Shown piece by piece: positions 1-64,000 of a stretch of 64,000 nt of DNA (within the stretch, counting starts at the first letter, position 1; each line of letters begins with the position of its first letter). The notes below the pieces were generated by a model. That model saw nothing but the letters and a program-made list of their open reading frames with translations. It was not told the DNA's origin and searched no databases. A program made the translations under genes and the position numbers. The stretch spans positions 702,448-766,447 of the forward strand of contig NZ_WJXZ01000014.1 of the NCBI RefSeq assembly GCF_009668025.1, written 5' to 3'. The stretch is from Larkinella terrae. GTDB taxonomy: Bacteria > Bacteroidota > Bacteroidia > Cytophagales > Spirosomataceae.

Positions 1-945
1 AAAAAAGAACGCGCACTGGCAACCGGTATTTTCAATTCGGGTACCAACGTCGGCGCGATTCTGGCTCCGCTTAGCGTGCCTTACATAGCCGAATTCTGGG
101 GCTGGCAGTGGGCGTTTATTCTCACCGGCGCCACCGGTTTTATCTGGCTGGTGTTGTGGCTCACGATTTACGATACGCCCGCAAACCATAAAAAAGTAAC
201 CAAAGAAGAACTTGAGTACATCAACAGCGACAAAGACGAGCAAACCGAAGACCATACTTCTACCGAAAAAGTTTCCTGGTTCAAACTGCTGACGTTCCGG
301 CAAACCTGGGCGTTCGTCCTCGGAAAAATGCTCACCGACCCGATCTGGTGGTTTTACCTGTTCTGGTTACCGGCGTTCCTGAAGGCCGAATACGGTCTGG
401 CCGGGAAAGCCGCATCGTTGCCGGTGGCCGTTGTTTACACACTGGCCAGTTTCGGGAGTGTTTTTGGCGGCTGGCTACCACTTTACCTGATTAAAAGAGG
501 CCTCCCGGTTTTCCGGGCCCGGAAAACGTCCATGCTGATCTACGCCATTTGTGCCGTTCCGGCGATTTTTATCCAGTATCTGGGTAGCATGGGACTATGG
601 CTGGCGGTTTTGGGAATTGGCTTTGCCACCTCCGCCCACCAGGCCTGGAGCGCCAACATTTTCACGACGGTTTCGGATATGTTCCCCAAAAAGGCAGTGG
701 CATCCGTCATTGGAATTGGCGGTATGGCGGGCGGTCTGGGCGGTATGCTCATTTCGACGCTGGCGGGAAAACTGTTTGATCATTACAAGGCACTCGGGCA
801 TCTGGAAACCGGCTATTACATCATGTTCCTGATCTGCGGTTTCGGGTACCTGTTGGCCTGGGGCATCATGCACCTGCTGGTGCCGAGGTACAAGCTGATT
901 GAACTTTCCAGCAAAAATACCCCCAAAAGTACGCCGGTAGCCTAA
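1..945 (+). CDS. MFS transporter, ACS (anion:cation symporter) family, C-terminal part; N-terminus lies outside window
   Basis: The reading frame is open from base 1, so this is the C-terminal two thirds or so of a 12-helix major facilitator protein. The visible start resembles the TM4-TM5 region of hexuronate/ExuT-type transporters (GTNVGA, then a WQWAF helix). It is followed by the family-typical cytoplasmic loop (IYDTPANHKKVTKEELEYI) and six further hydrophobic helices ending in a short polar tail. ACS-family members import galacturonate, glucuronate or related sugar acids by proton symport in the inner membrane. Its position just upstream of a rhamnosidase and deacetylase/GH39 genes fits uptake of uronates from a rhamnogalacturonan-like glycan, but substrate is inference. 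Confidence 0.88.
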   Translation, partial: KKERALATGIFNSGTNVGAILAPLSVPYIAEFWGWQWAFILTGATGFIWLVLWLTIYDTPANHKKVTKEELEYINSDKDEQTEDHTSTEKVSWFKLLTFRQTWAFVLGKMLTDPIWWFYLFWLPAFLKAEYGLAGKAASLPVAVVYTLASFGSVFGGWLPLYLIKRGLPVFRARKTSMLIYAICAVPAIFIQYLGSMGLWLAVLGIGFATSAHQAWSANIFTTVSDMFPKKAVASVIGIGGMAGGLGGMLISTLAGKLFDHYKALGHLETGYYIMFLICGFGYLLAWGIMHLLVPRYKLIELSSKNTPKSTPVA

Positions 946-956
946 ACGGTTTTTGG

Positions 957-1072
957 TTTACGGTTTTCAGTTTACGCCGGGCCGACGTTTCGGTGCGGTT
1001 CCCCGCCGGAACTGGTGCACTCATAAATGCCGAATAGTCAATATATTAACCCCGTAAACTGAAAACCGTAAA
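957..1072. repeat. 20-bp inverted repeat with a 76-nt spacer between transporter and NodB-GH39 gene
   Basis: Bases 957-976 (TTTACGGTTTTCAGTTTACG) and 1053-1072 are exact reverse complements. The spacer contains a GC-rich stretch and an AT-rich stretch. The element fills most of the intergenic region and may be a small dispersed palindromic element or a long RNA stem. No transposase is present. Confidence 0.75.
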
Positions 1073-1101
1073 ACTTTCCTCCCATCTCTCAACTTTTTCG
1101 G

Positions 1102-3510
1102 ATGAAACGACGCATCGTCCTTGGTTTTCTGTTGATAACCAGTGTCTTGTCGGGCGCAGTCGCCCAGATTGTGCGAAAACCGATTCCCGATAAGCTGGTC
1201 GTGCTGACGTTTGATGATGCGCCCGTTACCCACGCGACGGTAGTTGCTCCGTTGCTAAAGAAATACGGTTTTGGGGCGACGTTCTACGTCTGCGAATTCC
1301 CGCCCGATTTTGCCGATAAAAAGAAGTACATGAGCTGGGAGCAAATCCGGGAACTGGATCGGATGGGTTTCGAAGTTGCCAACCATACGCTGACGCACAG
1401 CAACGTGGCAAAACTCTCGAAGGCGCAGTTCCGGGCGCAACTCGATTCCCTCGAAGCCCGCTGCAAAACCTACGGGATCCAAACACCACTGACCACCTTT
1501 GCGTACCCCGGCTACGGCATCAGCCCCATTGCGTACGACGTTTTGAAGGAAAAAAACTACCAGTTTGCGCGGGTGGGCGGGGCGCGGGCCTACGATCCGA
1601 AAACCGATTATCCGTACCTGATTCCGAGTTACAGCACGACCGAGCCCAATAACTACGACAAAGAGCGGATTTTCAGCGCGTTTCAGCAGGCCAAAGACGG
1701 CAAGGTGGTCGTCATTACGATGCACGGCGTTCCCGACTACGCGCACGACTGGGTAACCACGCCCCCGGCCATTTTTGAAGCGTATCTGAAATACCTGCAC
1801 GACAACAAGTATAAGGTGATTGCCCTGCGCGATCTGGAACAATACGTCGACTACAAGGAGGCCCTGCGCACGATTCCGCCCCCACCGCCCCCGGTTTCGA
1901 TTCGGGTCGATCTAGACAAACCAAAAGGGCGAATGGAGCCGATTTGGGCCTGGTTTGGCTACGATGAACCGAATTATACGTACATGAAAGACGGCAAAAA
2001 ACTGCTGTCTGAACTGGCTGCGCTTAGCCCGGTGCCGGTCTATGTCCGGGCGCACAGTTTGCTGGTGACCGGCGACGGCAAACCGGCCCTGAAATGGGGG
2101 TCGACCAACGCTTACACGGAGGATGCCAAAGGAAAACCGGTTTACAACTGGACAATCATCGACAAGATTTTCGATACCTACATCGAGCGGAAAATGAAAC
2201 CGCTGGCGCAGATCGGGTTCATGCCGGAAGCCCTTTCGTCCAAACCGCAGCCGTACACCCACGACTGGCAGCCCGGACAATCCTATGAAAAGATTTTCAC
2301 CGGCTGGCGTTATCCTCCGAAAGACTATGGGAAATGGGCTGAACTGGTCTATCAATGGGTCAGGCATTCGGTGAAGCGCTACGGAAAAAAAGAAGTCGAA
2401 AGTTGGTACTGGGAACTCTGGAATGAACCGAACGGTGGTTACTGGGGTGGCACCGTGGACGAATACAACAAGCTGTACGATTACTCGGTGGACGCCGTCC
2501 GCCGGGCCTTGCCAACCGCCCGTGTGGGTGGTCCGCACGTAACGGGACCCGCCGGAAAAAGCTCCGTGGCTTTCCTGAAGGCGTTTCTGGAGCATTGTCG
2601 AAATGGTAAAAACTACGTCACTGGCAAAACCGGTTCTCCCCTCGATTTCGTGGCTTTCCACGCCAAAGGAGCGCCCCGGCTGGTCGACGGGCACGTTCGG
2701 ATGAACCTGGGAACGCAGCTCCGCGACATTTCAAGCGGTTTTCAGATCGTGTCTTCCTATCCTGAATTCAGCAAACTGCCGATCATCATTGGTGAATCCG
2801 ATCCCGAAGGGTGTGCGGCCTGTGGCATGAAAACCAATCCCGAAAATGCCTATCGCAACGGAACCTTATATTCGAGCTACACGGCAGCTGCGTTTGCCCG
2901 GAAATATGAACTGGCTGATATTCATCACGTTCATTTGAAAGGGGCGGTTTCGTGGTCATTCGAGTTTGAAGACCAGCCCTGGTTTTACGGGTTTCGCGAT
3001 CTGGCGACCAACGGCGTCGATAAACCGGTTCTGAACGTGTTCCGGATGTATGGCATGATGCGCGGAAACCGGGTGGAAGTATCGGGAAACATGGCGTACC
3101 AAACGCTGGCGGTTCGCGATTCGAGCGTTCGCCGGGCCGAGCCGGATGTCAACGCGCTGGCCACCCGCGACACCGCTTCGAATTCGGCGGCCGTCATGGT
3201 CTGGAATTACCACGACGACAACCTGCCCGCTCCGGCTTCGACGGTTGATCTGGCCATCAAAGGTTTACCAGCTAAACAAGTGACGGTTACGCAGTATCGA
3301 ATCGATGGTGAACACAGCAATTCCTACGCCGTCTGGCTCAAAATGGGTTCGCCCCAGCAACCAACTGCCGAACAGGTCAAAGAACTGGAAAAAGCCGGAC
3401 AACTGGCTCAGTTTGAGTCTCCTGCTTCCGTAAAAGTCGTAAATGGCGGGATTCAGCTAAAAACCGACCTGCCGAGACAGGGTGTTTCGTTGTATAAACT
3501 GACGTGGTAA
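1102..3510 (+). CDS. Secreted two-domain enzyme: polysaccharide deacetylase (NodB) fused to GH39-like glycosidase
   Basis: A cleavable signal peptide (residues 1-22, ending VAQ) is followed by a NodB/CE4 domain of about residues 30-260. This carries the TFDD metal motif (D38, D39) and the HxxxH pair H95/H99 typical of metal-dependent de-N- or de-O-acetylases. A proline-rich linker (IPPPPPP) leads to a (beta/alpha)8 domain of about residues 270-700 like GH39 beta-xylosidases. Its probable acid/base is E442 in WNEPN and its probable nucleophile E565 in IIGESDPEG. A beta-sandwich tail closes the protein. The fusion would deacetylate and cleave the same glycan in the periplasm or at the surface. 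It sits upstream of the GH106 gene in the same orientation. Domain calls are firm; GH39 substrate specificity is unknown. Confidence 0.87.
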   Translation: MKRRIVLGFLLITSVLSGAVAQIVRKPIPDKLVVLTFDDAPVTHATVVAPLLKKYGFGATFYVCEFPPDFADKKKYMSWEQIRELDRMGFEVANHTLTHSNVAKLSKAQFRAQLDSLEARCKTYGIQTPLTTFAYPGYGISPIAYDVLKEKNYQFARVGGARAYDPKTDYPYLIPSYSTTEPNNYDKERIFSAFQQAKDGKVVVITMHGVPDYAHDWVTTPPAIFEAYLKYLHDNKYKVIALRDLEQYVDYKEALRTIPPPPPPVSIRVDLDKPKGRMEPIWAWFGYDEPNYTYMKDGKKLLSELAALSPVPVYVRAHSLLVTGDGKPALKWGSTNAYTEDAKGKPVYNWTIIDKIFDTYIERKMKPLAQIGFMPEALSSKPQPYTHDWQPGQSYEKIFTGWRYPPKDYGKWAELVYQWVRHSVKRYGKKEVESWYWELWNEPNGGYWGGTVDEYNKLYDYSVDAVRRALPTARVGGPHVTGPAGKSSVAFLKAFLEHCRNGKNYVTGKTGSPLDFVAFHAKGAPRLVDGHVRMNLGTQLRDISSGFQIVSSYPEFSKLPIIIGESDPEGCAACGMKTNPENAYRNGTLYSSYTAAAFARKYELADIHHVHLKGAVSWSFEFEDQPWFYGFRDLATNGVDKPVLNVFRMYGMMRGNRVEVSGNMAYQTLAVRDSSVRRAEPDVNALATRDTASNSAAVMVWNYHDDNLPAPASTVDLAIKGLPAKQVTVTQYRIDGEHSNSYAVWLKMGSPQQPTAEQVKELEKAGQLAQFESPASVKVVNGGIQLKTDLPRQGVSLYKLTW

Positions 3511-3514
3511 AACT

Positions 3515-3611
3515 GAGTTATTTCGCGGAGTTAAAAAGAGTTTAGCGGAGTTTTTTATTACGCCCTCTGCTTACCTCCTTTTTACTCCGCTCAACTTCGC
3601 GAAATAATCTC
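3515..3611. repeat. Imperfect long palindrome filling the gap between NodB-GH39 and GH106 genes
   Basis: GAGTTATTTCGCGGAGTT at 3515-3532 pairs imperfectly with AACTTCGCGAAATAATCTC at 3593-3611. An inner arm TTTAGCGGAGT (3541-3551) pairs with ACTCCGCTCAA (3584-3594) with one mismatch. The structure spans almost the whole intergenic gap and resembles a REP-like dispersed element rather than a terminator, since no T tract follows. Confidence 0.6.
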
Positions 3612-3625
3612 TTCTTTTGAAAATC

Positions 3626-6448
3626 ATGAAGAAATTAATCCTTTTCATCCTGTTCGTAAGCAATCAGCTGATTGCCCAGCCCCGCTGGCCGACGATTACG
3701 CAGCAGGCCAAACCCTGGACGCGCTGGTGGTGGATGGGCAGCGCCGTCAATCCGAAAGACCTCACCAACCTGATGACGCAGTACCAGAAAGCCGGTCTGG
3801 GCGGGGTCGAAATTACACCCATTTACGGCGTCAAGGGTGAGGAAAAAAACTTCATCAACTTCCTGTCACCCAAGTGGATGACGATGTTGGATTATACGCT
3901 GAAAGAAGCCAACCGGCTCGGCATGGGCGTCGATCTGGCGCAGGCGTCAGGCTGGCCGTTCGGTGGGCCGTGGGTGACTCAGGCGGATGCGTGCAAATAT
4001 GTGGCTTATAAAACCTACAGCCTGAAATCCGGCGAAAAACTGAACGAAGCGGTTTCGTACATCCAGCAGCCGATTGTCCGGACGGTGGGCGAGAAGATCG
4101 ACATCAGGCAACTCGTTGAACCCATTACGAAAAACCCGAACCTGCAATTGCATGCCTTCGATCAGGTGCGGTTCGAAAAACCGCTGCCGCTGCAAACCCT
4201 GATGGCCTATTCCGACAAGGGCCAAACCGTTGATTTAACGGCCAAAGTGGATGGCAAAGGCAACCTGAACTGGACAGCGCCGGACGGCAAATGGACGCTG
4301 TACGCGGTTTTTCAGGGCTGGCACGGCAAGATGGTCGAGCGGGCAGGCCCCGGAGGTGAAGGCGACGTGATCGACCATTTTTCCAAAACCGCCACGCAGC
4401 ATTACCTCCAGAAATTCGATCAGGCGTTTAAAGGCCACGATTTGAAAGCACTGCGGGCGTTTTTCAACGATTCGTACGAAGTGGATGATGCGCAGGGCGA
4501 AAGCAACTGGACTCCGGCGCTGTTTGAGGAGTTTAAAAAACGACACGGGTACGACCTGCGCAACCACCTGGCCGCGCTGTTTGGGAAGGATTCGGACGAA
4601 AAAAATAAGCGGGTGCTGAGCGATTACCGGCAGACGATTTCGGAATTGCTGCTCGAAAACTACACCAAAACCTGGAGCGAGTGGGCGAAAGGCAAAGGCA
4701 AAATCATTCGCAACCAGGCCCATGGTTCGCCCGCCAACATCCTGGATTTGTACGCCATCACCGACATTCCCGAAATCGAAGGGACCGAGATTCTGCGGAT
4801 CAAGTTTGCGTCGTCGGCAGCTCATGTAACCGGCAAAAAGCTGGCTTCGTCGGAGTCGGCGACCTGGGATAACGAACATTTTCTGTCGAAGCTGAGCGAC
4901 ATCAAAAAGGACATGGACCGGTTTCTGCTCGGCGGTGTCAATCATACGTTTTACCACGGCACCAATTATTCCCCGCAGGATGCCGCCTGGCCCGGCTGGC
5001 TGTTTTATGCCGCCGTTCACTTCAATCCGAACAACACGTTCTGGACGGATTTCGGCAAATTGAATCAGTATGTAGCTCGTTGTCAGTCGTTTCTGCAAGC
5101 CGGAAAACCGGATAACGAAGTGCTCTTATACCTTCCGATTTACGATGCCTACGTGCGGCCCGGCAAGGTGTTGCTGCAGCATTTCGACGGCATCGAGCAC
5201 GGTTTCAAAGGCTTGCCGGTAGAAAAACACGCCGAAACGCTCTGGGAAAAAGGCTACGGTTTTGACTTTATATCGGACAAACAACTGTTGAATGTGACCT
5301 CGGCAACCGGGAAACTGCAAACCGGCGGGGTGGCCTACCAGACGGTGCTGGTGCCGGATGCGGAATACATGCCCGCCGGAACGCTGAACCAGTTGATGCG
5401 GCTGGCGCAGACTGGTGCGACGGTGGCCTTCGTCGACAGGTTACCCGAAGGCGTTCCCGGTTTGGGCAATCTGGAAAACCGCCAGGCAGCTTTCAAAAAC
5501 CTGATCGAGCAACTCAAATTTGCGAATGTCGGGCAGGGCGTAAAGAAAGCGGTAGTCGGAAAAGGCGCTTTTCTGGTTGCCAAAGATGTGGAAGATTTGT
5601 TGGCGGCTGCGGGTGTCAAACGCGAAAAACTGGTCGATTCTAACCTGCAGTTCGTACGTCGGCGCCACGCGAAGGGCCAGTATTATTTCATTGCGAACTG
5701 GGGCGAAAAAACCGTCGACGGCTGGGTTCCCTTGCAGACGACCGCCAAATCCGTGGCCCTGTACAATCCGATGACGGAGAAGCTGGGCATGGCGAATTTC
5801 CGGACCACCGCCGGGGGCAGTGAAGTCTACCTGCAACTGGCGCCGGGCGAGTCCTGTATTCTCGAAACGTCGGAAAGTCCCGTCAGTGGTCCGGCTTACA
5901 CGTACTGGAAACCGGTGGCGAAACCGCAGGAAATCAAGGGAACCTGGGTTGTTAATTTTGTCGATGGCGGCCCGCAGTTACCGACCAAAAAGGAAATCAG
6001 CAAACTGGGTTCGTGGACGGACCTGGAGGGCGAGGAAGTAAAGAATTTTTCGGGAACGGCGACCTACACCATTTCATTTCCAAAACCGGAAGGCACCGGC
6101 GACGGCTGGCTGCTTAATCTGGGGAAAGTTGCAGAAAGTGCTCGTATTCAGTTAAATGGTAAATTGTTAGGGACGCTGATTGGCCCGACGTACCAGCTTT
6201 TTATTCCCAAAGATCAACTGAATGCAACCAATACGCTGACGGTTTTTGTGTCGAACAGCATGGCCAACCGCATCGCGGAAATGGACCGCGAACACATCAA
6301 CTGGAAGAAGTTTTACAACATCAATATGTCGGCGCGGCTGCGCGAAAACCGGGGCGCTGACGGGAATTTTACGGCTGAAAAATGGAAGCCCAAAGACTCC
6401 GGTTTGCTTGGCCCGGTGACGCTGATAACAGTTACGGCCGGAAAATAA
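3626..6448 (+). CDS. Alpha-L-rhamnosidase, glycoside hydrolase family 106
   Basis: A signal peptide (MKKLILFILFV...IAQ) favours the ATG at 3626 over the in-frame TTG at 3617. The mature N-terminus carries the GH106 signature: PWTRWWWMGSAV, then GLGGVEITPIYGV and a GVDLAQASGWPFGGPWV segment of the (beta/alpha)8 barrel. The middle has SYEVDDAQGESNWTP and EIEGTEIL, likely carrying catalytic carboxylates, and the C-terminal 180 residues are beta-sandwich with a galactose-binding-like fold. About 940 residues is normal for the family. GH106 enzymes remove terminal alpha-L-rhamnose from rhamnogalacturonan or similar glycans. The gene immediately downstream, rhamnose mutarotase, strongly supports rhamnose release. 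Confidence 0.9.
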   Translation: MKKLILFILFVSNQLIAQPRWPTITQQAKPWTRWWWMGSAVNPKDLTNLMTQYQKAGLGGVEITPIYGVKGEEKNFINFLSPKWMTMLDYTLKEANRLGMGVDLAQASGWPFGGPWVTQADACKYVAYKTYSLKSGEKLNEAVSYIQQPIVRTVGEKIDIRQLVEPITKNPNLQLHAFDQVRFEKPLPLQTLMAYSDKGQTVDLTAKVDGKGNLNWTAPDGKWTLYAVFQGWHGKMVERAGPGGEGDVIDHFSKTATQHYLQKFDQAFKGHDLKALRAFFNDSYEVDDAQGESNWTPALFEEFKKRHGYDLRNHLAALFGKDSDEKNKRVLSDYRQTISELLLENYTKTWSEWAKGKGKIIRNQAHGSPANILDLYAITDIPEIEGTEILRIKFASSAAHVTGKKLASSESATWDNEHFLSKLSDIKKDMDRFLLGGVNHTFYHGTNYSPQDAAWPGWLFYAAVHFNPNNTFWTDFGKLNQYVARCQSFLQAGKPDNEVLLYLPIYDAYVRPGKVLLQHFDGIEHGFKGLPVEKHAETLWEKGYGFDFISDKQLLNVTSATGKLQTGGVAYQTVLVPDAEYMPAGTLNQLMRLAQTGATVAFVDRLPEGVPGLGNLENRQAAFKNLIEQLKFANVGQGVKKAVVGKGAFLVAKDVEDLLAAAGVKREKLVDSNLQFVRRRHAKGQYYFIANWGEKTVDGWVPLQTTAKSVALYNPMTEKLGMANFRTTAGGSEVYLQLAPGESCILETSESPVSGPAYTYWKPVAKPQEIKGTWVVNFVDGGPQLPTKKEISKLGSWTDLEGEEVKNFSGTATYTISFPKPEGTGDGWLLNLGKVAESARIQLNGKLLGTLIGPTYQLFIPKDQLNATNTLTVFVSNSMANRIAEMDREHINWKKFYNINMSARLRENRGADGNFTAEKWKPKDSGLLGPVTLITVTAGK

Positions 6449-6473
6449 AACGGTTTTAAACCCCAGAACCACG

Positions 6474-6788
6474 ATGCAGGAAATTGCTTTTACGATGAAA
6501 CTCAAACCCGGCGTGGAGGCTGAGTACCGACGCCGTCACGACGAAATCTGGCCGGAACTGTCGCAGGCCCTGACAGACGCCGGGATTCGGGATTACTCCA
6601 TTTTCCTTGACCGCTCGACCGGTATCCTTTTCGGCGTCCAGAAACGCGAAGAAAACCACACCGCCGACCAGTTGCCGACGTTGCCCGTGATGAAACGCTG
6701 GTGGGCCTACATGGCCGATTTAATGGACACCAACCCCGATCAGTCGCCCGTGGCTGTTGCGTTGGAACGGGTTTTTCACCTGGATTAA
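6474..6788 (+). CDS. rhaM: L-rhamnose mutarotase
   Basis: A 104-residue protein of the RhaM/RhaU family (ferredoxin-like alpha+beta barrel). It shows the conserved N-terminal pattern with LKPGVEAEYRRRHDEIWPEL, the IRDYSIFLDRSTGILFG core, and the C-terminal MKRWWAYMADLM segment in which paired tryptophans line the sugar pocket. It interconverts alpha- and beta-L-rhamnopyranose so that the sugar released by alpha-rhamnosidase reaches the isomerase in the right anomeric form. It starts 25 bases after the GH106 stop, so co-transcription is likely. No signal peptide is seen, so it acts in the cytoplasm. Rhamnose isomerase and kinase are not in the window. Confidence 0.95.
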   Translation: MQEIAFTMKLKPGVEAEYRRRHDEIWPELSQALTDAGIRDYSIFLDRSTGILFGVQKREENHTADQLPTLPVMKRWWAYMADLMDTNPDQSPVAVALERVFHLD

Positions 6789-7009
6789 AATAGTGTCGGT
6801 TTTATTTGCAGAAAAAGGGTGAAGACTGGTCGACTGGCTGGTCTTTATTTGTATATTACCGTACTGTATTGGCATTTCTTACCTTGTTTTTGTGAAAAAT
6901 GAAAATAATGTGTTTTGTTTTTTAGTATATTGGAAATATCCTATTTTGATTGCCGCGAGAAAGTACCGTTACTTAATTCTATCCAGAGAACTACTTAATT
7001 AAAAACCGT

Positions 7010-10000
7010 ATGCAAACACCTCTCCGATTTCACTACAAACTAGTGAGCATGACTTTTCTGTGCGCCATTTTCGGCGCGCTTTCGCCGGGGCTCGCCCAAA
7101 CCATCAAAGTCAGCGGTAAAGTTCTGGCGGCTGCTGATAATTCGGCCCTGGTCGGAATATCCATCCTGGTCAAGGGCACCAACAACGGAACCACTTCAAA
7201 CGCCACCGGCGAGTACACGATCAATGCGCCCGCAAACGGTACATTGGTGTTTTCGTTCATTGGTTTTGCCAAACAAGAAATTCCGGTCAATAACCGCAGC
7301 CTCATCGATGTGACCCTGCAGGAAGACAACCAGCAACTGAACGAAGTCGTCGTGACGGCGCTGGGCGTGAAGCGGGAGAAGAAACAGTTGGGGTACACGG
7401 TGTCGGAAATTTCCGGGACCAAAATGGCGGCCACCAACGAACTCAGCCCCATCAGTGCGCTGCAGGGCCGGATTCCGGGGGTGCAGATCGACCAGGGCGC
7501 GGGCGGTTTGACGGGAAACACCAAAATCCTGATTCGGGGGAATTCAACGCTGTCGACCAATAACCAGCCCATTTTCGTGGTCGATGGCGTGATTCTGGAC
7601 AACGACATTTACGACGAAAGTGGCCGCGACTTCGGGAATGCGCTCAAAAACCTGAATATGGAGGATTTTGAAAGCGTTTCCGTGTTGAAAGGCTCGGCGG
7701 CAGCCGCGCTCTACGGCACCCGGGCCATCAACGGCGTTATTCTGGTGACCACCAAAAAAGGGGTTCAGCGCAAGGGCATCGGCGTCAGTGTTTCGCAGAC
7801 GTTCAACATGCAGAAAGCCTACCGGGGGCCGGATTTCCAGAACGAGTATGGGGGCGGAACCGTCGGAGCGTTTTTTACGGATACGCGCGAACCGAATTAC
7901 AAACCGGACGAAAGCTGGACCACCAAGGTGTTTCCGACCAACAGCGACGGAAAACCGTACATCGACCGGCAGATTGGCCGGGAACTGGAAAACTGGGGGC
8001 CTCGTTTTGCGGGTCAGCAAGTGGTTGATTATGACGGCAAAATGACGACCTATCAGGCGTATCCCAACAATTACCTCGACGCTTTTCAAACCGGTTTGGG
8101 CAATCTGACGAACGTGGCCGTCGATGGCGGAGGAGAGCGCTCGACTTTCCGGTTTTCGTATAACCGGGCCAAAAACCGGGGGATTAACTTCAAAAACGAG
8201 CTGGAAAAAAATGCGTTCAACCTGCGCGTGACCCAGAATCTGAACAAGTTTCTGGTGGCCGATGTAACCGCCGATTACACCGCGACGGAAGGCAGCAATC
8301 CGCCCAGCCTGACGCTGAACAATTACATCTGGACTTTCCCCCGGAGTTATAACACCAAATACTGGATGCAGCGGGAAAACTACCTTGCCTACAACGGCGG
8401 TTTGCGCAATCCCAACGACCCGAATGAACCCAACAAAGTGCCCGGGGCGGATTACTGGTTCAATATTTTTGAAAACGATTACCTGCAAACCGAGCAAATG
8501 GTGCGCGGTCGGCTGGTGCTGACCGGAACCGTAACCGACTGGCTGAAACTCCAGATCGAGGGCAACTTCAACAACCTGTACACGAAAAACGAAACCAAGG
8601 AACTCGGGCAGGGAATCAATTTTACCGGCGGAAAATACGGCTTGGGCCACTCGGTCAAACAGGCGACCTTCATGAAATGGATGGCCATTTTTAACCGATC
8701 GATCACGAAAGATCTGGATTTCAACGGCTATGTCGGCGGGGAAGCACAGAACTACAACCTGTCGTATAACTACTCGGAAACGAACGGTGGGCTGACCTAT
8801 CCCGGTAACTTCTTTCTGGCCAACTCCGTGCTGCCGCAGATTTCGCGGGGCGGCATCAAAACCCGCCGGGCGTACCGATCGCTGTATGCCAGCGCTGATT
8901 TGGGGTACAAAGACCAGCTGTTTTTGCAGGCCACTTTCCGCAATGACTGGTCGTCGGCGCTGACGTATAAGGATGGAACCGGTAACAACTCCTACAGTTA
9001 TCCGTCGGCCAGCCTTTCGTGGGTGTTCTCCCAAACCTTTCATTCAACACTCCCGTCGTGGATCAGCTACGGAAAATTACGGGGTAACCTGGCGGTTTTA
9101 GGGGGCGACATCGACCCGTTCGTGCTCAATCCCGGTTTTGCGTTCAAGAATTATTCCAACGCAGGCGGTTTTGGTGACCAGCCCATGTCGACCTACAGTT
9201 CGAACTCAACCTTACAGCAGAATATCAAACCATTGCGCAAGATTGCGAAGGAAATCGGTTTGGAGCTGAAAGTGTTGAACAACCGGCTCGGCATCGATGT
9301 GTCGGTGTACCGTGATAATTCCCGGAACCAGCCCATCCCGATTTCGTCGGCCATCGAAAGCGGGGTGAGCAGCATCCTGATCAACGCCGGGAACATTCAA
9401 AACACCGGGATCGAAATTGCCCTCGACGCCACTCCGCTTAAAATCGGAGCTTTCACCTGGAACACATTGGTGTCGTTTTCCCGCAACCGGAATAAGATTG
9501 TGGAATTGTATGGCGACCGTGAATACTACGCCCTGGCGGACGAGTCGGGCGGGAGTAATGACCTGATTCCTTACGCGAAAGTGGGCGGAACTTACGGGGT
9601 AGTTCGGACGAAGATTGCCGCCAGCCGGTTTCAGGGTGCCGATGCCAACGACCCGCGCAACGGAAAACCGATCCTGTCCTGGCGGGGCGATGCCCGGGCG
9701 GCTTTTCCCGCGCGCAGCAACGAGTGGAAAGATGTGGGCGACATCAACGCCAAATTCCGGGGGGGCTGGGATAATACCTTTACCTACAAACGCTTTTCGC
9801 TCAATGTGTTACTGGATGCCAAAATTGGTGGCGACATGATCATTACCTCGCTCCGCTACGGAACGCACACGGGTATTTTTACGAATTCGCTCCAGGGCCG
9901 CGATGCCGAACACGGCGGTATTACGTGGACCAGCAAGTACGACAACAAAACCTACGACGATGGCATCATTCCTGATGGCGTTTTTGCCGCCGGACAAACC

Positions 10001-10402
10001 ATCACGCAGGCCGACGGAACCGTAGCCAACGTCGGGGGCATGACCTTCAAGGAAGCCTACGACAAGGGCCTGGTGGAACCGACTCACCTGCCACAGTTCA
10101 ACTACCGCTACGGTTCGTTTTCGACCGCCGTGGGCGATTACTGGATTGCGGAAAACTCCTGGGTTTCGCTCCGGCAGGTTTCCCTGAGTGTTCAGGTGCC
10201 CCCGGGCTGGGTGCAGAAAGTGAAGCTGAACAACCTGTCAGTCAACCTGGTCGGTCGTGACTTGCTGTATCTGTACAATACACTTCCGCTCCACTTCAAC
10301 CCGGCCTCCAACTATTCCAACAGCACTGCCGTGCAGAAAGAAGTCGGTTTCATTCCACCCATGACGCGGACGCTGGGCGTCACGCTGCGGGGCACTTTTT
10401 AA
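7010..10402 (+). CDS. SusC/RagA-type TonB-linked outer-membrane transporter (rhamnose-glycan PUL)
   Basis: A signal peptide (about residues 1-30, ending GLAQ) precedes a carboxypeptidase-regulatory-like domain (KVSGKVLAAADNSALVG...). Next come the linker NEVVVTALGVKREKKQLGY, the TonB plug with ALQGRIPGVQI, GNSTLSTNNQPIFVVDG and AALYGTRAINGVILVTTK, and then a 22-strand barrel. At 1130 residues it is normal length. SusC proteins import oligosaccharides across the outer membrane with TonB energy, paired with the surface SusD lipoprotein encoded directly downstream. It has no STN domain, so it is probably not a signalling receptor, unlike the second SusC here. The 221-bp AT-rich gap upstream should hold its promoter, but I could not find a convincing consensus. 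Confidence 0.95.
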   Translation: MQTPLRFHYKLVSMTFLCAIFGALSPGLAQTIKVSGKVLAAADNSALVGISILVKGTNNGTTSNATGEYTINAPANGTLVFSFIGFAKQEIPVNNRSLIDVTLQEDNQQLNEVVVTALGVKREKKQLGYTVSEISGTKMAATNELSPISALQGRIPGVQIDQGAGGLTGNTKILIRGNSTLSTNNQPIFVVDGVILDNDIYDESGRDFGNALKNLNMEDFESVSVLKGSAAAALYGTRAINGVILVTTKKGVQRKGIGVSVSQTFNMQKAYRGPDFQNEYGGGTVGAFFTDTREPNYKPDESWTTKVFPTNSDGKPYIDRQIGRELENWGPRFAGQQVVDYDGKMTTYQAYPNNYLDAFQTGLGNLTNVAVDGGGERSTFRFSYNRAKNRGINFKNELEKNAFNLRVTQNLNKFLVADVTADYTATEGSNPPSLTLNNYIWTFPRSYNTKYWMQRENYLAYNGGLRNPNDPNEPNKVPGADYWFNIFENDYLQTEQMVRGRLVLTGTVTDWLKLQIEGNFNNLYTKNETKELGQGINFTGGKYGLGHSVKQATFMKWMAIFNRSITKDLDFNGYVGGEAQNYNLSYNYSETNGGLTYPGNFFLANSVLPQISRGGIKTRRAYRSLYASADLGYKDQLFLQATFRNDWSSALTYKDGTGNNSYSYPSASLSWVFSQTFHSTLPSWISYGKLRGNLAVLGGDIDPFVLNPGFAFKNYSNAGGFGDQPMSTYSSNSTLQQNIKPLRKIAKEIGLELKVLNNRLGIDVSVYRDNSRNQPIPISSAIESGVSSILINAGNIQNTGIEIALDATPLKIGAFTWNTLVSFSRNRNKIVELYGDREYYALADESGGSNDLIPYAKVGGTYGVVRTKIAASRFQGADANDPRNGKPILSWRGDARAAFPARSNEWKDVGDINAKFRGGWDNTFTYKRFSLNVLLDAKIGGDMIITSLRYGTHTGIFTNSLQGRDAEHGGITWTSKYDNKTYDDGIIPDGVFAAGQTITQADGTVANVGGMTFKEAYDKGLVEPTHLPQFNYRYGSFSTAVGDYWIAENSWVSLRQVSLSVQVPPGWVQKVKLNNLSVNLVGRDLLYLYNTLPLHFNPASNYSNSTAVQKEVGFIPPMTRTLGVTLRGTF

Positions 10403-10439
10403 CAAAAACCGGTTTTGAACGACTTTAAAGCTATTCATC

Positions 10440-12122
10440 ATGAAAAATAGATTCACATGGAGTTTCGCGCTCATGCTGGCTTCCGGGCTTTTCGTGACCA
10501 CCTCCTGCAAGGAAGATTTCGGCAACATCAACACGGATCCGAGTATTGTTACCGTTCCTGATCCCAAGTACCTGTTCACGTATTCGCTGGACAACCTGGA
10601 GTCCTACAAAGGGAACGAATGGGTGTGGGAAAGTCTGGAACAAACGCTGCGGTTTTCGCAGCACCTGACCACCGATCCCTACGAGCTTTCGACCAACATC
10701 AATTCCCGGTATTCGGCGTATTTCTCGAATGTACTCCCCAATCTGGTCGAAATCCGGAAGCAGATCGATGCCAAACCGGACAAGGATCGCTACCAGAAAA
10801 TGCGGGCGGCTACCTACGTGGTGGCGGCTTACCAGGGCTTGCACGTAACCGACATGAACGGTTCGATGCCGTATACGAAAGCCATTCAGGGGAGGGTCGA
10901 AGAGAATTTTCGCCCGGAATACGATAGCCAGAAAACGCTGTACGATACCTGGTTAACGGAGTTGAGCGCGTCGATCACGACCCTGACCGGCAATCTGGCG
11001 GAGCAGGAAAGCTACGGCAACGCGGATATTTTTTACCACGGCGACTGGACGAAGTGGGCCAAACTGGCCAATACCCTGAAACTCCGGATCGCGCTGCGGT
11101 ATGAAGGACAGGATAAGACCAAAACGCAGCAGATTTTCAAGGAGGTAATGGAGAATTCGGTGGGGCCGATCGTGGAAGATGCCGATCAGTTTGCGTACCT
11201 TGACCCGGATTACGATCCCATCGGCGGAAGTATTGACTACCGCAGCACCCGGTTTGCCACCAACTCCATCATCACCTTTCTGAAAGGAACCAACGATCCG
11301 CGGCTGAAGATTTATTTTACGCCGAACGATCTGACCGCCAGCGCACTGGATACCGTCAAAAAGTATAATTTGACCTTGCCGTCGTTCATTAAAACCGGCG
11401 ATCCACTGATTCGGTATCAGGGAGGCCCGGCCGACTGGACTACGAATCAGGCGGTGGCACAGTACTACAAAAACCCGTTCAATGCCGGAACCAACAAATA
11501 CATTCTGATGTCGGCGATTAACCGGGTGTTTTTTGCGCCCCGGCGAAATGGTGGTACGGGAACCTTCCACGATTACCTGGTGACGAGTGCGGAAACCTGT
11601 TTTTACATCGCCGAGATGATCACGAAAGGCTACGGAACCGGGGTCAACACGAAGGGAACGGCGGAGTTCTGGTACAACAAGGGCATTACCTCTTCGCTGA
11701 AAACGATGAACGCCATTGCCGTGGCGGCTCTGTCGACGCAGGGATTGACCAGCGCGGCCGATCAGGAAATTGCCGCCTACATCGCCCAGCCAAAAGTGAA
11801 ACTGGACGGCACGAATAACCTGGAACGGATTTATATTCAGCAGTATCTGAATTTCATGCGACTTCCGACGGAGGCTTTCACGTTTGTTCGGCGGACCGGT
11901 TATCCGAAGAACAATTCGACCTATTACCCCCGCGATCCGTTCAACGAACTGATTCCACGCCGGTTCTGGCTGGACGAGCCGCCCCTGGGGACCAATAACG
12001 ACAACTGGAAGAAAGCGCAATCGGAGCAGGGTTTCACGCCCAACGACCACACGCCCCAGGCCCTGAGTACGCAGCGGCTCTGGTTTGATAAGAATAGCCC
12101 GGCGTTTGGCCAGGGGAATTAA
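10440..12122 (+). CDS. SusD/RagB-like surface glycan-binding lipoprotein
   Basis: It starts 37 bases after the SusC stop. The N-terminus is a lipoprotein signal (TSCKEDFGNINTDP) whose cysteine would be lipidated and flipped to the surface. The rest shows the helical TPR-like framework of the SusD-like superfamily, the AYQGLHVTDMNGSMPY segment, and the typical late motif MRLPTEAFTFVRRTGYPKN. It caps the SusC barrel and captures oligosaccharide. The polypeptide appears full length (560 aa). The pattern is closer to the second SusD family (SusD-like 2) than to classical RagB. This is the last gene of the locus before a strong terminator. Confidence 0.93.
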   Translation: MKNRFTWSFALMLASGLFVTTSCKEDFGNINTDPSIVTVPDPKYLFTYSLDNLESYKGNEWVWESLEQTLRFSQHLTTDPYELSTNINSRYSAYFSNVLPNLVEIRKQIDAKPDKDRYQKMRAATYVVAAYQGLHVTDMNGSMPYTKAIQGRVEENFRPEYDSQKTLYDTWLTELSASITTLTGNLAEQESYGNADIFYHGDWTKWAKLANTLKLRIALRYEGQDKTKTQQIFKEVMENSVGPIVEDADQFAYLDPDYDPIGGSIDYRSTRFATNSIITFLKGTNDPRLKIYFTPNDLTASALDTVKKYNLTLPSFIKTGDPLIRYQGGPADWTTNQAVAQYYKNPFNAGTNKYILMSAINRVFFAPRRNGGTGTFHDYLVTSAETCFYIAEMITKGYGTGVNTKGTAEFWYNKGITSSLKTMNAIAVAALSTQGLTSAADQEIAAYIAQPKVKLDGTNNLERIYIQQYLNFMRLPTEAFTFVRRTGYPKNNSTYYPRDPFNELIPRRFWLDEPPLGTNNDNWKKAQSEQGFTPNDHTPQALSTQRLWFDKNSPAFGQGN

Positions 12123-12148
12123 GAAAAGCAAACTTTTTTGCCAATCGC

Positions 12149-12183
12149 AGGTCAACCTCTATCCGGGGTTGACCTCTTTTTTT
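12149..12183 (+). terminator. Rho-independent terminator after the rhamnose-glycan SusC/SusD pair
   Basis: AGGTCAACC (12149-12157) pairs perfectly with GGTTGACCT (12167-12175) around a 9-nt loop, followed by C and seven T. It lies 27 bases after the SusD stop. Confidence 0.9.
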
Positions 12184-12354
12184 GATCTACTGGTTGATAA
12201 TGAATTGGGTACCTGTGATAAATGGGGAATGGTGGGCATCGCCAGAATGAAGATCCGGTCGGGAATAGAGCGCGGTTAGTTTGATTTTTGGCTACGTGAT
12301 ACAAAACCACTCATTATTGGTACAAAAACGACAGTCTTTTTAGGACGTACATCC

Positions 12355-12362
12355 TACGTTTG
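12355..12362 (+). promoter_or_regulatory. Bacteroidota -7 promoter element for the T9SS repeat protein
   Basis: TACGTTTG matches the TAnnTTTG -7 consensus exactly and lies about 43 bases before the ATG at 12405. The -33 TTTG box is weak or absent at the expected spacing. Because this element overlaps the upstream in-frame TTG at 12360, it argues that translation starts at 12405. Confidence 0.45.
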
Positions 12363-12404
12363 CGCGTTCGCTACTATTTCTATTCATCTGTATCCATTTC
12401 ATCT

Positions 12405-15242
12405 ATGAAAAACTTACTACGGTTTTGGCAGAAGCCTTTGTGGCTACTGGCATTTTTGTTACTGGTAAATGCCAGTCTGTACGCCCAGGTTACCAAAATA
12501 TCCGACAAAGTCATTGGCGGAAATTTGTCTGAGGATGGTAAGCTCATCCTGGCGACGAGCGACGGCGGATATATCCTCGGCGGCAATTCGGAATCCAACA
12601 CCAGCGGAGACAAATCCGAGGACAGTCGGGGATCAAATGACTATTGGGTTGTGAAATACAACGCCAGTGGCGTTAAGCAATGGGATAAACGATTTGGTGG
12701 CCCGGACTATGACAACCTAACCGCCCTCATTGCCACCCCCGATGGGGGCTATCTGCTGGGGGGCGCTTCGAGTTCGACCAAAGGGGGGGATAAAAGTGAG
12801 AATAATCATACGACCGGTGAGACGCCCGATCAGGATTACTGGGTGGTTAAAATAAGCTCGGATGGGACTAAACAATGGGATAAAACCCTCGGCAGTACGC
12901 AAGAAGACTACCTGACCAGCCTGATTGCGTTGCCTGAAAATCAGGGGTATTTACTCGTGGGAAATTCCTACTCCAACGCCGGTGGCGATAAATCCGATAA
13001 CTCGAAAGGGGATTCGGATTACTGGGTGGTCAAGATCGGGCCGGACGGCCGGAAAAGCTGGGATAAAACCATCGGCGGAGGCAGTAGCGATTATCCGGCC
13101 GCCATTCTACCCACTACGGATGGGAATTACCTGTTGGCCGGGTATTCCGCTTCCAATGCCGGAGGGGATAAATCCGACAACTCGAAAGGTCAATACGATT
13201 TCTGGATCGTGAAAATCAAACCGGATGGTACGAAACTCTGGGATAGAACCATCGGGAGTCCGGATTCGGATTATTTAAGTTCGGCTGCGGTGACTGCCGA
13301 TTGCTTTCTGCTCAGCGGTAGTTCGTATGGCGGCAGCGGCCACGACAAATCGGAAGCGGGCCTGGGGCGTTCGGACTTCTGGGTTGTCAAAATCAACTCG
13401 GACGGCCAGAAAATCTGGGATAGAACGCTGGGAGCGAACAAGGACGAAGTTGGTACTGATGCGGTTGCATTGGCCGACGGCGGTTATCTGATCGGCGGGT
13501 TCACCGATTCCAATACCAGCGCCTTCAAGTCCGAAAACAACCGGGGTGACATTGATTACTGGGTCATTAAACTCGCTGCAGACGGCAATTACGTCTGGGA
13601 TAAAAACATAGGAAGTAGTCGGAATGATATCCTGAATGGATTAGCGCAAACCGCTTCGGGCGATTTACTCCTGCTGGGCGATTCGTATGCGGAAGCCAGT
13701 GGTGACAAAACGCAGAATCCGATAGGCCCGGACGGGGATTCGGATTTCTGGCTCGTCGTTCTGAAAGAAACCGAATGCATCACGCCGACTCTTTCCTCAA
13801 AGGCAAATCCGGCCCAATCCGTGCTGCAAAACACGCCGGGTGTTACCCTGATCATCGAGGGCTGTGTGTCCGGGCAAATCAAATGGACCGGACCCGCTGG
13901 CACCAGCGGAACCGGCCCGACGATTCCGGTCAATACTGCCGCGATCGGTTCCATGAATTATTCGGCCACTTGCACCCGGGGCAGTTGCTCCGCTACCCTA
14001 TCGTCCACGGTGGAGGTGGCGGCTCCATCGGCTAAAGGTGCATTTGACGGGTATGTTTACGGGGCTGACTGTGGCACGTTCCGGGGCTGGGCCTGGGATG
14101 GCACCAAACCCAATACCCCGGTGACCGTTGAAATTCTGGATGGTCCTCACGTGTTGGCGACCCTATCGGCCAATGCGTTCCGGCCTGATCTGCAAACCGC
14201 AGGGAAGGGAAATGGCCAGCACGCCTTTAGTTTCGCTATTCCCGATGAGATACGCGATTCTGAGCCCCACATTCTATCGGCCCGGATTCGGAACAGCAGC
14301 TTCATTCTGAAAGGATCTCCAAAAGCCCTGGTCTGTTCGTTTGAGCAGGATCCGGAAAACAAACCGCCGGTTGCGCCCACGCCCACGGTTTTAATCGCCC
14401 CTGTTGCCGCCCAGGTCGGTGTACCCTTCTCGGGCACTTTGGTTGCTTTTACCGATCCGGAGGGTGGCGAACTCGCGCATTGGATCGATCCACTGCCCGA
14501 CGGCCTGCAATTTTACCCGGATACCCGGGTCCTCAGCGGCACACCCGTCGCGGCAGGAACCTTCCTGGTGACGTATTCAGCATACGATAACATTGGGAAT
14601 AGCAACAGCGTCAGTTTCCAGATAACGGTCAGTCCGGCTTCGACCACCAACGTCACCGGTAGCTTCGAAGGGTACCTGGATAAGCTGGATTGCGGGGGCA
14701 TCCGCGGCTGGGTCTGGGATCGCAACAAACCCAACACCCCGCTGACGGTGGAGTTTTACCTGGATGGATCGGGTACGGTTTTGGGCAGCGCCATCGCGAA
14801 TATCTACCGCCCCGATCTGAAAGATGCCAACAAGGGCAACGGCGCGCATGCCTACAATTTTACTCCGCCGGGCAGTGTCACCAATGGAACCCTGATCAAA
14901 GCGAGAGTTTTGGGAAGTACGTTCGAACTGAAAGGGGGAGCCAAAGCCTACCAGTGTGCTCCCGCCCGCTTGTCGGCCGAAACCGGTTCGGGGCTTCAGG
15001 CGACGGTTTTGGGCAACCCGGTTTCGGATCGGATCGAAGTCGAAATCCGGGGGGCGGAAGGGTTGCCGTTGCGGCTGCAACTGACCGATGTGAATGGCCG
15101 ATTGATCAATCAACGTCAGATCGAAATGGCAAAACCGCTGGAGCAGGCAACGTTCTCAATCAGTCAGCAAGCGGCAGGATTGCTGTTGCTCCGGGTGATG
15201 AGCAATCAACAGTCTGTGCTTTTGAAAATCGTGAAGCAGTAA
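12405..15242 (+). CDS. Giant secreted repeat protein with beta-propeller-like N-terminus, shared RGWxWD modules and T9SS type A sorting tail
   Basis: The ATG at 12405 gives a clean signal peptide (MKNLLRFWQKPLWLLAFLLL...YAQ). Residues about 30-430 contain seven copies of a roughly 57-residue repeat built around D[YF]W[VIL][VI]K, DGxxxWDK and GGYLLxGxSxSNxxGDKS, which probably fold as a closed propeller. An Ig-like segment follows. Then come two copies of a roughly 100-residue module (14037-14339 and 14658-14960) with C...RGW.WD..KPN.P and R.DL..A.KGNG.HA.F, separated by a putative-Ig (He_PIG-like) domain. The last 75 residues (NPVSDRIEVEIRG...LLLLRVMSNQQSVLLKIVK) match the T9SS type A sorting domain, so export to the surface is expected. 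Function is unknown; adhesion or glycan binding is inference. Confidence 0.85.
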   Translation: MKNLLRFWQKPLWLLAFLLLVNASLYAQVTKISDKVIGGNLSEDGKLILATSDGGYILGGNSESNTSGDKSEDSRGSNDYWVVKYNASGVKQWDKRFGGPDYDNLTALIATPDGGYLLGGASSSTKGGDKSENNHTTGETPDQDYWVVKISSDGTKQWDKTLGSTQEDYLTSLIALPENQGYLLVGNSYSNAGGDKSDNSKGDSDYWVVKIGPDGRKSWDKTIGGGSSDYPAAILPTTDGNYLLAGYSASNAGGDKSDNSKGQYDFWIVKIKPDGTKLWDRTIGSPDSDYLSSAAVTADCFLLSGSSYGGSGHDKSEAGLGRSDFWVVKINSDGQKIWDRTLGANKDEVGTDAVALADGGYLIGGFTDSNTSAFKSENNRGDIDYWVIKLAADGNYVWDKNIGSSRNDILNGLAQTASGDLLLLGDSYAEASGDKTQNPIGPDGDSDFWLVVLKETECITPTLSSKANPAQSVLQNTPGVTLIIEGCVSGQIKWTGPAGTSGTGPTIPVNTAAIGSMNYSATCTRGSCSATLSSTVEVAAPSAKGAFDGYVYGADCGTFRGWAWDGTKPNTPVTVEILDGPHVLATLSANAFRPDLQTAGKGNGQHAFSFAIPDEIRDSEPHILSARIRNSSFILKGSPKALVCSFEQDPENKPPVAPTPTVLIAPVAAQVGVPFSGTLVAFTDPEGGELAHWIDPLPDGLQFYPDTRVLSGTPVAAGTFLVTYSAYDNIGNSNSVSFQITVSPASTTNVTGSFEGYLDKLDCGGIRGWVWDRNKPNTPLTVEFYLDGSGTVLGSAIANIYRPDLKDANKGNGAHAYNFTPPGSVTNGTLIKARVLGSTFELKGGAKAYQCAPARLSAETGSGLQATVLGNPVSDRIEVEIRGAEGLPLRLQLTDVNGRLINQRQIEMAKPLEQATFSISQQAAGLLLLRVMSNQQSVLLKIVKQ

Positions 15243-15263
15243 AAAATCAGTAGCAATCTTTTG

Positions 15264-15312
15264 TCCGGAACGACACAGGTACGGAGCAATCGGCGCCTTT
15301 GCCGTTCCGGAC
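15264..15312. terminator. Hairpin between convergent genes
   Basis: GTCCGGAACG (15264-15273) pairs exactly with CGTTCCGGAC (15303-15312), with a 29-nt loop. It lies between the + strand repeat protein and the - strand NmrA gene. There is no T tract on either side, so termination is only a guess from position. Confidence 0.4.
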
Positions 15313-15347
15313 GGAAGTTGAGTCACGCAGGCTATTCCACCCGGCTT

Positions 15348-16304
15348 TTAATCCAGCGGAATATGCCCGGCGTTTTGCGTCAGCCAGGTATCAAACGACT
15401 GTAATTCGGGGTTCAGCTCCCGGCAGTATGTTACGTCCCGGACGCTGTTACACAAATCGTCGAAATCCCGGTAGAACTGGAACATGTTGCCCATGTCATC
15501 GGCCCCCGGAAAGCCAAAGCCCCGGTAAACTTCCGGTGTAACGTAGTTATAGATTACCTCCTGCCCAATCGCTTCGGAGAGTTTTGACGCCATTTCCTGA
15601 CCCGTCAACTGATCACCGGCCACGCCGATCGTCTTTCCAACGAATTCCGTTCCACCCCGGAAGATGGCGTAAGCGGTTTTTCCGATATCTTCCGAACCCA
15701 CACCCGCCATCTTCTTGTCTGCCATTGGCAAGGTCAGGTAGAGCCTGCCATCGGGCCCTTTTTTAGGGCCGGCCCCGAAATAAATAAAGTTTTCCCAATA
15801 AAAAGAAGCTCTCAGGAAGGTGGTGGGCACGCCCAAATCGGTAAAGAATTGGTCGGCTTCGCCTTTGGCATCAAAATGCGGCACTTTGTATTTGCCCTGC
15901 AGAGTTGGCATCCGATCATCGTCTAGCGGAATCCATTGGCGCGTATCTTCCAGTGTCGACCAGATCACGTGCTTCAGCCCGGCTTGCTTAGCCGCCTGGG
16001 CCATACTGCGGGCTTCGTTGTACTCCCGCTCGGGCGAAAAATGCGCCCAGAAAAATGTCACAAAGAAAGCCCCATAAGCGCCCTCCAAAGCCTGCCCCAG
16101 GCTTTGCGCATCATCAATATCAGCCGCTACCACTTCCGCTCCCAGTTCGGCCAACTCTCTAGCCTTGTCTGAGCTGACGTCCCGCGTAACGGCCCGAACG
16201 GCAAATTCACTGTTTTTATCCTTGAGAATGGCTCTGGCAAGTCCGCCCCCCTGGGCACCGGTAGCGCCGAAAACGGCAATAATTTTTTTCTCTGACATGG
16301 GCAT
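15348..16304 (-). CDS. NmrA-like NAD(P)-binding oxidoreductase
   Basis: The protein opens with the Rossmann dinucleotide motif KKIIAVFGATGAQGGGLAR and shows the second-strand arginine region (AVTRDVSSDKARELAELG), typical of NmrA/HSCARG-type atypical short-chain dehydrogenases. IIAVFG plus the GATGxxGG variant points to NADP binding. 318 residues is standard for the family. Members are redox sensors or quinone/isoflavone reductases. No active-site YxxxK is obvious, which is common in this group. It appears monocistronic; starts at 16304 or 16298 are both possible. A dyad 63-85 bases upstream may control it. Confidence 0.85.
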   Translation of the reverse strand: MPMSEKKIIAVFGATGAQGGGLARAILKDKNSEFAVRAVTRDVSSDKARELAELGAEVVAADIDDAQSLGQALEGAYGAFFVTFFWAHFSPEREYNEARSMAQAAKQAGLKHVIWSTLEDTRQWIPLDDDRMPTLQGKYKVPHFDAKGEADQFFTDLGVPTTFLRASFYWENFIYFGAGPKKGPDGRLYLTLPMADKKMAGVGSEDIGKTAYAIFRGGTEFVGKTIGVAGDQLTGQEMASKLSEAIGQEVIYNYVTPEVYRGFGFPGADDMGNMFQFYRDFDDLCNSVRDVTYCRELNPELQSFDTWLTQNAGHIPLD

Positions 16305-16366
16305 GTAGTTTTTGTTGGTTTAGAAACAGCGCGCCCCGCTCAGGACGGGACAAAGCCCTCAAGTTA

Positions 16367-16389
16367 TGACAATAGTAGATACATTGTCA
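16367..16389. promoter_or_regulatory. Candidate operator upstream of NmrA-like gene
   Basis: TGACAAT (16367-16373) and ATTGTCA (16383-16389) form a perfect 7-bp dyad with a 9-nt spacer, giving a 16-bp centre spacing typical of HTH-dimer sites. It sits 63-85 bases upstream of the NmrA-like start codon. The cognate regulator is not in the window. Confidence 0.4.
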
Positions 16390-16501
16390 ACTCTCTAGCC
16401 GGTTTTGCCCCACTCGTCGTCGATTTTGGCTACAGTTGCAACAACTGTCACCAATGCCGTGCGAATAGCGGATTGGGTAACCGCCGAAAACCAGTTGAGA
16501 T

Positions 16502-18889
16502 CTATTCAAGAACTAACTCTTTTTTCAGCAACGAGTTTGGATAATTCGTAAGCCAGAGGGCCGGTTGAAGCTCGGTTAACGTGTCATCAGTTGAATACAA
16601 GGTTACCGTTAACGGCTTGGTTAACAGGCGGTTTTTAACAGGGAAATAAAAAGTTACGTTGCCATCGATCGTATCGACATGTTCCCAGTTATTGTACGGA
16701 AACGACGGACTCCGATCGGTAGGAGCGAGCCATTCATTCCCAGCACGAACGGCGGCAAATAAGCTTTCAGTTTTGTAGTTTCCCGGAACAGCCAGGGCCA
16801 GATAACTGCCCGAATCGGCCTCGGCGATTGAAAACGAATGCGCCCAGGCCAGCTTTGCTTCTTTCTCCTTTTCGAACAGATTACTGGCTTTCCACGAGCT
16901 TGCGGGCAGTTTCCGGTTTTGGTAAAACCCTTCCATTTCCCGAACCGACAACGGGGCATTGGCCATTTTTATATACCGAAACGGGCCACCCTTCGGAACC
17001 GCTACGTGCAAATCAGTTCTGGTTCGCTTCGTCGTTGCCGACTGCCACCGAACCAGATCATTGGAAAAAGCCACGGAACCGGGCTGGTAATCAGCGGGAA
17101 CCTGACGGAGAACGAGCTGGTCGATGCGCGTCGGCAGTTGCAAATCGATTCGCAGAGCGCCGGGCGGAATGACGCCTTTCGTATAGGTACTGGCGTAGGC
17201 GTTAAAGGCCGTACCGGTATCACCATCAAAGGCGTACCGATCCCATGAGCCGGTTTGAACAAACGTCGGATCGTTGAAAAAAGCGTCGCGGGCGGCCTGA
17301 ACTTCCGGGTACCGGGTTTTCCCGGCGCGCACCAGACTGCGCACTTCCAGCGCATTGTTGTCGTTGGCAAAACACATCGTTTCATACACCAGCCGGTAGT
17401 TTGATGGTCGCGAAATGGGCAAAAGTGTGCCGATTTTTCGGTGCGTGGCCTCCTGCTGCTGCTTTCCGGGAAACGATACCTTTATTTCGGAAACAGCAGC
17501 GTCAACCGGTTTTCCGTCTAACCTGGCCTTCGTGAATGGCCGGTTTCCGGTTTTAATCCGGACCGTATGCGTCGTCCCTGGTTTCCCGAGAAGCTGCACC
17601 ACCAACGGTTTTTTCGGCTGGTCCTGGATGATTTTGTAATCGATTCCCGTGATCGAAAAATCAGAGTCCTCGGCGGTGACCATAAACAACGCCGAGCGAA
17701 ACGGCTGGACCTCGACGGGGACCGGTTTTCCATACTCAAAAACACCAATAACCTGTTCGGTCGGGTGAATCTGTTTGACGGTGAAACGCGGGGCCGATCC
17801 CAAACCGATGGAACTGTCACACTGGAGAGTACGCACTTCGCTGGTCCAGCCCAGATTCCGCAAGGTGATAAACCGGGTGGTGGCGTTTCCGCGCGAAACC
17901 GCCTTGTAACCGTAGTTCGTTTCGGGCAGCGCAATGGCCTCCGTCAGAACAGATCGGTATTGCCGGTGGAGGTTGTAAATGCGCGCCAGGGTCGGAAATT
18001 CGTCGTCGCGCAGCAGCCACGGATTGCCGTAAATCTCGGGTGCCAGGATCAGGCTGCGGTTAAACGCTTGTAGAATCAGGTCGTCTTCCCAGAAATCCAG
18101 CGCCGACGAAAGGCAAATGCCGTGGTCTTCGGTCAGGCGCAGCAGATTGGGCGGATAGCCCCGTTTCATGTTTCCCTGCCGGTGGTGAATGGCCGTTGCA
18201 TCGTTGAAATTATTGACGTCGATGTAGGTTTCCTTGCCTTCCCACAGAAAGGTCGTGGTGTATTTTTTAGCCTCCTCGCTCAGCGAAATGCGGTGATTCA
18301 GTACGATCAGATCGGGCGAAAACTGCCGGGCGCGTTGCATCGCCTGCATGAAATACGGTTCTTTTTCGGGTCGCAAATCACTGCAACAGGCGTCCATTTT
18401 GAAAATTTTGAGCCGGTAATCCCGGCAAAGATTGGCCAGCAAATCCACGCGCTGCTGCGCTTCTTCCGGCGTATTGCCGTACCCGTCCGGACCAATCCAC
18501 AAGCCCAGGCGCGTGCCGATGCTGTCGGCGCGTTGGGCAATGGTGTTGAACCCGTTGGGGTACGCTTTTCGGAACCAGGGCGAGTTGAGGGTGCCGTGAG
18601 CCATTTCTTTCGGCGTCGAGGAGCAGTTTGGCCCGTTGTCGAACACCCCGGCATCCAGCAGAAAGACGTCGAGTTGCATGCCGTACTGCCGTTTCATCCA
18701 GCCGAAGAAGTCGAGATTTTTCAGCGTTTTCTGCTCGTTGGAGCCGTTCCAGTTCCGGTTGATCCAATCGAAATACATCGCCATCGAGGGCGTTTTTTCA
18801 TCGGCTCCGGGATAAACGGTTTTGGCGGTCTGGGCGTAAGCGGTGGTCAGCGTAAAAAAAGCAAACAGAAAGGAAATCAGACGGATCAT
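16502..18889 (-). CDS. Secreted clan GH-D-like glycoside hydrolase with C-terminal F5/8-type domain
   Basis: A signal peptide (MIRLISFLFAFFTLTTAYAQ) is followed by a TIM-barrel of about residues 30-360. It has LDVFLLDAGVFDNG, GLWIGPDGYGN and LKIFKMDACCSD; the aspartate of KMDACC occupies the nucleophile position seen in alpha-galactosidase families GH27/GH36. A beta-sandwich follows. Near residues 540-660 is a discoidin-like segment (FDGDTGTAFNAYAS, LRIDLQLPTRIDQLVLRQVP). The final part is beta-rich. It begins 11 bases after the upstream GH97 gene ends, so both are in one operon with the SusC/SusD pair. Family assignment is by motif and fold pattern only; it may be an uncharted GH family. Confidence 0.75.
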   Translation of the reverse strand: MIRLISFLFAFFTLTTAYAQTAKTVYPGADEKTPSMAMYFDWINRNWNGSNEQKTLKNLDFFGWMKRQYGMQLDVFLLDAGVFDNGPNCSSTPKEMAHGTLNSPWFRKAYPNGFNTIAQRADSIGTRLGLWIGPDGYGNTPEEAQQRVDLLANLCRDYRLKIFKMDACCSDLRPEKEPYFMQAMQRARQFSPDLIVLNHRISLSEEAKKYTTTFLWEGKETYIDVNNFNDATAIHHRQGNMKRGYPPNLLRLTEDHGICLSSALDFWEDDLILQAFNRSLILAPEIYGNPWLLRDDEFPTLARIYNLHRQYRSVLTEAIALPETNYGYKAVSRGNATTRFITLRNLGWTSEVRTLQCDSSIGLGSAPRFTVKQIHPTEQVIGVFEYGKPVPVEVQPFRSALFMVTAEDSDFSITGIDYKIIQDQPKKPLVVQLLGKPGTTHTVRIKTGNRPFTKARLDGKPVDAAVSEIKVSFPGKQQQEATHRKIGTLLPISRPSNYRLVYETMCFANDNNALEVRSLVRAGKTRYPEVQAARDAFFNDPTFVQTGSWDRYAFDGDTGTAFNAYASTYTKGVIPPGALRIDLQLPTRIDQLVLRQVPADYQPGSVAFSNDLVRWQSATTKRTRTDLHVAVPKGGPFRYIKMANAPLSVREMEGFYQNRKLPASSWKASNLFEKEKEAKLAWAHSFSIAEADSGSYLALAVPGNYKTESLFAAVRAGNEWLAPTDRSPSFPYNNWEHVDTIDGNVTFYFPVKNRLLTKPLTVTLYSTDDTLTELQPALWLTNYPNSLLKKELVLE

Positions 18890-18900
18890 GTTGAATGGGC

Positions 18901-20898
18901 TTATTTCTTTCGCAATCGGACGACGTAACCGCCCCCCGGTGCCAGGTGCATGGGCAGGGTAGTGGTTCGGGTCACAGTTTGGGTATGTAGTTTATAATCA
19001 GCCGCGTAGCGGTCGGCATTGACGCCGTCTTCGCAGATGGCAGCTTCGTAAGTTCCCTCACTCAGAAAATCAAGCGGAAGCGTTAGGTCGCGGGCCGTCG
19101 AGTCGGTCATGGCACCCACAAACCAGTCGTTGTTTTTCTGGCGGGCGGTCACGAGGTAGTCGCCCACGCGGGCGTCGAGGATGCGGGTGGTGTCCCAGGT
19201 CGTTGGAATGCTGCCCATCAGCTCCATAAAAGCCGGTTCGGTCAGGCCCTGCGACGGATTCCCGGAAAAAAACTGAATCGGACTCTCGTAGACGACAAAC
19301 ATTGCGAGTTGCTGGCAGCGCGTGGTCATCGACATCACATTCTCGCCGATGGGCCGGAAGGTTTTGGGTGTGGCGTTGTTGAGCAAACCCGGTTCGTAAT
19401 CCAGCGGGCCACTCAGCATCCGAATAAAGGGCAGCAACAGGTTGTGGTCGGGCGACGGTTTGTCGCTCCAGATGTTGAATTCCGAACCCAACACCGCTTC
19501 GCGGGCCACGGCGTGCGGGTAGGTGCGGTTAAAACCGGCCGGTTTGTAAGCGCCGTGAAACATAAGCATGAGCTTGTGCCGGGCACAGGCTTCGGCGATT
19601 TTCTGGAACAGGCGAACGGTTTTCTGATCGTCGCGGTCGAAGAAATCCGTCATGATAAAATCCACACCCCAGCGGTTGAACTGCTCCAGTGCGGGTTCGA
19701 GCTGGCGCTCAAGCGTCATGCCGAGCGTCCACATGCTGACGCCGATGCCCTGCTTTCGGGCGTGGGCCATGATGGCGTTCATGTCGATTTCCGGCCGGAT
19801 CTTGAACAGATCCTGTGTGTCGCTCCAGCCCGCGTCCATCATAATTCGCTCGAAACCAAACCGTTTCGCAAAGTCGATGTAGAACTTGTACGTCTCGGTA
19901 TTAATGCCGCTCCTGAACGGTACGTTAAACAGATTCGAGGAAATAATCCACTCGTCGGTGGCTTTTCCCGGCTTCACCCATGACACATCGGCCACGCGCG
20001 AAGGCGACGCCAGCCGGTACACCAGGTCGTTGCCGGGTAAATCCTTGTCATTCGGAGCGACGATCAGCACGCGCCAGGGAAACCGGCGCGTTCCGGCGGT
20101 TTTGGCGATAAAATCGGCCCGGCGGGTGACGTACTTTTGGGAATATTCGCCCCCCGCGACGGCTTCTTCGAGCGGATACGGTGCCCATTCACCCTGGACG
20201 GCTTTGGACCCGGTTCCGGTCAGAAACATTCCCGGATACTCTTCCAGATCGGATTCGGTAATTGCAATCTTGGGCGCGGTCGTCGGTGCCAGCAAAACCG
20301 GCGTAAAGAACAGGTTCCGGCTGCTCAGGCTGTCCAGAGGTTTAAAGCTGTACACTTCCTCGAAACTGGTGTGGTACCGATCCTGATCCGGCCGTTTGAC
20401 CACTTCCGGAAAATACAGCCGGTGGTTTTCGGGAAATTGAAACCGGGCGGTTTCGTTTTTGACGGTAATGCTGTCCCGAAAGGCCGTGCCGATCCGGTAG
20501 GCCACGCCGTCGTTATACGCCCGGAAAATCAGGCTGAACGAATTGCGGAGATCAACCGTAAGTTCCTGATACACATCCGGGATAACCTTCCGTTTTTCCG
20601 GAACGGGCGAAACAATTTGCCCCCGGTTCTGCCGGGTTGTAAACCGGGGTTTCGCGTAGCGGGCGGACAGTTTTTTGCCATCCTGCAAAACCAGGTCGAT
20701 TTCAGACGGCGCGACGATCAGCCGGTTTTGGTAAAAAACCTGGTACGTAATGGTCGGCCCGACGCTGACTGAAACCGCTACGTTCTGGTCGGGGGAACGA
20801 AGCTCCCGGGTGAGAGCGGTTTGCGCTATGCCCGGCAGGAAACTCAGCAAACCGAAAAAGCCAGCCAGAAACCGCAGAAAACTAGTAGATGACTTCAT
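18901..20898 (-). CDS. Glycoside hydrolase family 97 (alpha-glucosidase/alpha-galactosidase type)
   Basis: After a signal peptide ending GIAQ comes the N-terminal beta-supersandwich with the family opening LTRELRSPDQNVAVSVSV. The catalytic barrel shows RIMMDAGWSD, FIMTDFFDRDDQK and MFHGAYKPAGFNRTYP...REAVLGSEF, all GH97 hallmarks. The aspartate in TDFFDRDD suggests the retaining (galactosidase-like, BT1871-type) branch rather than inverting SusB, but this needs alignment. 665 residues is normal. The protein would act in the periplasm on oligosaccharides delivered by the SusC encoded upstream in the same transcript. Confidence 0.93.
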   Translation of the reverse strand: MKSSTSFLRFLAGFFGLLSFLPGIAQTALTRELRSPDQNVAVSVSVGPTITYQVFYQNRLIVAPSEIDLVLQDGKKLSARYAKPRFTTRQNRGQIVSPVPEKRKVIPDVYQELTVDLRNSFSLIFRAYNDGVAYRIGTAFRDSITVKNETARFQFPENHRLYFPEVVKRPDQDRYHTSFEEVYSFKPLDSLSSRNLFFTPVLLAPTTAPKIAITESDLEEYPGMFLTGTGSKAVQGEWAPYPLEEAVAGGEYSQKYVTRRADFIAKTAGTRRFPWRVLIVAPNDKDLPGNDLVYRLASPSRVADVSWVKPGKATDEWIISSNLFNVPFRSGINTETYKFYIDFAKRFGFERIMMDAGWSDTQDLFKIRPEIDMNAIMAHARKQGIGVSMWTLGMTLERQLEPALEQFNRWGVDFIMTDFFDRDDQKTVRLFQKIAEACARHKLMLMFHGAYKPAGFNRTYPHAVAREAVLGSEFNIWSDKPSPDHNLLLPFIRMLSGPLDYEPGLLNNATPKTFRPIGENVMSMTTRCQQLAMFVVYESPIQFFSGNPSQGLTEPAFMELMGSIPTTWDTTRILDARVGDYLVTARQKNNDWFVGAMTDSTARDLTLPLDFLSEGTYEAAICEDGVNADRYAADYKLHTQTVTRTTTLPMHLAPGGGYVVRLRKK

Positions 20899-20915
20899 TC
20901 AAGCATTGGATAAAA

Positions 20916-20985
20916 AGCCCCTAAATCCCCTAAAGGGGACTTGAAACAAATTGTACTGAAGTCCCCTTTAGGGGATTTAGGGGCT
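20916..20985. repeat. 26-bp perfect inverted repeat, dispersed palindromic element copy 1
   Basis: The arms at 20916-20941 and 20960-20985 are exact reverse complements with an 18-nt spacer. The right-arm 26-mer occurs again unchanged at 27543-27568. The element lies between the SusD and GH97 genes of the PUL, where it would form a stable RNA stem and could protect or split the transcript. Confidence 0.9.
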
Positions 20986-21023
20986 AATCTCTAACGTTCA
21001 AAGGCAATTTTAAGCCTAATTGA

Positions 21024-22523
21024 TCAATAGCCGGGATTCTGCGCCGACACCCCGCCCGTACCCAGTGCCGTGTTCCGGTCGATTTCGGATTGGGGAATCG
21101 GCAACAAAGCGTGTTTATTCCCCTGGAAGTACGGGATCGGTTCTCCGCCTAGCAGCGCCAGTTTGCCAGCTGCCCGCCAGCGCAGCAGGTCGCGGTTCCG
21201 AACCTGCTCCCCGGCGAGTTCGACCCGCTTTTCGTGCATGACGGCTTTCAGAATTTCGTCCTTCGTGTTGCAGGGGTATTTGGCGTTGGGATACGTCGGC
21301 AAACCGGCGGTTTTGAGTTCGGGGCGGTTTCGGATGTCGTTCAGTCGGGCGATGGCGGCCTGGGCGGTTCCGGCTTCGTTTTCGCACTCGGCCAGCATCA
21401 GCAGCACTTCGGCGTACCGAATCCGGCGGTTGATGGCGCTGGTGACGTTACCGGGCGTCGGATTCTTGTAACTCAAGGTGTATTTTTTCCAGGATTCCTG
21501 CGTCATCACACCTCCGGCCCACTTGTCACCGACTTCGTAAATCGTCGTTTTTTTGCGCGGATCGCCGGTTTCAAATTCGTTTTTCAGCCCCGGCGACGGC
21601 AGCACAATCCCGTTGCCAGTGTTCATGTCGTACTGCCGGGTTCCGTTGGTCGATTCGCGGTACTGGCCCTGGGCGTAGTCGTCGCCTTCGTCTTCAGCGG
21701 CTGAGGGCGAGGGCGCAAACACGTACTCGAAAACCGACTCCTTGTTGAATTCGGTTTCCTCCTGAAAGTTCTCCGTGCTGGTCGGCGAGAGCGCGTACAA
21801 ACCCGAATTCCGGACTTTTTCGAGGGCGGTTTTGGCGTTGGCGTAATCGTTTAGTTGCATATACACCCGGCCCAGCAGCGTGTTGGCGGCCCCGCTGGTG
21901 GCGCGTCCGTTGTCGGCGGCTTCGTAGGTCGGGGGCAGGGCGGCTGCCGCGTCTTTCAGATCCTGAATGGCGGCTTCATAAACGGCTTTCTGCGTCGAAC
22001 GGGGCACAAAACCGCCGAAATCCGTGACCGGTTTCGTAATCAACGGAACACCACCCCACAGGCTGGCCAGTTCAAAATACGCCAATCCCCGCAGGAACCT
22101 GGCTTCGGCCACCACCCGGTTTCGAAGCTGGCCCGACGGATCATCCGGGTCGCTGGTCACGGTGTTGTTAATGACCACGTTGCAGCGGTGAATCACAATG
22201 TAAAAGCCTTTCCAGACCCGTTCGGTGTAGGAATTGTTGACGCCCAGTGTCCCGCGCAGAATTTCGCCCCGGTCGTCAGCCAGCGTCGTGCCCACAAAAT
22301 CATCCGAGCGCAAATCGTGCAGCCAGATGTAGGCGTTGCCGACCAGGTAGCTGCCGTTGAGTGTCGTGTAAGCCGCATTGACGCCCTTGAGCAGTTCGGC
22401 ACTGGTTTTGAAATACGTTTCGGCCGTGACGGCGTTCGGATTAACTGTGTCCAGGCTATTTTCGCAACTGCTCAGCCCGGTCAAAAAGCCAATCAGTCCG
22501 ATGAGTAGCATATGTTTTTTCAT
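21024..22523 (-). CDS. SusD/RagB family surface lipoprotein (ECF-regulated PUL)
   Basis: The N-terminus is a lipoprotein signal (LIGFLTGLSSCENSLDTVNP). The RagB/SusD domain contains TAETYFKTSAELLKGVNAAY, RNRVVAEARFLRGLAYFELASLWGGVPL and the conserved C-terminal VMHEKRVELAGEQVRNRDLLRW, which lines the glycan-facing region in the family. 499 residues is normal. It starts 24 bases after the SusC stop and partners with that transporter at the outer membrane. The end (IPQSEIDRNTALGTGGVSAQNPGY) is the usual SusD terminal motif, so the protein is intact. Confidence 0.95.
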   Translation of the reverse strand: MKKHMLLIGLIGFLTGLSSCENSLDTVNPNAVTAETYFKTSAELLKGVNAAYTTLNGSYLVGNAYIWLHDLRSDDFVGTTLADDRGEILRGTLGVNNSYTERVWKGFYIVIHRCNVVINNTVTSDPDDPSGQLRNRVVAEARFLRGLAYFELASLWGGVPLITKPVTDFGGFVPRSTQKAVYEAAIQDLKDAAAALPPTYEAADNGRATSGAANTLLGRVYMQLNDYANAKTALEKVRNSGLYALSPTSTENFQEETEFNKESVFEYVFAPSPSAAEDEGDDYAQGQYRESTNGTRQYDMNTGNGIVLPSPGLKNEFETGDPRKKTTIYEVGDKWAGGVMTQESWKKYTLSYKNPTPGNVTSAINRRIRYAEVLLMLAECENEAGTAQAAIARLNDIRNRPELKTAGLPTYPNAKYPCNTKDEILKAVMHEKRVELAGEQVRNRDLLRWRAAGKLALLGGEPIPYFQGNKHALLPIPQSEIDRNTALGTGGVSAQNPGY

Positions 22524-22547
22524 GGCAATGTTGTCTTTTTCAACGCG

Positions 22548-25500
22548 TTAAAAACCAATTTGCAAACCCAGGGAGAACGAGCGCGCGGCCGGATATTGTC
22601 CGTAGTCGATGCCGTTGGTCAGGTTGCCCGCGCCCCGGTTACTGCCAATTTTCATCCCGATTTCCGGGTCGTAGCCCAACGTGTAGCCGGTGAAGGTCAG
22701 CAGGTTCTGGGAGGCTACATAAATCCGAAATCTGGCAATTGCGCCGTTCGTTTTGGCGGCCAGCACGTCCGCCGGTAATTCGTAACCGATGTTGATGTTT
22801 TTCAGGCGCAGGTACGATGCATCCTGCAGCCAGCGGGCCGACACCCGCGAGTTGTCGTTCGGGTCGCTCCATTTGATGCGCGGGTTGGTGGTGCTTGGGT
22901 TCTCCTTGGTCCAGGCGTTTTCGTAGGCCGACAAACTGCCGCCCAACGGCCAGCGGAACGCTCCGGCGTACACGCCAATGCCGCTGTAAATGTCACCGCC
23001 CTGCACACCCTGAAACAGGATCGACAAATCGAAATGCTTGTAGGAAGCCGTCAGGTTTGCTCCGTACGTAAAATTGGGCAGGAACGAACCGATCACCTTG
23101 CGGTCTTTGTCGTCCACAAAACCGTCGCCGTTCAGGTCGCGAAACCGGACGTCGCCGGGTGCCGTGGCCTGATTCTGGTAGTAGGCCGTCGCATTGCCGG
23201 TTTTGGTGCGGGCGGCTGCATTGTCGGCATCGACCTCGGCCTGCGTCTGGTAAATCCGGTCGAAATCCCAGCCGTAGAACGACTGGATCGGGTCGCCCGC
23301 AACGGTTCGGGTGACGGGAACGCCCCAACTGGAAAAGTAATTGCCATCCCCGCCGAAAATGGCCCCGCTCGGCGAATCCAGCCGCAGGACTTTGTTTCGA
23401 ACCCGACTAATATTTCCGCTGATGCCCCAGCTGAAATCGCGTTTGCGGGGTGCGCGGTAACCGAGTTGCAGCTCCCAGCCTTTGTTCTGCATTTTGCCGA
23501 TGTTCACGTCCCTAAACTGCACGTAGCCGAACGAGGGCGGGGTGGGGGCTTTCAGAATCAGGTTGTCGGTCACCCGGTCGAAATACTCGGCGGTCAGCGA
23601 AACTGTGTTGTTGAACAGACTGGCATCCAGCCCGACGTTAAACTGGTTGGTTTTTTCCCATTCCAGGTTTTGGTTAGCGAGTTTGTTGTAAAAAGCCGTG
23701 TTAACAACCGGGTTGTTGTTGAACGGATACGACGAATTGTAGATCAGCGATTGCCAGGGATAATTGCTCAATGCCGACGGATTCAGGCCCGTAACGCCGT
23801 AGCTGGCCCGTAGTTTCAGGTCCGAGAAAACCGCTAACTTCTGGAAAAACGGCTCATCGCCCACGTTCCAGCCGATGGAAGCCGCCGGGAAGTTGGCGTA
23901 TTTGTTGCCCGGTGCCCAGACGGACGAACCGTCGCGCCGGATACTGGCGTTCAGAATGTACCTGCCTTTGTACGCGTACCCGACCCGGGCGACGTACGAC
24001 AGCAACCGGTTTTCCTCGATGGTGTTCAGCGCGCTGACATTCGTAGCTCCGTTGAGTGTTTTGATGGCCGGATTCGACTGCTTGCCGGTCATCAGTTCCG
24101 TGCGAATGTTGGTATTTTGGCCTTCAAAAACGACGACCGCGTTCAGGTGATGGGCGTTGGCGAATGTTTTGTCGAAGGTGAGTTGCTCCGAAAACAGGAG
24201 GGACGAATACGCGTTCCGGTTGTTGGTGATGCTGGAAAGTCCATCGTTCGTTTTGAGAATATTCTGGCCGTCGTTGACCGTATAACTCTGATCGATCCCG
24301 TCTTCCAGCCCGTTGGCGTAATCCACCCCGAACGTACTCCGGAATTTCAGCGACTCCAGGAGTTTCACATCCAGAAAAGCGCTGCCCAGAATTTTGACGG
24401 TTTTTCGCTTGAAAACGATGTTTTCGATGTCGGCAATCAGGTTCGGAAACGGGTGTCCGTCAATGGCATCGCCCCCGGCTTTGATCCAGATGCCGGTGTT
24501 GGGGTCTTTGACGGGCAGGTGGGGCAGCGCGAATTGCAGCAGCGAAAGGGGCGTGCCCTGATCGCCGGTCTGGCCGTCGGCGTTGTTGTAAAGCTGATTC
24601 GTGTAGGCCACCAGCAGATTTTGCCCGAACGTAAACCGGGAGCCCAGGTCGTGCGTCGAATTGACCCGGAAGTTATACCGCTCAAAACCAACACCTTTCA
24701 CAATGCCGTCCTGCTTCATGTAACCCGCCGAACTGTAAAACGTCGAGGTTTTGCTCCCACCCGAAACCGACACGTTGTTGTTTGTCAGAAAACCGGTTTT
24801 GAAGTACAAATCCTGCCAGTCGGTGTTGGTCTGGCCGTAGGTTTGCGTGGCGCCCGGATACGGCAATTTGTTCATTTCGGTGGGCGTGTACCGGCTTGGC
24901 CGGGCGGACGCGTTTTCGGCATTATCGCCCGAATACATGCTGTCCATGAAGCGGTTACGCTGCGCAGTGTTCATCGGATCGAGCAGCCGCCAGGCCGATT
25001 CCACGCCCGCGTACGAATCGAGGTTGACCCGGAGTTTGCTGTCTTTCTGGCCTTTTTTAGTTGTCAGCAGAATCACGCCGTTGGTGGCGCGTGACCCGTA
25101 AATGGCGGCCGCACTGGCGTCTTTCAACACTTCCACCGACTCGACATCCTTGTTATCAAAGCTCGCCAGATTGGTGGTCGGAAAACCGTCGACCACGTAC
25201 AGCGGATCGGTCGAAAAACTCACCGAACTAACCCCCCGGATGCGGATGTTGGGGGCCGTTCCCGGCGAACTGACGTTGGTGACGGTTAGGCCCGGCACGC
25301 GGCCCTGCAACGCCTGCCCGACTTCGGCCACCGGCAGTTCGTTCAATTCTTTGGTGTTGACTTTGGATATGGCGCTCGTCAGTTCCCGCTTCGTCTGGGT
25401 TCCGTACCCGACCACCACCACTTCGTTCAACGAGCGCAAACCGGGCGTCAACTGAACCGTCACCGTGGTTTGATTCCCTACCAGAACTTCCTTGGTTTCG

Positions 25501-26078
25501 TAGCCCAGAAACGAGAAAACCAGCGTGGCTGATGCGTTCGGAACCGAAATTCGGAACTGGCCGCTGGCGTCCGTCACCGTGCCCTGCGTGGTGTTTTTCA
25601 CCAGCACGCTAACGCCCGGCAAACCGTCGCCTTTTTCGTCGGATACTTTTCCAGTCACGGTATTTTCCGTCGGTTTGATTTCCCGGGGGGCGGTATTGTC
25701 CGGCAAAAAAACGGTTTCGATGCGATCCAGGATAATCTGGCGGCCCGACAGTTCGTATTTGATCCGCAGGGGCCGGAACAGTTTGTCCAGCGTTTCCTGC
25801 ATGGTGCTGTTCGTGACGTTCAGCGAAACCGGCTGGTTGACGTCGATCACCCGCGAACTGTAGACGAATCTAACGGTCGTCTTCTTTTCCAGCAGTTGCA
25901 GGACGTCCTTAAACTTCCGGTCAACAATTTTCAGGCTTACGACCTGATCCAGCACGTTCTGAGCCCGGATGATGTGGGCCGAAGCGAGGTTGATGCACAG
26001 CCCCAGCAGGAGGAGTTGGTACAGGGTTAGTTTGAGCATTTTGATACACCAATGCTGAAATTGTAGTTTCTTCTTCAT
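22548..26078 (-). CDS. SusC/RagA TonB-dependent transporter with STN signalling domain
   Basis: The ATG at 26078 yields MKKKLQFQHWCIKMLKLT and a signal peptide. The open frame reaches 26198, but that extension is charged and crosses a hairpin. The mature N-terminus has an STN domain (RKFKDVLQLLEKKTTVRFVY...LRIKYELSGRQIILDR), used to contact FecR-type anti-sigma factors. It is followed by a carboxypeptidase-like domain (GKVSDEKGDGLPGVSVLV), the plug (ALQGRVPGLTVTN, STDPLYVVDGFP, AAIYGSRATNGVILLTTK) and the barrel. About 1176 residues remain. Substrate import and sensing are therefore combined. The FecR and ECF sigma genes lie just upstream in the same direction, matching trans-envelope induction of PULs. 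Confidence 0.95.
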   Translation of the reverse strand: MKKKLQFQHWCIKMLKLTLYQLLLLGLCINLASAHIIRAQNVLDQVVSLKIVDRKFKDVLQLLEKKTTVRFVYSSRVIDVNQPVSLNVTNSTMQETLDKLFRPLRIKYELSGRQIILDRIETVFLPDNTAPREIKPTENTVTGKVSDEKGDGLPGVSVLVKNTTQGTVTDASGQFRISVPNASATLVFSFLGYETKEVLVGNQTTVTVQLTPGLRSLNEVVVVGYGTQTKRELTSAISKVNTKELNELPVAEVGQALQGRVPGLTVTNVSSPGTAPNIRIRGVSSVSFSTDPLYVVDGFPTTNLASFDNKDVESVEVLKDASAAAIYGSRATNGVILLTTKKGQKDSKLRVNLDSYAGVESAWRLLDPMNTAQRNRFMDSMYSGDNAENASARPSRYTPTEMNKLPYPGATQTYGQTNTDWQDLYFKTGFLTNNNVSVSGGSKTSTFYSSAGYMKQDGIVKGVGFERYNFRVNSTHDLGSRFTFGQNLLVAYTNQLYNNADGQTGDQGTPLSLLQFALPHLPVKDPNTGIWIKAGGDAIDGHPFPNLIADIENIVFKRKTVKILGSAFLDVKLLESLKFRSTFGVDYANGLEDGIDQSYTVNDGQNILKTNDGLSSITNNRNAYSSLLFSEQLTFDKTFANAHHLNAVVVFEGQNTNIRTELMTGKQSNPAIKTLNGATNVSALNTIEENRLLSYVARVGYAYKGRYILNASIRRDGSSVWAPGNKYANFPAASIGWNVGDEPFFQKLAVFSDLKLRASYGVTGLNPSALSNYPWQSLIYNSSYPFNNNPVVNTAFYNKLANQNLEWEKTNQFNVGLDASLFNNTVSLTAEYFDRVTDNLILKAPTPPSFGYVQFRDVNIGKMQNKGWELQLGYRAPRKRDFSWGISGNISRVRNKVLRLDSPSGAIFGGDGNYFSSWGVPVTRTVAGDPIQSFYGWDFDRIYQTQAEVDADNAAARTKTGNATAYYQNQATAPGDVRFRDLNGDGFVDDKDRKVIGSFLPNFTYGANLTASYKHFDLSILFQGVQGGDIYSGIGVYAGAFRWPLGGSLSAYENAWTKENPSTTNPRIKWSDPNDNSRVSARWLQDASYLRLKNINIGYELPADVLAAKTNGAIARFRIYVASQNLLTFTGYTLGYDPEIGMKIGSNRGAGNLTNGIDYGQYPAARSFSLGLQIGF

Positions 26079-26154
26079 ACTTTTGATTGTTAAAATCTCG
26101 ACATTTTGACAATACAAATCCGACTCATCCGGCACGATGAGGAGGGATTGACCA

Positions 26155-26189
26155 GGGCGTTGAAACGGCACTTTCAACGCCCTTTTTTT
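26155..26189 (+). terminator. Perfect hairpin with + strand T tract inside the leader of a - strand SusC gene
   Basis: GGGCGTTGAAA (26155-26165) pairs with TTTCAACGCCC (26172-26182) around a 6-nt loop, followed on the + strand by seven T (26183-26189). It looks like an intrinsic terminator for + strand transcription, but all surrounding genes are on the - strand. In - strand RNA it is a leader hairpin with no U tract. Confidence 0.7.
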
Positions 26190-26257
26190 ATGCGGCACGC
26201 TAGTTCATACTGAAAATCTAGTTAAGGGTTTAGGAATGGTAACGATTTATAAATGAG

Positions 26258-27379
26258 TCAATTACAGCCTTTTCCGGTTACGACGACTTCACCGTTCACA
26301 ATTTCGTACTGCGCCCGAATGGCCCGGCAGGTCAGTTTCAGTTTTTCATACAGCGGTTCATCCGTGAGGGAAGCCGTCACCGGGCAATTTCCGAGCAGCG
26401 CGTGATCGTAATCAATCCGAATCGTATAGGTCTTTTCCAATTGGCTAAAAATCTCGCTGACCGGCGTTTCATCGTACTCAAAGGCCATTTCCTGAATTGT
26501 TCCGGACTTCTTCGGAGAAACCATCGGCACGGTATGGCTCACCACGTTAGCCTCCATCTGATCGGCTTCTTTCGAGAAAACCACCTCCTGACCAGGGTTT
26601 AAAACTAAGCCTTCCAGCCGCCGGTTTTTGGCCTGTTGAGCCGCTTCCGGGCTTTTCGTTTCGTACACAGACACCTTACCGGTTTTAACGGTAATCTGTA
26701 TACGTTTATCGTCGGGGAAAGCCTTCACGTTGAAGCTGGTACCCAGGACTTTCGTGACGATTTCGTTGGCAAATACAAAGAACGGCCGGTTTGGATCTTT
26801 GGCAATTTCGAAAAACGCTTCGCCCGAGAGGTAAATTTCCCGGACGCTCCTGCTGAAATACGTTGGATAGGACAATTTGCTTCCTTTTTTCAGTAGAACA
26901 GAGCTGCCATCCGGCAGCACAATCAGGCGGGTTGGCTTGGTCTGGTTTTCCACTTCGACCAGGTCGTATTTTTCGGTAGCCTGCTTCACCAGTTGGGCGT
27001 ATTCGGCTTTGTTTGCGCGTTGCTGCGTCACCAAATACCAGCCTCCCAAACCGACTAAACCGGCCAGAACGGCGGCTGCCCAATACCATCGTGAGAACAG
27101 CGTGCGAACGACCGTTTTAGGCGATTCATTGGCATCAATGCGGTCGAAAACCGACTGCTTTAAGGCCGCGATTTCAGTTTCAGACACGGCGGGTTCGGGG
27201 AGTTGATTAGCCGTCAAAACCAGTTGCCGGGCGGTTTCCACATCGCTCCGCTTGAAGGGATACACATCCAGCCAGTTTTGCCAGAACGTTTCGGCTTCCA
27301 GGTCGGTCGAAAGAACCCAGTGGATGAAATAATCGTCCGTCGCAAATTCCTCCGGTGTATAAGTCAAATAGTCGCTCAT
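26258..27379 (-). CDS. FecR-family anti-sigma factor
   Basis: A cytoplasmic N-terminal part of about 95 residues, with an FecR-N-like WQNWLDVYPFKRSDVETAR, binds sigma. One transmembrane helix (RWYWAAAVLAGLVGLGGWYL) is followed by a periplasmic FecR domain (LIVLPDGSSVLLKKGSKLSYP, REIYLSGEAFFEIAKDPNRPF, VLGTSFNVKAFPDDKRIQIT) and a C-terminal DUF4974-like part (AFEYDETPVSEIFSQLEKTY). In this family the periplasmic part reads the STN domain of the partner SusC and releases the ECF sigma factor. 373 residues is typical. The sigma gene is upstream and the SusC gene downstream, the standard order. Confidence 0.95.
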   Translation of the reverse strand: MSDYLTYTPEEFATDDYFIHWVLSTDLEAETFWQNWLDVYPFKRSDVETARQLVLTANQLPEPAVSETEIAALKQSVFDRIDANESPKTVVRTLFSRWYWAAAVLAGLVGLGGWYLVTQQRANKAEYAQLVKQATEKYDLVEVENQTKPTRLIVLPDGSSVLLKKGSKLSYPTYFSRSVREIYLSGEAFFEIAKDPNRPFFVFANEIVTKVLGTSFNVKAFPDDKRIQITVKTGKVSVYETKSPEAAQQAKNRRLEGLVLNPGQEVVFSKEADQMEANVVSHTVPMVSPKKSGTIQEMAFEYDETPVSEIFSQLEKTYTIRIDYDHALLGNCPVTASLTDEPLYEKLKLTCRAIRAQYEIVNGEVVVTGKGCN

Positions 27380-27486
27380 TGATACTTCGTCAGGAAATAA
27401 TTATCCTATTTTAAGTACAGAGAGCCGGTTTTTACTTTACTACCAAAGCGGAAAGCACTTTTTACGAAAATAAATGTGGGCTTTTC

Positions 27487-27572
27487 GCTTAGCCCCTAAA
27501 TTCCCTAAAAGATGCTTGGACTGTTAAATGTTCTCGCGTCCAAGTCCCCTTTAGGGGATTTAGGGGCTAAGC
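27487..27572. repeat. Dispersed palindromic element copy 2, imperfect
   Basis: GCTTAGCCCCTAAATTCCCTAA (27487-27508) pairs with 27551-27572 with a single mismatch, and weaker pairing continues inward to CTTGGA/TCCAAG. The segment 27543-27568 is identical over 26 bases to the right arm of the copy at 20960-20985. This copy lies between the sigma factor and FecR genes. Confidence 0.88.
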
Positions 27573-27585
27573 GAACGTCTTGAAA

Positions 27586-28182
27586 TTAGAACAGCAGGTA
27601 CAAAAAGAGGAAGTGAATGAGGTGTTTACGCAGTTTCAAGAGGGCATTTTGCAGCGTGTTGGCAACGGTTTGCTCCTTCAGATTAAGCAGCGAAGCGATC
27701 TGGCGGATTTTCAGTCCGGTGTAATATTTCAATGAAACGACCTCATACTCCCGGTTGGATAAGGTTTGAAGTCCGTTGGAAATCCGGGCCTGTTGCTGGT
27801 CGCCCGTTTCCAACTCCACCCACCGGGTTTCGGCCGAGGGTTCAGCTTGTCTCGTCATGTCGGATTCTGCCCAATCGGTGGACAGTTGACGGCGGTCTTT
27901 CAACTGTTTGAGTAGCGTTCTGCGCAGGCAGCTGTAGAGATAAAACCGCACTTCGACGGTGGGGGAAAGCGTTTCGCGGTAGGCCCAGAGATCGACAAAC
28001 ACATCCTGAACGGCGTCTTTCGTCAAAGCCATATCCTGGGAAATCCGGTAGCCATACGTCAGCAATTCCCGCACATATGCATCGAACAGTTTCCCCAGGG
28101 CGTTGCGATCACTGGCGCGCAAAGCTGTCCAGAGGAGTAAATCGTCCTCCGTTCGATTTTCGCTGTGCGTCCGTTTTTGCAT
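27586..28182 (-). CDS. ECF RNA polymerase sigma factor (PUL-associated)
   Basis: A two-domain ECF sigma factor. Region 2 contains LFDAYVRELLTYGYRISQDMALTKDAVQDVFVDLW, and region 4 contains LQTLSNREYEVVSLKYYTGLKIRQIASLLNLKEQTVANTLQNALLKLR. The ATG at 28182 (MQKRTHSENRTEDD) is preferred to the in-frame TTG at 28203. The C-terminus ends in a short hydrophobic run (FLFLYLLF) seen in several Bacteroidota PUL sigma factors. It should be held by the FecR protein encoded downstream and direct transcription of the SusC/SusD/GH genes. A dispersed palindrome separates it from fecR, so the two may not be strictly co-transcribed. Confidence 0.93.
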   Translation of the reverse strand: MQKRTHSENRTEDDLLLWTALRASDRNALGKLFDAYVRELLTYGYRISQDMALTKDAVQDVFVDLWAYRETLSPTVEVRFYLYSCLRRTLLKQLKDRRQLSTDWAESDMTRQAEPSAETRWVELETGDQQQARISNGLQTLSNREYEVVSLKYYTGLKIRQIASLLNLKEQTVANTLQNALLKLRKHLIHFLFLYLLF

Positions 28183-28542
28183 GGGTCTAGTAAATTCGTG
28201 CAATCTTAACGCATTTTATTTATAAATGCTAGTTCGGTTTTGAGGACCTAAAAAGGGCGCATCCCCGTCGGGTAGATTAACAAAGGGTGAACTACTTTTA
28301 CCACCGAACCTGGCCCGGGATCATCAAGGGATTTCAGAAGGAACTCAACCGATACACCAGCTTAACCCGATCCGGAAAAAACGGTACCATCGGGCAACTG
28401 CAGTTGATCAATAAATTCAACTGTTTAGTGAAGCAGAATAAGCCAAAGGCCCAGCCCGAATGGGATGGATTGCCAGCGGTGGATTGATCTGGCAGCCTGG
28501 CAAACCAGGACCCGATGGCAACCGGCGGAATCGAGCCGGTTT
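28183..28542. other. Gene-free region between ECF sigma gene and serine hydrolase gene
   Basis: No supported gene. It holds the upstream region of the sigma factor gene and the 3' side of the serine hydrolase gene. I see a 12-bp palindrome CAACTGCAGTTG (28395-28406), whose right half also pairs with TCAACTG at 28417-28423. A 66-codon open frame (28287-28487) lacks any recognisable features. Confidence 0.6.
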
Positions 28543-29928
28543 TTACCTTACCAATTCGGCCAGATACCCTTTGGCATTTTCATTTGTCGGGTCTTTTTCA
28601 ATGGCTTTCTGGTAATAAACAATCGCCAGTTGTTTCAATCCCATCTTGGCGTAACAGTCGGCAATCAATTGATACGCATAGGAATAATCACCCGGCTGAA
28701 CGGGTAAACTCGCCCCCAGTTGAAATAGCCGGATCGCTTCCTCGTACCGTTGCCGACGCATCAGGTATTTGCCCGTATTCACCAGATCACCGACCTCAAA
28801 ACCAAGATCATACCGATCCCGCTGCTGCTCCCTAACCTGCCGGTAAAAGGCAATGCCCTGATTGAAATCCGCCAATACCTTTTCCCGCAGATCCAGGTAG
28901 AGCGAGCGTTTGGGAACCGTGTAGGGCTTCCCCTGAAGGATCGCGATAATACTGTTGGTCAGCGCGTTGACCTTAAACTGCTGGCTGTTGGTCATCAGAA
29001 TCACCACAATATCGTTCTCAAGATCATGGGTCATCAGGGCTTCGTAATTGTAGCTTGAGCCATGATGCTGGTGCCAGGTCAGCTTGTCGTTTTTAAAAAC
29101 CGCATGGCCCAGGCTGCTTTCATTACCGCCAAAATCCACCGCCAGCACCTGCATGGCTGCTTTGTTAACCAACTGATAACCATCTAGTTTGACCAGCCAG
29201 CTGTACAAATCATCGATCGACAGGCGGGGCCAGCCCGTCATCTGCTGCTCGTAGGTGCTTTCTTTAAAATTACTGTCAAACGCTCGCGTCATTTCCGGGG
29301 CCGTAACGGGCAGATCCATGAACGTGTGATTCATCTGGAGCGGTTTCAGCAGATTTTCAGTAATAAACGCAGCATAAGTCTGGCCCGAAATGCGCTCAAT
29401 GATTCGGCGCTGGAGGTACACGTTGGAATAGCTGTAGGCGTAGGCGTTACCGGGCCGGAAGGCCAGGGTTTTCAGCGTTTTCAGTTCATCGAGAATCTGC
29501 TGATCGCTCATTGCCCCGGTGATGGGCAACCCGCTGGTGTAGTTGATCAGGTGTTTGAGCTGGATGCTGTCGGCCCAGCTCGGCAGCTCTTTCAGGAACT
29601 GGCTAAGCCGGTCGGTCAGCGACAGTTTTCCCTGCTGCTGCAACAGGAGGAGGGCTGCACCATTGAACTCCTTGGAAATGGAGCCAATGTCGAAAAGATG
29701 ATCGAGTGTCAGTTTACGGTTTCGACTGCCATCGGCGTAGCCCAGACTGTTGCGGTATTGAATCACTCCCCGGTGCACAACGAGCACATTGCCATTGAAA
29801 ACCCCCAGTTGATGGGCGGCCTGCATGAGCGAATCGATCCGGTTTTTGATCGGATTTTGAGCGACCGAAGGAAAGGAGACCAGGCCCAACAGAGCGAGAC
29901 TAATTAGCTTTATTTGGAACGTGCGCAT
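28543..29928 (-). CDS. Secreted serine hydrolase of the class C beta-lactamase/DD-peptidase family with TPR tail
   Basis: The ATG at 29928 gives MRTFQIKLISLALLGLVSFPSVAQ, a signal peptide; the open frame also allows a TTG at 29949. The catalytic motifs are in order: SISK near residue 80 (nucleophile serine and lysine), YSN near residue 160 (Y-x-N) and HHG around residue 295 in place of the K-T-G box. The last 100 residues contain tetratricopeptide-like helices (YEEAIRLFQLGASL, KQLAIVYYQKAIEKDPTNENAKGYL), a common extension in Bacteroidota. Family members hydrolyse peptidoglycan peptides or esters; a beta-lactamase role is not implied. It is divergent from a sensor kinase gene. Confidence 0.88.
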   Translation of the reverse strand: MRTFQIKLISLALLGLVSFPSVAQNPIKNRIDSLMQAAHQLGVFNGNVLVVHRGVIQYRNSLGYADGSRNRKLTLDHLFDIGSISKEFNGAALLLLQQQGKLSLTDRLSQFLKELPSWADSIQLKHLINYTSGLPITGAMSDQQILDELKTLKTLAFRPGNAYAYSYSNVYLQRRIIERISGQTYAAFITENLLKPLQMNHTFMDLPVTAPEMTRAFDSNFKESTYEQQMTGWPRLSIDDLYSWLVKLDGYQLVNKAAMQVLAVDFGGNESSLGHAVFKNDKLTWHQHHGSSYNYEALMTHDLENDIVVILMTNSQQFKVNALTNSIIAILQGKPYTVPKRSLYLDLREKVLADFNQGIAFYRQVREQQRDRYDLGFEVGDLVNTGKYLMRRQRYEEAIRLFQLGASLPVQPGDYSYAYQLIADCYAKMGLKQLAIVYYQKAIEKDPTNENAKGYLAELVR

Positions 29929-30043
29929 ACGATTAGTCGTAAAAATCAATCAATAATACGCTGGATAGTCGTGTCCTGATTTGGTAAACTTGCCAACGAC
30001 ACCAGCCGTTTGCCAACGGCACCGAAACCCGTCCGGTGGCGCT

Positions 30044-30051
30044 TATCTTTG
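30044..30051 (+). promoter_or_regulatory. -7 promoter element for the sensor kinase gene
   Basis: TATCTTTG matches TAnnTTTG exactly, 18 bases before the ATG at 30069. No TTTG occurs at the expected -33 spacing. The element lies downstream of the alternative start at 30036 and so supports 30069. Confidence 0.4.
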
Positions 30052-30068
30052 TGCTTTCGAAAACGTTC

Positions 30069-31760
30069 ATGACAAAATTCAAACCGTGGATTTGCTGTTT
30101 TTGCCTGATGGGGCTGCTCGCCCTGGCTGGCTGTCAGCCGGATTCGCTCGGCCCGGGACAGATCCGGCTGAAACTCGGCGATCAGCCCGAGTGGGCGGTT
30201 TTGGACTGGAACGATCGGGACTGGTCGGCCACCAACGGGACATCCCGACAACAAATCTTCTGGGTGCGCTTCCACTTCCGGCTGGACACGGCGACCAGAG
30301 TACGAAAACCGCTGGGGGTCCGCATCGTGGCCCTGGGTTCCTTCGATGCCTTCTGGGACGGCCGCTTGCTGGGGCACAACGGGCAGGTCGGGCCGACAAA
30401 AACCGCCGAGCGTCCCGGTCAGCATGCCACGTACTGGTATCTTTCCGGCCCCGACACCGAACCGGGTGAGCATGTCCTGGCGCTGCGGGTATCCAATTTC
30501 CACAGCCGCGCGGGCTGCAGTTTTTATAATGCCCGGATTGAGCATGAGCCGGACCGGGTACGGGCCTCGCTGCAAACCGTCGCCTGGATGTCCATGCTGG
30601 CGGGGGCGTTTCTGATCGGCGCGTTTTATTACCTGGTTTTGTCGCTGCACAACCGCCGGGAGCCTCTTTTTCGCCTGTTCAGCCTGATTTGCGGGCTTTT
30701 TTTCGGACTGCTTGTCGCCGAGTATGTGCCCTTCGTCTGGCCGTATCGCTATGATCTGCAAACACCCCGGCTGAAAGTGATTGGACTGCTGACGCTGAGC
30801 ATTTCGCTGCTGGTGCCTTCTTTTTTGAATCAACAATTCGCCCTCTTCAACCCCAAGCGCTTCACGGGCTTGTTGCTGCTACTCCTGCTGGGTATTTATC
30901 TCTACTTCTACGGACGGTATGATTTTACGGCCCAATTACTGAGTTTAACGATGGGCGTCAGTGCGTTGCTCATAGCAGTTTTGGCCGTGCAGCGAAAGCG
31001 AAAAGGTGCCGTCAGTATCCTCGTTTCGGTTATTTTGAGTGGGTTATGCGCTTTTCTTTTCTATTATGATTACAGTCTGTACCTCAGTTTTGGCTTTTTA
31101 CTGCTGACCATGCTCTACGGGCTGGTGATTCGCTCGCGGGAAATCGATCAGGCTTACCAGGAAACTTTGTTGTTGTCGGAGCGGCTGAAAACGGAATTGC
31201 TCAAAAAAAGTATCCAGCCTCATTTTCTGCTCAATACCTTAACCTCGCTCATCGACTGGATTGAGGAATCGCCCCGGCAGGGCGTAGTTTTCATTGAGGC
31301 ACTCGCGAGTGAATTCAGGTTGTTGAGCCAGATGGTCGATGTGCGGCTGGTGCCCATTACCCATGAAATTGAGCTTTGCAAGAGTCATCTGGCCGTCATG
31401 CGGTTTCGGAAGGAGATCAATTATGTTTGGGAGGATTCCGGCATTGATCCGACCGAGTCGCTTCCCCCGGCTTTGCTACATACCGTTCTGGAAAATGGGA
31501 TTACCCACAGTTTACCGCTGGCCGACGGAACGGTCCGGTTTCATCTTTCTTTTCAGCGAAATGAACACGATCGGCAGTATCAATTCCGCACTCAGGCCGT
31601 TAACCGAACCTCGGGTGACAAACCAAAAACCGGTACGGGATGGAAGTATATGAAAGCCCGGCTGACCGAAAGTTATGGTCGAAACTGGGCCTTGCGCTCG
31701 GAAGCAAACGAGGAGGGCTGGCTAACGCATTTAACGATTTATGCGAATTCTAATCATTGA
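30069..31760 (+). CDS. 7TM-type sensor kinase of the LytS/His_kinase family, lipoprotein-anchored
   Basis: The ATG at 30069 starts a lipoprotein signal (ICCFCLMGLLALAGCQ). Residues about 25-180 form a galactose-binding-like periplasmic sensor (ATRVRKPLGVRIVALGSFDAFWDG...) resembling 7TMR-DISM extracellular domains. Seven hydrophobic helices follow (about 185-375). The kinase part carries the LytS-type motif SIQPHFLLNTLTSLIDW, with the phospho-accepting histidine in PHF. The ATP-binding lobe (LLHTVLENGITHSLPL) is recognisable, but its N box is reduced. The response regulator gene overlaps its 3' end by 20 bases, so the two work as a pair. Ligand is unknown; a carbohydrate is plausible from the sensor fold. 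Confidence 0.87.
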   Translation: MTKFKPWICCFCLMGLLALAGCQPDSLGPGQIRLKLGDQPEWAVLDWNDRDWSATNGTSRQQIFWVRFHFRLDTATRVRKPLGVRIVALGSFDAFWDGRLLGHNGQVGPTKTAERPGQHATYWYLSGPDTEPGEHVLALRVSNFHSRAGCSFYNARIEHEPDRVRASLQTVAWMSMLAGAFLIGAFYYLVLSLHNRREPLFRLFSLICGLFFGLLVAEYVPFVWPYRYDLQTPRLKVIGLLTLSISLLVPSFLNQQFALFNPKRFTGLLLLLLLGIYLYFYGRYDFTAQLLSLTMGVSALLIAVLAVQRKRKGAVSILVSVILSGLCAFLFYYDYSLYLSFGFLLLTMLYGLVIRSREIDQAYQETLLLSERLKTELLKKSIQPHFLLNTLTSLIDWIEESPRQGVVFIEALASEFRLLSQMVDVRLVPITHEIELCKSHLAVMRFRKEINYVWEDSGIDPTESLPPALLHTVLENGITHSLPLADGTVRFHLSFQRNEHDRQYQFRTQAVNRTSGDKPKTGTGWKYMKARLTESYGRNWALRSEANEEGWLTHLTIYANSNH

Positions 31761-32439
31761 GGATGAAGCCCGGATTGCCGCCCGGATCGGGCGGTTTGTG
31801 CGGGAGATTCTGGGGCCGGAGCTAACCAGTCTGGCGAGTTGCGACGGCGTGGAGACCGGCACGGAGTATATTCGCAGCCACGGTATTGATCTGTTGTTTC
31901 TGGATTTGAACCTGAACGGACAGGACGGTTTTGACGTGCTGAAAAACGTGGTGGCCGAATCCTTTCATACGATTGTGGTTTCCGCATACACGGAAAAGGC
32001 CATCACCGCTTTTGAGTACGGCGTCCTCGACTTCATTGCCAAACCTTTCGCGATTGAGCGGGTTAAACTGGCGTTGGACCGGGTGAGCCTGAAACCGGCA
32101 ACTCCACCGCATCCGCTTAAATTCCTGGCAGTTAAGTCGCGGGGATTGATTCGGTTAATTCCAGTGGAGGAGGTGCTTTTTGTTCAGGGTTCCGGCGTTT
32201 ATTCCGAACTGCATTTGCAGAACGGAACGAAGGCGTTGCACGACAAATCCCTGGAAAAGCTTGCTCAATTGCTGCCCGCCAGCTTCGAGCGAATTCATAA
32301 ATCCTACCTGGCCGACAGCCGCTATTTTGCCGCGATCCAGGTTCAATCGGGTGGGCGCTATTCACTTCAGCTAACCACCGGCCAACAATTGCCCATCGGT
32401 CGGTCGCGGTATGAGCAGCTCAGGCGATATTTTAGTTAG
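31741..32439 (+). CDS. LytTR-family DNA-binding response regulator
   Basis: The receiver domain starts MRILIIEDEARIAARIG, with the phosphoacceptor in LLFLDLNLNGQDGF, a conserved T/S in IVVSAYTEKA and the K of FIAKPF. The C-terminal half is a LytTR domain (LKFLAVKSRGLIRLIPVEEVLFVQGSGVYSEL, ...FERIHKSYLADSRYFAAIQ). It overlaps the kinase gene by 20 bases. LytTR regulators bind 9-bp direct repeats spaced by about two helical turns. No such site was recognised near this pair, so its targets are unknown. Confidence 0.94.
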   Translation: MRILIIEDEARIAARIGRFVREILGPELTSLASCDGVETGTEYIRSHGIDLLFLDLNLNGQDGFDVLKNVVAESFHTIVVSAYTEKAITAFEYGVLDFIAKPFAIERVKLALDRVSLKPATPPHPLKFLAVKSRGLIRLIPVEEVLFVQGSGVYSELHLQNGTKALHDKSLEKLAQLLPASFERIHKSYLADSRYFAAIQVQSGGRYSLQLTTGQQLPIGRSRYEQLRRYFS

Positions 32440-32469
32440 ACGTGTGCCCGAAGGCCGGATTGAAAACCG

Positions 32470-34146
32470 CTATTGCTCCATTTTTATTTTTACATCTTTG
32501 AACAGGAACGGATTGTCGCTGGTTCTCAGCGCTTTTCCGCTGGCCGTGGTTACATTTCGGAGAATGACCTCTTTGGTTTTGACGTACGGAAATTTCTCCT
32601 GGTAAGAACTGTCCGTCATATCCGGATTGAAATTGGCGAAAATGGCCGGGCCCTGGTAATTGTCCGGATGCCGGGCGTCGTCGATGCGGAGGTTTTCAAT
32701 CGTGATCCGTTCCGGCATGTAGCAGGTGTAGCCGAAATCATGCTGACCCGAATAGAAACCGCTGATCAGGGCGGCACTGACGGGTTTGCCGTCGGACGGG
32801 ACGAAAACGCAGTTACGGATCACCAGCTCACCCTGCCAGGTGCTGCCGTAGTCGGGGCGCAGGTTGACGACGCTCCGGCCGCGAATGGTCGAATTTTCCA
32901 CCAGCAAAAGTCCGCTGCCAATGGCATTGATGCCCATGTGTCCGAGGGTTGAGTTGCGGATCGTGGCATTGGCCACGCCCTGATGCGCATCAAACCGGGA
33001 GAGCGTGCAATGGTCGTACAGCATGTTTTTGCAGAAATTCGAACCCAGAATGCCCCAGTACGTATTGTCGTTGATGTCGTTGGTCTGGCTGCAATTCACA
33101 AAGGAAATGTTCAGCGCGCGGTTGGCCGAGAGGTCGTACGTCCCCATTGTGACGGGTTTCCCGGCCGCACCGATGGTGCTGTACGTTTTGTGGCCCGTCA
33201 GGACGGTATTTTTGATCGTTACGTAGGCGCAGTCGCCGATGTTGATAAAACCGCCGTAGGGCGCGCCGTGATCTTCTTCGCCTTTAATGCGGTGTTCCAG
33301 CCCTTCCACCAGCACGTTGGACCGCCGGATGGCAATATTCCGGTTATAATAAGTATACTTTGATTCGGCTTTGTTGGCAATGGTGGTGAAACGCCCGCCG
33401 GTGATTTTCAGCGGTTTTTCGTCGATGGGCAGCGCAGATATGTCCGTGATCTGGTCAAAATTCCAGATGATCGGAGCTTTCATGTCGACCTTACCGGATT
33501 TGTCGACCACAAAAATATCGGTCTGCGATGAGCCATTGTTCTGGTTAAGGCCAAACCGGATGTATTGCTTCACGTTTGCGTTCGTGACCGTGATCAGGCA
33601 GGGGCCGGGCAGCGACGCGTCGATTTTTTCCTGGTTCCGCTTCAGGGAGGAGATCGTTTCCAGTTTGAACGGTTTTAGATCCGAACCAACCGTGAAGACC
33701 GAAGCATTGCGGTTTTGCACCTCCGTATCGTCAATGATGAATCCCGCCGTGCCGAAATCAGTGTCCGTCCGGATGATCGCGGTGCGTTCCTTTCCGCCAA
33801 TGTAGTAGGTGGCGCCATCGTCGGCTTTCACCGGAAGACCGTGCAGGTTGGCAAAGGCGTGGGTGGCCGCAATGGCGTCGATATCATCGGTTTTGCCATT
33901 GCCTTTGGCGCCGAAGTTACTGTAATTTACCACTCCGGCGGCCTTGAATTTAGCGGCATCCTTCGGGGACACGTTTACCTGCAACTCCCCATTTTCACTG
34001 GTGGATACCTGGGTTTTCCCCGCATGGGAGGTAATTACAACCTTTTCAGGGGAGCCATTCGTTTGGCCCAGCGTCGCAAACGGACAGATCAATACGAAGA
34101 AAATCAGGAGGACAGCCTTCATCCTGCGGGGTAATAGAGTCGTCAT
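32470..34146 (-). CDS. Secreted right-handed beta-helix protein (pectate-lyase-superfamily fold)
   Basis: A signal peptide (MKAVLLIFFVLICPFATLGQ from 34122; the longer start at 34146 adds a twin-arginine-like leader and is also possible) precedes a segment with the PL-superfamily opening VVNYSNFGAKGNGKTDDIDAI. Multiple short-coil repeats follow (RNASVFTV, NRNIAIRRSNVLVEGLEH, NATIRNSTLGHMGINAIGSG, LVENSTIRGRSVVNLRP), as expected of a parallel beta-helix. Such proteins degrade or bind pectin, alginate or other acidic polysaccharides. No catalytic arginine/lysine set could be assigned. It ends 31 bases from the response regulator (convergent). Function beyond the fold is not claimed. Confidence 0.8.
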   Translation of the reverse strand: MTTLLPRRMKAVLLIFFVLICPFATLGQTNGSPEKVVITSHAGKTQVSTSENGELQVNVSPKDAAKFKAAGVVNYSNFGAKGNGKTDDIDAIAATHAFANLHGLPVKADDGATYYIGGKERTAIIRTDTDFGTAGFIIDDTEVQNRNASVFTVGSDLKPFKLETISSLKRNQEKIDASLPGPCLITVTNANVKQYIRFGLNQNNGSSQTDIFVVDKSGKVDMKAPIIWNFDQITDISALPIDEKPLKITGGRFTTIANKAESKYTYYNRNIAIRRSNVLVEGLEHRIKGEEDHGAPYGGFINIGDCAYVTIKNTVLTGHKTYSTIGAAGKPVTMGTYDLSANRALNISFVNCSQTNDINDNTYWGILGSNFCKNMLYDHCTLSRFDAHQGVANATIRNSTLGHMGINAIGSGLLLVENSTIRGRSVVNLRPDYGSTWQGELVIRNCVFVPSDGKPVSAALISGFYSGQHDFGYTCYMPERITIENLRIDDARHPDNYQGPAIFANFNPDMTDSSYQEKFPYVKTKEVILRNVTTASGKALRTSDNPFLFKDVKIKMEQ

Positions 34147-34250
34147 TCGAAAAATCTACATGGCACTTCTGATAAAGTGGCTAAAGGAGATAATTTACTC
34201 AATCAACACCGCCAGCGTCTGGTCGCGGTAAAACCGCCTGACTAACGTCA

Positions 34251-36056
34251 ATGAATGGTACTTTCGTTTCTGTTAAAAACTTAACTTTCAGTAAGTGGCA
34301 AACTGGCCTAATTTATGCTATTCAACGAGTCTGGCGCTGGTGGTTAAGCGGTCATCCATCCTTCATGACAAGACAAAATCGATTCGGAATTTTAGCGGGA
34401 ATCGGACTGGTTACTGTCCTGGTAGCAGCCAGTCAATTTTTTTCAAAAATCAGCCCGGGAACTGTAACAGGTACGATTCCGGATTCGTTGGAAACCCTGA
34501 TCGGTGTATACAATCCCAACTATCAGCCTGATCGTCAGCCAGTAAAGGATTTGTACCACCTGGAAATTGTTCTGGACCGTTCAACCGATCCGGTGAACTT
34601 GCAAGACCGGTATTTCAAGATACAGGCAGACTTACCTTACCTGATTACGCTGAAAATTTCCGATTCCTTTGGGCGAAATAGCCTGAATGATCTTCGGGAT
34701 GGCAGTTTTGATGAAGCCATTCAGGCCCTCTGCGCTGAAATTTCGGCCATTAGCCAGCCGGTTTATCTCCGGTTGTGCCCCGAAATGGAAGTGCCGGTGC
34801 ATCGCTTCAATTGGCAATACCAATCGCCCGTCACTTATATTCAGGCTTTTCAACGGGTTTCCCGCCTTTGCAAGGCAAGGCTCCCCGCCGTACAAATGGT
34901 CTGGGCACCAGCCGGTTATCCGGGAGCTGATGAATACTGGCCCGGTGATAGCGCCGTTGACCTGATCTCGATTACCGTGGATAGCCCGTCCGAGCAACTG
35001 ACCACGGCTTATCCGCGCATTGCTGACCCGTACACGGCTATCCGGCGGAAACTGCATCGGTTGCGGTTTATGCCAAAAACCGTCCTGATTCTGGGGGATC
35101 AGTCGGTTAAAAAAAGCATTGACGCCGGGCAGTTAACCAAAACCTTAGCTCGTCTGCAGCAGGAAGAAACCGCTCTTTTTCCCACCTTGGGTTCTCCACG
35201 CGCGGCTGTCAGCGCGAAAGTCCGGACTGCCCGGCCGGAAATCGGCGTTTACGATCCCAAGGAGCTTTTAGTGAAAAATCAGGCTTTGCGGGCGGAGCAT
35301 CTGTTCTTCGATCTGGAAAGCATCCAAACCGGAACGTTCCGCAAAGCCCTGAACGCGACGCTGGCCCGGCGGCACGATGTGATTCTGACGATTGAACCCT
35401 GGCGGGACACCAAACCGCGCCGGGACACCTGCGTGCTGTGCAACGTGACCAACGGGGTGTATGACGAAGAATTTCGGGAAGTCTACCGGGCCATTTCCCG
35501 GACCCGGCAGACGGTTTACCTGCGGTTTGCCCACGAAATGGAGATTCCGATTCGTCGGTATGCCTGGCAAAGTCAGGACCCGATTCTGTACATCAGGGCC
35601 TACCGGTATTTCATGACATTTGATTCTGCCGGGAGCCGAAATATCAAAAAAGTGTGGGGACCCGCCGGGGACCGCGGTTCGATGGAGTGGTGGCCGGGTG
35701 CGGATGTGGTCGATTACATAAGTGTTGCCATTTACGGGCTGCCCGACAAAAACATTACCGATCCCCGGCAGCAGGAAACCTTTCGGGACATTTTTAACCG
35801 CAAATTTTACCGGATGCGGTTTTCCAGCAAACCGCTTTTTATTACGGAATTTGGCGTGAAAGGGCCGGAGGATTTTCAGCGGAAATGGCTGAACGACGCG
35901 GCCGACGTGATTCGAAACCAACCGGATGTGGTGGGCGTATGCTACTTCAACCTGGCGGACAATCCGAAGGTTTGGGGAAACATGCCCGCGCCGGACTGGA
36001 GCATTAGCCCGGCGACCTTCAACCACTTCGTCAGTCAGTTAAACCCGAACTTGTAA
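34251..36056 (+). CDS. Membrane-anchored protein with two tandem GH26-like domains, the first degenerate
   Basis: An N-terminal membrane segment (FGILAGIGLVTVLVAASQFF) anchors the protein; starts at 34251 or 34365 are both possible. Two homologous barrels follow. The first (about residues 80-300) has YLRLCPEMEVPVHRFNWQY and VWAPAGYPGADEYWPGD, but its expected nucleophile strand reads LILGDQS. The second (about 325-600) has YLRFAHEMEIPIRRYAWQS, KVWGPAGDRG...WWPGADVVDYIS and LFITEFGVKG, with plausible acid/base (HEME) and nucleophile (TEFG) glutamates of clan GH-A, closest to GH26. The stop overlaps the next start (TAATG), indicating translational coupling. The neighbouring GT2 synthase carries a third copy of the domain. 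A role in trimming or length control of a polysaccharide is inference. Confidence 0.75.
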   Translation: MNGTFVSVKNLTFSKWQTGLIYAIQRVWRWWLSGHPSFMTRQNRFGILAGIGLVTVLVAASQFFSKISPGTVTGTIPDSLETLIGVYNPNYQPDRQPVKDLYHLEIVLDRSTDPVNLQDRYFKIQADLPYLITLKISDSFGRNSLNDLRDGSFDEAIQALCAEISAISQPVYLRLCPEMEVPVHRFNWQYQSPVTYIQAFQRVSRLCKARLPAVQMVWAPAGYPGADEYWPGDSAVDLISITVDSPSEQLTTAYPRIADPYTAIRRKLHRLRFMPKTVLILGDQSVKKSIDAGQLTKTLARLQQEETALFPTLGSPRAAVSAKVRTARPEIGVYDPKELLVKNQALRAEHLFFDLESIQTGTFRKALNATLARRHDVILTIEPWRDTKPRRDTCVLCNVTNGVYDEEFREVYRAISRTRQTVYLRFAHEMEIPIRRYAWQSQDPILYIRAYRYFMTFDSAGSRNIKKVWGPAGDRGSMEWWPGADVVDYISVAIYGLPDKNITDPRQQETFRDIFNRKFYRMRFSSKPLFITEFGVKGPEDFQRKWLNDAADVIRNQPDVVGVCYFNLADNPKVWGNMPAPDWSISPATFNHFVSQLNPNL

Positions 36057-37441
36057 TGGGGAAGGAAACCGGACCGTTTCGGAGGAGAAGTTGCTGGTTT
36101 ACAGGTAAAACCGGCCGGTTGTTGTTTTTGCTGTTCTGGCTCCTGCCAGGTTGCGGTTTTCTCACCGGCTGTGGAGAGTCACCGTCTACCTCGTCGCGGG
36201 CGACAGCCACGGAGAACGCGGTCCGGATTTCCTGGGTGGGGGATTCGGCCGTACTTTCCCGGCGGGGGCAGCCTTATTTTATCCAGGGCGCCGGGGGCCA
36301 AAGCCGGTTAAAACGTTTAAAGGAGTGCGGAGGCAATTCGATTCGGATCTGGGACGACAACGACGCCGACCGGATTTTGAAGCAGGCGGATCAACTGGAT
36401 TTAACGGTTTTGTTTGGGTTGTGGGTCGAACGGGAGCGCGACGGGTTCAATTATTACGACGACCGGGCCGTCCGGAAACAAGTTGAGCAAATCCGCCAGA
36501 CCGTTCTAAAATACCGGCATCATCCTTCGCTGCTGATGTGGTGCCTCGGTAACGAGTGGAATTTAAAGGCCCGCAATATTTCAGTTTATGATGAAATCAA
36601 CCGGATTGCCAAAATGATCCATGAGCTGGACCCCGACCACCCCGTCACCACCGCCATTGGTACCAACCGGGCCCAAATTCTGCAGTTGATCAAGGAGCGC
36701 TGCCCGGAAATCGATGTCCTGTCCGTGAATGTTTACGGGGGCATTCACGAGCTACGGGGGCTTCTGGACGAAAGTGGATGGACCAAACCGTACCTCATTT
36801 CAGAGTTTGGCCCGCTGGGACATTGGGAGAGTAAGCAGACCGACTGGCAGATGCCGATCGAGCCTTTTAGCGACCGAAAAAGTGAATTTGTGCGAGCGAA
36901 TTATCAGAAATACATCCGTCCCCGGCCTAAAAACTGCCTGGGGTCGTACGTCTTTTTGTGGGGATACAAAGAGGAAGGAACGCATACCTGGTACAGCTTT
37001 TTTGACGCTAAAGGCCGGGAAACCGCCCTGGTCGGAACCATGCAGACCTTGTGGACGGGGAAACCGCCGGAGAATGTTGCGCCCGTTATTCATCAGATGC
37101 TGATTAATCAGCGGGAGGTGAGCTTCCAGGCGTTTTTGCCCTCGGATTCTCTTTATCGGGTTGAGGTCGTGGCTTCCGACCCGGACCGTGACAACTTAAC
37201 CTACTTCTGGGAAATCAGGCCCCAGGCCGAGCAGTGGCTGGAGGATGATTTCCACGATATGCCGCTGCTGGCGGAGGATGATCTGATCAAAACCGCCCAT
37301 CAGCCGGTTACATCTTTTCAGCTGCCGCGACTGCCGGGGGCTTACCGGCTTTACGTGTACGCGTACGATACTCACCATCACGTGGCTACTGCCAATGTGC
37401 CCATTCTGATTAGAGAGGACGATAAAAAGAGTCACCAATAG
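36056..37441 (+). CDS. GH2-like (clan GH-A) lipoprotein glycosidase with C-terminal PKD-like domain
   Basis: The start codon overlaps the stop of the upstream tandem GH26-like gene. A hydrophobic leader ends in LLPGCGFLTGCGES, a probable lipobox. The catalytic barrel shows KECGGNSIRIWDD, LMWCLGNEWNLKARN (acid/base glutamate in GNEW) and YLISEFGPLGHWE (nucleophile glutamate), the signatures of the GH2 TIM-barrel domain, but it lacks the two N-terminal sandwich domains of full GH2 enzymes. A PKD-like sandwich follows (YRVEVVASDPDRDNLTYFWEI, PGAYRLYVYAYD). It likely works with the partner gene on the same polysaccharide; specificity is unknown. Confidence 0.8.
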   Translation: MGKETGPFRRRSCWFTGKTGRLLFLLFWLLPGCGFLTGCGESPSTSSRATATENAVRISWVGDSAVLSRRGQPYFIQGAGGQSRLKRLKECGGNSIRIWDDNDADRILKQADQLDLTVLFGLWVERERDGFNYYDDRAVRKQVEQIRQTVLKYRHHPSLLMWCLGNEWNLKARNISVYDEINRIAKMIHELDPDHPVTTAIGTNRAQILQLIKERCPEIDVLSVNVYGGIHELRGLLDESGWTKPYLISEFGPLGHWESKQTDWQMPIEPFSDRKSEFVRANYQKYIRPRPKNCLGSYVFLWGYKEEGTHTWYSFFDAKGRETALVGTMQTLWTGKPPENVAPVIHQMLINQREVSFQAFLPSDSLYRVEVVASDPDRDNLTYFWEIRPQAEQWLEDDFHDMPLLAEDDLIKTAHQPVTSFQLPRLPGAYRLYVYAYDTHHHVATANVPILIREDDKKSHQ

Positions 37442-37456
37442 AAAACCGCCCTCGGA

Positions 37457-39952
37457 TTACTCGCGCAAAAGGCCCCGGATTTCGGGATACCGCTCCCGAA
37501 TGTGTTCCATCGCCCGGGTTTGCCAGCGAACCTGTTCATCGGTCAGACGCGTTTGCATCTTCGTAATGAAAACCGGTTTTTGATGGAGTTCGTTGGTCGC
37601 TTCACGGGTAAGCGTATGGCGATGCGGCTGATAGAGCGCTGAAAAGGAATGACTCTCTCCGTCGTTAGCCGTAGCAGGGTCATTGACGATTTCCAGGCCG
37701 ATCCAGTCAACGGACGAATGACCAGGGTAGTAGGAGAAAATGGTGTAGGGGTGTGCCGGGCACCACATCCAAACGAGATTTGTGGCTTTCTTTTGCTGGC
37801 CATACCGGGCCAGATACCGGAAAGCCTGCCTGTATTTCAGTAAAAGTTCGGTTTTTCGGGTTCCCCAGACCCGGGCTGTGTCATCAAAATAAGGAGCAAA
37901 CGAAACCACAACCGGGCGATTGTACCGCCTGATTTTCCCGGTAAGCCGATTGAGCAGCGGGTTGTATTGACCCCGTAATAGCTTATCCAGAAAAGCCCGG
38001 ATCGAAGAATCGGTTGGAGCGACGGCCAAATCGGGTTCCAGATACAACAGGGGGATTCCGTTCGTTTTCGGGTCCAGCCCTGGGCTGATTTTCAATCCAT
38101 TCTGTGTCGGTGACCAGCTTAGATGCTGAATCCGAATAGCTGGCTGGCCTGCCGTCTTCCGGTTGGTCGGAAACGAAGCGGAACCCGTGCCGTAATAAAA
38201 AGGCTGGGTGGTTGCGTAACGAACGTCGCCCGGTTTTTCATGAAAAGACTCGTGCAGGGTGTAACCCGCTAAGGTGACCGCCACTAAAATCAGGCCGATA
38301 AACACCGGGGTCGTGGCAGCCCGGGTGGAGCCGTAAATATCGTAGCGGAACCGCCAGACGTTCATTCCCTTCAACCCGATGACGGACCGGCGGAATCGGC
38401 TGTTTCGAAGGTATAACCGGAGCGTAGCGAGCAATTTTTCCTGTCCAATCAGCACGTTAACGCCGGTCACCAGCGCATTGATCAGGGCAAAGCCAATCAT
38501 CAGAACGACGTATTTATTACCGACCGAAAGCAAACCGTAGTAAAACAGGCAATACGCAATGGCCCCCACGGAAGCCAGGGTTAAAACCGCATTCGGGAGA
38601 CATAACAGGAAGTTGTTGCGCGGACGATCGTTTTTGGGAGTAGGGAGATAAGGGACTTCAACCCGAAAAACCGCATACACAAATCCCAGAAAGTAGACCC
38701 ACCAGGTGCCGCTGCTCAGCAGCCCGCCCACGATATGGAAGCCGACTTCGTGACTTTCAATGAGCCAGCGCTGGGCGTATTGCCGGGTCAGAAAGATTAG
38801 GAATAAGAGCGGAATGTAGGCCAGCGCAAAAACGTCGAGGTCAAGGCGGAGGGGCAGCTTCAGCAGGATCAGCGAGCAGATGGGAATCAGCAGATCGATG
38901 AGCTGAATCAGCCCGCTCAAATAATGGAAGGGCAGGGTAAAATAATGAACGCGTTGCCGCCACGTCATCCGGCTAAACAAGCGGGGGTAGGTAACCAGCA
39001 GGAGTTCAAACGTACCCCGGGCCCACTTCAGTTGTTGTTTGTAATAGGCTGATAATGTACTGGGAACCAGTCCGTAAGACAGCGGTTGGGGGACGTAGAC
39101 GGATTCCCAGCCCTGAGCGTGTAGCTGCATCGCCGTGTGCATAGCTTCCGACAGGCCCGCAGCGTGTCCCCCGATGGAATCAAGAGCTGCCCGGCGGAAC
39201 GTGCAGTTGGCACCGATGGCCTGGGCGGTTCCGTAATTGCTCATGCAGATCATCATTGGGCCGTAAAAGCTGTAGGTTTGCTGAGCCGCTCCGTACGCAA
39301 CCAGGCTTTCTTTCCGATTGTAATAGGCCTGAACGCACTGCACAAAACCGATCTGAGGGTCTTCAAAATACGGCAACACCTGATCCAGAAAGTTGGGTGC
39401 CGGGATGTGATCCGGGTCCAGAACGAGGCAGATTTCGCCGGTAGCCTGCTGTAGCGCATTGTTGATGTTCCCCGCCTTGGCGTCTTTTTTGACCGTCCGG
39501 GTAACGTGCCGAACGCCCAGCCGTTCGCAGACTTGCCGCAGGTAAGGGTCGTTGGCTTCGTCGCACAGGTAAGTCGTGTGCGGATACCGAATGGCCTGAA
39601 TGGTCTCCAGGGTTTTCACAATCATTTCATGCGGTTCTCCGGGGCAGAAGGTCGTCAGCACGTCGACGGTCCAGGTGCGGGTCGGGGTCGGAGCAATGGC
39701 CGGTATAACTTTCCAGTAATGGTACCACTCGTGTAAAGCCCGCAAGAGTTTATAACCGATCGAAATGCTGAGCAGAACAAACAGCCAGGTATACCCCCGG
39801 TTGTCCGGTTTAAAGTAAATCAGCACAAAACCACCCAGACAGGCAACGCCGGTAACAATCAACAGCCGAATAAAAAGGACATCCTTCGGTACGGATTTCC
39901 GTAAAGGGAGAGATTGCGATCTGTTTTTTAGCTGTGAACTGCTCCGAAACAT
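37457..39952 (-). CDS. Membrane GT2 synthase (BcsA/NdvB-like) fused to a C-terminal degenerate GH26-like domain
   Basis: Two N-terminal helices (residues about 25-70) precede a processive GT2 domain (about 90-330). This has the substrate motifs CDEAND (D131) and LDPDH (DPD 179-181) and the acceptor motif QQLKWARG (306-313). The catalytic TED position reads SEA (268-270), so the usual base aspartate is alanine, and QxxRW has lysine for arginine. Five or six more helices follow. From about residue 600 a periplasmic domain contains VWMWCPAHP and YYPGHSSVDWIGLEI, matching the GH26-like domains of the convergent gene, but both catalytic glutamates are lost (FAPYF and FITKMQ). Analogous GT2-GH17 fusions are known (NdvB). 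It may be a synthase with an export/binding domain or a pseudoenzyme. Confidence 0.82.
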   Translation of the reverse strand: MFRSSSQLKNRSQSLPLRKSVPKDVLFIRLLIVTGVACLGGFVLIYFKPDNRGYTWLFVLLSISIGYKLLRALHEWYHYWKVIPAIAPTPTRTWTVDVLTTFCPGEPHEMIVKTLETIQAIRYPHTTYLCDEANDPYLRQVCERLGVRHVTRTVKKDAKAGNINNALQQATGEICLVLDPDHIPAPNFLDQVLPYFEDPQIGFVQCVQAYYNRKESLVAYGAAQQTYSFYGPMMICMSNYGTAQAIGANCTFRRAALDSIGGHAAGLSEAMHTAMQLHAQGWESVYVPQPLSYGLVPSTLSAYYKQQLKWARGTFELLLVTYPRLFSRMTWRQRVHYFTLPFHYLSGLIQLIDLLIPICSLILLKLPLRLDLDVFALAYIPLLFLIFLTRQYAQRWLIESHEVGFHIVGGLLSSGTWWVYFLGFVYAVFRVEVPYLPTPKNDRPRNNFLLCLPNAVLTLASVGAIAYCLFYYGLLSVGNKYVVLMIGFALINALVTGVNVLIGQEKLLATLRLYLRNSRFRRSVIGLKGMNVWRFRYDIYGSTRAATTPVFIGLILVAVTLAGYTLHESFHEKPGDVRYATTQPFYYGTGSASFPTNRKTAGQPAIRIQHLSWSPTQNGLKISPGLDPKTNGIPLLYLEPDLAVAPTDSSIRAFLDKLLRGQYNPLLNRLTGKIRRYNRPVVVSFAPYFDDTARVWGTRKTELLLKYRQAFRYLARYGQQKKATNLVWMWCPAHPYTIFSYYPGHSSVDWIGLEIVNDPATANDGESHSFSALYQPHRHTLTREATNELHQKPVFITKMQTRLTDEQVRWQTRAMEHIRERYPEIRGLLRE

Positions 39953-39988
39953 AGTAGGACTATTATGTTACTATGTTCAAATAATAGT
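39948..39988 (-). promoter_or_regulatory. Interleaved inverted repeats covering the GT2 start codon
   Basis: AACATAGTA (39948-39956) pairs exactly with TACTATGTT (39969-39977), and ACTATTAT (39959-39966) pairs exactly with ATAATAGT (39981-39988). The arms alternate, so the two hairpins exclude each other. The first contains the GT2 ATG (39952-39950). This could be an RNA start-codon switch or a cluster of operator half-sites. Confidence 0.5.
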
Positions 39989-40192
39989 AAACACAATGGG
40001 AAACTTCGTGCAAAAAGGATGCCTAATCTCCAGAGAAAAAGCGGCCAAAGCCAATTAAAATACCGCTTTTTAGACAGGATGAACGATCTGTTATAGTCGT
40101 TGGGAGAAAATTTATAGCCCTTTTTTCCTCCAGAACCCACCTTTGATGCCATCACCAACCGGGGTTCGATGGCCCTCATTACTTACAACCTT

Positions 40193-43100
40193 ATGAAAAA
40201 TCCTTTACGGTTTAACTCGTCCCGACCAGCCTGGGGATGGCACCTCCTTGGCCTTTTTTTTCTTTGCCAGATGACGACCTTTGCCCAGAGTAAAACCTGG
40301 TTTGTGAAACCCGACAGTTCGGCGGTGAACGACGGGCAATCCTGGAATACCGCTACGTCCCTGTTCACGGCGTTGAGCAAGGCAAAGGCGGGCGATCAGG
40401 TCTGGGCGATGCAGGGGATTTACTTCCTCTTTCGGAACAGTGAACTTGCCAACCTCAATTATCAGAACTTAAAAGCGCTGGCCAATCGGACGGTTCGCAT
40501 TCCGAGTGGTGTGAAAGTGTATGGCCAGTTTGCGGGGGATGAAAGCGAACTGGCGGCTCGGCACGGCAATGAAAGCCAGTTACGAAGTATCATCTACAAC
40601 TCCTATGTGGTGACCTTCCTCAATGCCAGCGCCGAGACGCTGCTGGACGGTTTTCATATTGTCGGTAATTATTCAGAACACTACTTTAATGCCGATCCCT
40701 ATTATGATCCCGAGGTGGGCGGCATGGTCACACCACCCACCTATTATGTGGACGTCTTCGGTTTGGGATCGACCTATGCAATCAGCTCGTTGAATCGGCT
40801 GGGAAACGCCATCATGAATGTGGCTTATCAGGGTACTTCGGAGCCAACAGTTACCAACTGCCGGATTGACTGTGCCGGTAGCAGCTGGTTCGGCGGCATG
40901 GTCACCAATCTGGCTTATCAGGCTGGTTCACACGCTAACTTGCGGATTCTCAACAGTGCTTTCGATAATGAGGTAGGTCAGTACACGAGAGGGGCCGCCG
41001 TCCTCAATTACGGCTATGATAATGGCGATGCGGATCTGTTGCTGTACAATTGCAGGATGGACAATTTTCAGCTTCTTCCCATCGCGGCACCGCCTTTTTT
41101 CGATGTGTCGAACGTTGTCTGTGCCCTGATGATCAATGCCGGCAATACCAACTCCACCACCCGCGTCCTGAACTGCCAGTTTGACGGTATCGGGGGGGCA
41201 CAAAGTATCCGACAACCCAGTGGTCCCCTTTATGTTCTGGCTAATATTGTGAACGGAGGGACGGCGGAAATGACGAACTGTTATCTGAATTTGTTTTACA
41301 ATACCTTGGGTGGCAAGGAGAACGGCTGGCCGGTGGGTTTTACGGCGGGCGTTACGCTCTCCCATACTATTTTTGGGCCCGGCATTCCCGATCACGATGT
41401 GAATGTCAACCCCCCACCCGGTCAGGGTTATAAGAACGGACCCATCGTTTACGGTGGCCCCACCGACCCGGCCCGCCACCTGATCAATACCGCCAACGGG
41501 ACGCCGACCTTGGGTTCCTGCAATAGCCTAACCACCGATCGGGGCGATAACACCCTACTTGAGCGCTGGCCCGATCTGGCGACGGTGCCCGGCCTGGCCG
41601 ACCGACTCAACAACGGCCCCATCGACATTGGCAATGCCGAATCCAATCCCAACGTCTACCTGCAAACCACCACCGGCGTTAACTCGCTGACCGTGAATAA
41701 AGGCGCTTCCGACGTCAACCTGTTGGGGAAATTCTGCGGAGGAACCGTCAACTGGAGCGCCAACAACGGCTCCAGCGGGCAGGGGGCCATCATTCCCGTC
41801 GCCACCGATCAGGTTGGAACCATCACGTATCAGGCCACCTGTACCACCAATAGTTGCACCAGCAATGCCTCCTCGGTCAGCGTCACCGTGCGGGATGCCA
41901 GTGTGGCTCCGCCCACCGACCTGATGTTTACCAACGACGGCCCGCTGACCTGCTCCAAAACGTTTGTCACGTTAACGGCATCGACCACCGCCACCGGCGT
42001 TGGGTACACCATTAAAAGCATCTATGGTACGGTTTCCAGCGGTTCCACCAATCCGTCCACATCGGTCAATCTGCCCGGCAGTTACACGGTGATCGCCACC
42101 AATGCCGGTGGTTCGGCCACGGCCGTCACGGTGGTGACTTCCCAAACCGCGCTGGATGCCCCCAACTGGTCGGCCAGTGGGTCATCCAACCTCAGCGTGA
42201 CGCAGGGAGCCCCGGCGGTTTCGCTCAATGCCACCAATTGCTCGGGCACGTTAACGTGGACGGGGCCGGGCAGCACTACCGGAACCGGCAGCGTCAGTGT
42301 GCCGACCTCGGCAACGGGCGTGTTTGTCTATTCGGCGGTTTGTCAGGTCGGCAGTTGCGTGAGTCCGGCAACGAGTGCCACCGTCACGGTGAATGCTCCT
42401 CCGGTCACAACCGGTAATTTTGAAGGGTTTTTAACGACGGTCAACTGCCAGGAAATGCGGGGTTGGGCCTGGGATCGTAACCGACCCAACACCCCGCTGA
42501 TCGTCGAATTCTTTGCTGAAAATACGTCCCTAGGAACCGTTGAAGCCAAAAACTTCCGCCCCGATTTGAAGGATGCCGGGAAGGGTAACGGCGAGCACGG
42601 CTATGTTTTCTCCACGCCCGAAGCGGCCAAAACCGGGTCAGAACTGCGGATTTCGGCCAAAGTCCAGGGTTCAGATTACCTGCTGAAAGGCTCTCCTCTC
42701 AAGTTAACATGTCCCGCCAGCAACACCGTGGTTAACCAGCCACCTGTCGCGCCAACCACCGGGCCACTGTCGGCCACCTTGGGGGTAGGGTTGACAACCA
42801 TCCTCCCAGCGTTCACCGATCCGGAAAGCCAACCCCTAACGTATGCGCTGAGTGGGTTGCCGGGCGGCCTCCAATTTACGGCTGCTTCCCGTACGCTCAG
42901 TGGCACACCTACGACAGAAGGTACGTTTCTACTGAGTTATAGCGCCAGTGACGGCCAGAAAACCGCTTCAGTGAATTTGACACTGGTCATCGCGCCGGGT
43001 TCATCGACTTCGCCGGTAGTAACGGGCAACTTTGAAGGTTTTCTCGATAAGGTCGAATGTGGCAGTATCCGGGGCTGGGTCTGGGATCGTAACAAACCCA

Positions 43101-43612
43101 ACAGCCCATTAACCGTGCAGTTTTTTGCCGACGGCGTGGCCATCGGAACCACGGAAGCCAACATCTACCGGGATGACCTGAAGAACGCGGGCAAGGGCAA
43201 CGGAGCGCATGCCTACAGCTTCATCACCCCGGTGGGTTTGAAGGATAATGTCCGTCGGTTGATCAGTGCGAAGGTGCTGGGCAGTACATATACCCTGAAG
43301 GAATCGGGTAAGGCGTTGCAATGCGCGCCCGCGTCCCGGTTATCGGCTGAAACCGGTTCGGAGCTTCAGGTGAATGTGCTCGGCAACCCGGTTTTGGACC
43401 AGATTGTGGTCGAGGTGAGGGGAGCCGAAGGGCAGCCCCTACAGTGGCAACTGACGGATGCCAGTGGCCGTTTGGTACACCAGCGTGAAATCAAAATAGC
43501 TCAATCGGTTGAGTGGCAGAGTTTTGCGGTGGGTCAGCAACCGGCGGGTTTGTTCTTTCTTCGGGTTACGAGCGGTTTGAAAAGCGTGACGACGAAAGTG
43601 CTAAAACGTTAA
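40193..43612 (+). CDS. Giant secreted beta-helix protein with RGWxWD modules and T9SS type A sorting tail
   Basis: The ATG at 40193 starts a signal peptide ending TTFAQ. Residues about 20-480 begin like DUF1565/right-handed beta-helix proteins (KTWFVKPDSSAVNDGQSWNTATSLFTALSKA) with scattered polymorphic coil repeats. Ig-like domains with repeated TNNSCTSNASSVSV and VGSCVSPATSATVTV elements follow. Then come two RGWxWD modules (42413-42715 and 43025-43330) flanking a He_PIG-like domain. The C-terminus (NPVLDQIVVEVRG...GLFFLRVTSGLKSVTTKVLK) is a T9SS type A sorting signal nearly identical to that of the repeat protein at 12405. Surface export is expected. A role as adhesin or glycan-binding shell is inference. 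Confidence 0.85.
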   Translation: MKNPLRFNSSRPAWGWHLLGLFFLCQMTTFAQSKTWFVKPDSSAVNDGQSWNTATSLFTALSKAKAGDQVWAMQGIYFLFRNSELANLNYQNLKALANRTVRIPSGVKVYGQFAGDESELAARHGNESQLRSIIYNSYVVTFLNASAETLLDGFHIVGNYSEHYFNADPYYDPEVGGMVTPPTYYVDVFGLGSTYAISSLNRLGNAIMNVAYQGTSEPTVTNCRIDCAGSSWFGGMVTNLAYQAGSHANLRILNSAFDNEVGQYTRGAAVLNYGYDNGDADLLLYNCRMDNFQLLPIAAPPFFDVSNVVCALMINAGNTNSTTRVLNCQFDGIGGAQSIRQPSGPLYVLANIVNGGTAEMTNCYLNLFYNTLGGKENGWPVGFTAGVTLSHTIFGPGIPDHDVNVNPPPGQGYKNGPIVYGGPTDPARHLINTANGTPTLGSCNSLTTDRGDNTLLERWPDLATVPGLADRLNNGPIDIGNAESNPNVYLQTTTGVNSLTVNKGASDVNLLGKFCGGTVNWSANNGSSGQGAIIPVATDQVGTITYQATCTTNSCTSNASSVSVTVRDASVAPPTDLMFTNDGPLTCSKTFVTLTASTTATGVGYTIKSIYGTVSSGSTNPSTSVNLPGSYTVIATNAGGSATAVTVVTSQTALDAPNWSASGSSNLSVTQGAPAVSLNATNCSGTLTWTGPGSTTGTGSVSVPTSATGVFVYSAVCQVGSCVSPATSATVTVNAPPVTTGNFEGFLTTVNCQEMRGWAWDRNRPNTPLIVEFFAENTSLGTVEAKNFRPDLKDAGKGNGEHGYVFSTPEAAKTGSELRISAKVQGSDYLLKGSPLKLTCPASNTVVNQPPVAPTTGPLSATLGVGLTTILPAFTDPESQPLTYALSGLPGGLQFTAASRTLSGTPTTEGTFLLSYSASDGQKTASVNLTLVIAPGSSTSPVVTGNFEGFLDKVECGSIRGWVWDRNKPNSPLTVQFFADGVAIGTTEANIYRDDLKNAGKGNGAHAYSFITPVGLKDNVRRLISAKVLGSTYTLKESGKALQCAPASRLSAETGSELQVNVLGNPVLDQIVVEVRGAEGQPLQWQLTDASGRLVHQREIKIAQSVEWQSFAVGQQPAGLFFLRVTSGLKSVTTKVLKR

Positions 43613-43633
43613 GTTTGATGCGTAAAGAGGTGC

Positions 43634-43672
43634 AAAGGCGCGGGTTTGCTGACCTGCGCCTTTCTGTTTTTA
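43634..43672 (+). terminator. Rho-independent terminator after the T9SS beta-helix protein
   Basis: AAAGGCGC (43634-43641) pairs with GCGCCTTT (43656-43663), with an inner GGT/ACC pairing, followed by CTGTTTTT. It lies 21 bases after the stop codon. Confidence 0.85.
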
Positions 43673-43817
43673 AACACCAGGCGGTGAACGTCGGATGATT
43701 CTTCGTGTTTTAATTCGCCGACCGAATGGAATGCTTTCACCAACTCCTCAATCAATCATTCGATTTTAGTAGTACATTCGCTGGCCCAATCGGCGCGCGG
43801 ACCTTCCCGAACAACAT

Positions 43818-44504
43818 ATGTTAGATCAATACAAACAGCAACGCCCTTATCTGGTGGCGCTGGATTCCATTATTTTCGGCTTCGATGGCGAAAGCCTGAA
43901 GATATTACTGGTGAAACGGGGTGTGGAAGAAAAAACCTGGTCGCTGATGGGCGGCTGGTTGCAACCCGATGAAAGTCTGGGCCAGGCCGCAAGCCGGATT
44001 TTATTTGAACTAACGGGGCTGACCAACGTGTATCTGGAACAATTGCACGCCTTTGGCGAACCCAACCGGGACCCCATCGTCCGGACGGTTTCCGTCGCCT
44101 ACTTTTCACTGGTCAAAATTGCGGATTACGATTCGAAGATTTCGGGGGATTTTCAGGCGCACTGGTTTTCGATCTATGATCTTCCCCCGCTGCTTTTCGA
44201 CCACGGCGATATGGTCGATCTGGCCATCAAACGGTTGCGCTACAAAGCTGCCCAGCACCCGATCGGTTTTGAACTTCTGAATGAAAAGTTTACGATTCCG
44301 CAGCTCAAAAAACTTTACGACGCCATCTATAATACCGAATTCGATAAACGAAACTTCAGCCGCAAAATTCTCTCCACCAATCTGCTGATCAAACTGCCGG
44401 AAAAACAGAAAGGTTTTTCCCGGCGCGGAGCCTTCTTTTATACCGTCGATACGGAAAAATACCACCACGTGGCCGACTCCTTTCTGAACTTTATTCCCAG
44501 TTAA
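43818..44504 (+). CDS. Nudix-fold transcriptional regulator (NrtR/AraR-type), probable pentose regulator
   Basis: Residues about 10-140 form a Nudix domain and about 150-228 a winged-helix DNA-binding domain (FELLNEKFTIPQLKKLYDAIYNTEFDKRNFSRKIL), the architecture of NrtR-type regulators. The Nudix box begins normally (GGWLQPDES, residues 45-53), but the REUXEE core reads RILFEL, so two of three metal-binding glutamates are replaced by I61 and L65. Hydrolysis is therefore unlikely and ligand sensing likely. In Bacteroides the homologous AraR is a Nudix-fold regulator of arabinose use. The adjacent xylose isomerase gene suggests control of xylose or arabinose metabolism. It is preceded by a 205-bp region after a strong terminator, so it has its own promoter. 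Confidence 0.92.
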   Translation: MLDQYKQQRPYLVALDSIIFGFDGESLKILLVKRGVEEKTWSLMGGWLQPDESLGQAASRILFELTGLTNVYLEQLHAFGEPNRDPIVRTVSVAYFSLVKIADYDSKISGDFQAHWFSIYDLPPLLFDHGDMVDLAIKRLRYKAAQHPIGFELLNEKFTIPQLKKLYDAIYNTEFDKRNFSRKILSTNLLIKLPEKQKGFSRRGAFFYTVDTEKYHHVADSFLNFIPS

Positions 44505-44584
44505 GTGCCAGTTTTCAGTTTAGGTAGCGCAGTATAATCCTATTGTTTTTCAGGAAAAGCAAAATTTCGCGAAAAGAATTTTAG

Positions 44585-44650
44585 TTGTCGTATTGACAAT
44601 TAAAAAATTGGTGTCAACTTTACAATTATTTACAAGTGTCAGTATGACAC
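44585..44650. promoter_or_regulatory. Operator-like TGTCA repeats upstream of xylose isomerase
   Basis: A perfect palindrome GTGTCA-GTA-TGACAC occupies 44636-44650. Just upstream lie TTGTC-GTATT-GACAA (44585-44599) and GTGTCAAC near 44611. The cluster sits 75-140 bases before the xylA start and after the Nudix regulator gene, the likely binding protein. The surrounding sequence is much more AT-rich than the coding DNA. Confidence 0.55.
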
Positions 44651-44723
44651 AATTGGTTGGGGTCAGCTAAAATACCGCCCTTGACGCTACTGAATTTATT
44701 GTTACCAAACCAGTCTATAACCC

Positions 44724-46055
44724 ATGACAACTGCCGCACTGGGAGAAAAAAAGTATTTTAAGGGAATTGAGTCCATCGCCTACGAAGGCCCTACTTCAAA
44801 AAATCCGCTGGCGTTCAAATGGTACGACCCCAACCGGATTGTCGGTGGAAAAACATTGCAGGAGCAACTCCGGTTTGCCGTTAGCTACTGGCACACCTTT
44901 ACCGGAGCGGGTGGTGATCCGTTTGGCCCCGGAACCCGCGATTTTGCCTGGGACCAACACCCGGATGCGGTCGTTCGGGCGCAGATGCGGATGGATGCGG
45001 CTTTTGAATTTATCACCAAACTGGGCGTTCCGTATTACTGCTTCCACGATATCGATCTGGTCGATGAAGCGCCTACGGTTCTGGAGTACGAAAAACGCCT
45101 GCAGACCATCGTGGAGTATGCCCGGCAGAAACAGAACGAAACCGGGGTGAAACTGCTGTGGGGCACGGCGAACGTTTTCTCCAACCCGCGCTACATGAAC
45201 GGAGCGGCTACCAATCCGGATTTTTCCGTGCTGGCCTACGCCGGAACTCAGGTGAAAAACGCGATTGATGCCACCATTGCCCTCCAGGGAGAGAACTATG
45301 TCTTCTGGGGCGGTCGCGAAGGCTATATGTCGTTGTTGAACACCAACATGAAACGGGAGATCGAGAACCTGGCGCAGTTCCTGACCATCGCCCGGGATTA
45401 CGCCCGCAAACAGGGTTTTCAGGGTACGTTCTTCATTGAGCCCAAACCGATGGAACCCACGAAGCACCAGTACGATTACGATGCGGCCACGGTAATTGGT
45501 TTCCTGCGTCAATACGGGCTGGATAAGGACTTTAAACTGAACATCGAAGTTAACCACGCGACCCTGGCCGGGCATACCTTCGATCACGAATTGCAGGTGG
45601 CGGCCGATGCCGGCATGCTGGGCAGCATCGACGCCAACCGGGGCGATTACCAGAACGGCTGGGATACCGACCAGTTCCCGATCAACCTCTACGAATTGAC
45701 GGAAGCGGCTCTGGTGATTCAGCAGGCCGGTGGCATCAAACCGGGCGGCATCAACTTCGACGCGAAAGTCCGTCGGACATCGATTGATCTGGAAGATCTC
45801 TTCATTGCGCACGTCAGCGGGATGGATGCTTTTGCGCGGGCCTTCCTCGTGGCCGATACCATTCTGCGCGATTCCGACTATCTCAAATTCCGGGCCGAGC
45901 GGTATGCTTCGTTTGACGAGGGTGACGGAAAAGCTTTTCGGGAAGGGAAACTGACCCTGGAAGATTTGCGCAATTATTCCATCAAAAATGGCGAACCGCA
46001 ACGGCGGAGCGGCAGACAGGAATGGCTGGAAAGCCTGATCAATCAGTATATCTGA
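44724..46055 (+). CDS. xylA: Xylose isomerase
   Basis: A 443-residue class II xylose isomerase. Signatures include [19 protein letters not shown], the catalytic-histidine region [32 protein letters not shown] and the metal ligands in [17 protein letters not shown] and [15 protein letters not shown], then [20 protein letters not shown]. It converts D-xylose to D-xylulose in the cytoplasm using two divalent metals. Length and all motifs are intact. Xylulokinase is not adjacent, which is unusual. Regulation by the upstream Nudix-fold protein is inferred from adjacency and from the palindrome in its leader. Confidence 0.98.
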
Positions 46056-46072
46056 TCGAGCCGATTGATACC

Positions 46073-46112
46073 GATTTCCCTTCTGGCCGGAGTTCTGGTC
46101 AGAAGGGAAATC
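46073..46112. terminator. Hairpin between convergent xylA and LytTR regulator genes
   Basis: GATTTCCCTTCTG (46073-46085) pairs exactly with CAGAAGGGAAATC (46100-46112) around a 14-nt loop. It lies 17 bases after the xylA stop. The T tract is absent on the + side, so it may act as an mRNA 3' stabiliser or a weak terminator. Confidence 0.55.
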
Positions 46113-46196
46113 TCAAAAAAGAATGTTCCCGAGCCGGTTTGCCGGTCCAGGAATTTACTTTCGAAACCAGCCCGGAAACGTTCCTGCGTTAAACTC

Positions 46197-46976
46197 CTAC
46201 GTCACCCGCGTGTAAAACGCCTTCAGGTTGTCCCGGTAACTCCGGCTCCATTTCAACTGCTGCCCCGTGGTCAGTCGGACGATGTATTCGCCGTTGAAGT
46301 GGGTTTCAATTTCGGCCACGTAATCCAGATTGACGATGTGCGAACGGTGAATCCGGACAAACGTTGCCGGATCTAGACGTGCCTCCAGGTGGGTCAGGCT
46401 GTCGTAAATCAAATACGGTTTCTGGCTGGTGTGCAGGGTGATGTAATTGCCGTCGGCGTCCAGATACCGGATGTCGTCGGTGTTAACCAGACTCATTCGA
46501 CCGGTTTCTTTCACCAGAATCCGGCGCAGATAAGCTCCCTCCGGCTGAGCGGTTTCATCGCGCAGCAGTTGCCCCAGCAGCGCATCGACCTGCGGCTGAG
46601 TTCGCTGTTGGGCCAGCCGCTCCTGCGCCCGGTTCAGCGCCTGATAAAAACGAACCTCGTTGAACGGTTTCAGGAGATAATCAATCGCGTTTACTTCGAA
46701 AGCCCGAAGTGCGTACTGATCGTAGGCCGTCGTGAAGACGACCATCGGCTGGTGGTACGACCAGATTTCCTTCATCACCTCAAAACCGTCCAGCTCGGGC
46801 ATCTGGATATCCAGAAAAATCAGGTCAGGTTTGTGCTGCAAAATCTTCAGAACCGCTTCGGTGCCGTTGGCGGCTTCGTCCACAATCGCAAGGCTTGGCA
46901 CGGTTTGCAGCAGGGTGCGAATGGCCTGCCGGGCCAGAATTTCGTCGTCAATGATGAGCGAGCGGTAAGGATTCAT
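46197..46976 (-). CDS. LytTR-family response regulator
   Basis: The receiver domain begins MNPYRSLIIDDEILARQAIRTLL, with the phosphoacceptor in LIFLDIQMPELDGFEV, the conserved VVFTTAYDQYA and K in YLLKPFNEV. The C-terminal LytTR domain (YLRRILVKETGRMSLVNTDDIRYLDADGNYITL, FVRIHRSHIVNLDYVAEIE) is complete. Its start codon lies inside the sensor kinase gene (29-base overlap), so the pair is translationally linked. A 21-bp-spaced direct repeat upstream of the divergent lipoprotein operon is a possible target. Confidence 0.95.
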   Translation of the reverse strand: MNPYRSLIIDDEILARQAIRTLLQTVPSLAIVDEAANGTEAVLKILQHKPDLIFLDIQMPELDGFEVMKEIWSYHQPMVVFTTAYDQYALRAFEVNAIDYLLKPFNEVRFYQALNRAQERLAQQRTQPQVDALLGQLLRDETAQPEGAYLRRILVKETGRMSLVNTDDIRYLDADGNYITLHTSQKPYLIYDSLTHLEARLDPATFVRIHRSHIVNLDYVAEIETHFNGEYIVRLTTGQQLKWSRSYRDNLKAFYTRVT

Positions 46977-48147
46977 CGTATTCAGTTGTTAGCGAAAATA
47001 AACAGGGAAGGGTGAGCGCAACGGTGGTGCCGTTGCCCGGTGGCTGCACAAACGTCAGGCGGGCCTGATCGCCGTAAGCCTGCTGAAGCCGGGAGCGGGT
47101 GTTGCTGAGTCCCAGTCCGTTACCAGCGGTTTTTCGTTTCCGGGGCTGATTGCCGACCCCGTTGTCGAACACTTCGAGCAGCAGGCAGTCATCGACCCGC
47201 CGGGCCGCCACCCGAATCCGGGCGCAGCCGGTCAGATCGGCAATTCCGTGGGTAATGGCATTTTCGACCAGCGGTTGCAGAATCAGTTGGGGCACCAGAC
47301 TTTCTTCGGCGCCGGGGTCGATGTCGTATTCGATCTGCAACCGATCCTGAAACCGGATTTGCTGAATGGTCAGGTACTGCTGCGTCAGTTTTAATTCCTC
47401 CCGAAGCGTCAGAAAATTATCGTCCTGATGGGCCAGCACGCCCCGCAGTAAATCGCTCAGCGCGGTTACCATGTCGATGGCCTTGCGGTTGTCGTGTTGC
47501 AGCATCAGGCTCACGATCGCGTGGTGCGTGTTGAACAGAAAATGCGGATTGAGCTGCATTTTCAGCGCCTGAAGCTGGGCGTCGGTGAGTTGGGCCTTTA
47601 ACTGCGAATTGGTCAGCTCGGTCGCCAGGTGTTGCTTTTCGAGCTGCTGGTAGCGGTTGTCGAATAAAAAAATGTTGTACAAAACCAGCACCAGCAGGTA
47701 CAAGGAGGTTCCCCAACTGTATTCGCCGACAAACCATTTCAAAATGTTGTCCCAGGGCAATTCCTTCCCGGTTTCCCACCTGTAGAGTGGCCAGATCATC
47801 AGGTATTCGATGGAGCGCACAGTGAATGTCAAAACAGTAAAGGCCAGTAAATGAATGAGCAGGGTTCGGGCAAAGAGCGGTTTGGTTTGCTGCCGGTTCA
47901 GGGGAAAAGACTGAGCCATATACAGCAGCAAGGGCGTGCAGAGCATCCACAAAACCCAGTGGAGGACCCATTGTGCCCAGCCGGAAAACAGCATTTGGTA
48001 GGGGCTGACCCAACTGTTGAGACTGAATTCGATGAGGGTAATACCCGCCTGAAAACTCCAGAACAGAATAATGTATTTCCAGATTCGATGGGACGAACAG
48101 GGCAAACCTGGCGCCTTCTCAATGAAAGGGTGGAGTAATTTCTTCAT
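46948..48147 (-). CDS. LytS-type sensor histidine kinase
   Basis: Four hydrophobic helices in about the first 165 residues (e.g. YIILFWSFQAGITLIEFSL, LLIHLLAFTVLTFTVRSI) form a membrane domain with almost no periplasmic loop. A short coiled coil (LEKQHLATELTNSQLKAQLTDAQLQALKMQ) leads to the His_kinase motif LNPHFLFNTHHAIVSLML, with the phosphoacceptor histidine, and an ATPase domain (LVENAITHGIADL; FDNGVGN; GNGLGLSNTRSRL). The ATG at 48147 is preferred to a TTG two codons earlier. It pairs with the overlapping response regulator. With no large sensor domain, it probably reads a membrane or intramembrane cue. Confidence 0.93.
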   Translation of the reverse strand: MKKLLHPFIEKAPGLPCSSHRIWKYIILFWSFQAGITLIEFSLNSWVSPYQMLFSGWAQWVLHWVLWMLCTPLLLYMAQSFPLNRQQTKPLFARTLLIHLLAFTVLTFTVRSIEYLMIWPLYRWETGKELPWDNILKWFVGEYSWGTSLYLLVLVLYNIFLFDNRYQQLEKQHLATELTNSQLKAQLTDAQLQALKMQLNPHFLFNTHHAIVSLMLQHDNRKAIDMVTALSDLLRGVLAHQDDNFLTLREELKLTQQYLTIQQIRFQDRLQIEYDIDPGAEESLVPQLILQPLVENAITHGIADLTGCARIRVAARRVDDCLLLEVFDNGVGNQPRKRKTAGNGLGLSNTRSRLQQAYGDQARLTFVQPPGNGTTVALTLPCLFSLTTEYDESLPLAHH

Positions 48148-48359
48148 GTGCAAAACGTCCTTTTGGGCTTTCCTAAAAGTACGGTACCGCCCGTCAAATC
48201 CCCCAGGTGTTTTCTTTGAACCGGCCCAAAATCAGGGTGAAACGCGGTATTGTCCATTTGGTTTTGCGGAGCCGGGCGGTTTTCCAAAACGGGGGAGCGC
48301 TTCTGAATCCGTTGCATTTTTCAAACCGGATTGCGGGCGGGTTAAATAATGCCGGTGTC

Positions 48360-48388
48360 GGTTCGCATAAAGGCGATTTGGGTTCGCA
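48360..48388 (+). promoter_or_regulatory. Direct repeat with 21-bp phasing, candidate LytTR binding site
   Basis: GGTTCGCA occurs at 48360-48367 and again at 48381-48388, so the copies are on the same face of the helix. LytTR regulators recognise 9-bp direct repeats separated by about 12 bases. The site lies 42-70 bases before the lipoprotein gene and downstream-divergent from the LytS/LytTR genes. Confidence 0.45.
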
Positions 48389-48429
48389 GATGTCTACGGT
48401 AGTTTTAAAACCGTAAACAACAACGACTC

Positions 48430-49173
48430 ATGATGGCGAATCGATTTTTTCTCCACCTGGCGCTGGTCGGGGCGCTGCTCAGCGGTTGCGGAAAAACTGC
48501 GGACGACGTGCTGGGGCCAAAGCAGGGCTATGTCAGCGGAACGGTAGTCGATACGAAAGGCCAGCCCATTGCGGGCGCGCTGGTTTTTATCGACGAAACC
48601 GGGCCGTATATGTCCGGAGCTTCGACGCATACCGACGCGAAAGGCCATTTCCGGATCAAACTGGAGAACCGCGTTTACCGTGTCTACGCGACTTTCGAAA
48701 GGAAATACGGCGGCAGGACCTACGAAATCCGCCTGAAGCCAAGCAATTCGGATAGCTTTACGGCGGTCGACAGCCCGGTTATCGATTTCCAGTGGGTTTT
48801 ATCGGGGAAGAAACCGGAACCGCTGGTGGGTTATTTCGGCGGTTACGTTGGGCTCTATCAGGGCGATACGAATATTCCGAAAAACGAGGTCGAATTTACG
48901 TTTACGCCCACGGATCTCATCGACGGCAGCGTCGGCAATCCACTGAAAATCAAGGCTAACCTGGTTAGCACGCAATACCTGGAAGACATTCCCCTGGGAA
49001 AATACAATATTCGGGCGGTTCATAAACCGGCGGCTGGCGGAGCGGTTCGCACCATTCTGCTTCGGAACAGGACAACCAGACAAACCAGTGAAAACACCGG
49101 CTTCGTCAATCTGGAGTTTGAGCCGGAATCCGCCGGATTTTACCGGGGTAACATCGAATACTATGAACCGTAA
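48430..49173 (+). CDS. Lipoprotein with carboxypeptidase-regulatory-like domain, paralogue A
   Basis: A lipoprotein signal (LALVGALLSGCGKTADD) is followed by a carboxypeptidase-regulatory-like beta-sandwich of about residues 35-125 (GYVSGTVVDTKGQPIAGALVFIDETG, DAKGHFRIKLENRVYRVYATF). A second beta-rich region contains EVEFTFTPTDLIDGSVGNPLKI and DIPLGKYNIRAVHKPA. The same order and several motifs recur in the protein at 49818, so the two are paralogues that flank a cupin gene. The domain usually binds or displays rather than catalyses. It is the first gene of a three-gene operon; function is unknown. Confidence 0.82.
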   Translation: MMANRFFLHLALVGALLSGCGKTADDVLGPKQGYVSGTVVDTKGQPIAGALVFIDETGPYMSGASTHTDAKGHFRIKLENRVYRVYATFERKYGGRTYEIRLKPSNSDSFTAVDSPVIDFQWVLSGKKPEPLVGYFGGYVGLYQGDTNIPKNEVEFTFTPTDLIDGSVGNPLKIKANLVSTQYLEDIPLGKYNIRAVHKPAAGGAVRTILLRNRTTRQTSENTGFVNLEFEPESAGFYRGNIEYYEP

Positions 49174-49186
49174 GTAAACAACAACG

Positions 49187-49738
49187 ATGGCGTACGCGAA
49201 CAAGGTGATTTCGAACACCAAGACCGGGCAGGAGATCCGGTTTATTCAAACCAAAAACGATACCGATGGTGAACTACTTGAGATGGAAGCTGCGTTCCGC
49301 GCTCATTCATCGGAACCCGTGGCCCACTACCACCCGCACCAGACCGAGGATTTTCAGGTTCTTTCCGGAAAACTTACGGTTCGGATGAACGGTAAAGTGC
49401 GCCTGTTCCGGGCGGGCGACCGGTTTCACATTCCGAAAAATACCGTACACGCCATGTGGAATCCAACGGATCAGAAAACTGTGGTCAACTGGCGGGTCAC
49501 CCCGGCGCTGGACACCGAATACTTTCTGGAAACGACCACCGGGCTGGCCAACGACGGCAAGACCAACGCGAGCGGCATTCCGTCGGTTTTGCAGCTTTCG
49601 CTCCTGATCAATCGGTTTTCGCGGGTGTTCCGGCTGACGAAACCGGGGCCGGTGGTTCAGAAAGTGGTGTTTTCGCTACTGACTCCGGTGGCCTGTGTGC
49701 TCGGTTATAAAGCTACGTACGCTAAATACCTCGACTAA
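49187..49738 (+). CDS. Cupin-domain protein
   Basis: A single cupin of about residues 15-105 shows both cupin motifs: HYHPHQTEDFQVLSG (histidines and glutamate for metal binding) and FHIPKNTVHAMWNP. The C-terminal 70 residues are helical with a hydrophobic stretch (VVQKVVFSLLTPVACVLGY), which may lie on or in the membrane. There is no signal peptide. It starts 14 bases after paralogue A and is followed by paralogue B, indicating one transcript. Enzyme or sensor activity cannot be told from sequence; a sugar- or oxyanion-binding role is possible. Confidence 0.85.
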   Translation: MAYANKVISNTKTGQEIRFIQTKNDTDGELLEMEAAFRAHSSEPVAHYHPHQTEDFQVLSGKLTVRMNGKVRLFRAGDRFHIPKNTVHAMWNPTDQKTVVNWRVTPALDTEYFLETTTGLANDGKTNASGIPSVLQLSLLINRFSRVFRLTKPGPVVQKVVFSLLTPVACVLGYKATYAKYLD

Positions 49739-49817
49739 TTCTTAACCTATACGATGTCGGGCTGGCGACTTTTGCTGGCCCGACACATCCTCCACACTCC
49801 TCCAGCAAAGAATTCCA

Positions 49818-50600
49818 ATGAAGATTCTGTTTCTAAAAACGCTTCTCAATCTCGTTCGGACGGCGGCTTTTGTCGGATTGCTGCTGAATGCAGGTTGTTC
49901 CAAATCCGGTGATGACCCCGCAGCGGGTGGCTCGGCGACCGCCGGTTTTCTGGTGGGCCAGGTAACGGATCCGCAGGGAAAACCGCTGCCGGGCGCGACA
50001 ATTCTGGCTGATAATCTATTCCTCTACAACAGCCATCTGGAAACCAGCAGCGATGCGAAAGGGAATTATCGCGTGAAGACGCCAACCGGAAGTTATCGGG
50101 CGATTGCCCAGATTAGAAAGTCGTACAATGGGAAAAATTACACGCTTGACCTGAAGCCGGACAATACGGCGGCTTTTGCCGGTGACGAGGGGGCGGTTCG
50201 TAATTTTCAATGGCAGCTCACGGGCGAAGACCCCGAGCAATCGGGTCGGCATTACGGGGGTGAAGTGACGCTCGATAAGGACATTCTGAGCGAGATAGAC
50301 GACGTTGAGAACATTGAGTTTACGTTTACACCGGTCGGGCCGCTCATCGACGGCACGGCGGGGAAAACGCTGAAAATCAGGTCCGGCGAACCCCATTCCA
50401 ATTCGTACGGCCGTATTCCTGACGTGCCGATTGGTCGTTATAAGATTACCGCCGTGCATCGACCAACGGGGAAACTGGTTCAGGTGAAAAATAAAAATGG
50501 CGCCTACGCGGCCGATGGGTCTGTAACGCTGGACTTTTACGGAGAAAATTCACCCTGGGCCTGTTCCAATTGCCTGGTTATCGAGTACAAAGAGCGTTAA
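49818..50600 (+). CDS. Lipoprotein with carboxypeptidase-regulatory-like domain, paralogue B
   Basis: The lipobox is LLNAGCSKSGDD. The domain order copies paralogue A: VGQVTDPQGKPLPGATILAD, DAKGNYRVKTPTGSYRAIAQI, then a segment with FQWQLTGEDPEQ, IEFTFTPVGPLIDGTAGKTLKI and DVPIGRYKITAVHRPTGK. The tail ends in a pair of cysteines (WACSNCLV) absent from paralogue A. It is the last gene before a strong terminator at 50641. Likely an outer-membrane-associated structural or binding protein; no enzymatic motif is visible. Confidence 0.82.
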   Translation: MKILFLKTLLNLVRTAAFVGLLLNAGCSKSGDDPAAGGSATAGFLVGQVTDPQGKPLPGATILADNLFLYNSHLETSSDAKGNYRVKTPTGSYRAIAQIRKSYNGKNYTLDLKPDNTAAFAGDEGAVRNFQWQLTGEDPEQSGRHYGGEVTLDKDILSEIDDVENIEFTFTPVGPLIDGTAGKTLKIRSGEPHSNSYGRIPDVPIGRYKITAVHRPTGKLVQVKNKNGAYAADGSVTLDFYGENSPWACSNCLVIEYKER

Positions 50601-50640
50601 ATCAGTACCTTACACTTCATCAATTTTTTCTGAAAAGTTC

Positions 50641-50693
50641 ACCGGTCGTTGATCATAAACCCTAGCAGGTTTGGGATCGGCGACCGGTTTTTT
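50641..50693 (+). terminator. Strong rho-independent terminator after lipoprotein-cupin-lipoprotein operon
   Basis: ACCGGTCG (50641-50648) pairs with CGACCGGT (50681-50688). An inner pair GATC/GATC and AAACC/GGTTT extends the stem, and six T follow. It starts 40 bases after the stop of paralogue B. Confidence 0.9.
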
Positions 50694-50819
50694 GTGATGG
50701 AAGAAATCCATCGCCGGATTGTAGTCGATTTCGGAGTAAATACCGTCCAAAGCTGACTTTCCCTACTGGTGGTTGCCGCAACGCGCACAGTTGTTCCAGG
50801 ATTCGGTTTGTATTGGAAA

Positions 50820-51899
50820 ATGAAGTCTCTCATTATCATCGGTTTATTGTTTACAAGTGTTCTGCAAATCATTGCCCAGCCCAACCGCCCGGCCATTCAG
50901 GTGCCGGACGACCGGATGCGGGCGGTTTTCGAAGAAGTCAAAACGCCCTATAAATACGGCATTGTTCTGGCCCAGCCCGACGCCGGTCGGATGGTGGACA
51001 GCCCCACCGTTTTCCGAAAAGGGACGAATTGGTACATGACCTACATCATTTTTGACGGAAAGGGGTACGAAACCTGGTTGGCTAAAAGCGACAATCTCCT
51101 GAACTGGACGACGCTCGGAAAGCTGATGTCATTTACCGATAAAGACTGGGATGCCACGCAGAAAGCCGGATATGTCGCCCTGATCGATACGGAATGGGGC
51201 GGTTCCTACGAACCCGAAAAATACCGCAACCGGTATTGGCTGTCGTACCTGGGCGGGTCCGAAAAAGGCTACGAAGCGGGCCGGTTGGGCGTTGGTACCG
51301 CGAAAACCGGCGATTTGACGAAACCGGTTGAAGTGGAGCGGCTGCCGCAACCCGTGTTGTCGGCGGTCGACCAGGATGCGCGCTGGTACGACAATAAGAC
51401 CATTTATAAAAGTCTGGTAATTCGGGATAAGGCGCAGAAAACCGGCTACCCGTTCGTCATGTATTACAACGCCAAAGGCGTAAAACCGGACGCCAAAGGC
51501 AGCGGTTTTGAAAACATCGCCATGGCGGTTTCCAGCGACATGACGCACTGGAAACGCTTGGGACAGGAACCGTTGATTACCCGAAAAACCGGTATTTGCG
51601 GGGATGCGCAGATCACAAAAATGGGCGATTTGTACGTGATGTTCTACTTTGGCGCGTTCTGGAAACCCGGTGCTTTTGAGCGGTTTGCCTGTTCCTACGA
51701 CCTACTCAACTGGACCGACTGGACGGGCGACGACCTGATCGCTTCCTCCGAACCGTACGACAAGACCTACGCCCACAAGCCCTGGGTGATCAAATGGAAA
51801 GGCGTGGTTTATCATTTCTACAACGCCGTCGGCACCAACGGGCGCGTCATTGCCGTCGCCACTTCCAAAGATCTGGGGAAGAGTTCGTTAGGGCAATAA
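50820..51899 (+). CDS. Secreted five-bladed beta-propeller glycosidase, GH43/GH32-like
   Basis: The ATG at 50820 (MKSLIIIGLLFTSVLQIIAQ) gives a signal peptide; the longer open frame has none. The fold has five WxxxYxG-like blades: MVDSPTVFRKGTNWYMTYIIFDG, RNRYWLSYLGGSEKGYEAGRLG, YPFVMYYNAKG, GDAQITKMGDLYVMFYFGAFWK, HKPWVIKWKGVVYHFYNAVG. An aspartate in DSPTVF and later acidic residues occupy positions typical of clan GH-F/GH-J propellers. The encoded enzyme probably removes arabinose or a related sugar, since a GH127 gene follows 118 bases downstream. Exact family is uncertain (GH43, GH32 or a related unclassified clade). Confidence 0.78.
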   Translation: MKSLIIIGLLFTSVLQIIAQPNRPAIQVPDDRMRAVFEEVKTPYKYGIVLAQPDAGRMVDSPTVFRKGTNWYMTYIIFDGKGYETWLAKSDNLLNWTTLGKLMSFTDKDWDATQKAGYVALIDTEWGGSYEPEKYRNRYWLSYLGGSEKGYEAGRLGVGTAKTGDLTKPVEVERLPQPVLSAVDQDARWYDNKTIYKSLVIRDKAQKTGYPFVMYYNAKGVKPDAKGSGFENIAMAVSSDMTHWKRLGQEPLITRKTGICGDAQITKMGDLYVMFYFGAFWKPGAFERFACSYDLLNWTDWTGDDLIASSEPYDKTYAHKPWVIKWKGVVYHFYNAVGTNGRVIAVATSKDLGKSSLGQ

Positions 51900-52017
51900 A
51901 CCGGGGTTTAACGTGTATGGCTTTTAGTTTAACCAGCTGATTACGTTAAGCTTTATGGCTATAAATCATAAACTCAAAACGTATCAACCAGTACTTCCAT
52001 CGGCCTGTTTAAGCTCA

Positions 52018-54036
52018 ATGAAAATGAAATTTATTCTTTCCATTCTCTTTTTAAGTGCTGCCATAACTGCGATTGGCCAAACGAAAAAACCGGTAGGTTA
52101 TACGATGGGCCGGGCACCTTTGCGCCAGAATTCGTACCTGGAATTGCCGCTCGGAGCGATAAAACCACAGGGCTGGTTGCGCGAAATGCTGGTTCGCCAA
52201 AAGAACGGCGCGACCGGCAATCTGGATAAGTTATATCCGCTGGTCATGAATGAACGCAACGGCTGGTTGGGTGGCGACGGTGATCAGTGGGAGCGGGGAC
52301 CGTACTGGATCGATGGCCTTTTACCGCTTGCCTATATTCTGGACGATCAGGAATTGATTGCCAAGACAAAACCGTGGATCGAATGGGCCATTAAAAGCCA
52401 GCAGCCGGACGGTTATTTCGGCCCGTCGAAAGATTACAGCCCCGAACCGGGCGTTCAGCGCGACAATAGTCGCGACTGGTGGCCTAAAATGGTGATGCTT
52501 AAAATTCTGAAGCAATATTATTCCGCAACCAATGATCAGCGGGTAATTCGGTTAATGACGAATTATTTTAAGTACCAATTGAAAGAGTTACCGCAAAAAC
52601 CACTCGATCACTGGACGTTCTGGGCGCGGTATCGCGGGGGTGATAATCTGATGAATGTGTATTGGCTTTATAACATCACCGGCGACAAGTTTTTGCTGGA
52701 ATTGGGCGATTTAATTCACAAGCAAACGTTCGATTATACCAACGCTTTTCTGAATACCGATATGCTTTCGCAAAAGGGCAGTATTCATTGCGTTAATCTG
52801 GCACAGGGCATCAAGGCACCGGTCATTTATTACCAGCATCACCCGGAACAAAAGTACCTGGATGCGACGAAAAAAGGATTTGAAGATCTCCGGAAATTCA
52901 ACGGCATGGCGCACGGTTTATACGGCGGAGACGAAGCGTTGCACGGCAACAATCCAACGCAGGGCTCGGAACTTTGTTCGGCGGTGGAGATGCTGTTTTC
53001 GCTGGAAAGTATGCTGGAAATCACCGGCAACGTAAATTTTGCCGACCAGATCGAGAAAATTGCCTTCAATGCCCTGCCCGCTCAGGTTTCCGACGATTTT
53101 ATGGGTCGCCAGTATTTTCAACAGGCCAACCAGGTGATGGCGACCCGGTACATGCGCAATTTTGACGTGAATCACAACGGAACGGATTTGTGCTTTGGCC
53201 TGCTTTCCGGCTATCCATGCTGCACGTCGAACATGCACCAGGGCTGGCCTAAATTCACGCAGAATCTGTGGTATGCGACGCCCGATCATGGCGCTGCGGC
53301 CTTGGTTTATGCACCCAGCGAAGCCACAATAACCGTTGCAAACGGAACCGAAGTTTTGTTTAAGGAGGAAACCAATTATCCGTTCGAAGAAACCGTCCGG
53401 TTTACCTTAAAAACCGCTAAAACCGTCAGTTTTCCTTTCCATTTACGCGTGCCGGAATGGTGTAAAAAAGCGTCGATAAAAATCAACGGAAAAGTCTGGC
53501 AGGAAGTGAATGGAAACCAGGTTGTAGCGATTAAACGTGAATGGAAATCCGGCGATGTCGTTGAACTGGAATTGCCGATGCACCTGTTTAAAAATACCTG
53601 GTACGAAAATTCGGTATCGATCGAACGTGGACCGATCACGTATGCTTTGAAGATGGGTGAGGCAGTTAAAAAGGTTAAAAACGAGAAAGATCCGATCGAT
53701 TACGGCGATTCGTACGAGGAAATTCGCCCCACAACGCCCTGGAATTATGGTCTGGTAGAAGCCTCCGATAAAAAGCTGGATCAGGCGTATAGAGTTGAAA
53801 AAACCGGTACGGTTTCTACTTTTCCGTGGAATGTAGAAAATGCTCCGATCCAGATTAAAACCAAAGCCCGGCGCATTCCGACCTGGCAGATTTACAACGA
53901 AATGACCGGCCCCATTCCCTATAGCCAGATGTATAAACTGGAGGCCGAACCGACCGAGGAAGAAATTATTCTGGTTCCGTATGGCTGTACAAATCTGCGG
54001 ATTTCGCAGTTTCCAGTGGCGGGGAAACGGAAGTAG
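52018..54036 (+). CDS. Glycoside hydrolase family 127 (beta-L-arabinofuranosidase, DUF1680)
   Basis: The ATG at 52018 begins the signal peptide MKMKFILSILFLSAAITAIGQ. The (alpha/alpha)6 barrel starts with LGAIKPQGWLREMLVRQKNG and contains GDQWERGPYWIDGLLPLAY. It also has ELCSAVEMLFSLE (Glu/Cys metal ligands) and GYPCCTSNMHQGWPKF, whose double cysteine supplies the catalytic nucleophile and a zinc ligand in GH127. A beta-sandwich tail ends LEAEPTEEEIILVPYGCTNLRI. 672 residues is normal. Family members remove beta-L-arabinofuranose from extensin or rhamnogalacturonan II side chains, consistent with pectin degradation in this window. Confidence 0.92.
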   Translation: MKMKFILSILFLSAAITAIGQTKKPVGYTMGRAPLRQNSYLELPLGAIKPQGWLREMLVRQKNGATGNLDKLYPLVMNERNGWLGGDGDQWERGPYWIDGLLPLAYILDDQELIAKTKPWIEWAIKSQQPDGYFGPSKDYSPEPGVQRDNSRDWWPKMVMLKILKQYYSATNDQRVIRLMTNYFKYQLKELPQKPLDHWTFWARYRGGDNLMNVYWLYNITGDKFLLELGDLIHKQTFDYTNAFLNTDMLSQKGSIHCVNLAQGIKAPVIYYQHHPEQKYLDATKKGFEDLRKFNGMAHGLYGGDEALHGNNPTQGSELCSAVEMLFSLESMLEITGNVNFADQIEKIAFNALPAQVSDDFMGRQYFQQANQVMATRYMRNFDVNHNGTDLCFGLLSGYPCCTSNMHQGWPKFTQNLWYATPDHGAAALVYAPSEATITVANGTEVLFKEETNYPFEETVRFTLKTAKTVSFPFHLRVPEWCKKASIKINGKVWQEVNGNQVVAIKREWKSGDVVELELPMHLFKNTWYENSVSIERGPITYALKMGEAVKKVKNEKDPIDYGDSYEEIRPTTPWNYGLVEASDKKLDQAYRVEKTGTVSTFPWNVENAPIQIKTKARRIPTWQIYNEMTGPIPYSQMYKLEAEPTEEEIILVPYGCTNLRISQFPVAGKRK

Positions 54037-54064
54037 CTTTTACCGGTAATTTTCTGAGGTGTCA

Positions 54065-54133
54065 CCGCTGACAGGGCTTTCAGCCGCTGTCAGGGTGTGC
54101 TGCCCTGACAGCGGTCGAAGACCCTGTCAGCGG
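54065..54133. repeat. Nested inverted repeats (two 12-bp arms each) after the GH127 gene
   Basis: CCGCTGACAGGG (54065-54076) pairs exactly with CCCTGTCAGCGG (54122-54133). Inside it CCGCTGTCAGGG (54084-54095) pairs exactly with CCCTGACAGCGG (54103-54114) around a 7-nt loop. The four arms are variants of one 12-mer. This looks like a dispersed palindromic element; it may also end the GH127 transcript. Confidence 0.85.
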
Positions 54134-54276
54134 CAAAAAAGTAAGCATTTCCACGAACAGGCAGATTTAAAGCCCTGGCGGTTAGATATAACCAATTCTC
54201 TGCTTTTTACAGGAAACCAATTAATACCCCATTTGCTACCTGCAAAAGCGGTGTCCCTGACCCTATAAAATTCCTG

Positions 54277-55938
54277 ATGATGATAGATCGGACCGATCGA
54301 ATTGAAAAAGGTTATAAAAACCGCTGGAGCCTGCGCGTTCTGCTGATTTTTGCTGTTTCCATTACTTCTTTACGTAGCTTCGGTCAAAAACCGGTTAATC
54401 AACAATCAGAAAATAGCTATAACCAGGCGCTGGCGAATGGCAAAGCGGCCAACGAAGCCTTTCGCCGGAGCCATCGGTACCTGCTGGGCTGGCTCGCCAA
54501 AGCCGACTCGGTGACGGGGCTTATTCCGCGCAATCTGACCCAAAGCACCTGTATCTGGAACGCCTGGGATGCGGCCGCCGATAATTATCCGTTCATGGTC
54601 ATGACCGCATCCATGCTGGATCGGCCGCTCTTTGAGGGGAAAATGCGGAAAATGCTTGCGACCGAAACCCGCCTGACCTCCCGGATTGGCCGTTTGCCCG
54701 ACACCTACTCGTTTTGCAAGCGGGGCTTTCAGAACAACCCGATTGATACCAGCCAGGTGATTTTTGGCAGCGCCGAATACATGAAAGACGGCCTTATTCC
54801 GCTGACCGAATGGCTTGGCCCAAGCCCCTGGTCGGAGCGGATGCTGGGGATTCTGGAGGACCTCGACAAAATCGTGGACGTGCCCACGCAAATCAAAAGC
54901 AACGGTTTGGGGAAGCACGCCGTGGTAGAAGTGGGCGGTGATTTACTGCAGGTTCTGGCGCGCATGTACTGGCAAACCCGCAACCCGCAATGGCTGCAGT
55001 GGGGCATTCAAATCGGCGATTACTACCTCTCGGCTGATCACCTGCCCACGCGGGCGCTTCCGCGCTTGCAACTGCGCGATCACGGTTGCGAAATTGTGTC
55101 CGGGCTGGTCGAACTCTACGCGGTGGTTTCGGTGGTCGACCCGGCCAAAAAGCGGCAATGGCAACCCTTTGTGCACGAAATGCTGGATGCCATTCTGGCG
55201 AAAGGGCGCAATGAACACGGACTCTTTTATGATGAAATAAATCCGGTGACGGGTGAGATTACGCAGAAGCGGCTGGCGGATAATTTCGGGTATACGCTCA
55301 ATGCGTTTTACACGGTGTATTTGATCGACCACGTGGCCAGCTACCGGGAAGCGACCTTAAAGGTACTCGGTTCACTTTCAGCTTATTACCGGAACCATGA
55401 TTGGGAAAATGGCAGCGCGGATGGCTACGCCGACGCCATTGAGGGAACGTTGAATCTCTACCTGCGGGAGCCGGTTCCGGGCGCGAAAGACTGGCTGGAA
55501 AGTGAGATCAAGGTGCTTTGGAATTTTCAAAAACCGGATGGCATCATTGAAGGCTGGCACGGAGACGGCAATTTTGCCCGAACATCGCTGATGTATGCCC
55601 TCTGGAAAACCGCCGGAATCCATATTTCCAACTGGAATGCCGGAGTCGTTTACGGCGCCGTGACCGATAAAAATACGGTTTACGTCACCCTTACGTCACC
55701 CACCGCCTGGCAGGGAAAACTGTTTTTTGGCTCCAACTGGCATTCGGAACACATGCACATGCCGATCGACTATCCGCGCATCAACCAGTTTCAGGAATGG
55801 TTTCCCATCGAGAAAGACAAAAATTATACCGTGACCATCGGTACTAAAACCCAGACGGTGAAAGGCTCGGCCCTGATCGCGGGCTATCCGGTTCAGCTAA
55901 AACCCAACGAAGTCGCACGGCTGAGCTGCTCCCGGTAA
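54277..55938 (+). CDS. Unrecognised secreted protein with alpha-helical toroid-like fold, possible new glycosidase
   Basis: A signal or membrane segment (LRVLLIFAVSITSLRSFGQ) precedes an alpha-rich region with barrel-like helical repeats: WNAWDAAADNYPFMVMTAS, HAVVEVGGDLLQVLARMYW, WQPFVHEMLDAILAKGRNEHGLFYDEI, NFGYTLNAFYTVYLIDHVAS, DAIEGTLNLYLREPVPGAKDW, WHGDGNFARTSLMYALWKTAG. Acidic residues on these helices are spaced as in (alpha/alpha)6 glycosidases or lyases. The last 110 residues are a beta-sandwich. I cannot assign a family. It follows GH127 in the same orientation, so a role on the same arabinose-rich glycan is plausible. Confidence 0.8.
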   Translation: MMIDRTDRIEKGYKNRWSLRVLLIFAVSITSLRSFGQKPVNQQSENSYNQALANGKAANEAFRRSHRYLLGWLAKADSVTGLIPRNLTQSTCIWNAWDAAADNYPFMVMTASMLDRPLFEGKMRKMLATETRLTSRIGRLPDTYSFCKRGFQNNPIDTSQVIFGSAEYMKDGLIPLTEWLGPSPWSERMLGILEDLDKIVDVPTQIKSNGLGKHAVVEVGGDLLQVLARMYWQTRNPQWLQWGIQIGDYYLSADHLPTRALPRLQLRDHGCEIVSGLVELYAVVSVVDPAKKRQWQPFVHEMLDAILAKGRNEHGLFYDEINPVTGEITQKRLADNFGYTLNAFYTVYLIDHVASYREATLKVLGSLSAYYRNHDWENGSADGYADAIEGTLNLYLREPVPGAKDWLESEIKVLWNFQKPDGIIEGWHGDGNFARTSLMYALWKTAGIHISNWNAGVVYGAVTDKNTVYVTLTSPTAWQGKLFFGSNWHSEHMHMPIDYPRINQFQEWFPIEKDKNYTVTIGTKTQTVKGSALIAGYPVQLKPNEVARLSCSR

Positions 55939-56325
55939 CGGGTGAATTTTTGAAAGGAGTTACTCAATGTAAACGATGAGATTTGGTGCTTGATTAAGTG
56001 CAGAGGTACGATATGTTTCCGGGTTGCCGGTGTAATAGCGAAGCTCCTTTCATCAGATGCTACTAAAGTGCTTTTAAGTAGCAAACGTCGAAGCGGTTTC
56101 GGACTTTAGTGATTACCGCTAAAAACCGGCAGCAAAAATTTAAGCAATATACGCTGGTCATTTTTTTGTTTTAAATGCCGAAATGAATACCTATGCGGTA
56201 TTGACTGGTTTATTCGATCAGGCAACTTTATTTTGAATTCACCTATCCTGCCGGTTGGTCCGATTAGTATTCCGCAAGACCAATACCTTTTGCCTAAACC
56301 GTAACGCTTCTTAACTTTTAAAAAC
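55939..56325. other. Gene-free region upstream of OmpA-family gene
   Basis: No gene found. It holds a nested hairpin GCTACT/AGTAGC with inner AAAG/CTTT (56059-56082) and the promoter candidate listed separately. The stretch before 56110 has a run (GGGTTGCCGGTGTAATAGCG) that reads like a repeated or structured element, but no second copy lies in this window. Confidence 0.5.
56165..56195 (+). promoter_or_regulatory. Candidate Bacteroidota promoter for the OmpA-family gene
   Basis: TTTG (56165-56168) and TACCTATG (56188-56195, one mismatch to TAnnTTTG) are separated by 19 bases, the consensus spacing. It lies about 130 bases before the ATG at 56326. Confidence 0.35.
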
Positions 56326-57336
56326 ATGCGCTCCCTCAGTTTGCTTTTTCTGGCATTCTTCTCGTTCACCTGTTTCGGCCAGACCATCGATAAATCGTAC
56401 GATAAATACGACTTTGTGGCCGGAGAGAAAACCTTGTTCGAAGACAATTTAACGTACAAAGATGGTGAAAAACCGCTCGGGAAGTGGGGCATGGAAGGCA
56501 AGGCTTCAATCATCGATTTTGAAGGCCAGAAATGTATTTCGATCGATGAATATTACACCAAACTGACACCGGTTTTATTCGGGGCGAGGAAAATGCCGGA
56601 TAGTTTAACCATCGAATACGATACCTGGCTGGATGCCGGTTATGATGGAAATCCGGGTATTGAAATCCTCCTGTTGAGCGACGATAGCCAGGTGGTGATT
56701 ACGCCTAACAAACACGCCACGAGTGTCAACTATCCGAACGATGGGCATGCAACCAAAGATAATCCGGCGGAATATTTCGGTGAAGACAAGTTTTATAACC
56801 GCTGGGTGCATGTTTCGATCGCGCAGTATAAAAAGCATTTATCGGTTTACATCGATCAGTATAAGATGATCGATATTGCCGATTGCCGACTGCAACCCAA
56901 AAGCGTTATGGTAACGGGCAATAAGTCGGGTAAGATGAATATCTTATTGAAGAATTTCCGGATTGGAACGTATGTCCCGAAAAAGATAACTTTCGTGGGC
57001 GGTAAATTCATTACGCACGCCATCAAATTTGACGTCAATAAATACGAATTAAAACCGGAAAGCATCACGGTTATTCGGGAAATCGTGACGTATTTAAAAG
57101 CAAATCCGGCGGAAAAACTGGAGATTGGCGGACATACGGATACCGACGGAACACCGGATTATAACATGAAATTATCGCAGTCAAGAGCCGACGCCGTACT
57201 GAATCAGTTGGCCGCCATGGGAATTGGTAAAAACCGTCTGGTGGCGAAAGGATACGGACAGACCAAGCCAATCGATCCCAAACCGACACCGGAAGCAAAG
57301 GCCACCAACCGTCGGGTTGAGTTTACGAAAATGTGA
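56326..57336 (+). CDS. OmpA-family outer-membrane/peptidoglycan-binding protein
   Basis: The signal peptide MRSLSLLFLAFFSFTCFGQ is followed by a lectin-like beta-sandwich of about residues 40-225 (LFEDNLTYKDGEKPLGKWGMEG, TIEYDTWLDAGYDGNPGIEILL, VSIAQYKKHLSVYIDQYKMID). The C-terminal 110 residues are an OmpA/MotB domain (IKFDVNKYELKPESITVIREIVTYLKANP, EIGGHTDTDGTPDYNMKLSQSRADAV, RLVAKGYGQTKPI) with the meso-DAP-binding NxLSxxRA-like motif. It would tether the envelope to peptidoglycan. A hairpin terminator follows. Confidence 0.93.
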   Translation: MRSLSLLFLAFFSFTCFGQTIDKSYDKYDFVAGEKTLFEDNLTYKDGEKPLGKWGMEGKASIIDFEGQKCISIDEYYTKLTPVLFGARKMPDSLTIEYDTWLDAGYDGNPGIEILLLSDDSQVVITPNKHATSVNYPNDGHATKDNPAEYFGEDKFYNRWVHVSIAQYKKHLSVYIDQYKMIDIADCRLQPKSVMVTGNKSGKMNILLKNFRIGTYVPKKITFVGGKFITHAIKFDVNKYELKPESITVIREIVTYLKANPAEKLEIGGHTDTDGTPDYNMKLSQSRADAVLNQLAAMGIGKNRLVAKGYGQTKPIDPKPTPEAKATNRRVEFTKM

Positions 57337-57369
57337 GCGGTTAACGTTCGAAAACCGCATTTTAAAGAG

Positions 57370-57400
57370 GCACCATTCCGGATCGGGTGGTGCTTTTTTT
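57370..57400 (+). terminator. Rho-independent terminator after OmpA-family gene
   Basis: GCACCA (57370-57375) pairs with TGGTGC (57388-57393), with inner CCG/CGG pairing, followed directly by seven T. It lies 33 bases after the stop codon. Confidence 0.8.
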
Positions 57401-57464
57401 ACGGCCAATGAAAAAAAACAAACGAGTCCCGCAGGATTTTCCAATCTTTCGTACCTAATCCCAT

Positions 57465-58070
57465 GTGTTCACTTTTAACGATATCGACCGTTTGCAGGAG
57501 TCCGAACTGATCGCTGAGCTGAAAGCAGGCCGGGAGTCGGCTTTTCGGATTCTTGTCGAGACGTATCAGGACAAGGTCTACAACATTGCGCTGGTCATTG
57601 TGCAGCAACCCGAAGAGGCTGAGGACATTGCGCAGGAGGTATTCATTGAAGTGTACCAGACCGTCCGGCAATTTCGGGAAGAAGCCCGGCTGACAACCTG
57701 GCTGTACCGCATCACCACCTCGAAGGCGCTGGCGCACCACCGCAAGCGGAAGGCCCGGAAGCGGTTTTCGATCCTGACGAGTTTGTTTGGGCTGAACAAC
57801 GAAGTGCTGCATCATCCGCCCGATTTCCATCATCCGGGGGTTTCGCTGGAACAAAAAGAAGAGATGAAAACGCTCTTCAAAGCCATTGACCAACTGGCGG
57901 ATACGCAGAAAGTTGCCTTTATTTTACACTATATCGAAGAACAAAGTCACCGCGAAATTGCGGACGTGCTGGAGGTCAGCGTTTCGGCGGTGGAATCGCT
58001 GCTGCACCGGGCCAAACAGAATCTCCGCAAGCAATTGGCACCTTATTATAAAGAACGTAGAAATCCGTGA
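57465..58070 (+). CDS. ECF RNA polymerase sigma factor (envelope-stress-type operon)
   Basis: Start GTG at 57465 (MFTFNDIDRLQESELIAELKAGRE); an overlapping ATG at 57463 is in another frame and is not used. Region 2 has FRILVETYQDKVYNIALVIVQQPEEAEDIAQEVFIEVYQ and FREEARLTTWLYRITTSKALAHHRKRKARK, and region 4 has KVAFILHYIEEQSHREIADVLEVSVSAVESLLHRAKQNLRKQL. It differs from the PUL sigma factor above by its basic linker and standard region 4. The next gene starts four bases after its stop and is a candidate anti-sigma factor, so the sigma factor probably governs this operon. Confidence 0.95.
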   Translation: MFTFNDIDRLQESELIAELKAGRESAFRILVETYQDKVYNIALVIVQQPEEAEDIAQEVFIEVYQTVRQFREEARLTTWLYRITTSKALAHHRKRKARKRFSILTSLFGLNNEVLHHPPDFHHPGVSLEQKEEMKTLFKAIDQLADTQKVAFILHYIEEQSHREIADVLEVSVSAVESLLHRAKQNLRKQLAPYYKERRNP

Positions 58071-58074
58071 CGTC

Positions 58075-58410
58075 ATGAAAGAGAACGAGGAAGATCATCA
58101 ATGGGAAGACCGGTTTCGGCAGCTTGGTAACATCGAGCCCGCCCAGCCGCGCCCCTTTTTTTATACCCGGCTGGAGGCCCGGCTGAAAAGCCGGATGGAG
58201 TCGTCGGAGCTGGCGGCCCTGCTGCCGTGGTGGTTGCAAAAACCGGCCTATGCGCTCGGCACGCTTGGGGTTTTGATTGCGCTGAATGTGTCGGTGGCCA
58301 TCTGGCAGAACAGCTCGAACGCGCCGACGGTGGAAACCGATCCCGGCACGTACGAAGCTTTTGTGCAGGATTACCAACTCGATCACCAAACCGTGTACGC
58401 CGATGAATGA
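58075..58410 (+). CDS. Small membrane protein, probable anti-sigma factor
   Basis: 111 residues from the ATG at 58075. The first 65 residues are charged (KENEEDHQWEDRFRQLGNIEP), with RPFFYTRLEARLKSRM, a pattern seen in sigma-binding cytoplasmic segments of short anti-sigma proteins. One transmembrane helix (YALGTLGVLIALNVSVAIW) and a short exterior tail end the protein. No zinc-binding HxxxCxxC motif is present. Position between a sigma gene and an envelope-protein gene supports an anti-sigma role. Its last four bases overlap the start of the next gene (ATGA). Confidence 0.72.
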   Translation: MKENEEDHQWEDRFRQLGNIEPAQPRPFFYTRLEARLKSRMESSELAALLPWWLQKPAYALGTLGVLIALNVSVAIWQNSSNAPTVETDPGTYEAFVQDYQLDHQTVYADE

Positions 58411-58918
58411 TCGAAATAAAGTCCGAATGCTGATTGGGATTATCATTGCGCTGGTACTGCTGAATGCCGGTTTGCTAAGCTGGATGTGGCTGGCACCGAA
58501 GGGGCCGCAGTGGGATCGGCACGGCGATGGCCGGTCGTATTTGTCCAAAACGCTCGGTTTTTCGGAAGAACAGCGGACCCAATACCGGGCGATGCGCCAA
58601 CGTCATTTCAAGGAGATAAAACCGCTGCTGGATTCGATGTTACAGGAACGCAAGCGGTTTTTTGGACAGGTGGGCGATACGACGCTGACCGAAGCAGTTT
58701 TGACGGAGCAGGCCCGGAAAATTGAAGAAAAGAGCGTCCGTCTGAATGTGTTGACGCTGCTGCATTTTCAAAAAGTGAGTGCTTTGTGTACGCCCGAACA
58801 ACGGAAAAAACTAAAGCAGGTGCTGGCCGAACGACCCGGTTTCGGCCCGTTTGGCCGCTCGGGCTGGCAGGGAAGACACCGGCCGGACTCCACGCGCCGG
58901 GACCATTCAGAAAAATAA
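58403..58918 (+). CDS. Spy/CpxP-like periplasmic envelope-stress or metal-sensing protein
   Basis: The start overlaps the previous stop (ATGA), implying coupled translation. One N-terminal helix (MLIGIIIALVLLNAGLLSWMW) anchors the protein. A helical hairpin of about residues 45-150 has the heavy-metal-resistance/CpxP look: LGFSEEQRTQYRAMRQRHFKEIKPLLDSMLQERK, then CTPEQRKKLKQVLAER near the end. The C-terminal tail is rich in R, G and H (GRSGWQGRHRPDSTRRDHSEK). Spy-like proteins act as ATP-independent chaperones, while CpxP relatives inhibit stress signalling. Its place directly after the sigma/anti-sigma genes suggests feedback. Confidence 0.8.
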   Translation: MNDRNKVRMLIGIIIALVLLNAGLLSWMWLAPKGPQWDRHGDGRSYLSKTLGFSEEQRTQYRAMRQRHFKEIKPLLDSMLQERKRFFGQVGDTTLTEAVLTEQARKIEEKSVRLNVLTLLHFQKVSALCTPEQRKKLKQVLAERPGFGPFGRSGWQGRHRPDSTRRDHSEK

Positions 58919-58994
58919 TGCTCTTTTTTCGCAGGCACCCGCAGGGTTTGCCCAGAATTAACATCTAAGCACTACAACTAAACAGGTTACCATC

Positions 58995-59324
58995 ATGAAA
59001 AAAGTAATTTTCGTTGCCCTGCTGTTAGCCGGGATGACTGTTTTTGAAAGCAAAGCCCAGAATGGACAGGGTGGTGGTGGCGGAGGCCGGATGATGGAAG
59101 GCATGACGCAGGTGGAAGAAAGCGCACTGCCCGCTCCGGTGATGGCGTACGTGAAAGACAAGTACCCCGGCATGACCGTTCGGCGGATCATGAAGGACAA
59201 AGAAGACAACTACAACCTGGTGGTCGTGGCGGATACAACCCGCAAAATAGTGGTTTTCGATGCCAAAGGTACGTTCAAGGAAGAACGGGCCATGCGGGGC
59301 CGTCGGCCGGGCGGAAATAAATAA
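58995..59324 (+). CDS. Small secreted Gly-rich protein with PepSY-like core
   Basis: A signal peptide (MKKVIFVALLLAGMTVFESKAQ) and a short Gly-rich start (NGQGGGGGGRMM) precede a beta-strand-helix-strand core (LPAPVMAYVKDKYPGMTVRRIMKDKEDNYNLVVV). This resembles PepSY-like periplasmic proteins (BLIP-like), which often bind or inhibit peptidases. The tail is basic (GRRPGGNK). It follows the Spy-like gene by 76 bases and shares with the next protein a tendency to polyglycine. No catalytic motif is seen. Confidence 0.72.
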   Translation: MKKVIFVALLLAGMTVFESKAQNGQGGGGGGRMMEGMTQVEESALPAPVMAYVKDKYPGMTVRRIMKDKEDNYNLVVVADTTRKIVVFDAKGTFKEERAMRGRRPGGNK

Positions 59325-59413
59325 AACAAAAGCACCCCACAATCAGTATTCGGTGTATTCCTCGTGTTAGGATTACGCTTCATCTCCTTTAGTCAGTTCA
59401 GTCGTTCGCAGGA

Positions 59414-59448
59414 TTTGTCATTGCAGTGGATTCCATTGCAATGACAAA
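59414..59448. promoter_or_regulatory. Long dyad in the leader of the outer-membrane beta-barrel gene
   Basis: TTTGTCATTGCA (59414-59425) pairs exactly with TGCAATGACAAA (59437-59448). TGGA/TCCA pairing continues inside, giving a 35-base near-palindrome around one base. It may be an operator or an RNA hairpin 35-100 bases before the gene. Confidence 0.5.
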
Positions 59449-59548
59449 ACTGTGAAATCGCACGTATTCACCCATTGAACCAATGAATGTAAATCTTCTA
59501 CACCGGTTTCCCTTTTGCTGCGCACGTTTCGGGCGGCAGCGGGCGCGT

Positions 59549-62500
59549 ATGTATACGGTTTTGGTCTTTTTGCTAACCTCAACGACCGCCCTGTTTGCCC
59601 AGACCAACCAATTGACCGGAAAATTTGCCGATGGCAAAAATAGCCTGCTGATTGGAGTACCGGTTATTTTGACATCGCAGGCCGACACCACCCAGAAACA
59701 GTACGCCGTCACGGACACGAGTGGCGTCTTTACATTCATGAACCTGAGTCCGCAAGCCTACCGGATCAAAGCCAGTTACCTGGGGTTTACGGATTATGAT
59801 AAAGTGATTACCATTTCCGAACCCGTTCAGGATTTGGGAACCATCACGCTGACCGAAGATGCCAAAACGCTCAAGGAAGTTGTGGTGAAAGGGCAAATTC
59901 CGCCCGCCCAGCAGAAAGGCGACACGCTCCAACTGAATGCCGAAGCGTTTAAAGTTACCCGCGACGCAACCACGGAGGATCTGATCAAGAAAATGCCGGG
60001 CATCACCGTCGAAAACGGTACTGTGAAAGCCCAGGGTGAAGATGTGCAGCAGGTGCTGGTGGACGGAAAAATCTTCTTTGGCGACGATCCCAGCATTGCC
60101 CTGAAAAACCTGCCCGCCGAGGTCGTAGATAAGATCGAGATTTTTGACCGCATGAGCGATCAGGCCCAGTTTACCGGTTTTAACGACGGACAAACGACCA
60201 AAACCATCAACATCGTCACGCGCGGAGACCGGCAGAATGGAACGTTTGGCCGGGTTTATGCCGGATACGGCACCAACGATACCTATTCGGCGGGCGGAAA
60301 CGTCAACCTGTTCAACGGCGCCCGGCGGTTTTCCATCGTCGGACTGAGCAACAACATCAACCAGCAAAACTTCTCCTCGCAGGATTTAACCGGCGTCGCC
60401 AGTAGTGGCGGGGGAGGAGGTGGCCCGGGTGGCGGAGGCCGCGGAGGTGGTGGAGGTCGAGGGGGCGGAGGAGGTGGCCCGGGTGGCGGAGGTCAGGGCG
60501 GTGGCAGCAGCGCCGACAACTTTCTGGTGGGTCAGCAAAGCGGGATCAACAAAACCAACTCCATCGGCCTGAACTTCTCCGACGACTGGGGCAAGCACGT
60601 CACCATTCGCGGGAGTTATTTCTTCAACAACAGCAATAACAGCAATTCGCAGACGGTTTTTCGCCGGTATACGCTGACCGAAAATGCCAGTCAGAATTAC
60701 TTCCAGAACAGCGATACCCGGAGCTCCAACAGCAACCACCGGCTGGATTTTCGTCTCGAATACACGATCAATTCTAAAAATTCGCTGCTGGTGACGCCCC
60801 GCTTGCGGTGGCAAAACAACAACGCCCGGAGCAGTTCGCAGGGGATAACCTACCTCGCCAGCGATAGTACGTCCGAAAATCCGACGTTGGGCAACAACTT
60901 CAACCCGGTTTTGCCGCCCGATAGTTTGCTGCTGAACCGGAGTAATACGAACACGAGCACCCTGACGCGGGCTTTCAACTTCAGCAACAACATTCTGTTC
61001 CGGCACCGGTTCGAAAAACGCGGGCGGTCGCTTTCGCTGAACTTCGGTACGCAGATCAGTACGCAGGATCGGGACGTTACGCAATTATCACTGAATGAAT
61101 ACTTTACCGGAAAAACGCCGGACCAGCGCATTCAGCAGGAAACGAACAACAACACGCCGAGTTACCAGTATTCGCTCAATGCGGCTTTTACGGAACCGCT
61201 CTCGAAACTGAGTCAACTACAACTAAACTACACGACAACCTACCGCTACAGCGACGCTAAAAAGCGAACGAACCGCTACAATCCGGCGACGATGCGGTAC
61301 GATCAACTGGATTCGCTGCTGTCGAACACCTTCCAGAACGATTACCTGACCAATCAGGCGGGGGTTGGTTACAATTACCGTTCGCCCAAAATGGGGGTGA
61401 ATGTCAACCTGAATTACCAGCGAGCCGACCTGATCAGCGACCAGACGTTTCCGCTGAACAACGACGTGCGGGCGCATTTCAACAACCTGCTGCCGTCGGC
61501 GATGCTCGACATCAAGCTCGCGACCGACAGCCGCATCCGGCTTTTCTACCGCACCAATACGCAGGCACCGGGCGTTACGCAGCTCCAGAATGTGCTCGAC
61601 AACTCGAATCCGCTGTTTTTGTCGGCCGGGAACCCGAACCTGAAACAGTCGTACAGCCACAACATTTCGGCGCGGTATCAGCTCACCAAACCGGCAAAAG
61701 GCCGGAGCCTGTTCGTGTTTGTCAACATGAGTTCGACCAATAATTACATCGGAACCTCCACCCTCATCAGCAACGGAACTGCAACCTTACCGGACGGAAC
61801 GACGCTCGGACAGGGCGTCCAGTTCACGCGTCCGGTCAACCTGAGCGGTTTGTGGAACCTCCGCACGTTTGTGACCTATAGTACCCCGCTCAAATTCATC
61901 AAGAGTAACCTCAGCATTAATGCCGGTAACAGCTACGGCAGTTCACCCAGTTTGATCAACAACCAGATCAACAACGCCAACAGCATGACCTGGTCGCAGG
62001 GCGTCAATCTGAGCAGTAACATCAGCCAGAAACTGGACTTCTCGCTGTCGTATTCGGGTAACTTCAACGATGTGAAATATTCGCTTCAGCCACAAAACAA
62101 CAACAAGTATTATTTTCAGGTGCTGGGTGGTCGGGTCAACTGGATTTTTGGTCCCGGTCTGGTGCTGCAATCGGATATTTCCAACCAGAAATACACCGGT
62201 TTCAACGGCAGCATCAATCAGCACTACACCCTCTGGAACGCCGGAGTGGGCAAGAAATTCCTGAAAGATCAGCGGGGTGAACTGAAGGTAACGGTTTTCG
62301 ATTTGCTGAAGCAGAACAACAGCATCAGCGTGACGCAGGCCGATACGTACGTCGAAAACAGCCGCGCGCAGGTGTTGCAGCGGTATTTTATGCTGACGTT
62401 CACCTACAACCTGCGCCAGTTCAAGGTGTCGCCCTCCAACGGTAATAACAACAGCAATGAAGACCGTCCGTATCGGCAAAACGGCGGTGGCGGAGGCCGT

Positions 62501-62563
62501 TTCCCCGGCGGTGGTGGGGGCGGAGGCCGTTTCCCCGGTGGTCCGGGACCGGGAAACAATTGA
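59549..62563 (+). CDS. Outer-membrane beta-barrel protein, TonB-receptor-like (OMP_b-brl_3 type)
   Basis: The ATG at 59549 (MYTVLVFLLTSTTALFAQ) gives a signal peptide; a start at 59483 adds 22 residues. A carboxypeptidase-regulatory-like domain (QLTGKFADGKNSLLIGVPVILT...) is followed by a plug-like part (TTEDLIKKMPGITVENGTVKAQGEDVQQVLVDGKIFFGDDP). A Gly/Arg/Pro tract follows at about 60410-60500, then a beta-barrel domain (DKIEIFDRMSDQAQFTGF...). It ends in a second Gly-rich tail (GGGGRFPGG repeats). No TonB box is evident. About 1005 residues. It may be a substrate-independent receptor or an assembly-linked protein; the upstream stress operon and shared orientation suggest co-regulation. Confidence 0.85.
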   Translation: MYTVLVFLLTSTTALFAQTNQLTGKFADGKNSLLIGVPVILTSQADTTQKQYAVTDTSGVFTFMNLSPQAYRIKASYLGFTDYDKVITISEPVQDLGTITLTEDAKTLKEVVVKGQIPPAQQKGDTLQLNAEAFKVTRDATTEDLIKKMPGITVENGTVKAQGEDVQQVLVDGKIFFGDDPSIALKNLPAEVVDKIEIFDRMSDQAQFTGFNDGQTTKTINIVTRGDRQNGTFGRVYAGYGTNDTYSAGGNVNLFNGARRFSIVGLSNNINQQNFSSQDLTGVASSGGGGGGPGGGGRGGGGGRGGGGGGPGGGGQGGGSSADNFLVGQQSGINKTNSIGLNFSDDWGKHVTIRGSYFFNNSNNSNSQTVFRRYTLTENASQNYFQNSDTRSSNSNHRLDFRLEYTINSKNSLLVTPRLRWQNNNARSSSQGITYLASDSTSENPTLGNNFNPVLPPDSLLLNRSNTNTSTLTRAFNFSNNILFRHRFEKRGRSLSLNFGTQISTQDRDVTQLSLNEYFTGKTPDQRIQQETNNNTPSYQYSLNAAFTEPLSKLSQLQLNYTTTYRYSDAKKRTNRYNPATMRYDQLDSLLSNTFQNDYLTNQAGVGYNYRSPKMGVNVNLNYQRADLISDQTFPLNNDVRAHFNNLLPSAMLDIKLATDSRIRLFYRTNTQAPGVTQLQNVLDNSNPLFLSAGNPNLKQSYSHNISARYQLTKPAKGRSLFVFVNMSSTNNYIGTSTLISNGTATLPDGTTLGQGVQFTRPVNLSGLWNLRTFVTYSTPLKFIKSNLSINAGNSYGSSPSLINNQINNANSMTWSQGVNLSSNISQKLDFSLSYSGNFNDVKYSLQPQNNNKYYFQVLGGRVNWIFGPGLVLQSDISNQKYTGFNGSINQHYTLWNAGVGKKFLKDQRGELKVTVFDLLKQNNSISVTQADTYVENSRAQVLQRYFMLTFTYNLRQFKVSPSNGNNNSNEDRPYRQNGGGGGRFPGGGGGGGRFPGGPGPGNN

Positions 62564-62574
62564 TTGAAGTGATT

Positions 62575-63588
62575 TTACAACCCGGCTTGTGTCGATGTCC
62601 GAATCACAAGCCGGGTTGCGATTTTTACGGGCTCGGACGAAGCGGTTTTTTGCTTTCCTTCGATCAGATCAATCAAGCGTCCGGCGGCTACCTGACCAAT
62701 TTCCAGCGCCGGTTGTTCGACCGTACTCATCGGCGGGTCGAGTAAATCAGCCACGGCAATGTTGGTAAATCCGATCAGCGCAATTTGGCTGGGGATCGAA
62801 ATCTTCCGTTTTTTCAGCGTTGCCAGGCACCCGAGAGCCAGCCGGTCGCTGGCGGCAAAAAAGGCGTCTGGCATCTGATTGAGTAAATCATCCACAATTG
62901 GCTCCACTTCATTCGGGCCAAAACCGGCATGCCGAACCAGCTTTTCATCGTACGGAATCCCGTATTTTTCCAGCGCAAACCGGTACCCCGCTAGCCTTTC
63001 CTGCGCAATCGAAATACCTGCCGGAATGGCCACGTGTGCGATGCGTCGGCGGCCCGATTGGATCAGGTGTTCCGTGGCCGCAAAAGCGCCCGCAAAATTA
63101 TCCGCTGTCACGCTCGGCACATCAAGGTCTTTCGACGCCCGGTCAAACAGGACAATCGGTAGCTTTTTCTCCTGCAGCTGGCGCAAATACGACACGTCGG
63201 TGGTGTTGCTGGACAGCGAGATCAGCAAACCGTCGGCTTTTCGGGAAACCACCTGCTGCACCGTCGCCAACTCCCGCTCGTAGGACTCGTGACTCTGGAA
63301 AATGCTGACGTGGTAGCCCCGGTTATAAGCCACGGCCTCAATTCCGTTGATGACCTGCGAGAAAAAGAGGTTGGCAATCTGCGGAACCACAACGCCGATG
63401 ACCCGGCTGCGGTTTTCCTTCAAACTCACCGCAATCGGATTGGGCCGGTAGTGCAATCGCTCGGCGTATTCAACGACCTGACGCTTGGTTTCGGCGTTGA
63501 TTTCGTAGCTGTCCCGCAAGGCCCGCGACACCGTCGAGGTCGAAAGATTCAGCGCGCGGGCAATGTCCTTGATGGTTATGGCGTCCAA
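62575..63588 (-). CDS. LacI-family transcriptional regulator
   Basis: The first 55 residues hold the LacI helix-turn-helix (ITIKDIARALNLSTSTVSRALRDSYEINAETK) and hinge (RQVVEYAERLHYRPNPIAVSL). The rest is the periplasmic-binding-like effector domain (RVIGVVVPQIANLFFSQVINGIE, LLISLSSNTTDVSYL, RIAHVAIPAGISIAQERLAGY, DAFFAASDRLALGCLATLKK, VEQPALEIGQVAAGRLIDL). 337 residues is typical. It is divergent from the fructose-bisphosphatase gene, with a perfect operator-like palindrome 58 bases upstream of its start. Effector unknown; a sugar or sugar phosphate is expected. Confidence 0.95.
   Translation of the reverse strand: MDAITIKDIARALNLSTSTVSRALRDSYEINAETKRQVVEYAERLHYRPNPIAVSLKENRSRVIGVVVPQIANLFFSQVINGIEAVAYNRGYHVSIFQSHESYERELATVQQVVSRKADGLLISLSSNTTDVSYLRQLQEKKLPIVLFDRASKDLDVPSVTADNFAGAFAATEHLIQSGRRRIAHVAIPAGISIAQERLAGYRFALEKYGIPYDEKLVRHAGFGPNEVEPIVDDLLNQMPDAFFAASDRLALGCLATLKKRKISIPSQIALIGFTNIAVADLLDPPMSTVEQPALEIGQVAAGRLIDLIEGKQKTASSEPVKIATRLVIRTSTQAGL
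62578..62625 (+). terminator. Terminator-like hairpin overlapping the 3' end of the lacI gene
   Basis: CAACCCGGCTTGTG (62578-62591) pairs exactly with CACAAGCCGGGTTG (62605-62618), followed by CGATTTTT on the + strand. It terminates the + strand outer-membrane gene but lies inside the last codons of the - strand lacI gene. Confidence 0.8.
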
Positions 63589-63645
63589 AGCAATTATTGG
63601 TAAAATTCAAAAAAAGACCAATCACTTTTCCGGCAGAAGCAACTT

Positions 63646-63661
63646 CCGGGAACGTTCCCGG
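63646..63661. promoter_or_regulatory. LacI-type operator, perfect 16-bp palindrome
   Basis: CCGGGAACGTTCCCGG is a perfect palindrome with the central CpG (AACGTT) typical of LacI-family operators. It sits between the divergent lacI and fbp genes, 58 bases before lacI, so it could serve either. A second weaker half-site, GTAACGATTGC, follows at 63661. Confidence 0.65.
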
Positions 63662-63869
63662 TAACGATTGCGTGAATAAATAGTCAGTAAAATTTTAAAA
63701 TAAAAAACTTCCTGCCTAATCTTATCCAGTTATCCAACTATTCCTTCCTCTATCCGGGTTTATCCATTTCTGCGAAAAAGATAATTTTTTAACTGGATCG
63801 GGCTGTCCTGTTCCTTCCGGTATTGCTTTTGTGTAATCGAACTATTCACCCATAAAATTCTCAACGACG

Positions 63870-64000
63870 ATGAACGTACAGCAGATGGAAACAGCCGTTT
63901 CGCACCCTTTGGCGTTGCCGGTTGGCGTTACCCTGGACCGGTATATCATGCACCGGCAAACCGCCTTCCCGTACGCAACGGGCGAGCTTTCGCAATTGCT
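63870..64000 (+). CDS. fbp: Class 1 fructose-1,6-bisphosphatase, N-terminal fragment (cut by window edge)
   Basis: The ATG at 63870 opens a frame that runs out of the window. The visible 43 residues (MNVQQMETAVSHPLALPVGV, then TLDRYIMHRQTAFPYATGE) match the N-terminus of class 1 FBPases, in which LDRYI and FPxATGELSxLL mark the first helix and the AMP-site region. The enzyme hydrolyses fructose-1,6-bisphosphate to fructose-6-phosphate in gluconeogenesis. A LacI-type operator lies about 210 bases upstream. The call rests on the N-terminal motif only; the catalytic part is not visible. Confidence 0.85.
   Translation, partial: MNVQQMETAVSHPLALPVGVTLDRYIMHRQTAFPYATGELSQL

Follow-up and report, generated by a model that had tools for sequence, protein, structure and literature searches.

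Hydrolases that accompany polysaccharide synthases are a common theme. BcsZ is the hydrolase partner of the bacterial cellulose synthase BcsA, and osmoregulated beta-1,2-glucan is produced by the GT2 synthase OpgH and shaped by the periplasmic hydrolases OpgG and OpgD, with no fusion between synthase and hydrolase. Other enzymes of this kind are degradative, among them the lichenase CtLic26A, which we take to be the C. thermocellum endoglucanase H of the PDB. CtLic26A is named as a GH26 lichenase in a reference title (PMC13390465). In NdvB and the Orphan GT2-GH17 protein of Pseudomonas, the GH17 domain precedes the GT2 domain and, as described in the accessible text, is proposed to cut and cyclise the product (PMC10237404). 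BuGH158, an endo-beta-1,3-glucanase of Bacteroides from a family of clan GH-A, has the catalytic residues N136, E137, and E220 and is located in a laminarin PUL (PMC7157763), a case of GH158 as a catabolic enzyme. A GH26 gene has been reported in a Wzx/Wzy-type EPS cluster of Actinoplanes, whose authors stated in 2026 that they knew no characterised Wzx/Wzy cluster involving GH26 (accessible text of PMC13390465). In the open-access literature, with subscription journals and CAZy outside the scope, we found no description of a GT2 domain fused to GH158 or GH26; this supports the proposal, made in a sequence-only reading of the locus studied here, that it represents an undescribed synthesis-and-trimming system with a dead GH26-like module. 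Our comparison of this locus with its relatives revealed a two-gene core that is widespread, a new family assignment for the partner enzyme, which hints at the polymer, and a series of fused hydrolase modules disarmed in the course of evolution. We consider it somewhat probable that this Bacteroidota module acts at the inner membrane, where it would make and trim a beta-1,3-containing glucan.

Locus layout and enzyme families

The window, that is, the whole stretch of 64,000 nucleotides that was analysed, lies in Larkinella terrae (GCF_009668025.1, NZ_WJXZ01000014.1, positions 702,448-766,447 of the forward strand). The three ORFs previously described in it were all present at their positions: gene 1 (34251..36056, + strand, 601 aa), gene 2 (36056..37441, + strand, 461 aa), and gene 3 (37457..39952, - strand, 831 aa). 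Genes 1 and 2 overlap by one base (TAATG), and gene 3 is convergent with gene 2 across a gap of 15 bases. Scans for promoters (4 found, 4.2 expected) and terminators (13 found, 8.3 expected) gave no clear operon structure. Loci for comparison were collected by a scan of named genomes, in which the best 80 of 579 relatives (591 pattern matches) gave 79 loci from Spirosoma, Fibrella, Fibrisoma, Pontibacter, Hymenobacter, Chitinophaga, Dyadobacter, Larkinella, and other genera; together with 28 earlier loci they made 107. Ten repeats (same residues 61-260) were removed, as were three loci without a synthase ORF above 600 bits: L058, in two frames; L059, a remnant; and L085, in two frames and without GH158 in its 12-kb contig end. 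Besides the window, 94 listed loci were thus retained.

The product of gene 1 has a single membrane anchor, a hydrophobic segment near its N-terminus (residues 43-69), followed by two GH26-like domains; the first of these had been said to be without its nucleophile. Motifs and homology bear out both statements. Domain 1 (34476..35225, + strand) is degenerate: Glu178 is kept in CPEME, the preceding His is lost, and ILGDQ stands where TEFG is expected. Its match is the beta-1,3-xylanase XYL4 (phmmer, E 5.6e-4), weaker than that of domain 2 to endoglucanase H of C. thermocellum (phmmer, E 5.6e-5). Domain 2 (35226..36053, + strand) looks catalytic and belongs to GH26 by homology, by its His-Glu acid (His428-Glu429), and by its Glu nucleophile (Glu533); its profile reached endoglucanase H at 2e-14, with HE and TEFG aligned on the motifs of that enzyme. 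Both glutamates of domain 2 were kept in 14 of 14 copies longer than 500 aa. At the nucleophile position of domain 1, Glu was found in 0 of 14 alignable copies, and in 4 of the 14 a Glu occurs two residues past the expected position.

Gene 2 had been read as a GH2-like enzyme coupled to gene 1 by TAATG. The overlap exists, and the family is GH158: homology covers nearly the full length, at 1e-87 to PDB 9oro (residues 67-452) and at 9e-68 to 6pal (residues 60-452), and is far stronger than any relation to GH2, which was therefore rejected. Asn166-Glu167 and Glu250 of gene 2 correspond to N136, E137, and E220 of BuGH158, and a lipobox cysteine (Cys39) marks the protein as a lipoprotein. With this assignment, the polymer to be expected becomes a beta-1,3-containing glucan. 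In the stand-alone set, both catalytic glutamates were present in 90 of 91 GH158 proteins, the exception being a piece of the broken synthase L058. The strict lipobox pattern fits 39 of the 91. Acidic residues at positions +2 to +6 averaged 1.08 in SusD controls (13 of 16 with a recognised Cys) and 0.75 in GH158 (65 of 91), which is no clear separation of the two by this export signal, and a call of surface or periplasm on that basis was dropped. By eye, several GH158 proteins (e.g., L102, L111, L112, and L117) have an apparent uncleaved inner-membrane anchor and no lipobox, and others of the set resemble plain signal-peptide proteins.

Gene 3 encodes a membrane GT2 synthase whose GH26-like module follows the last hydrophobic segment (residues 543-570). 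Its BcsA/CelA-like GT2 domain (residues 86-506; 38435..39697, - strand) contains CDE, DPDH, and QQLKW. The best PDB matches of the GT2 profile were BcsA, and TIGR03030 was matched with an E value of 3.4e-49, but its score of 167.5 bits lies below the curated cut-off of 699.1. No PilZ domain was matched in gene 3 by Pfam up to an E value of 1. A cellulose synthase proper was rejected, since cut-off, PilZ, and neighbours are all against it. The first Asp of the GT2 signature is present in 94 of the 96 listed synthases; the QxxRW position reads QQxKW in all 96, so that the full D,D,D,QxxRW signature is absent and donor handling may differ from that of BcsA. In collections of plasmids and phages, only the GT2 domain found matches, all below 60% identity, and those shown were mostly annotated as cellulose synthase.

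One residue of the window's synthase needs separate consideration. Its ED motif, overlooked in the sequence-only reading, reads SEA. The Asp of this motif is described as the catalytic base (accessible text of PMC6821405 and PMC10237404), and it was found in 95 of 96 distinct listed synthases, the sole exception being Ala270 of the window (codon GCT, 39143..39145, - strand). Since the base is so widely kept, this copy may not polymerise: either the synthase may be inactive through loss of its base, or the base call may be wrong. It is a serious possibility, though one that we hold below even, that the window's cluster is a dead copy in which only the hydrolases still work. Ala270 is indeed the only departure of this synthase from 130 GT2 columns conserved in at least 96% of the listed synthases. 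On the other hand, the other 129 columns are intact, so any decay would be very recent, and a single-base sequencing error fits equally well. None of the collections used yielded another genome of this species.

The fused GH26-like module and its graded decay

The C-terminus of gene 3 (residues 580-831; 37460..38215, - strand) was matched by Pfam GH26 at 1.7e-8 (residues 647-804), its profile reached endoglucanase H at 5.6e-14, and a profile-profile comparison with domain 2 of gene 1 (hhalign) gave a probability of 99.0 and an E value of 8.6e-18. Judged by sequence homology, the module is GH26 by descent. Its PYFD and TKMQ place Tyr688 and Lys798 where the two glutamates, acid and nucleophile, belong. 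The description of gene 3 as a convergent membrane GT2 protein with a C-terminal GH26-like domain in which both glutamates are replaced was thus correct, and the HMM search that had been proposed supports GH26 homology for all three domains of the cluster.

The 96 distinct synthases collected were classed by length and HMM score. The long form GT2+GH26+GH158 was found in 42, GT2+GH158 in 6, and GT2+GH26, the type of the window, in 20; a further 11 were degenerate, 16, all from Pontibacter, were module-free, and 1 was a GT2+GH26 protein with both glutamates. Of the 42 long forms, 28 retain both glutamates of the fused GH26; none of the 20 synthases of the window's clade and none of the 11 degenerate ones do so. 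Within the window's clade, the nucleophile was kept in 0 of 20 and the acid in 11 of 20 (lost in 9). A GH158-like module of more than 300 residues was fused in 43 of the 96 synthases, with both glutamates in 8, one in 6, and neither in 29; here loss means not alignable, as the nucleophile position was an alignment gap in 26 of the 43 and the acid position in 4. An independent alignment of 12 fused GH158 modules showed no Glu-Gly motif there, though three of them (L043-L045) have a Glu at this position.

Consequently, a dead module is not a rule of the whole family, because 28 of 42 long-form GH26 and 8 of 43 fused GH158 modules keep both glutamates. Rather than a fixed design, the dead module is one stage of a graded series, which runs from catalytic-looking to absent. 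In the GT2 tree (quick mode, LG+G4, with some long branches and a root that is uncertain), synthases of the window's type formed one clade (SH-aLRT 100), as did the module-free (100) and the degenerate ones (99), and the long form was spread around them; the eight fused GH158 modules with both glutamates belong to lineages that, as the tree is drawn, branch close to its root. This pattern of long forms around derived clades fits loss from a catalytic ancestor. The ancestral synthase probably carried catalytic hydrolase domains, which were then disarmed or lost, with cutting left to stand-alone enzymes. An unfused version of the synthase/GH26 partnership is seen in L165, a divergent locus from another family of the order, where the GT2 gene is followed by a separate, catalytic-looking GH26 gene with an N-terminal hydrophobic segment.

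The selection acting on the dead module was estimated from five close pairs of the window's clade. The module had a dN/dS of 0.10-0.16, as compared with 0.04-0.08 in the GT2 domain and 0.04-0.10 in GH158, for which one pair was saturated. Three of the five ratios of the module are rough, their dS being above 1; L124 and L135 have no fused GH26, and their 565-870 row in the dN/dS table is not GH26. The dead module is under purifying selection, more loosely than the working enzymes and far from neutral. These values support a non-catalytic role rather than a relic, since they are far below neutrality. That the module is a functionless, decaying relic would agree with its absence from 16 listed synthases, with its unrecognisable or partial state in 11, and with dN/dS values 1.8- to 4.3-fold those of the GT2 domain when each pair is compared. 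We nevertheless consider a relic unlikely: the ratio was low in five of five pairs, A5 contains 20 invariant columns, and the reading frame of the module was open in the 20 clade members as collected.

Co-occurrence of synthase and GH158

The genomes of 119 relatives, including that of the window, were searched for synthase (E<=1e-100) and GH158 (E<=1e-20). The synthase was found in 26 and GH158 in 28, and both occurred together in 26 (Fisher p 3e-24, kinship ignored). At E<=1e-20 there were 30 synthase matches, the other four being a 96-residue remnant (G004) and three distant GT2 proteins with 27% identity. Only two genomes had GH158 without synthase: in G100 the copy belongs to a clade unlinked to synthases, and in G072 (71% complete) the contig that carries it is 3.2 kb long, and the copy groups with the set to which the window's GH158 belongs. 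Both genes were present in 5 of 9 genomes of the window's genus; the other 4 had no GH158, and one of these kept a synthase remnant. Among 296 genomes drawn evenly across the phylum (GH158 E<=1e-30), synthase was found in 13, GH158 in 33, and both in 11 (p 4e-10, or 2e-7 without the window's family). Only 2 of the 13 (G307 and G379), with a divergent synthase, had no GH158, and in all 7 newly fetched loci of those 11 genomes synthase and GH158 lay side by side.

Adjacency was equally common. Of the 94 listed loci, 90 have a GH158 ORF no more than 3 kb from the synthase, and in 80 the distance is within 200 bases. This ORF lies upstream on the same strand in 39 loci, is divergent in 33, and is convergent in 18. 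It was missing nearby in four (L060, L091, L099, and L106), and these loci, like G307 and G379, count against the reading proposed below. On the strength of co-occurrence (26 of 26 and 11 of 13) and adjacency, a chance neighbourhood was rejected. The three-gene co-occurrence that had been proposed for checking holds for synthase and GH158, whereas the double-GH26 protein was found in only 7 of the 119 genomes, the window's own counted, that is, in 7 of the 26 with a synthase. The module is therefore a two-gene core with an optional third part, the double-GH26 protein. A GH26 partner ORF lay near 16 of the 94 listed loci, among which L118 is in two frames, L120 is a contig-end piece, and L093 is a weak match; within the window's clade of 20 listed synthases, the window's locus was the only one with such an ORF. 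The genome of the window has one close GH158, one double-GH26 protein, and one close synthase, all at this locus.

To characterise the neighbourhood, ORFs of at least 120 aa within 9 kb were clustered for 95 listed loci. The cluster of synthase and GH158, joined into one by the fused modules, was universal, and the next family, a LytTR regulator, occurred in 20 of the 95. No conserved exporter, BcsB/C, or SusC/D was found among these ORFs, a clustering that would miss smaller or faster-evolving genes. As for BcsB and BcsC neighbours, no family beyond synthase/GH158 was present in more than 20 of the 95 loci, with Pfam naming of neighbours covering the locus of the window.

These data bear on two further readings. 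According to the first, the locus is catabolic: GH158 and GH26 would consume external beta-glucan, and the GT2 gene would be an unrelated neighbour. The characterised Bacteroides GH158 enzymes are indeed laminarinases of PULs (as described in PMC7157763), and in the window a SusC gene ends 8.1 kb and a SusD gene 11.7 kb before gene 1. A PUL was rejected, as no SusC/D is conserved and no adjacent SusC/SusD pair accompanies the module; SusD-like genes occurred in only 15 of 108 scanned stretches, window and duplicate loci included. Moreover, GH158 was present in 26 of 26 and 11 of 13 genomes with a synthase, a GH158-like module is fused to nearly half of the listed synthases, and seven GH158 proteins unlinked to a synthase form their own clade (SH-aLRT 97, in a tree of the same mode, model, and limits as that of GT2). 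We consider a catabolic locus very improbable.

According to the second reading, the polymer is a secreted exopolysaccharide, similar to cellulose, curdlan, or a mixed-linkage glucan, with the exporter encoded elsewhere and GH158 acting as BcsZ does. The BcsA matches and the E value of TIGR03030 agree with it, as does the frequency of synthase-associated hydrolases. In contrast, the 95 listed loci have no conserved export gene, PilZ was not found, and the TIGR03030 score is far below its cut-off. A secreted exopolysaccharide thus appears doubtful to us, and a glucan made and trimmed at the inner membrane is the reading developed below.

Proposed route and comparison with known systems

Taken together, the earlier interpretation stands in its synthesis-and-trimming module, its dead module, and the co-occurrence of synthase and GH158, and it fails in the GH2 family, the three-gene core, and the fixed design. 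For the glucan made and trimmed at the inner membrane, the following route is proposed. The GT2 domain would polymerise UDP-glucose on the cytoplasmic side and thread the chain through its own channel, as expected from its family, which includes BcsA and curdlan synthase. The chain would then emerge beside the fused GH26-like module. Provided that the last hydrophobic segment crosses outward, this module would lie on the periplasmic side; it may bind, guide, or space the chain, and such a role seems most likely because the fused module is without the residues for hydrolysis. Subsequently, the chain could be trimmed to length, or stalled polymer cleared away, by the GH158 lipoprotein and by domain 2 of gene 1 in those genomes that have it. 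In the weakest step of the route, the product may be periplasmic or envelope-bound rather than a capsule, which is weakly favoured because no exporter gene is conserved beside the module, and the apparently uncleaved inner-membrane anchors of some GH158 proteins agree with this location. Our best guess for the polymer, predicted from the enzyme families, is a beta-1,3- or beta-1,3;1,4-glucan, because beta-1,3-glucan is the substrate of GH158 and, among solved GH26 enzymes, a lichenase is the nearest. Since GH26 includes mannanases and beta-1,3-xylanases besides lichenase, the polymer may also be something other than a glucan. Tentatively, and with more doubt than confidence, we extend this to the hypothesis that fused hydrolases became non-cutting guides in several lineages, for both GH26 and GH158 barrels, and that the product is a periplasmic beta-1,3-containing glucan, a counterpart of osmoregulated periplasmic and cyclic beta-glucans.

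If this is true, Bacteroidota possess a self-contained glucan synthase module that is easily overlooked, as the synthase resembles cellulose synthase and GH158 and GH26 resemble food enzymes. Genome annotation would count such hydrolases as catabolic, and the natural series from catalytic to dead to absent asks what role a hydrolase domain plays at the exit of a synthase. Both questions are testable in culturable Spirosoma, Chitinophaga, Dyadobacter, Pontibacter, and Hymenobacter. The carriers of the module are Bacteroidota of soil and water.

Among the known systems, BcsA with BcsZ shares the GT2 fold, the DxD and ED motifs, and a cognate hydrolase with the locus described here. It differs from our module, which has no PilZ domain and no conserved BcsB/BcsC neighbours, reads QQxKW, uses another hydrolase family, and carries a fused barrel. 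OpgH with OpgG/OpgD likewise pairs a GT2 synthase with a periplasmic glucan hydrolase, but there the product is a beta-1,2-glucan, the hydrolase is of another family, and no fusion occurs. Of the solved GH26 enzymes, CtLic26A comes nearest to the live domain 2 and also to the dead fused module; in contrast to it, the GH26 domains here are membrane-anchored beside a synthase. BuGH158 (6pal) and GH158(Pro) (9oro) are homologous to gene 2 over nearly the full length, including the catalytic Asn-Glu and Glu, yet BuGH158 is encoded in a catabolic PUL with SusC/D, whereas gene 2 goes with a synthase. The GT2 of the Actinoplanes EPS cluster is, as far as that source describes it, of another kind than gene 3 (PMC13390465). 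CrdS, BgsA, and RiGT2, compared here by their descriptions, are GT2 synthases of beta-1,3- or beta-1,3;1,4-glucan, polymers cleaved by GH158 and by GH26 of the lichenase type; unlike our synthases, they are presented without mention of a fused hydrolase in the accessible text (PMC6821405, PMC10374906). The parallel with NdvB that had been drawn holds as an analogy of working and not as membership, since GH26 stands at the C-terminus of gene 3 and there is no GH17. In NdvB and the Orphan protein, too, a periplasmic hydrolase with a TIM barrel is fused to a membrane GT2 that resembles BcsA, and their proposed beta-1,3-glucan product would be processed at the channel exit (as described in PMC10237404). 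In the module described here, GH26-like and/or GH158-like domains follow the GT2 domain, often without catalytic residues, and a separate GH158 accompanies them.

Loss, doubling and apparent decay of the module in relatives

In one relative's genome (G076, locus L058), the synthase and the GH158 gene lie side by side and each is broken into several frames, as if the whole module had decayed jointly. A synthase remnant was also found in a same-genus genome (L059:9206-9655; 96 residues matched, 74% identity), and that genome has no GH158, a case of joint loss of the two genes. Chitinophaga japonensis (L095) carries two GH158 and synthase pairs in tandem.

Catalytic base of the window's synthase

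The GT2 catalytic base was kept in 95 of the 96 distinct synthases compared, and the exception was the window's own, which has Ala270 at this site (codon 39143-39145, reverse strand). This was its sole deviation across the 130 GT2-region columns conserved in at least 96% of synthases. Ala270 is either a true loss or a base-call error.

Genes around the cluster

The 1147-aa protein adjoining the synthase (40169-43612, forward strand), which has a T9SS sorting tail, belonged to no family conserved near other synthases when the ORFs of 95 loci were clustered. It is followed by an NrtR/AraR-like regulator with a Nudix domain (43818-44504, forward). The GH97, SusD and SusC genes (18901-26198, reverse) form an ordinary PUL located 8-15 kb away from the synthase cluster, with a FecR-type protein beside it (26258-27379). 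The region is bracketed by two histidine kinase and LytTR response-regulator pairs, one on each side (30036-32439, forward; 46197-48153, reverse).

Unlinked GH158 and an unfused relative

The seven GH158 proteins unlinked to any synthase (L143-L149) grouped as a separate clade, and therefore both kinds of GH158 are distinguishable by sequence. At L165, a TPR protein is followed by a divergent GT2 synthase and then by a separate GH26 with catalytic-looking residues (L165:7184-11698). This arrangement is the same partnership in unfused form, in another family of the same order.
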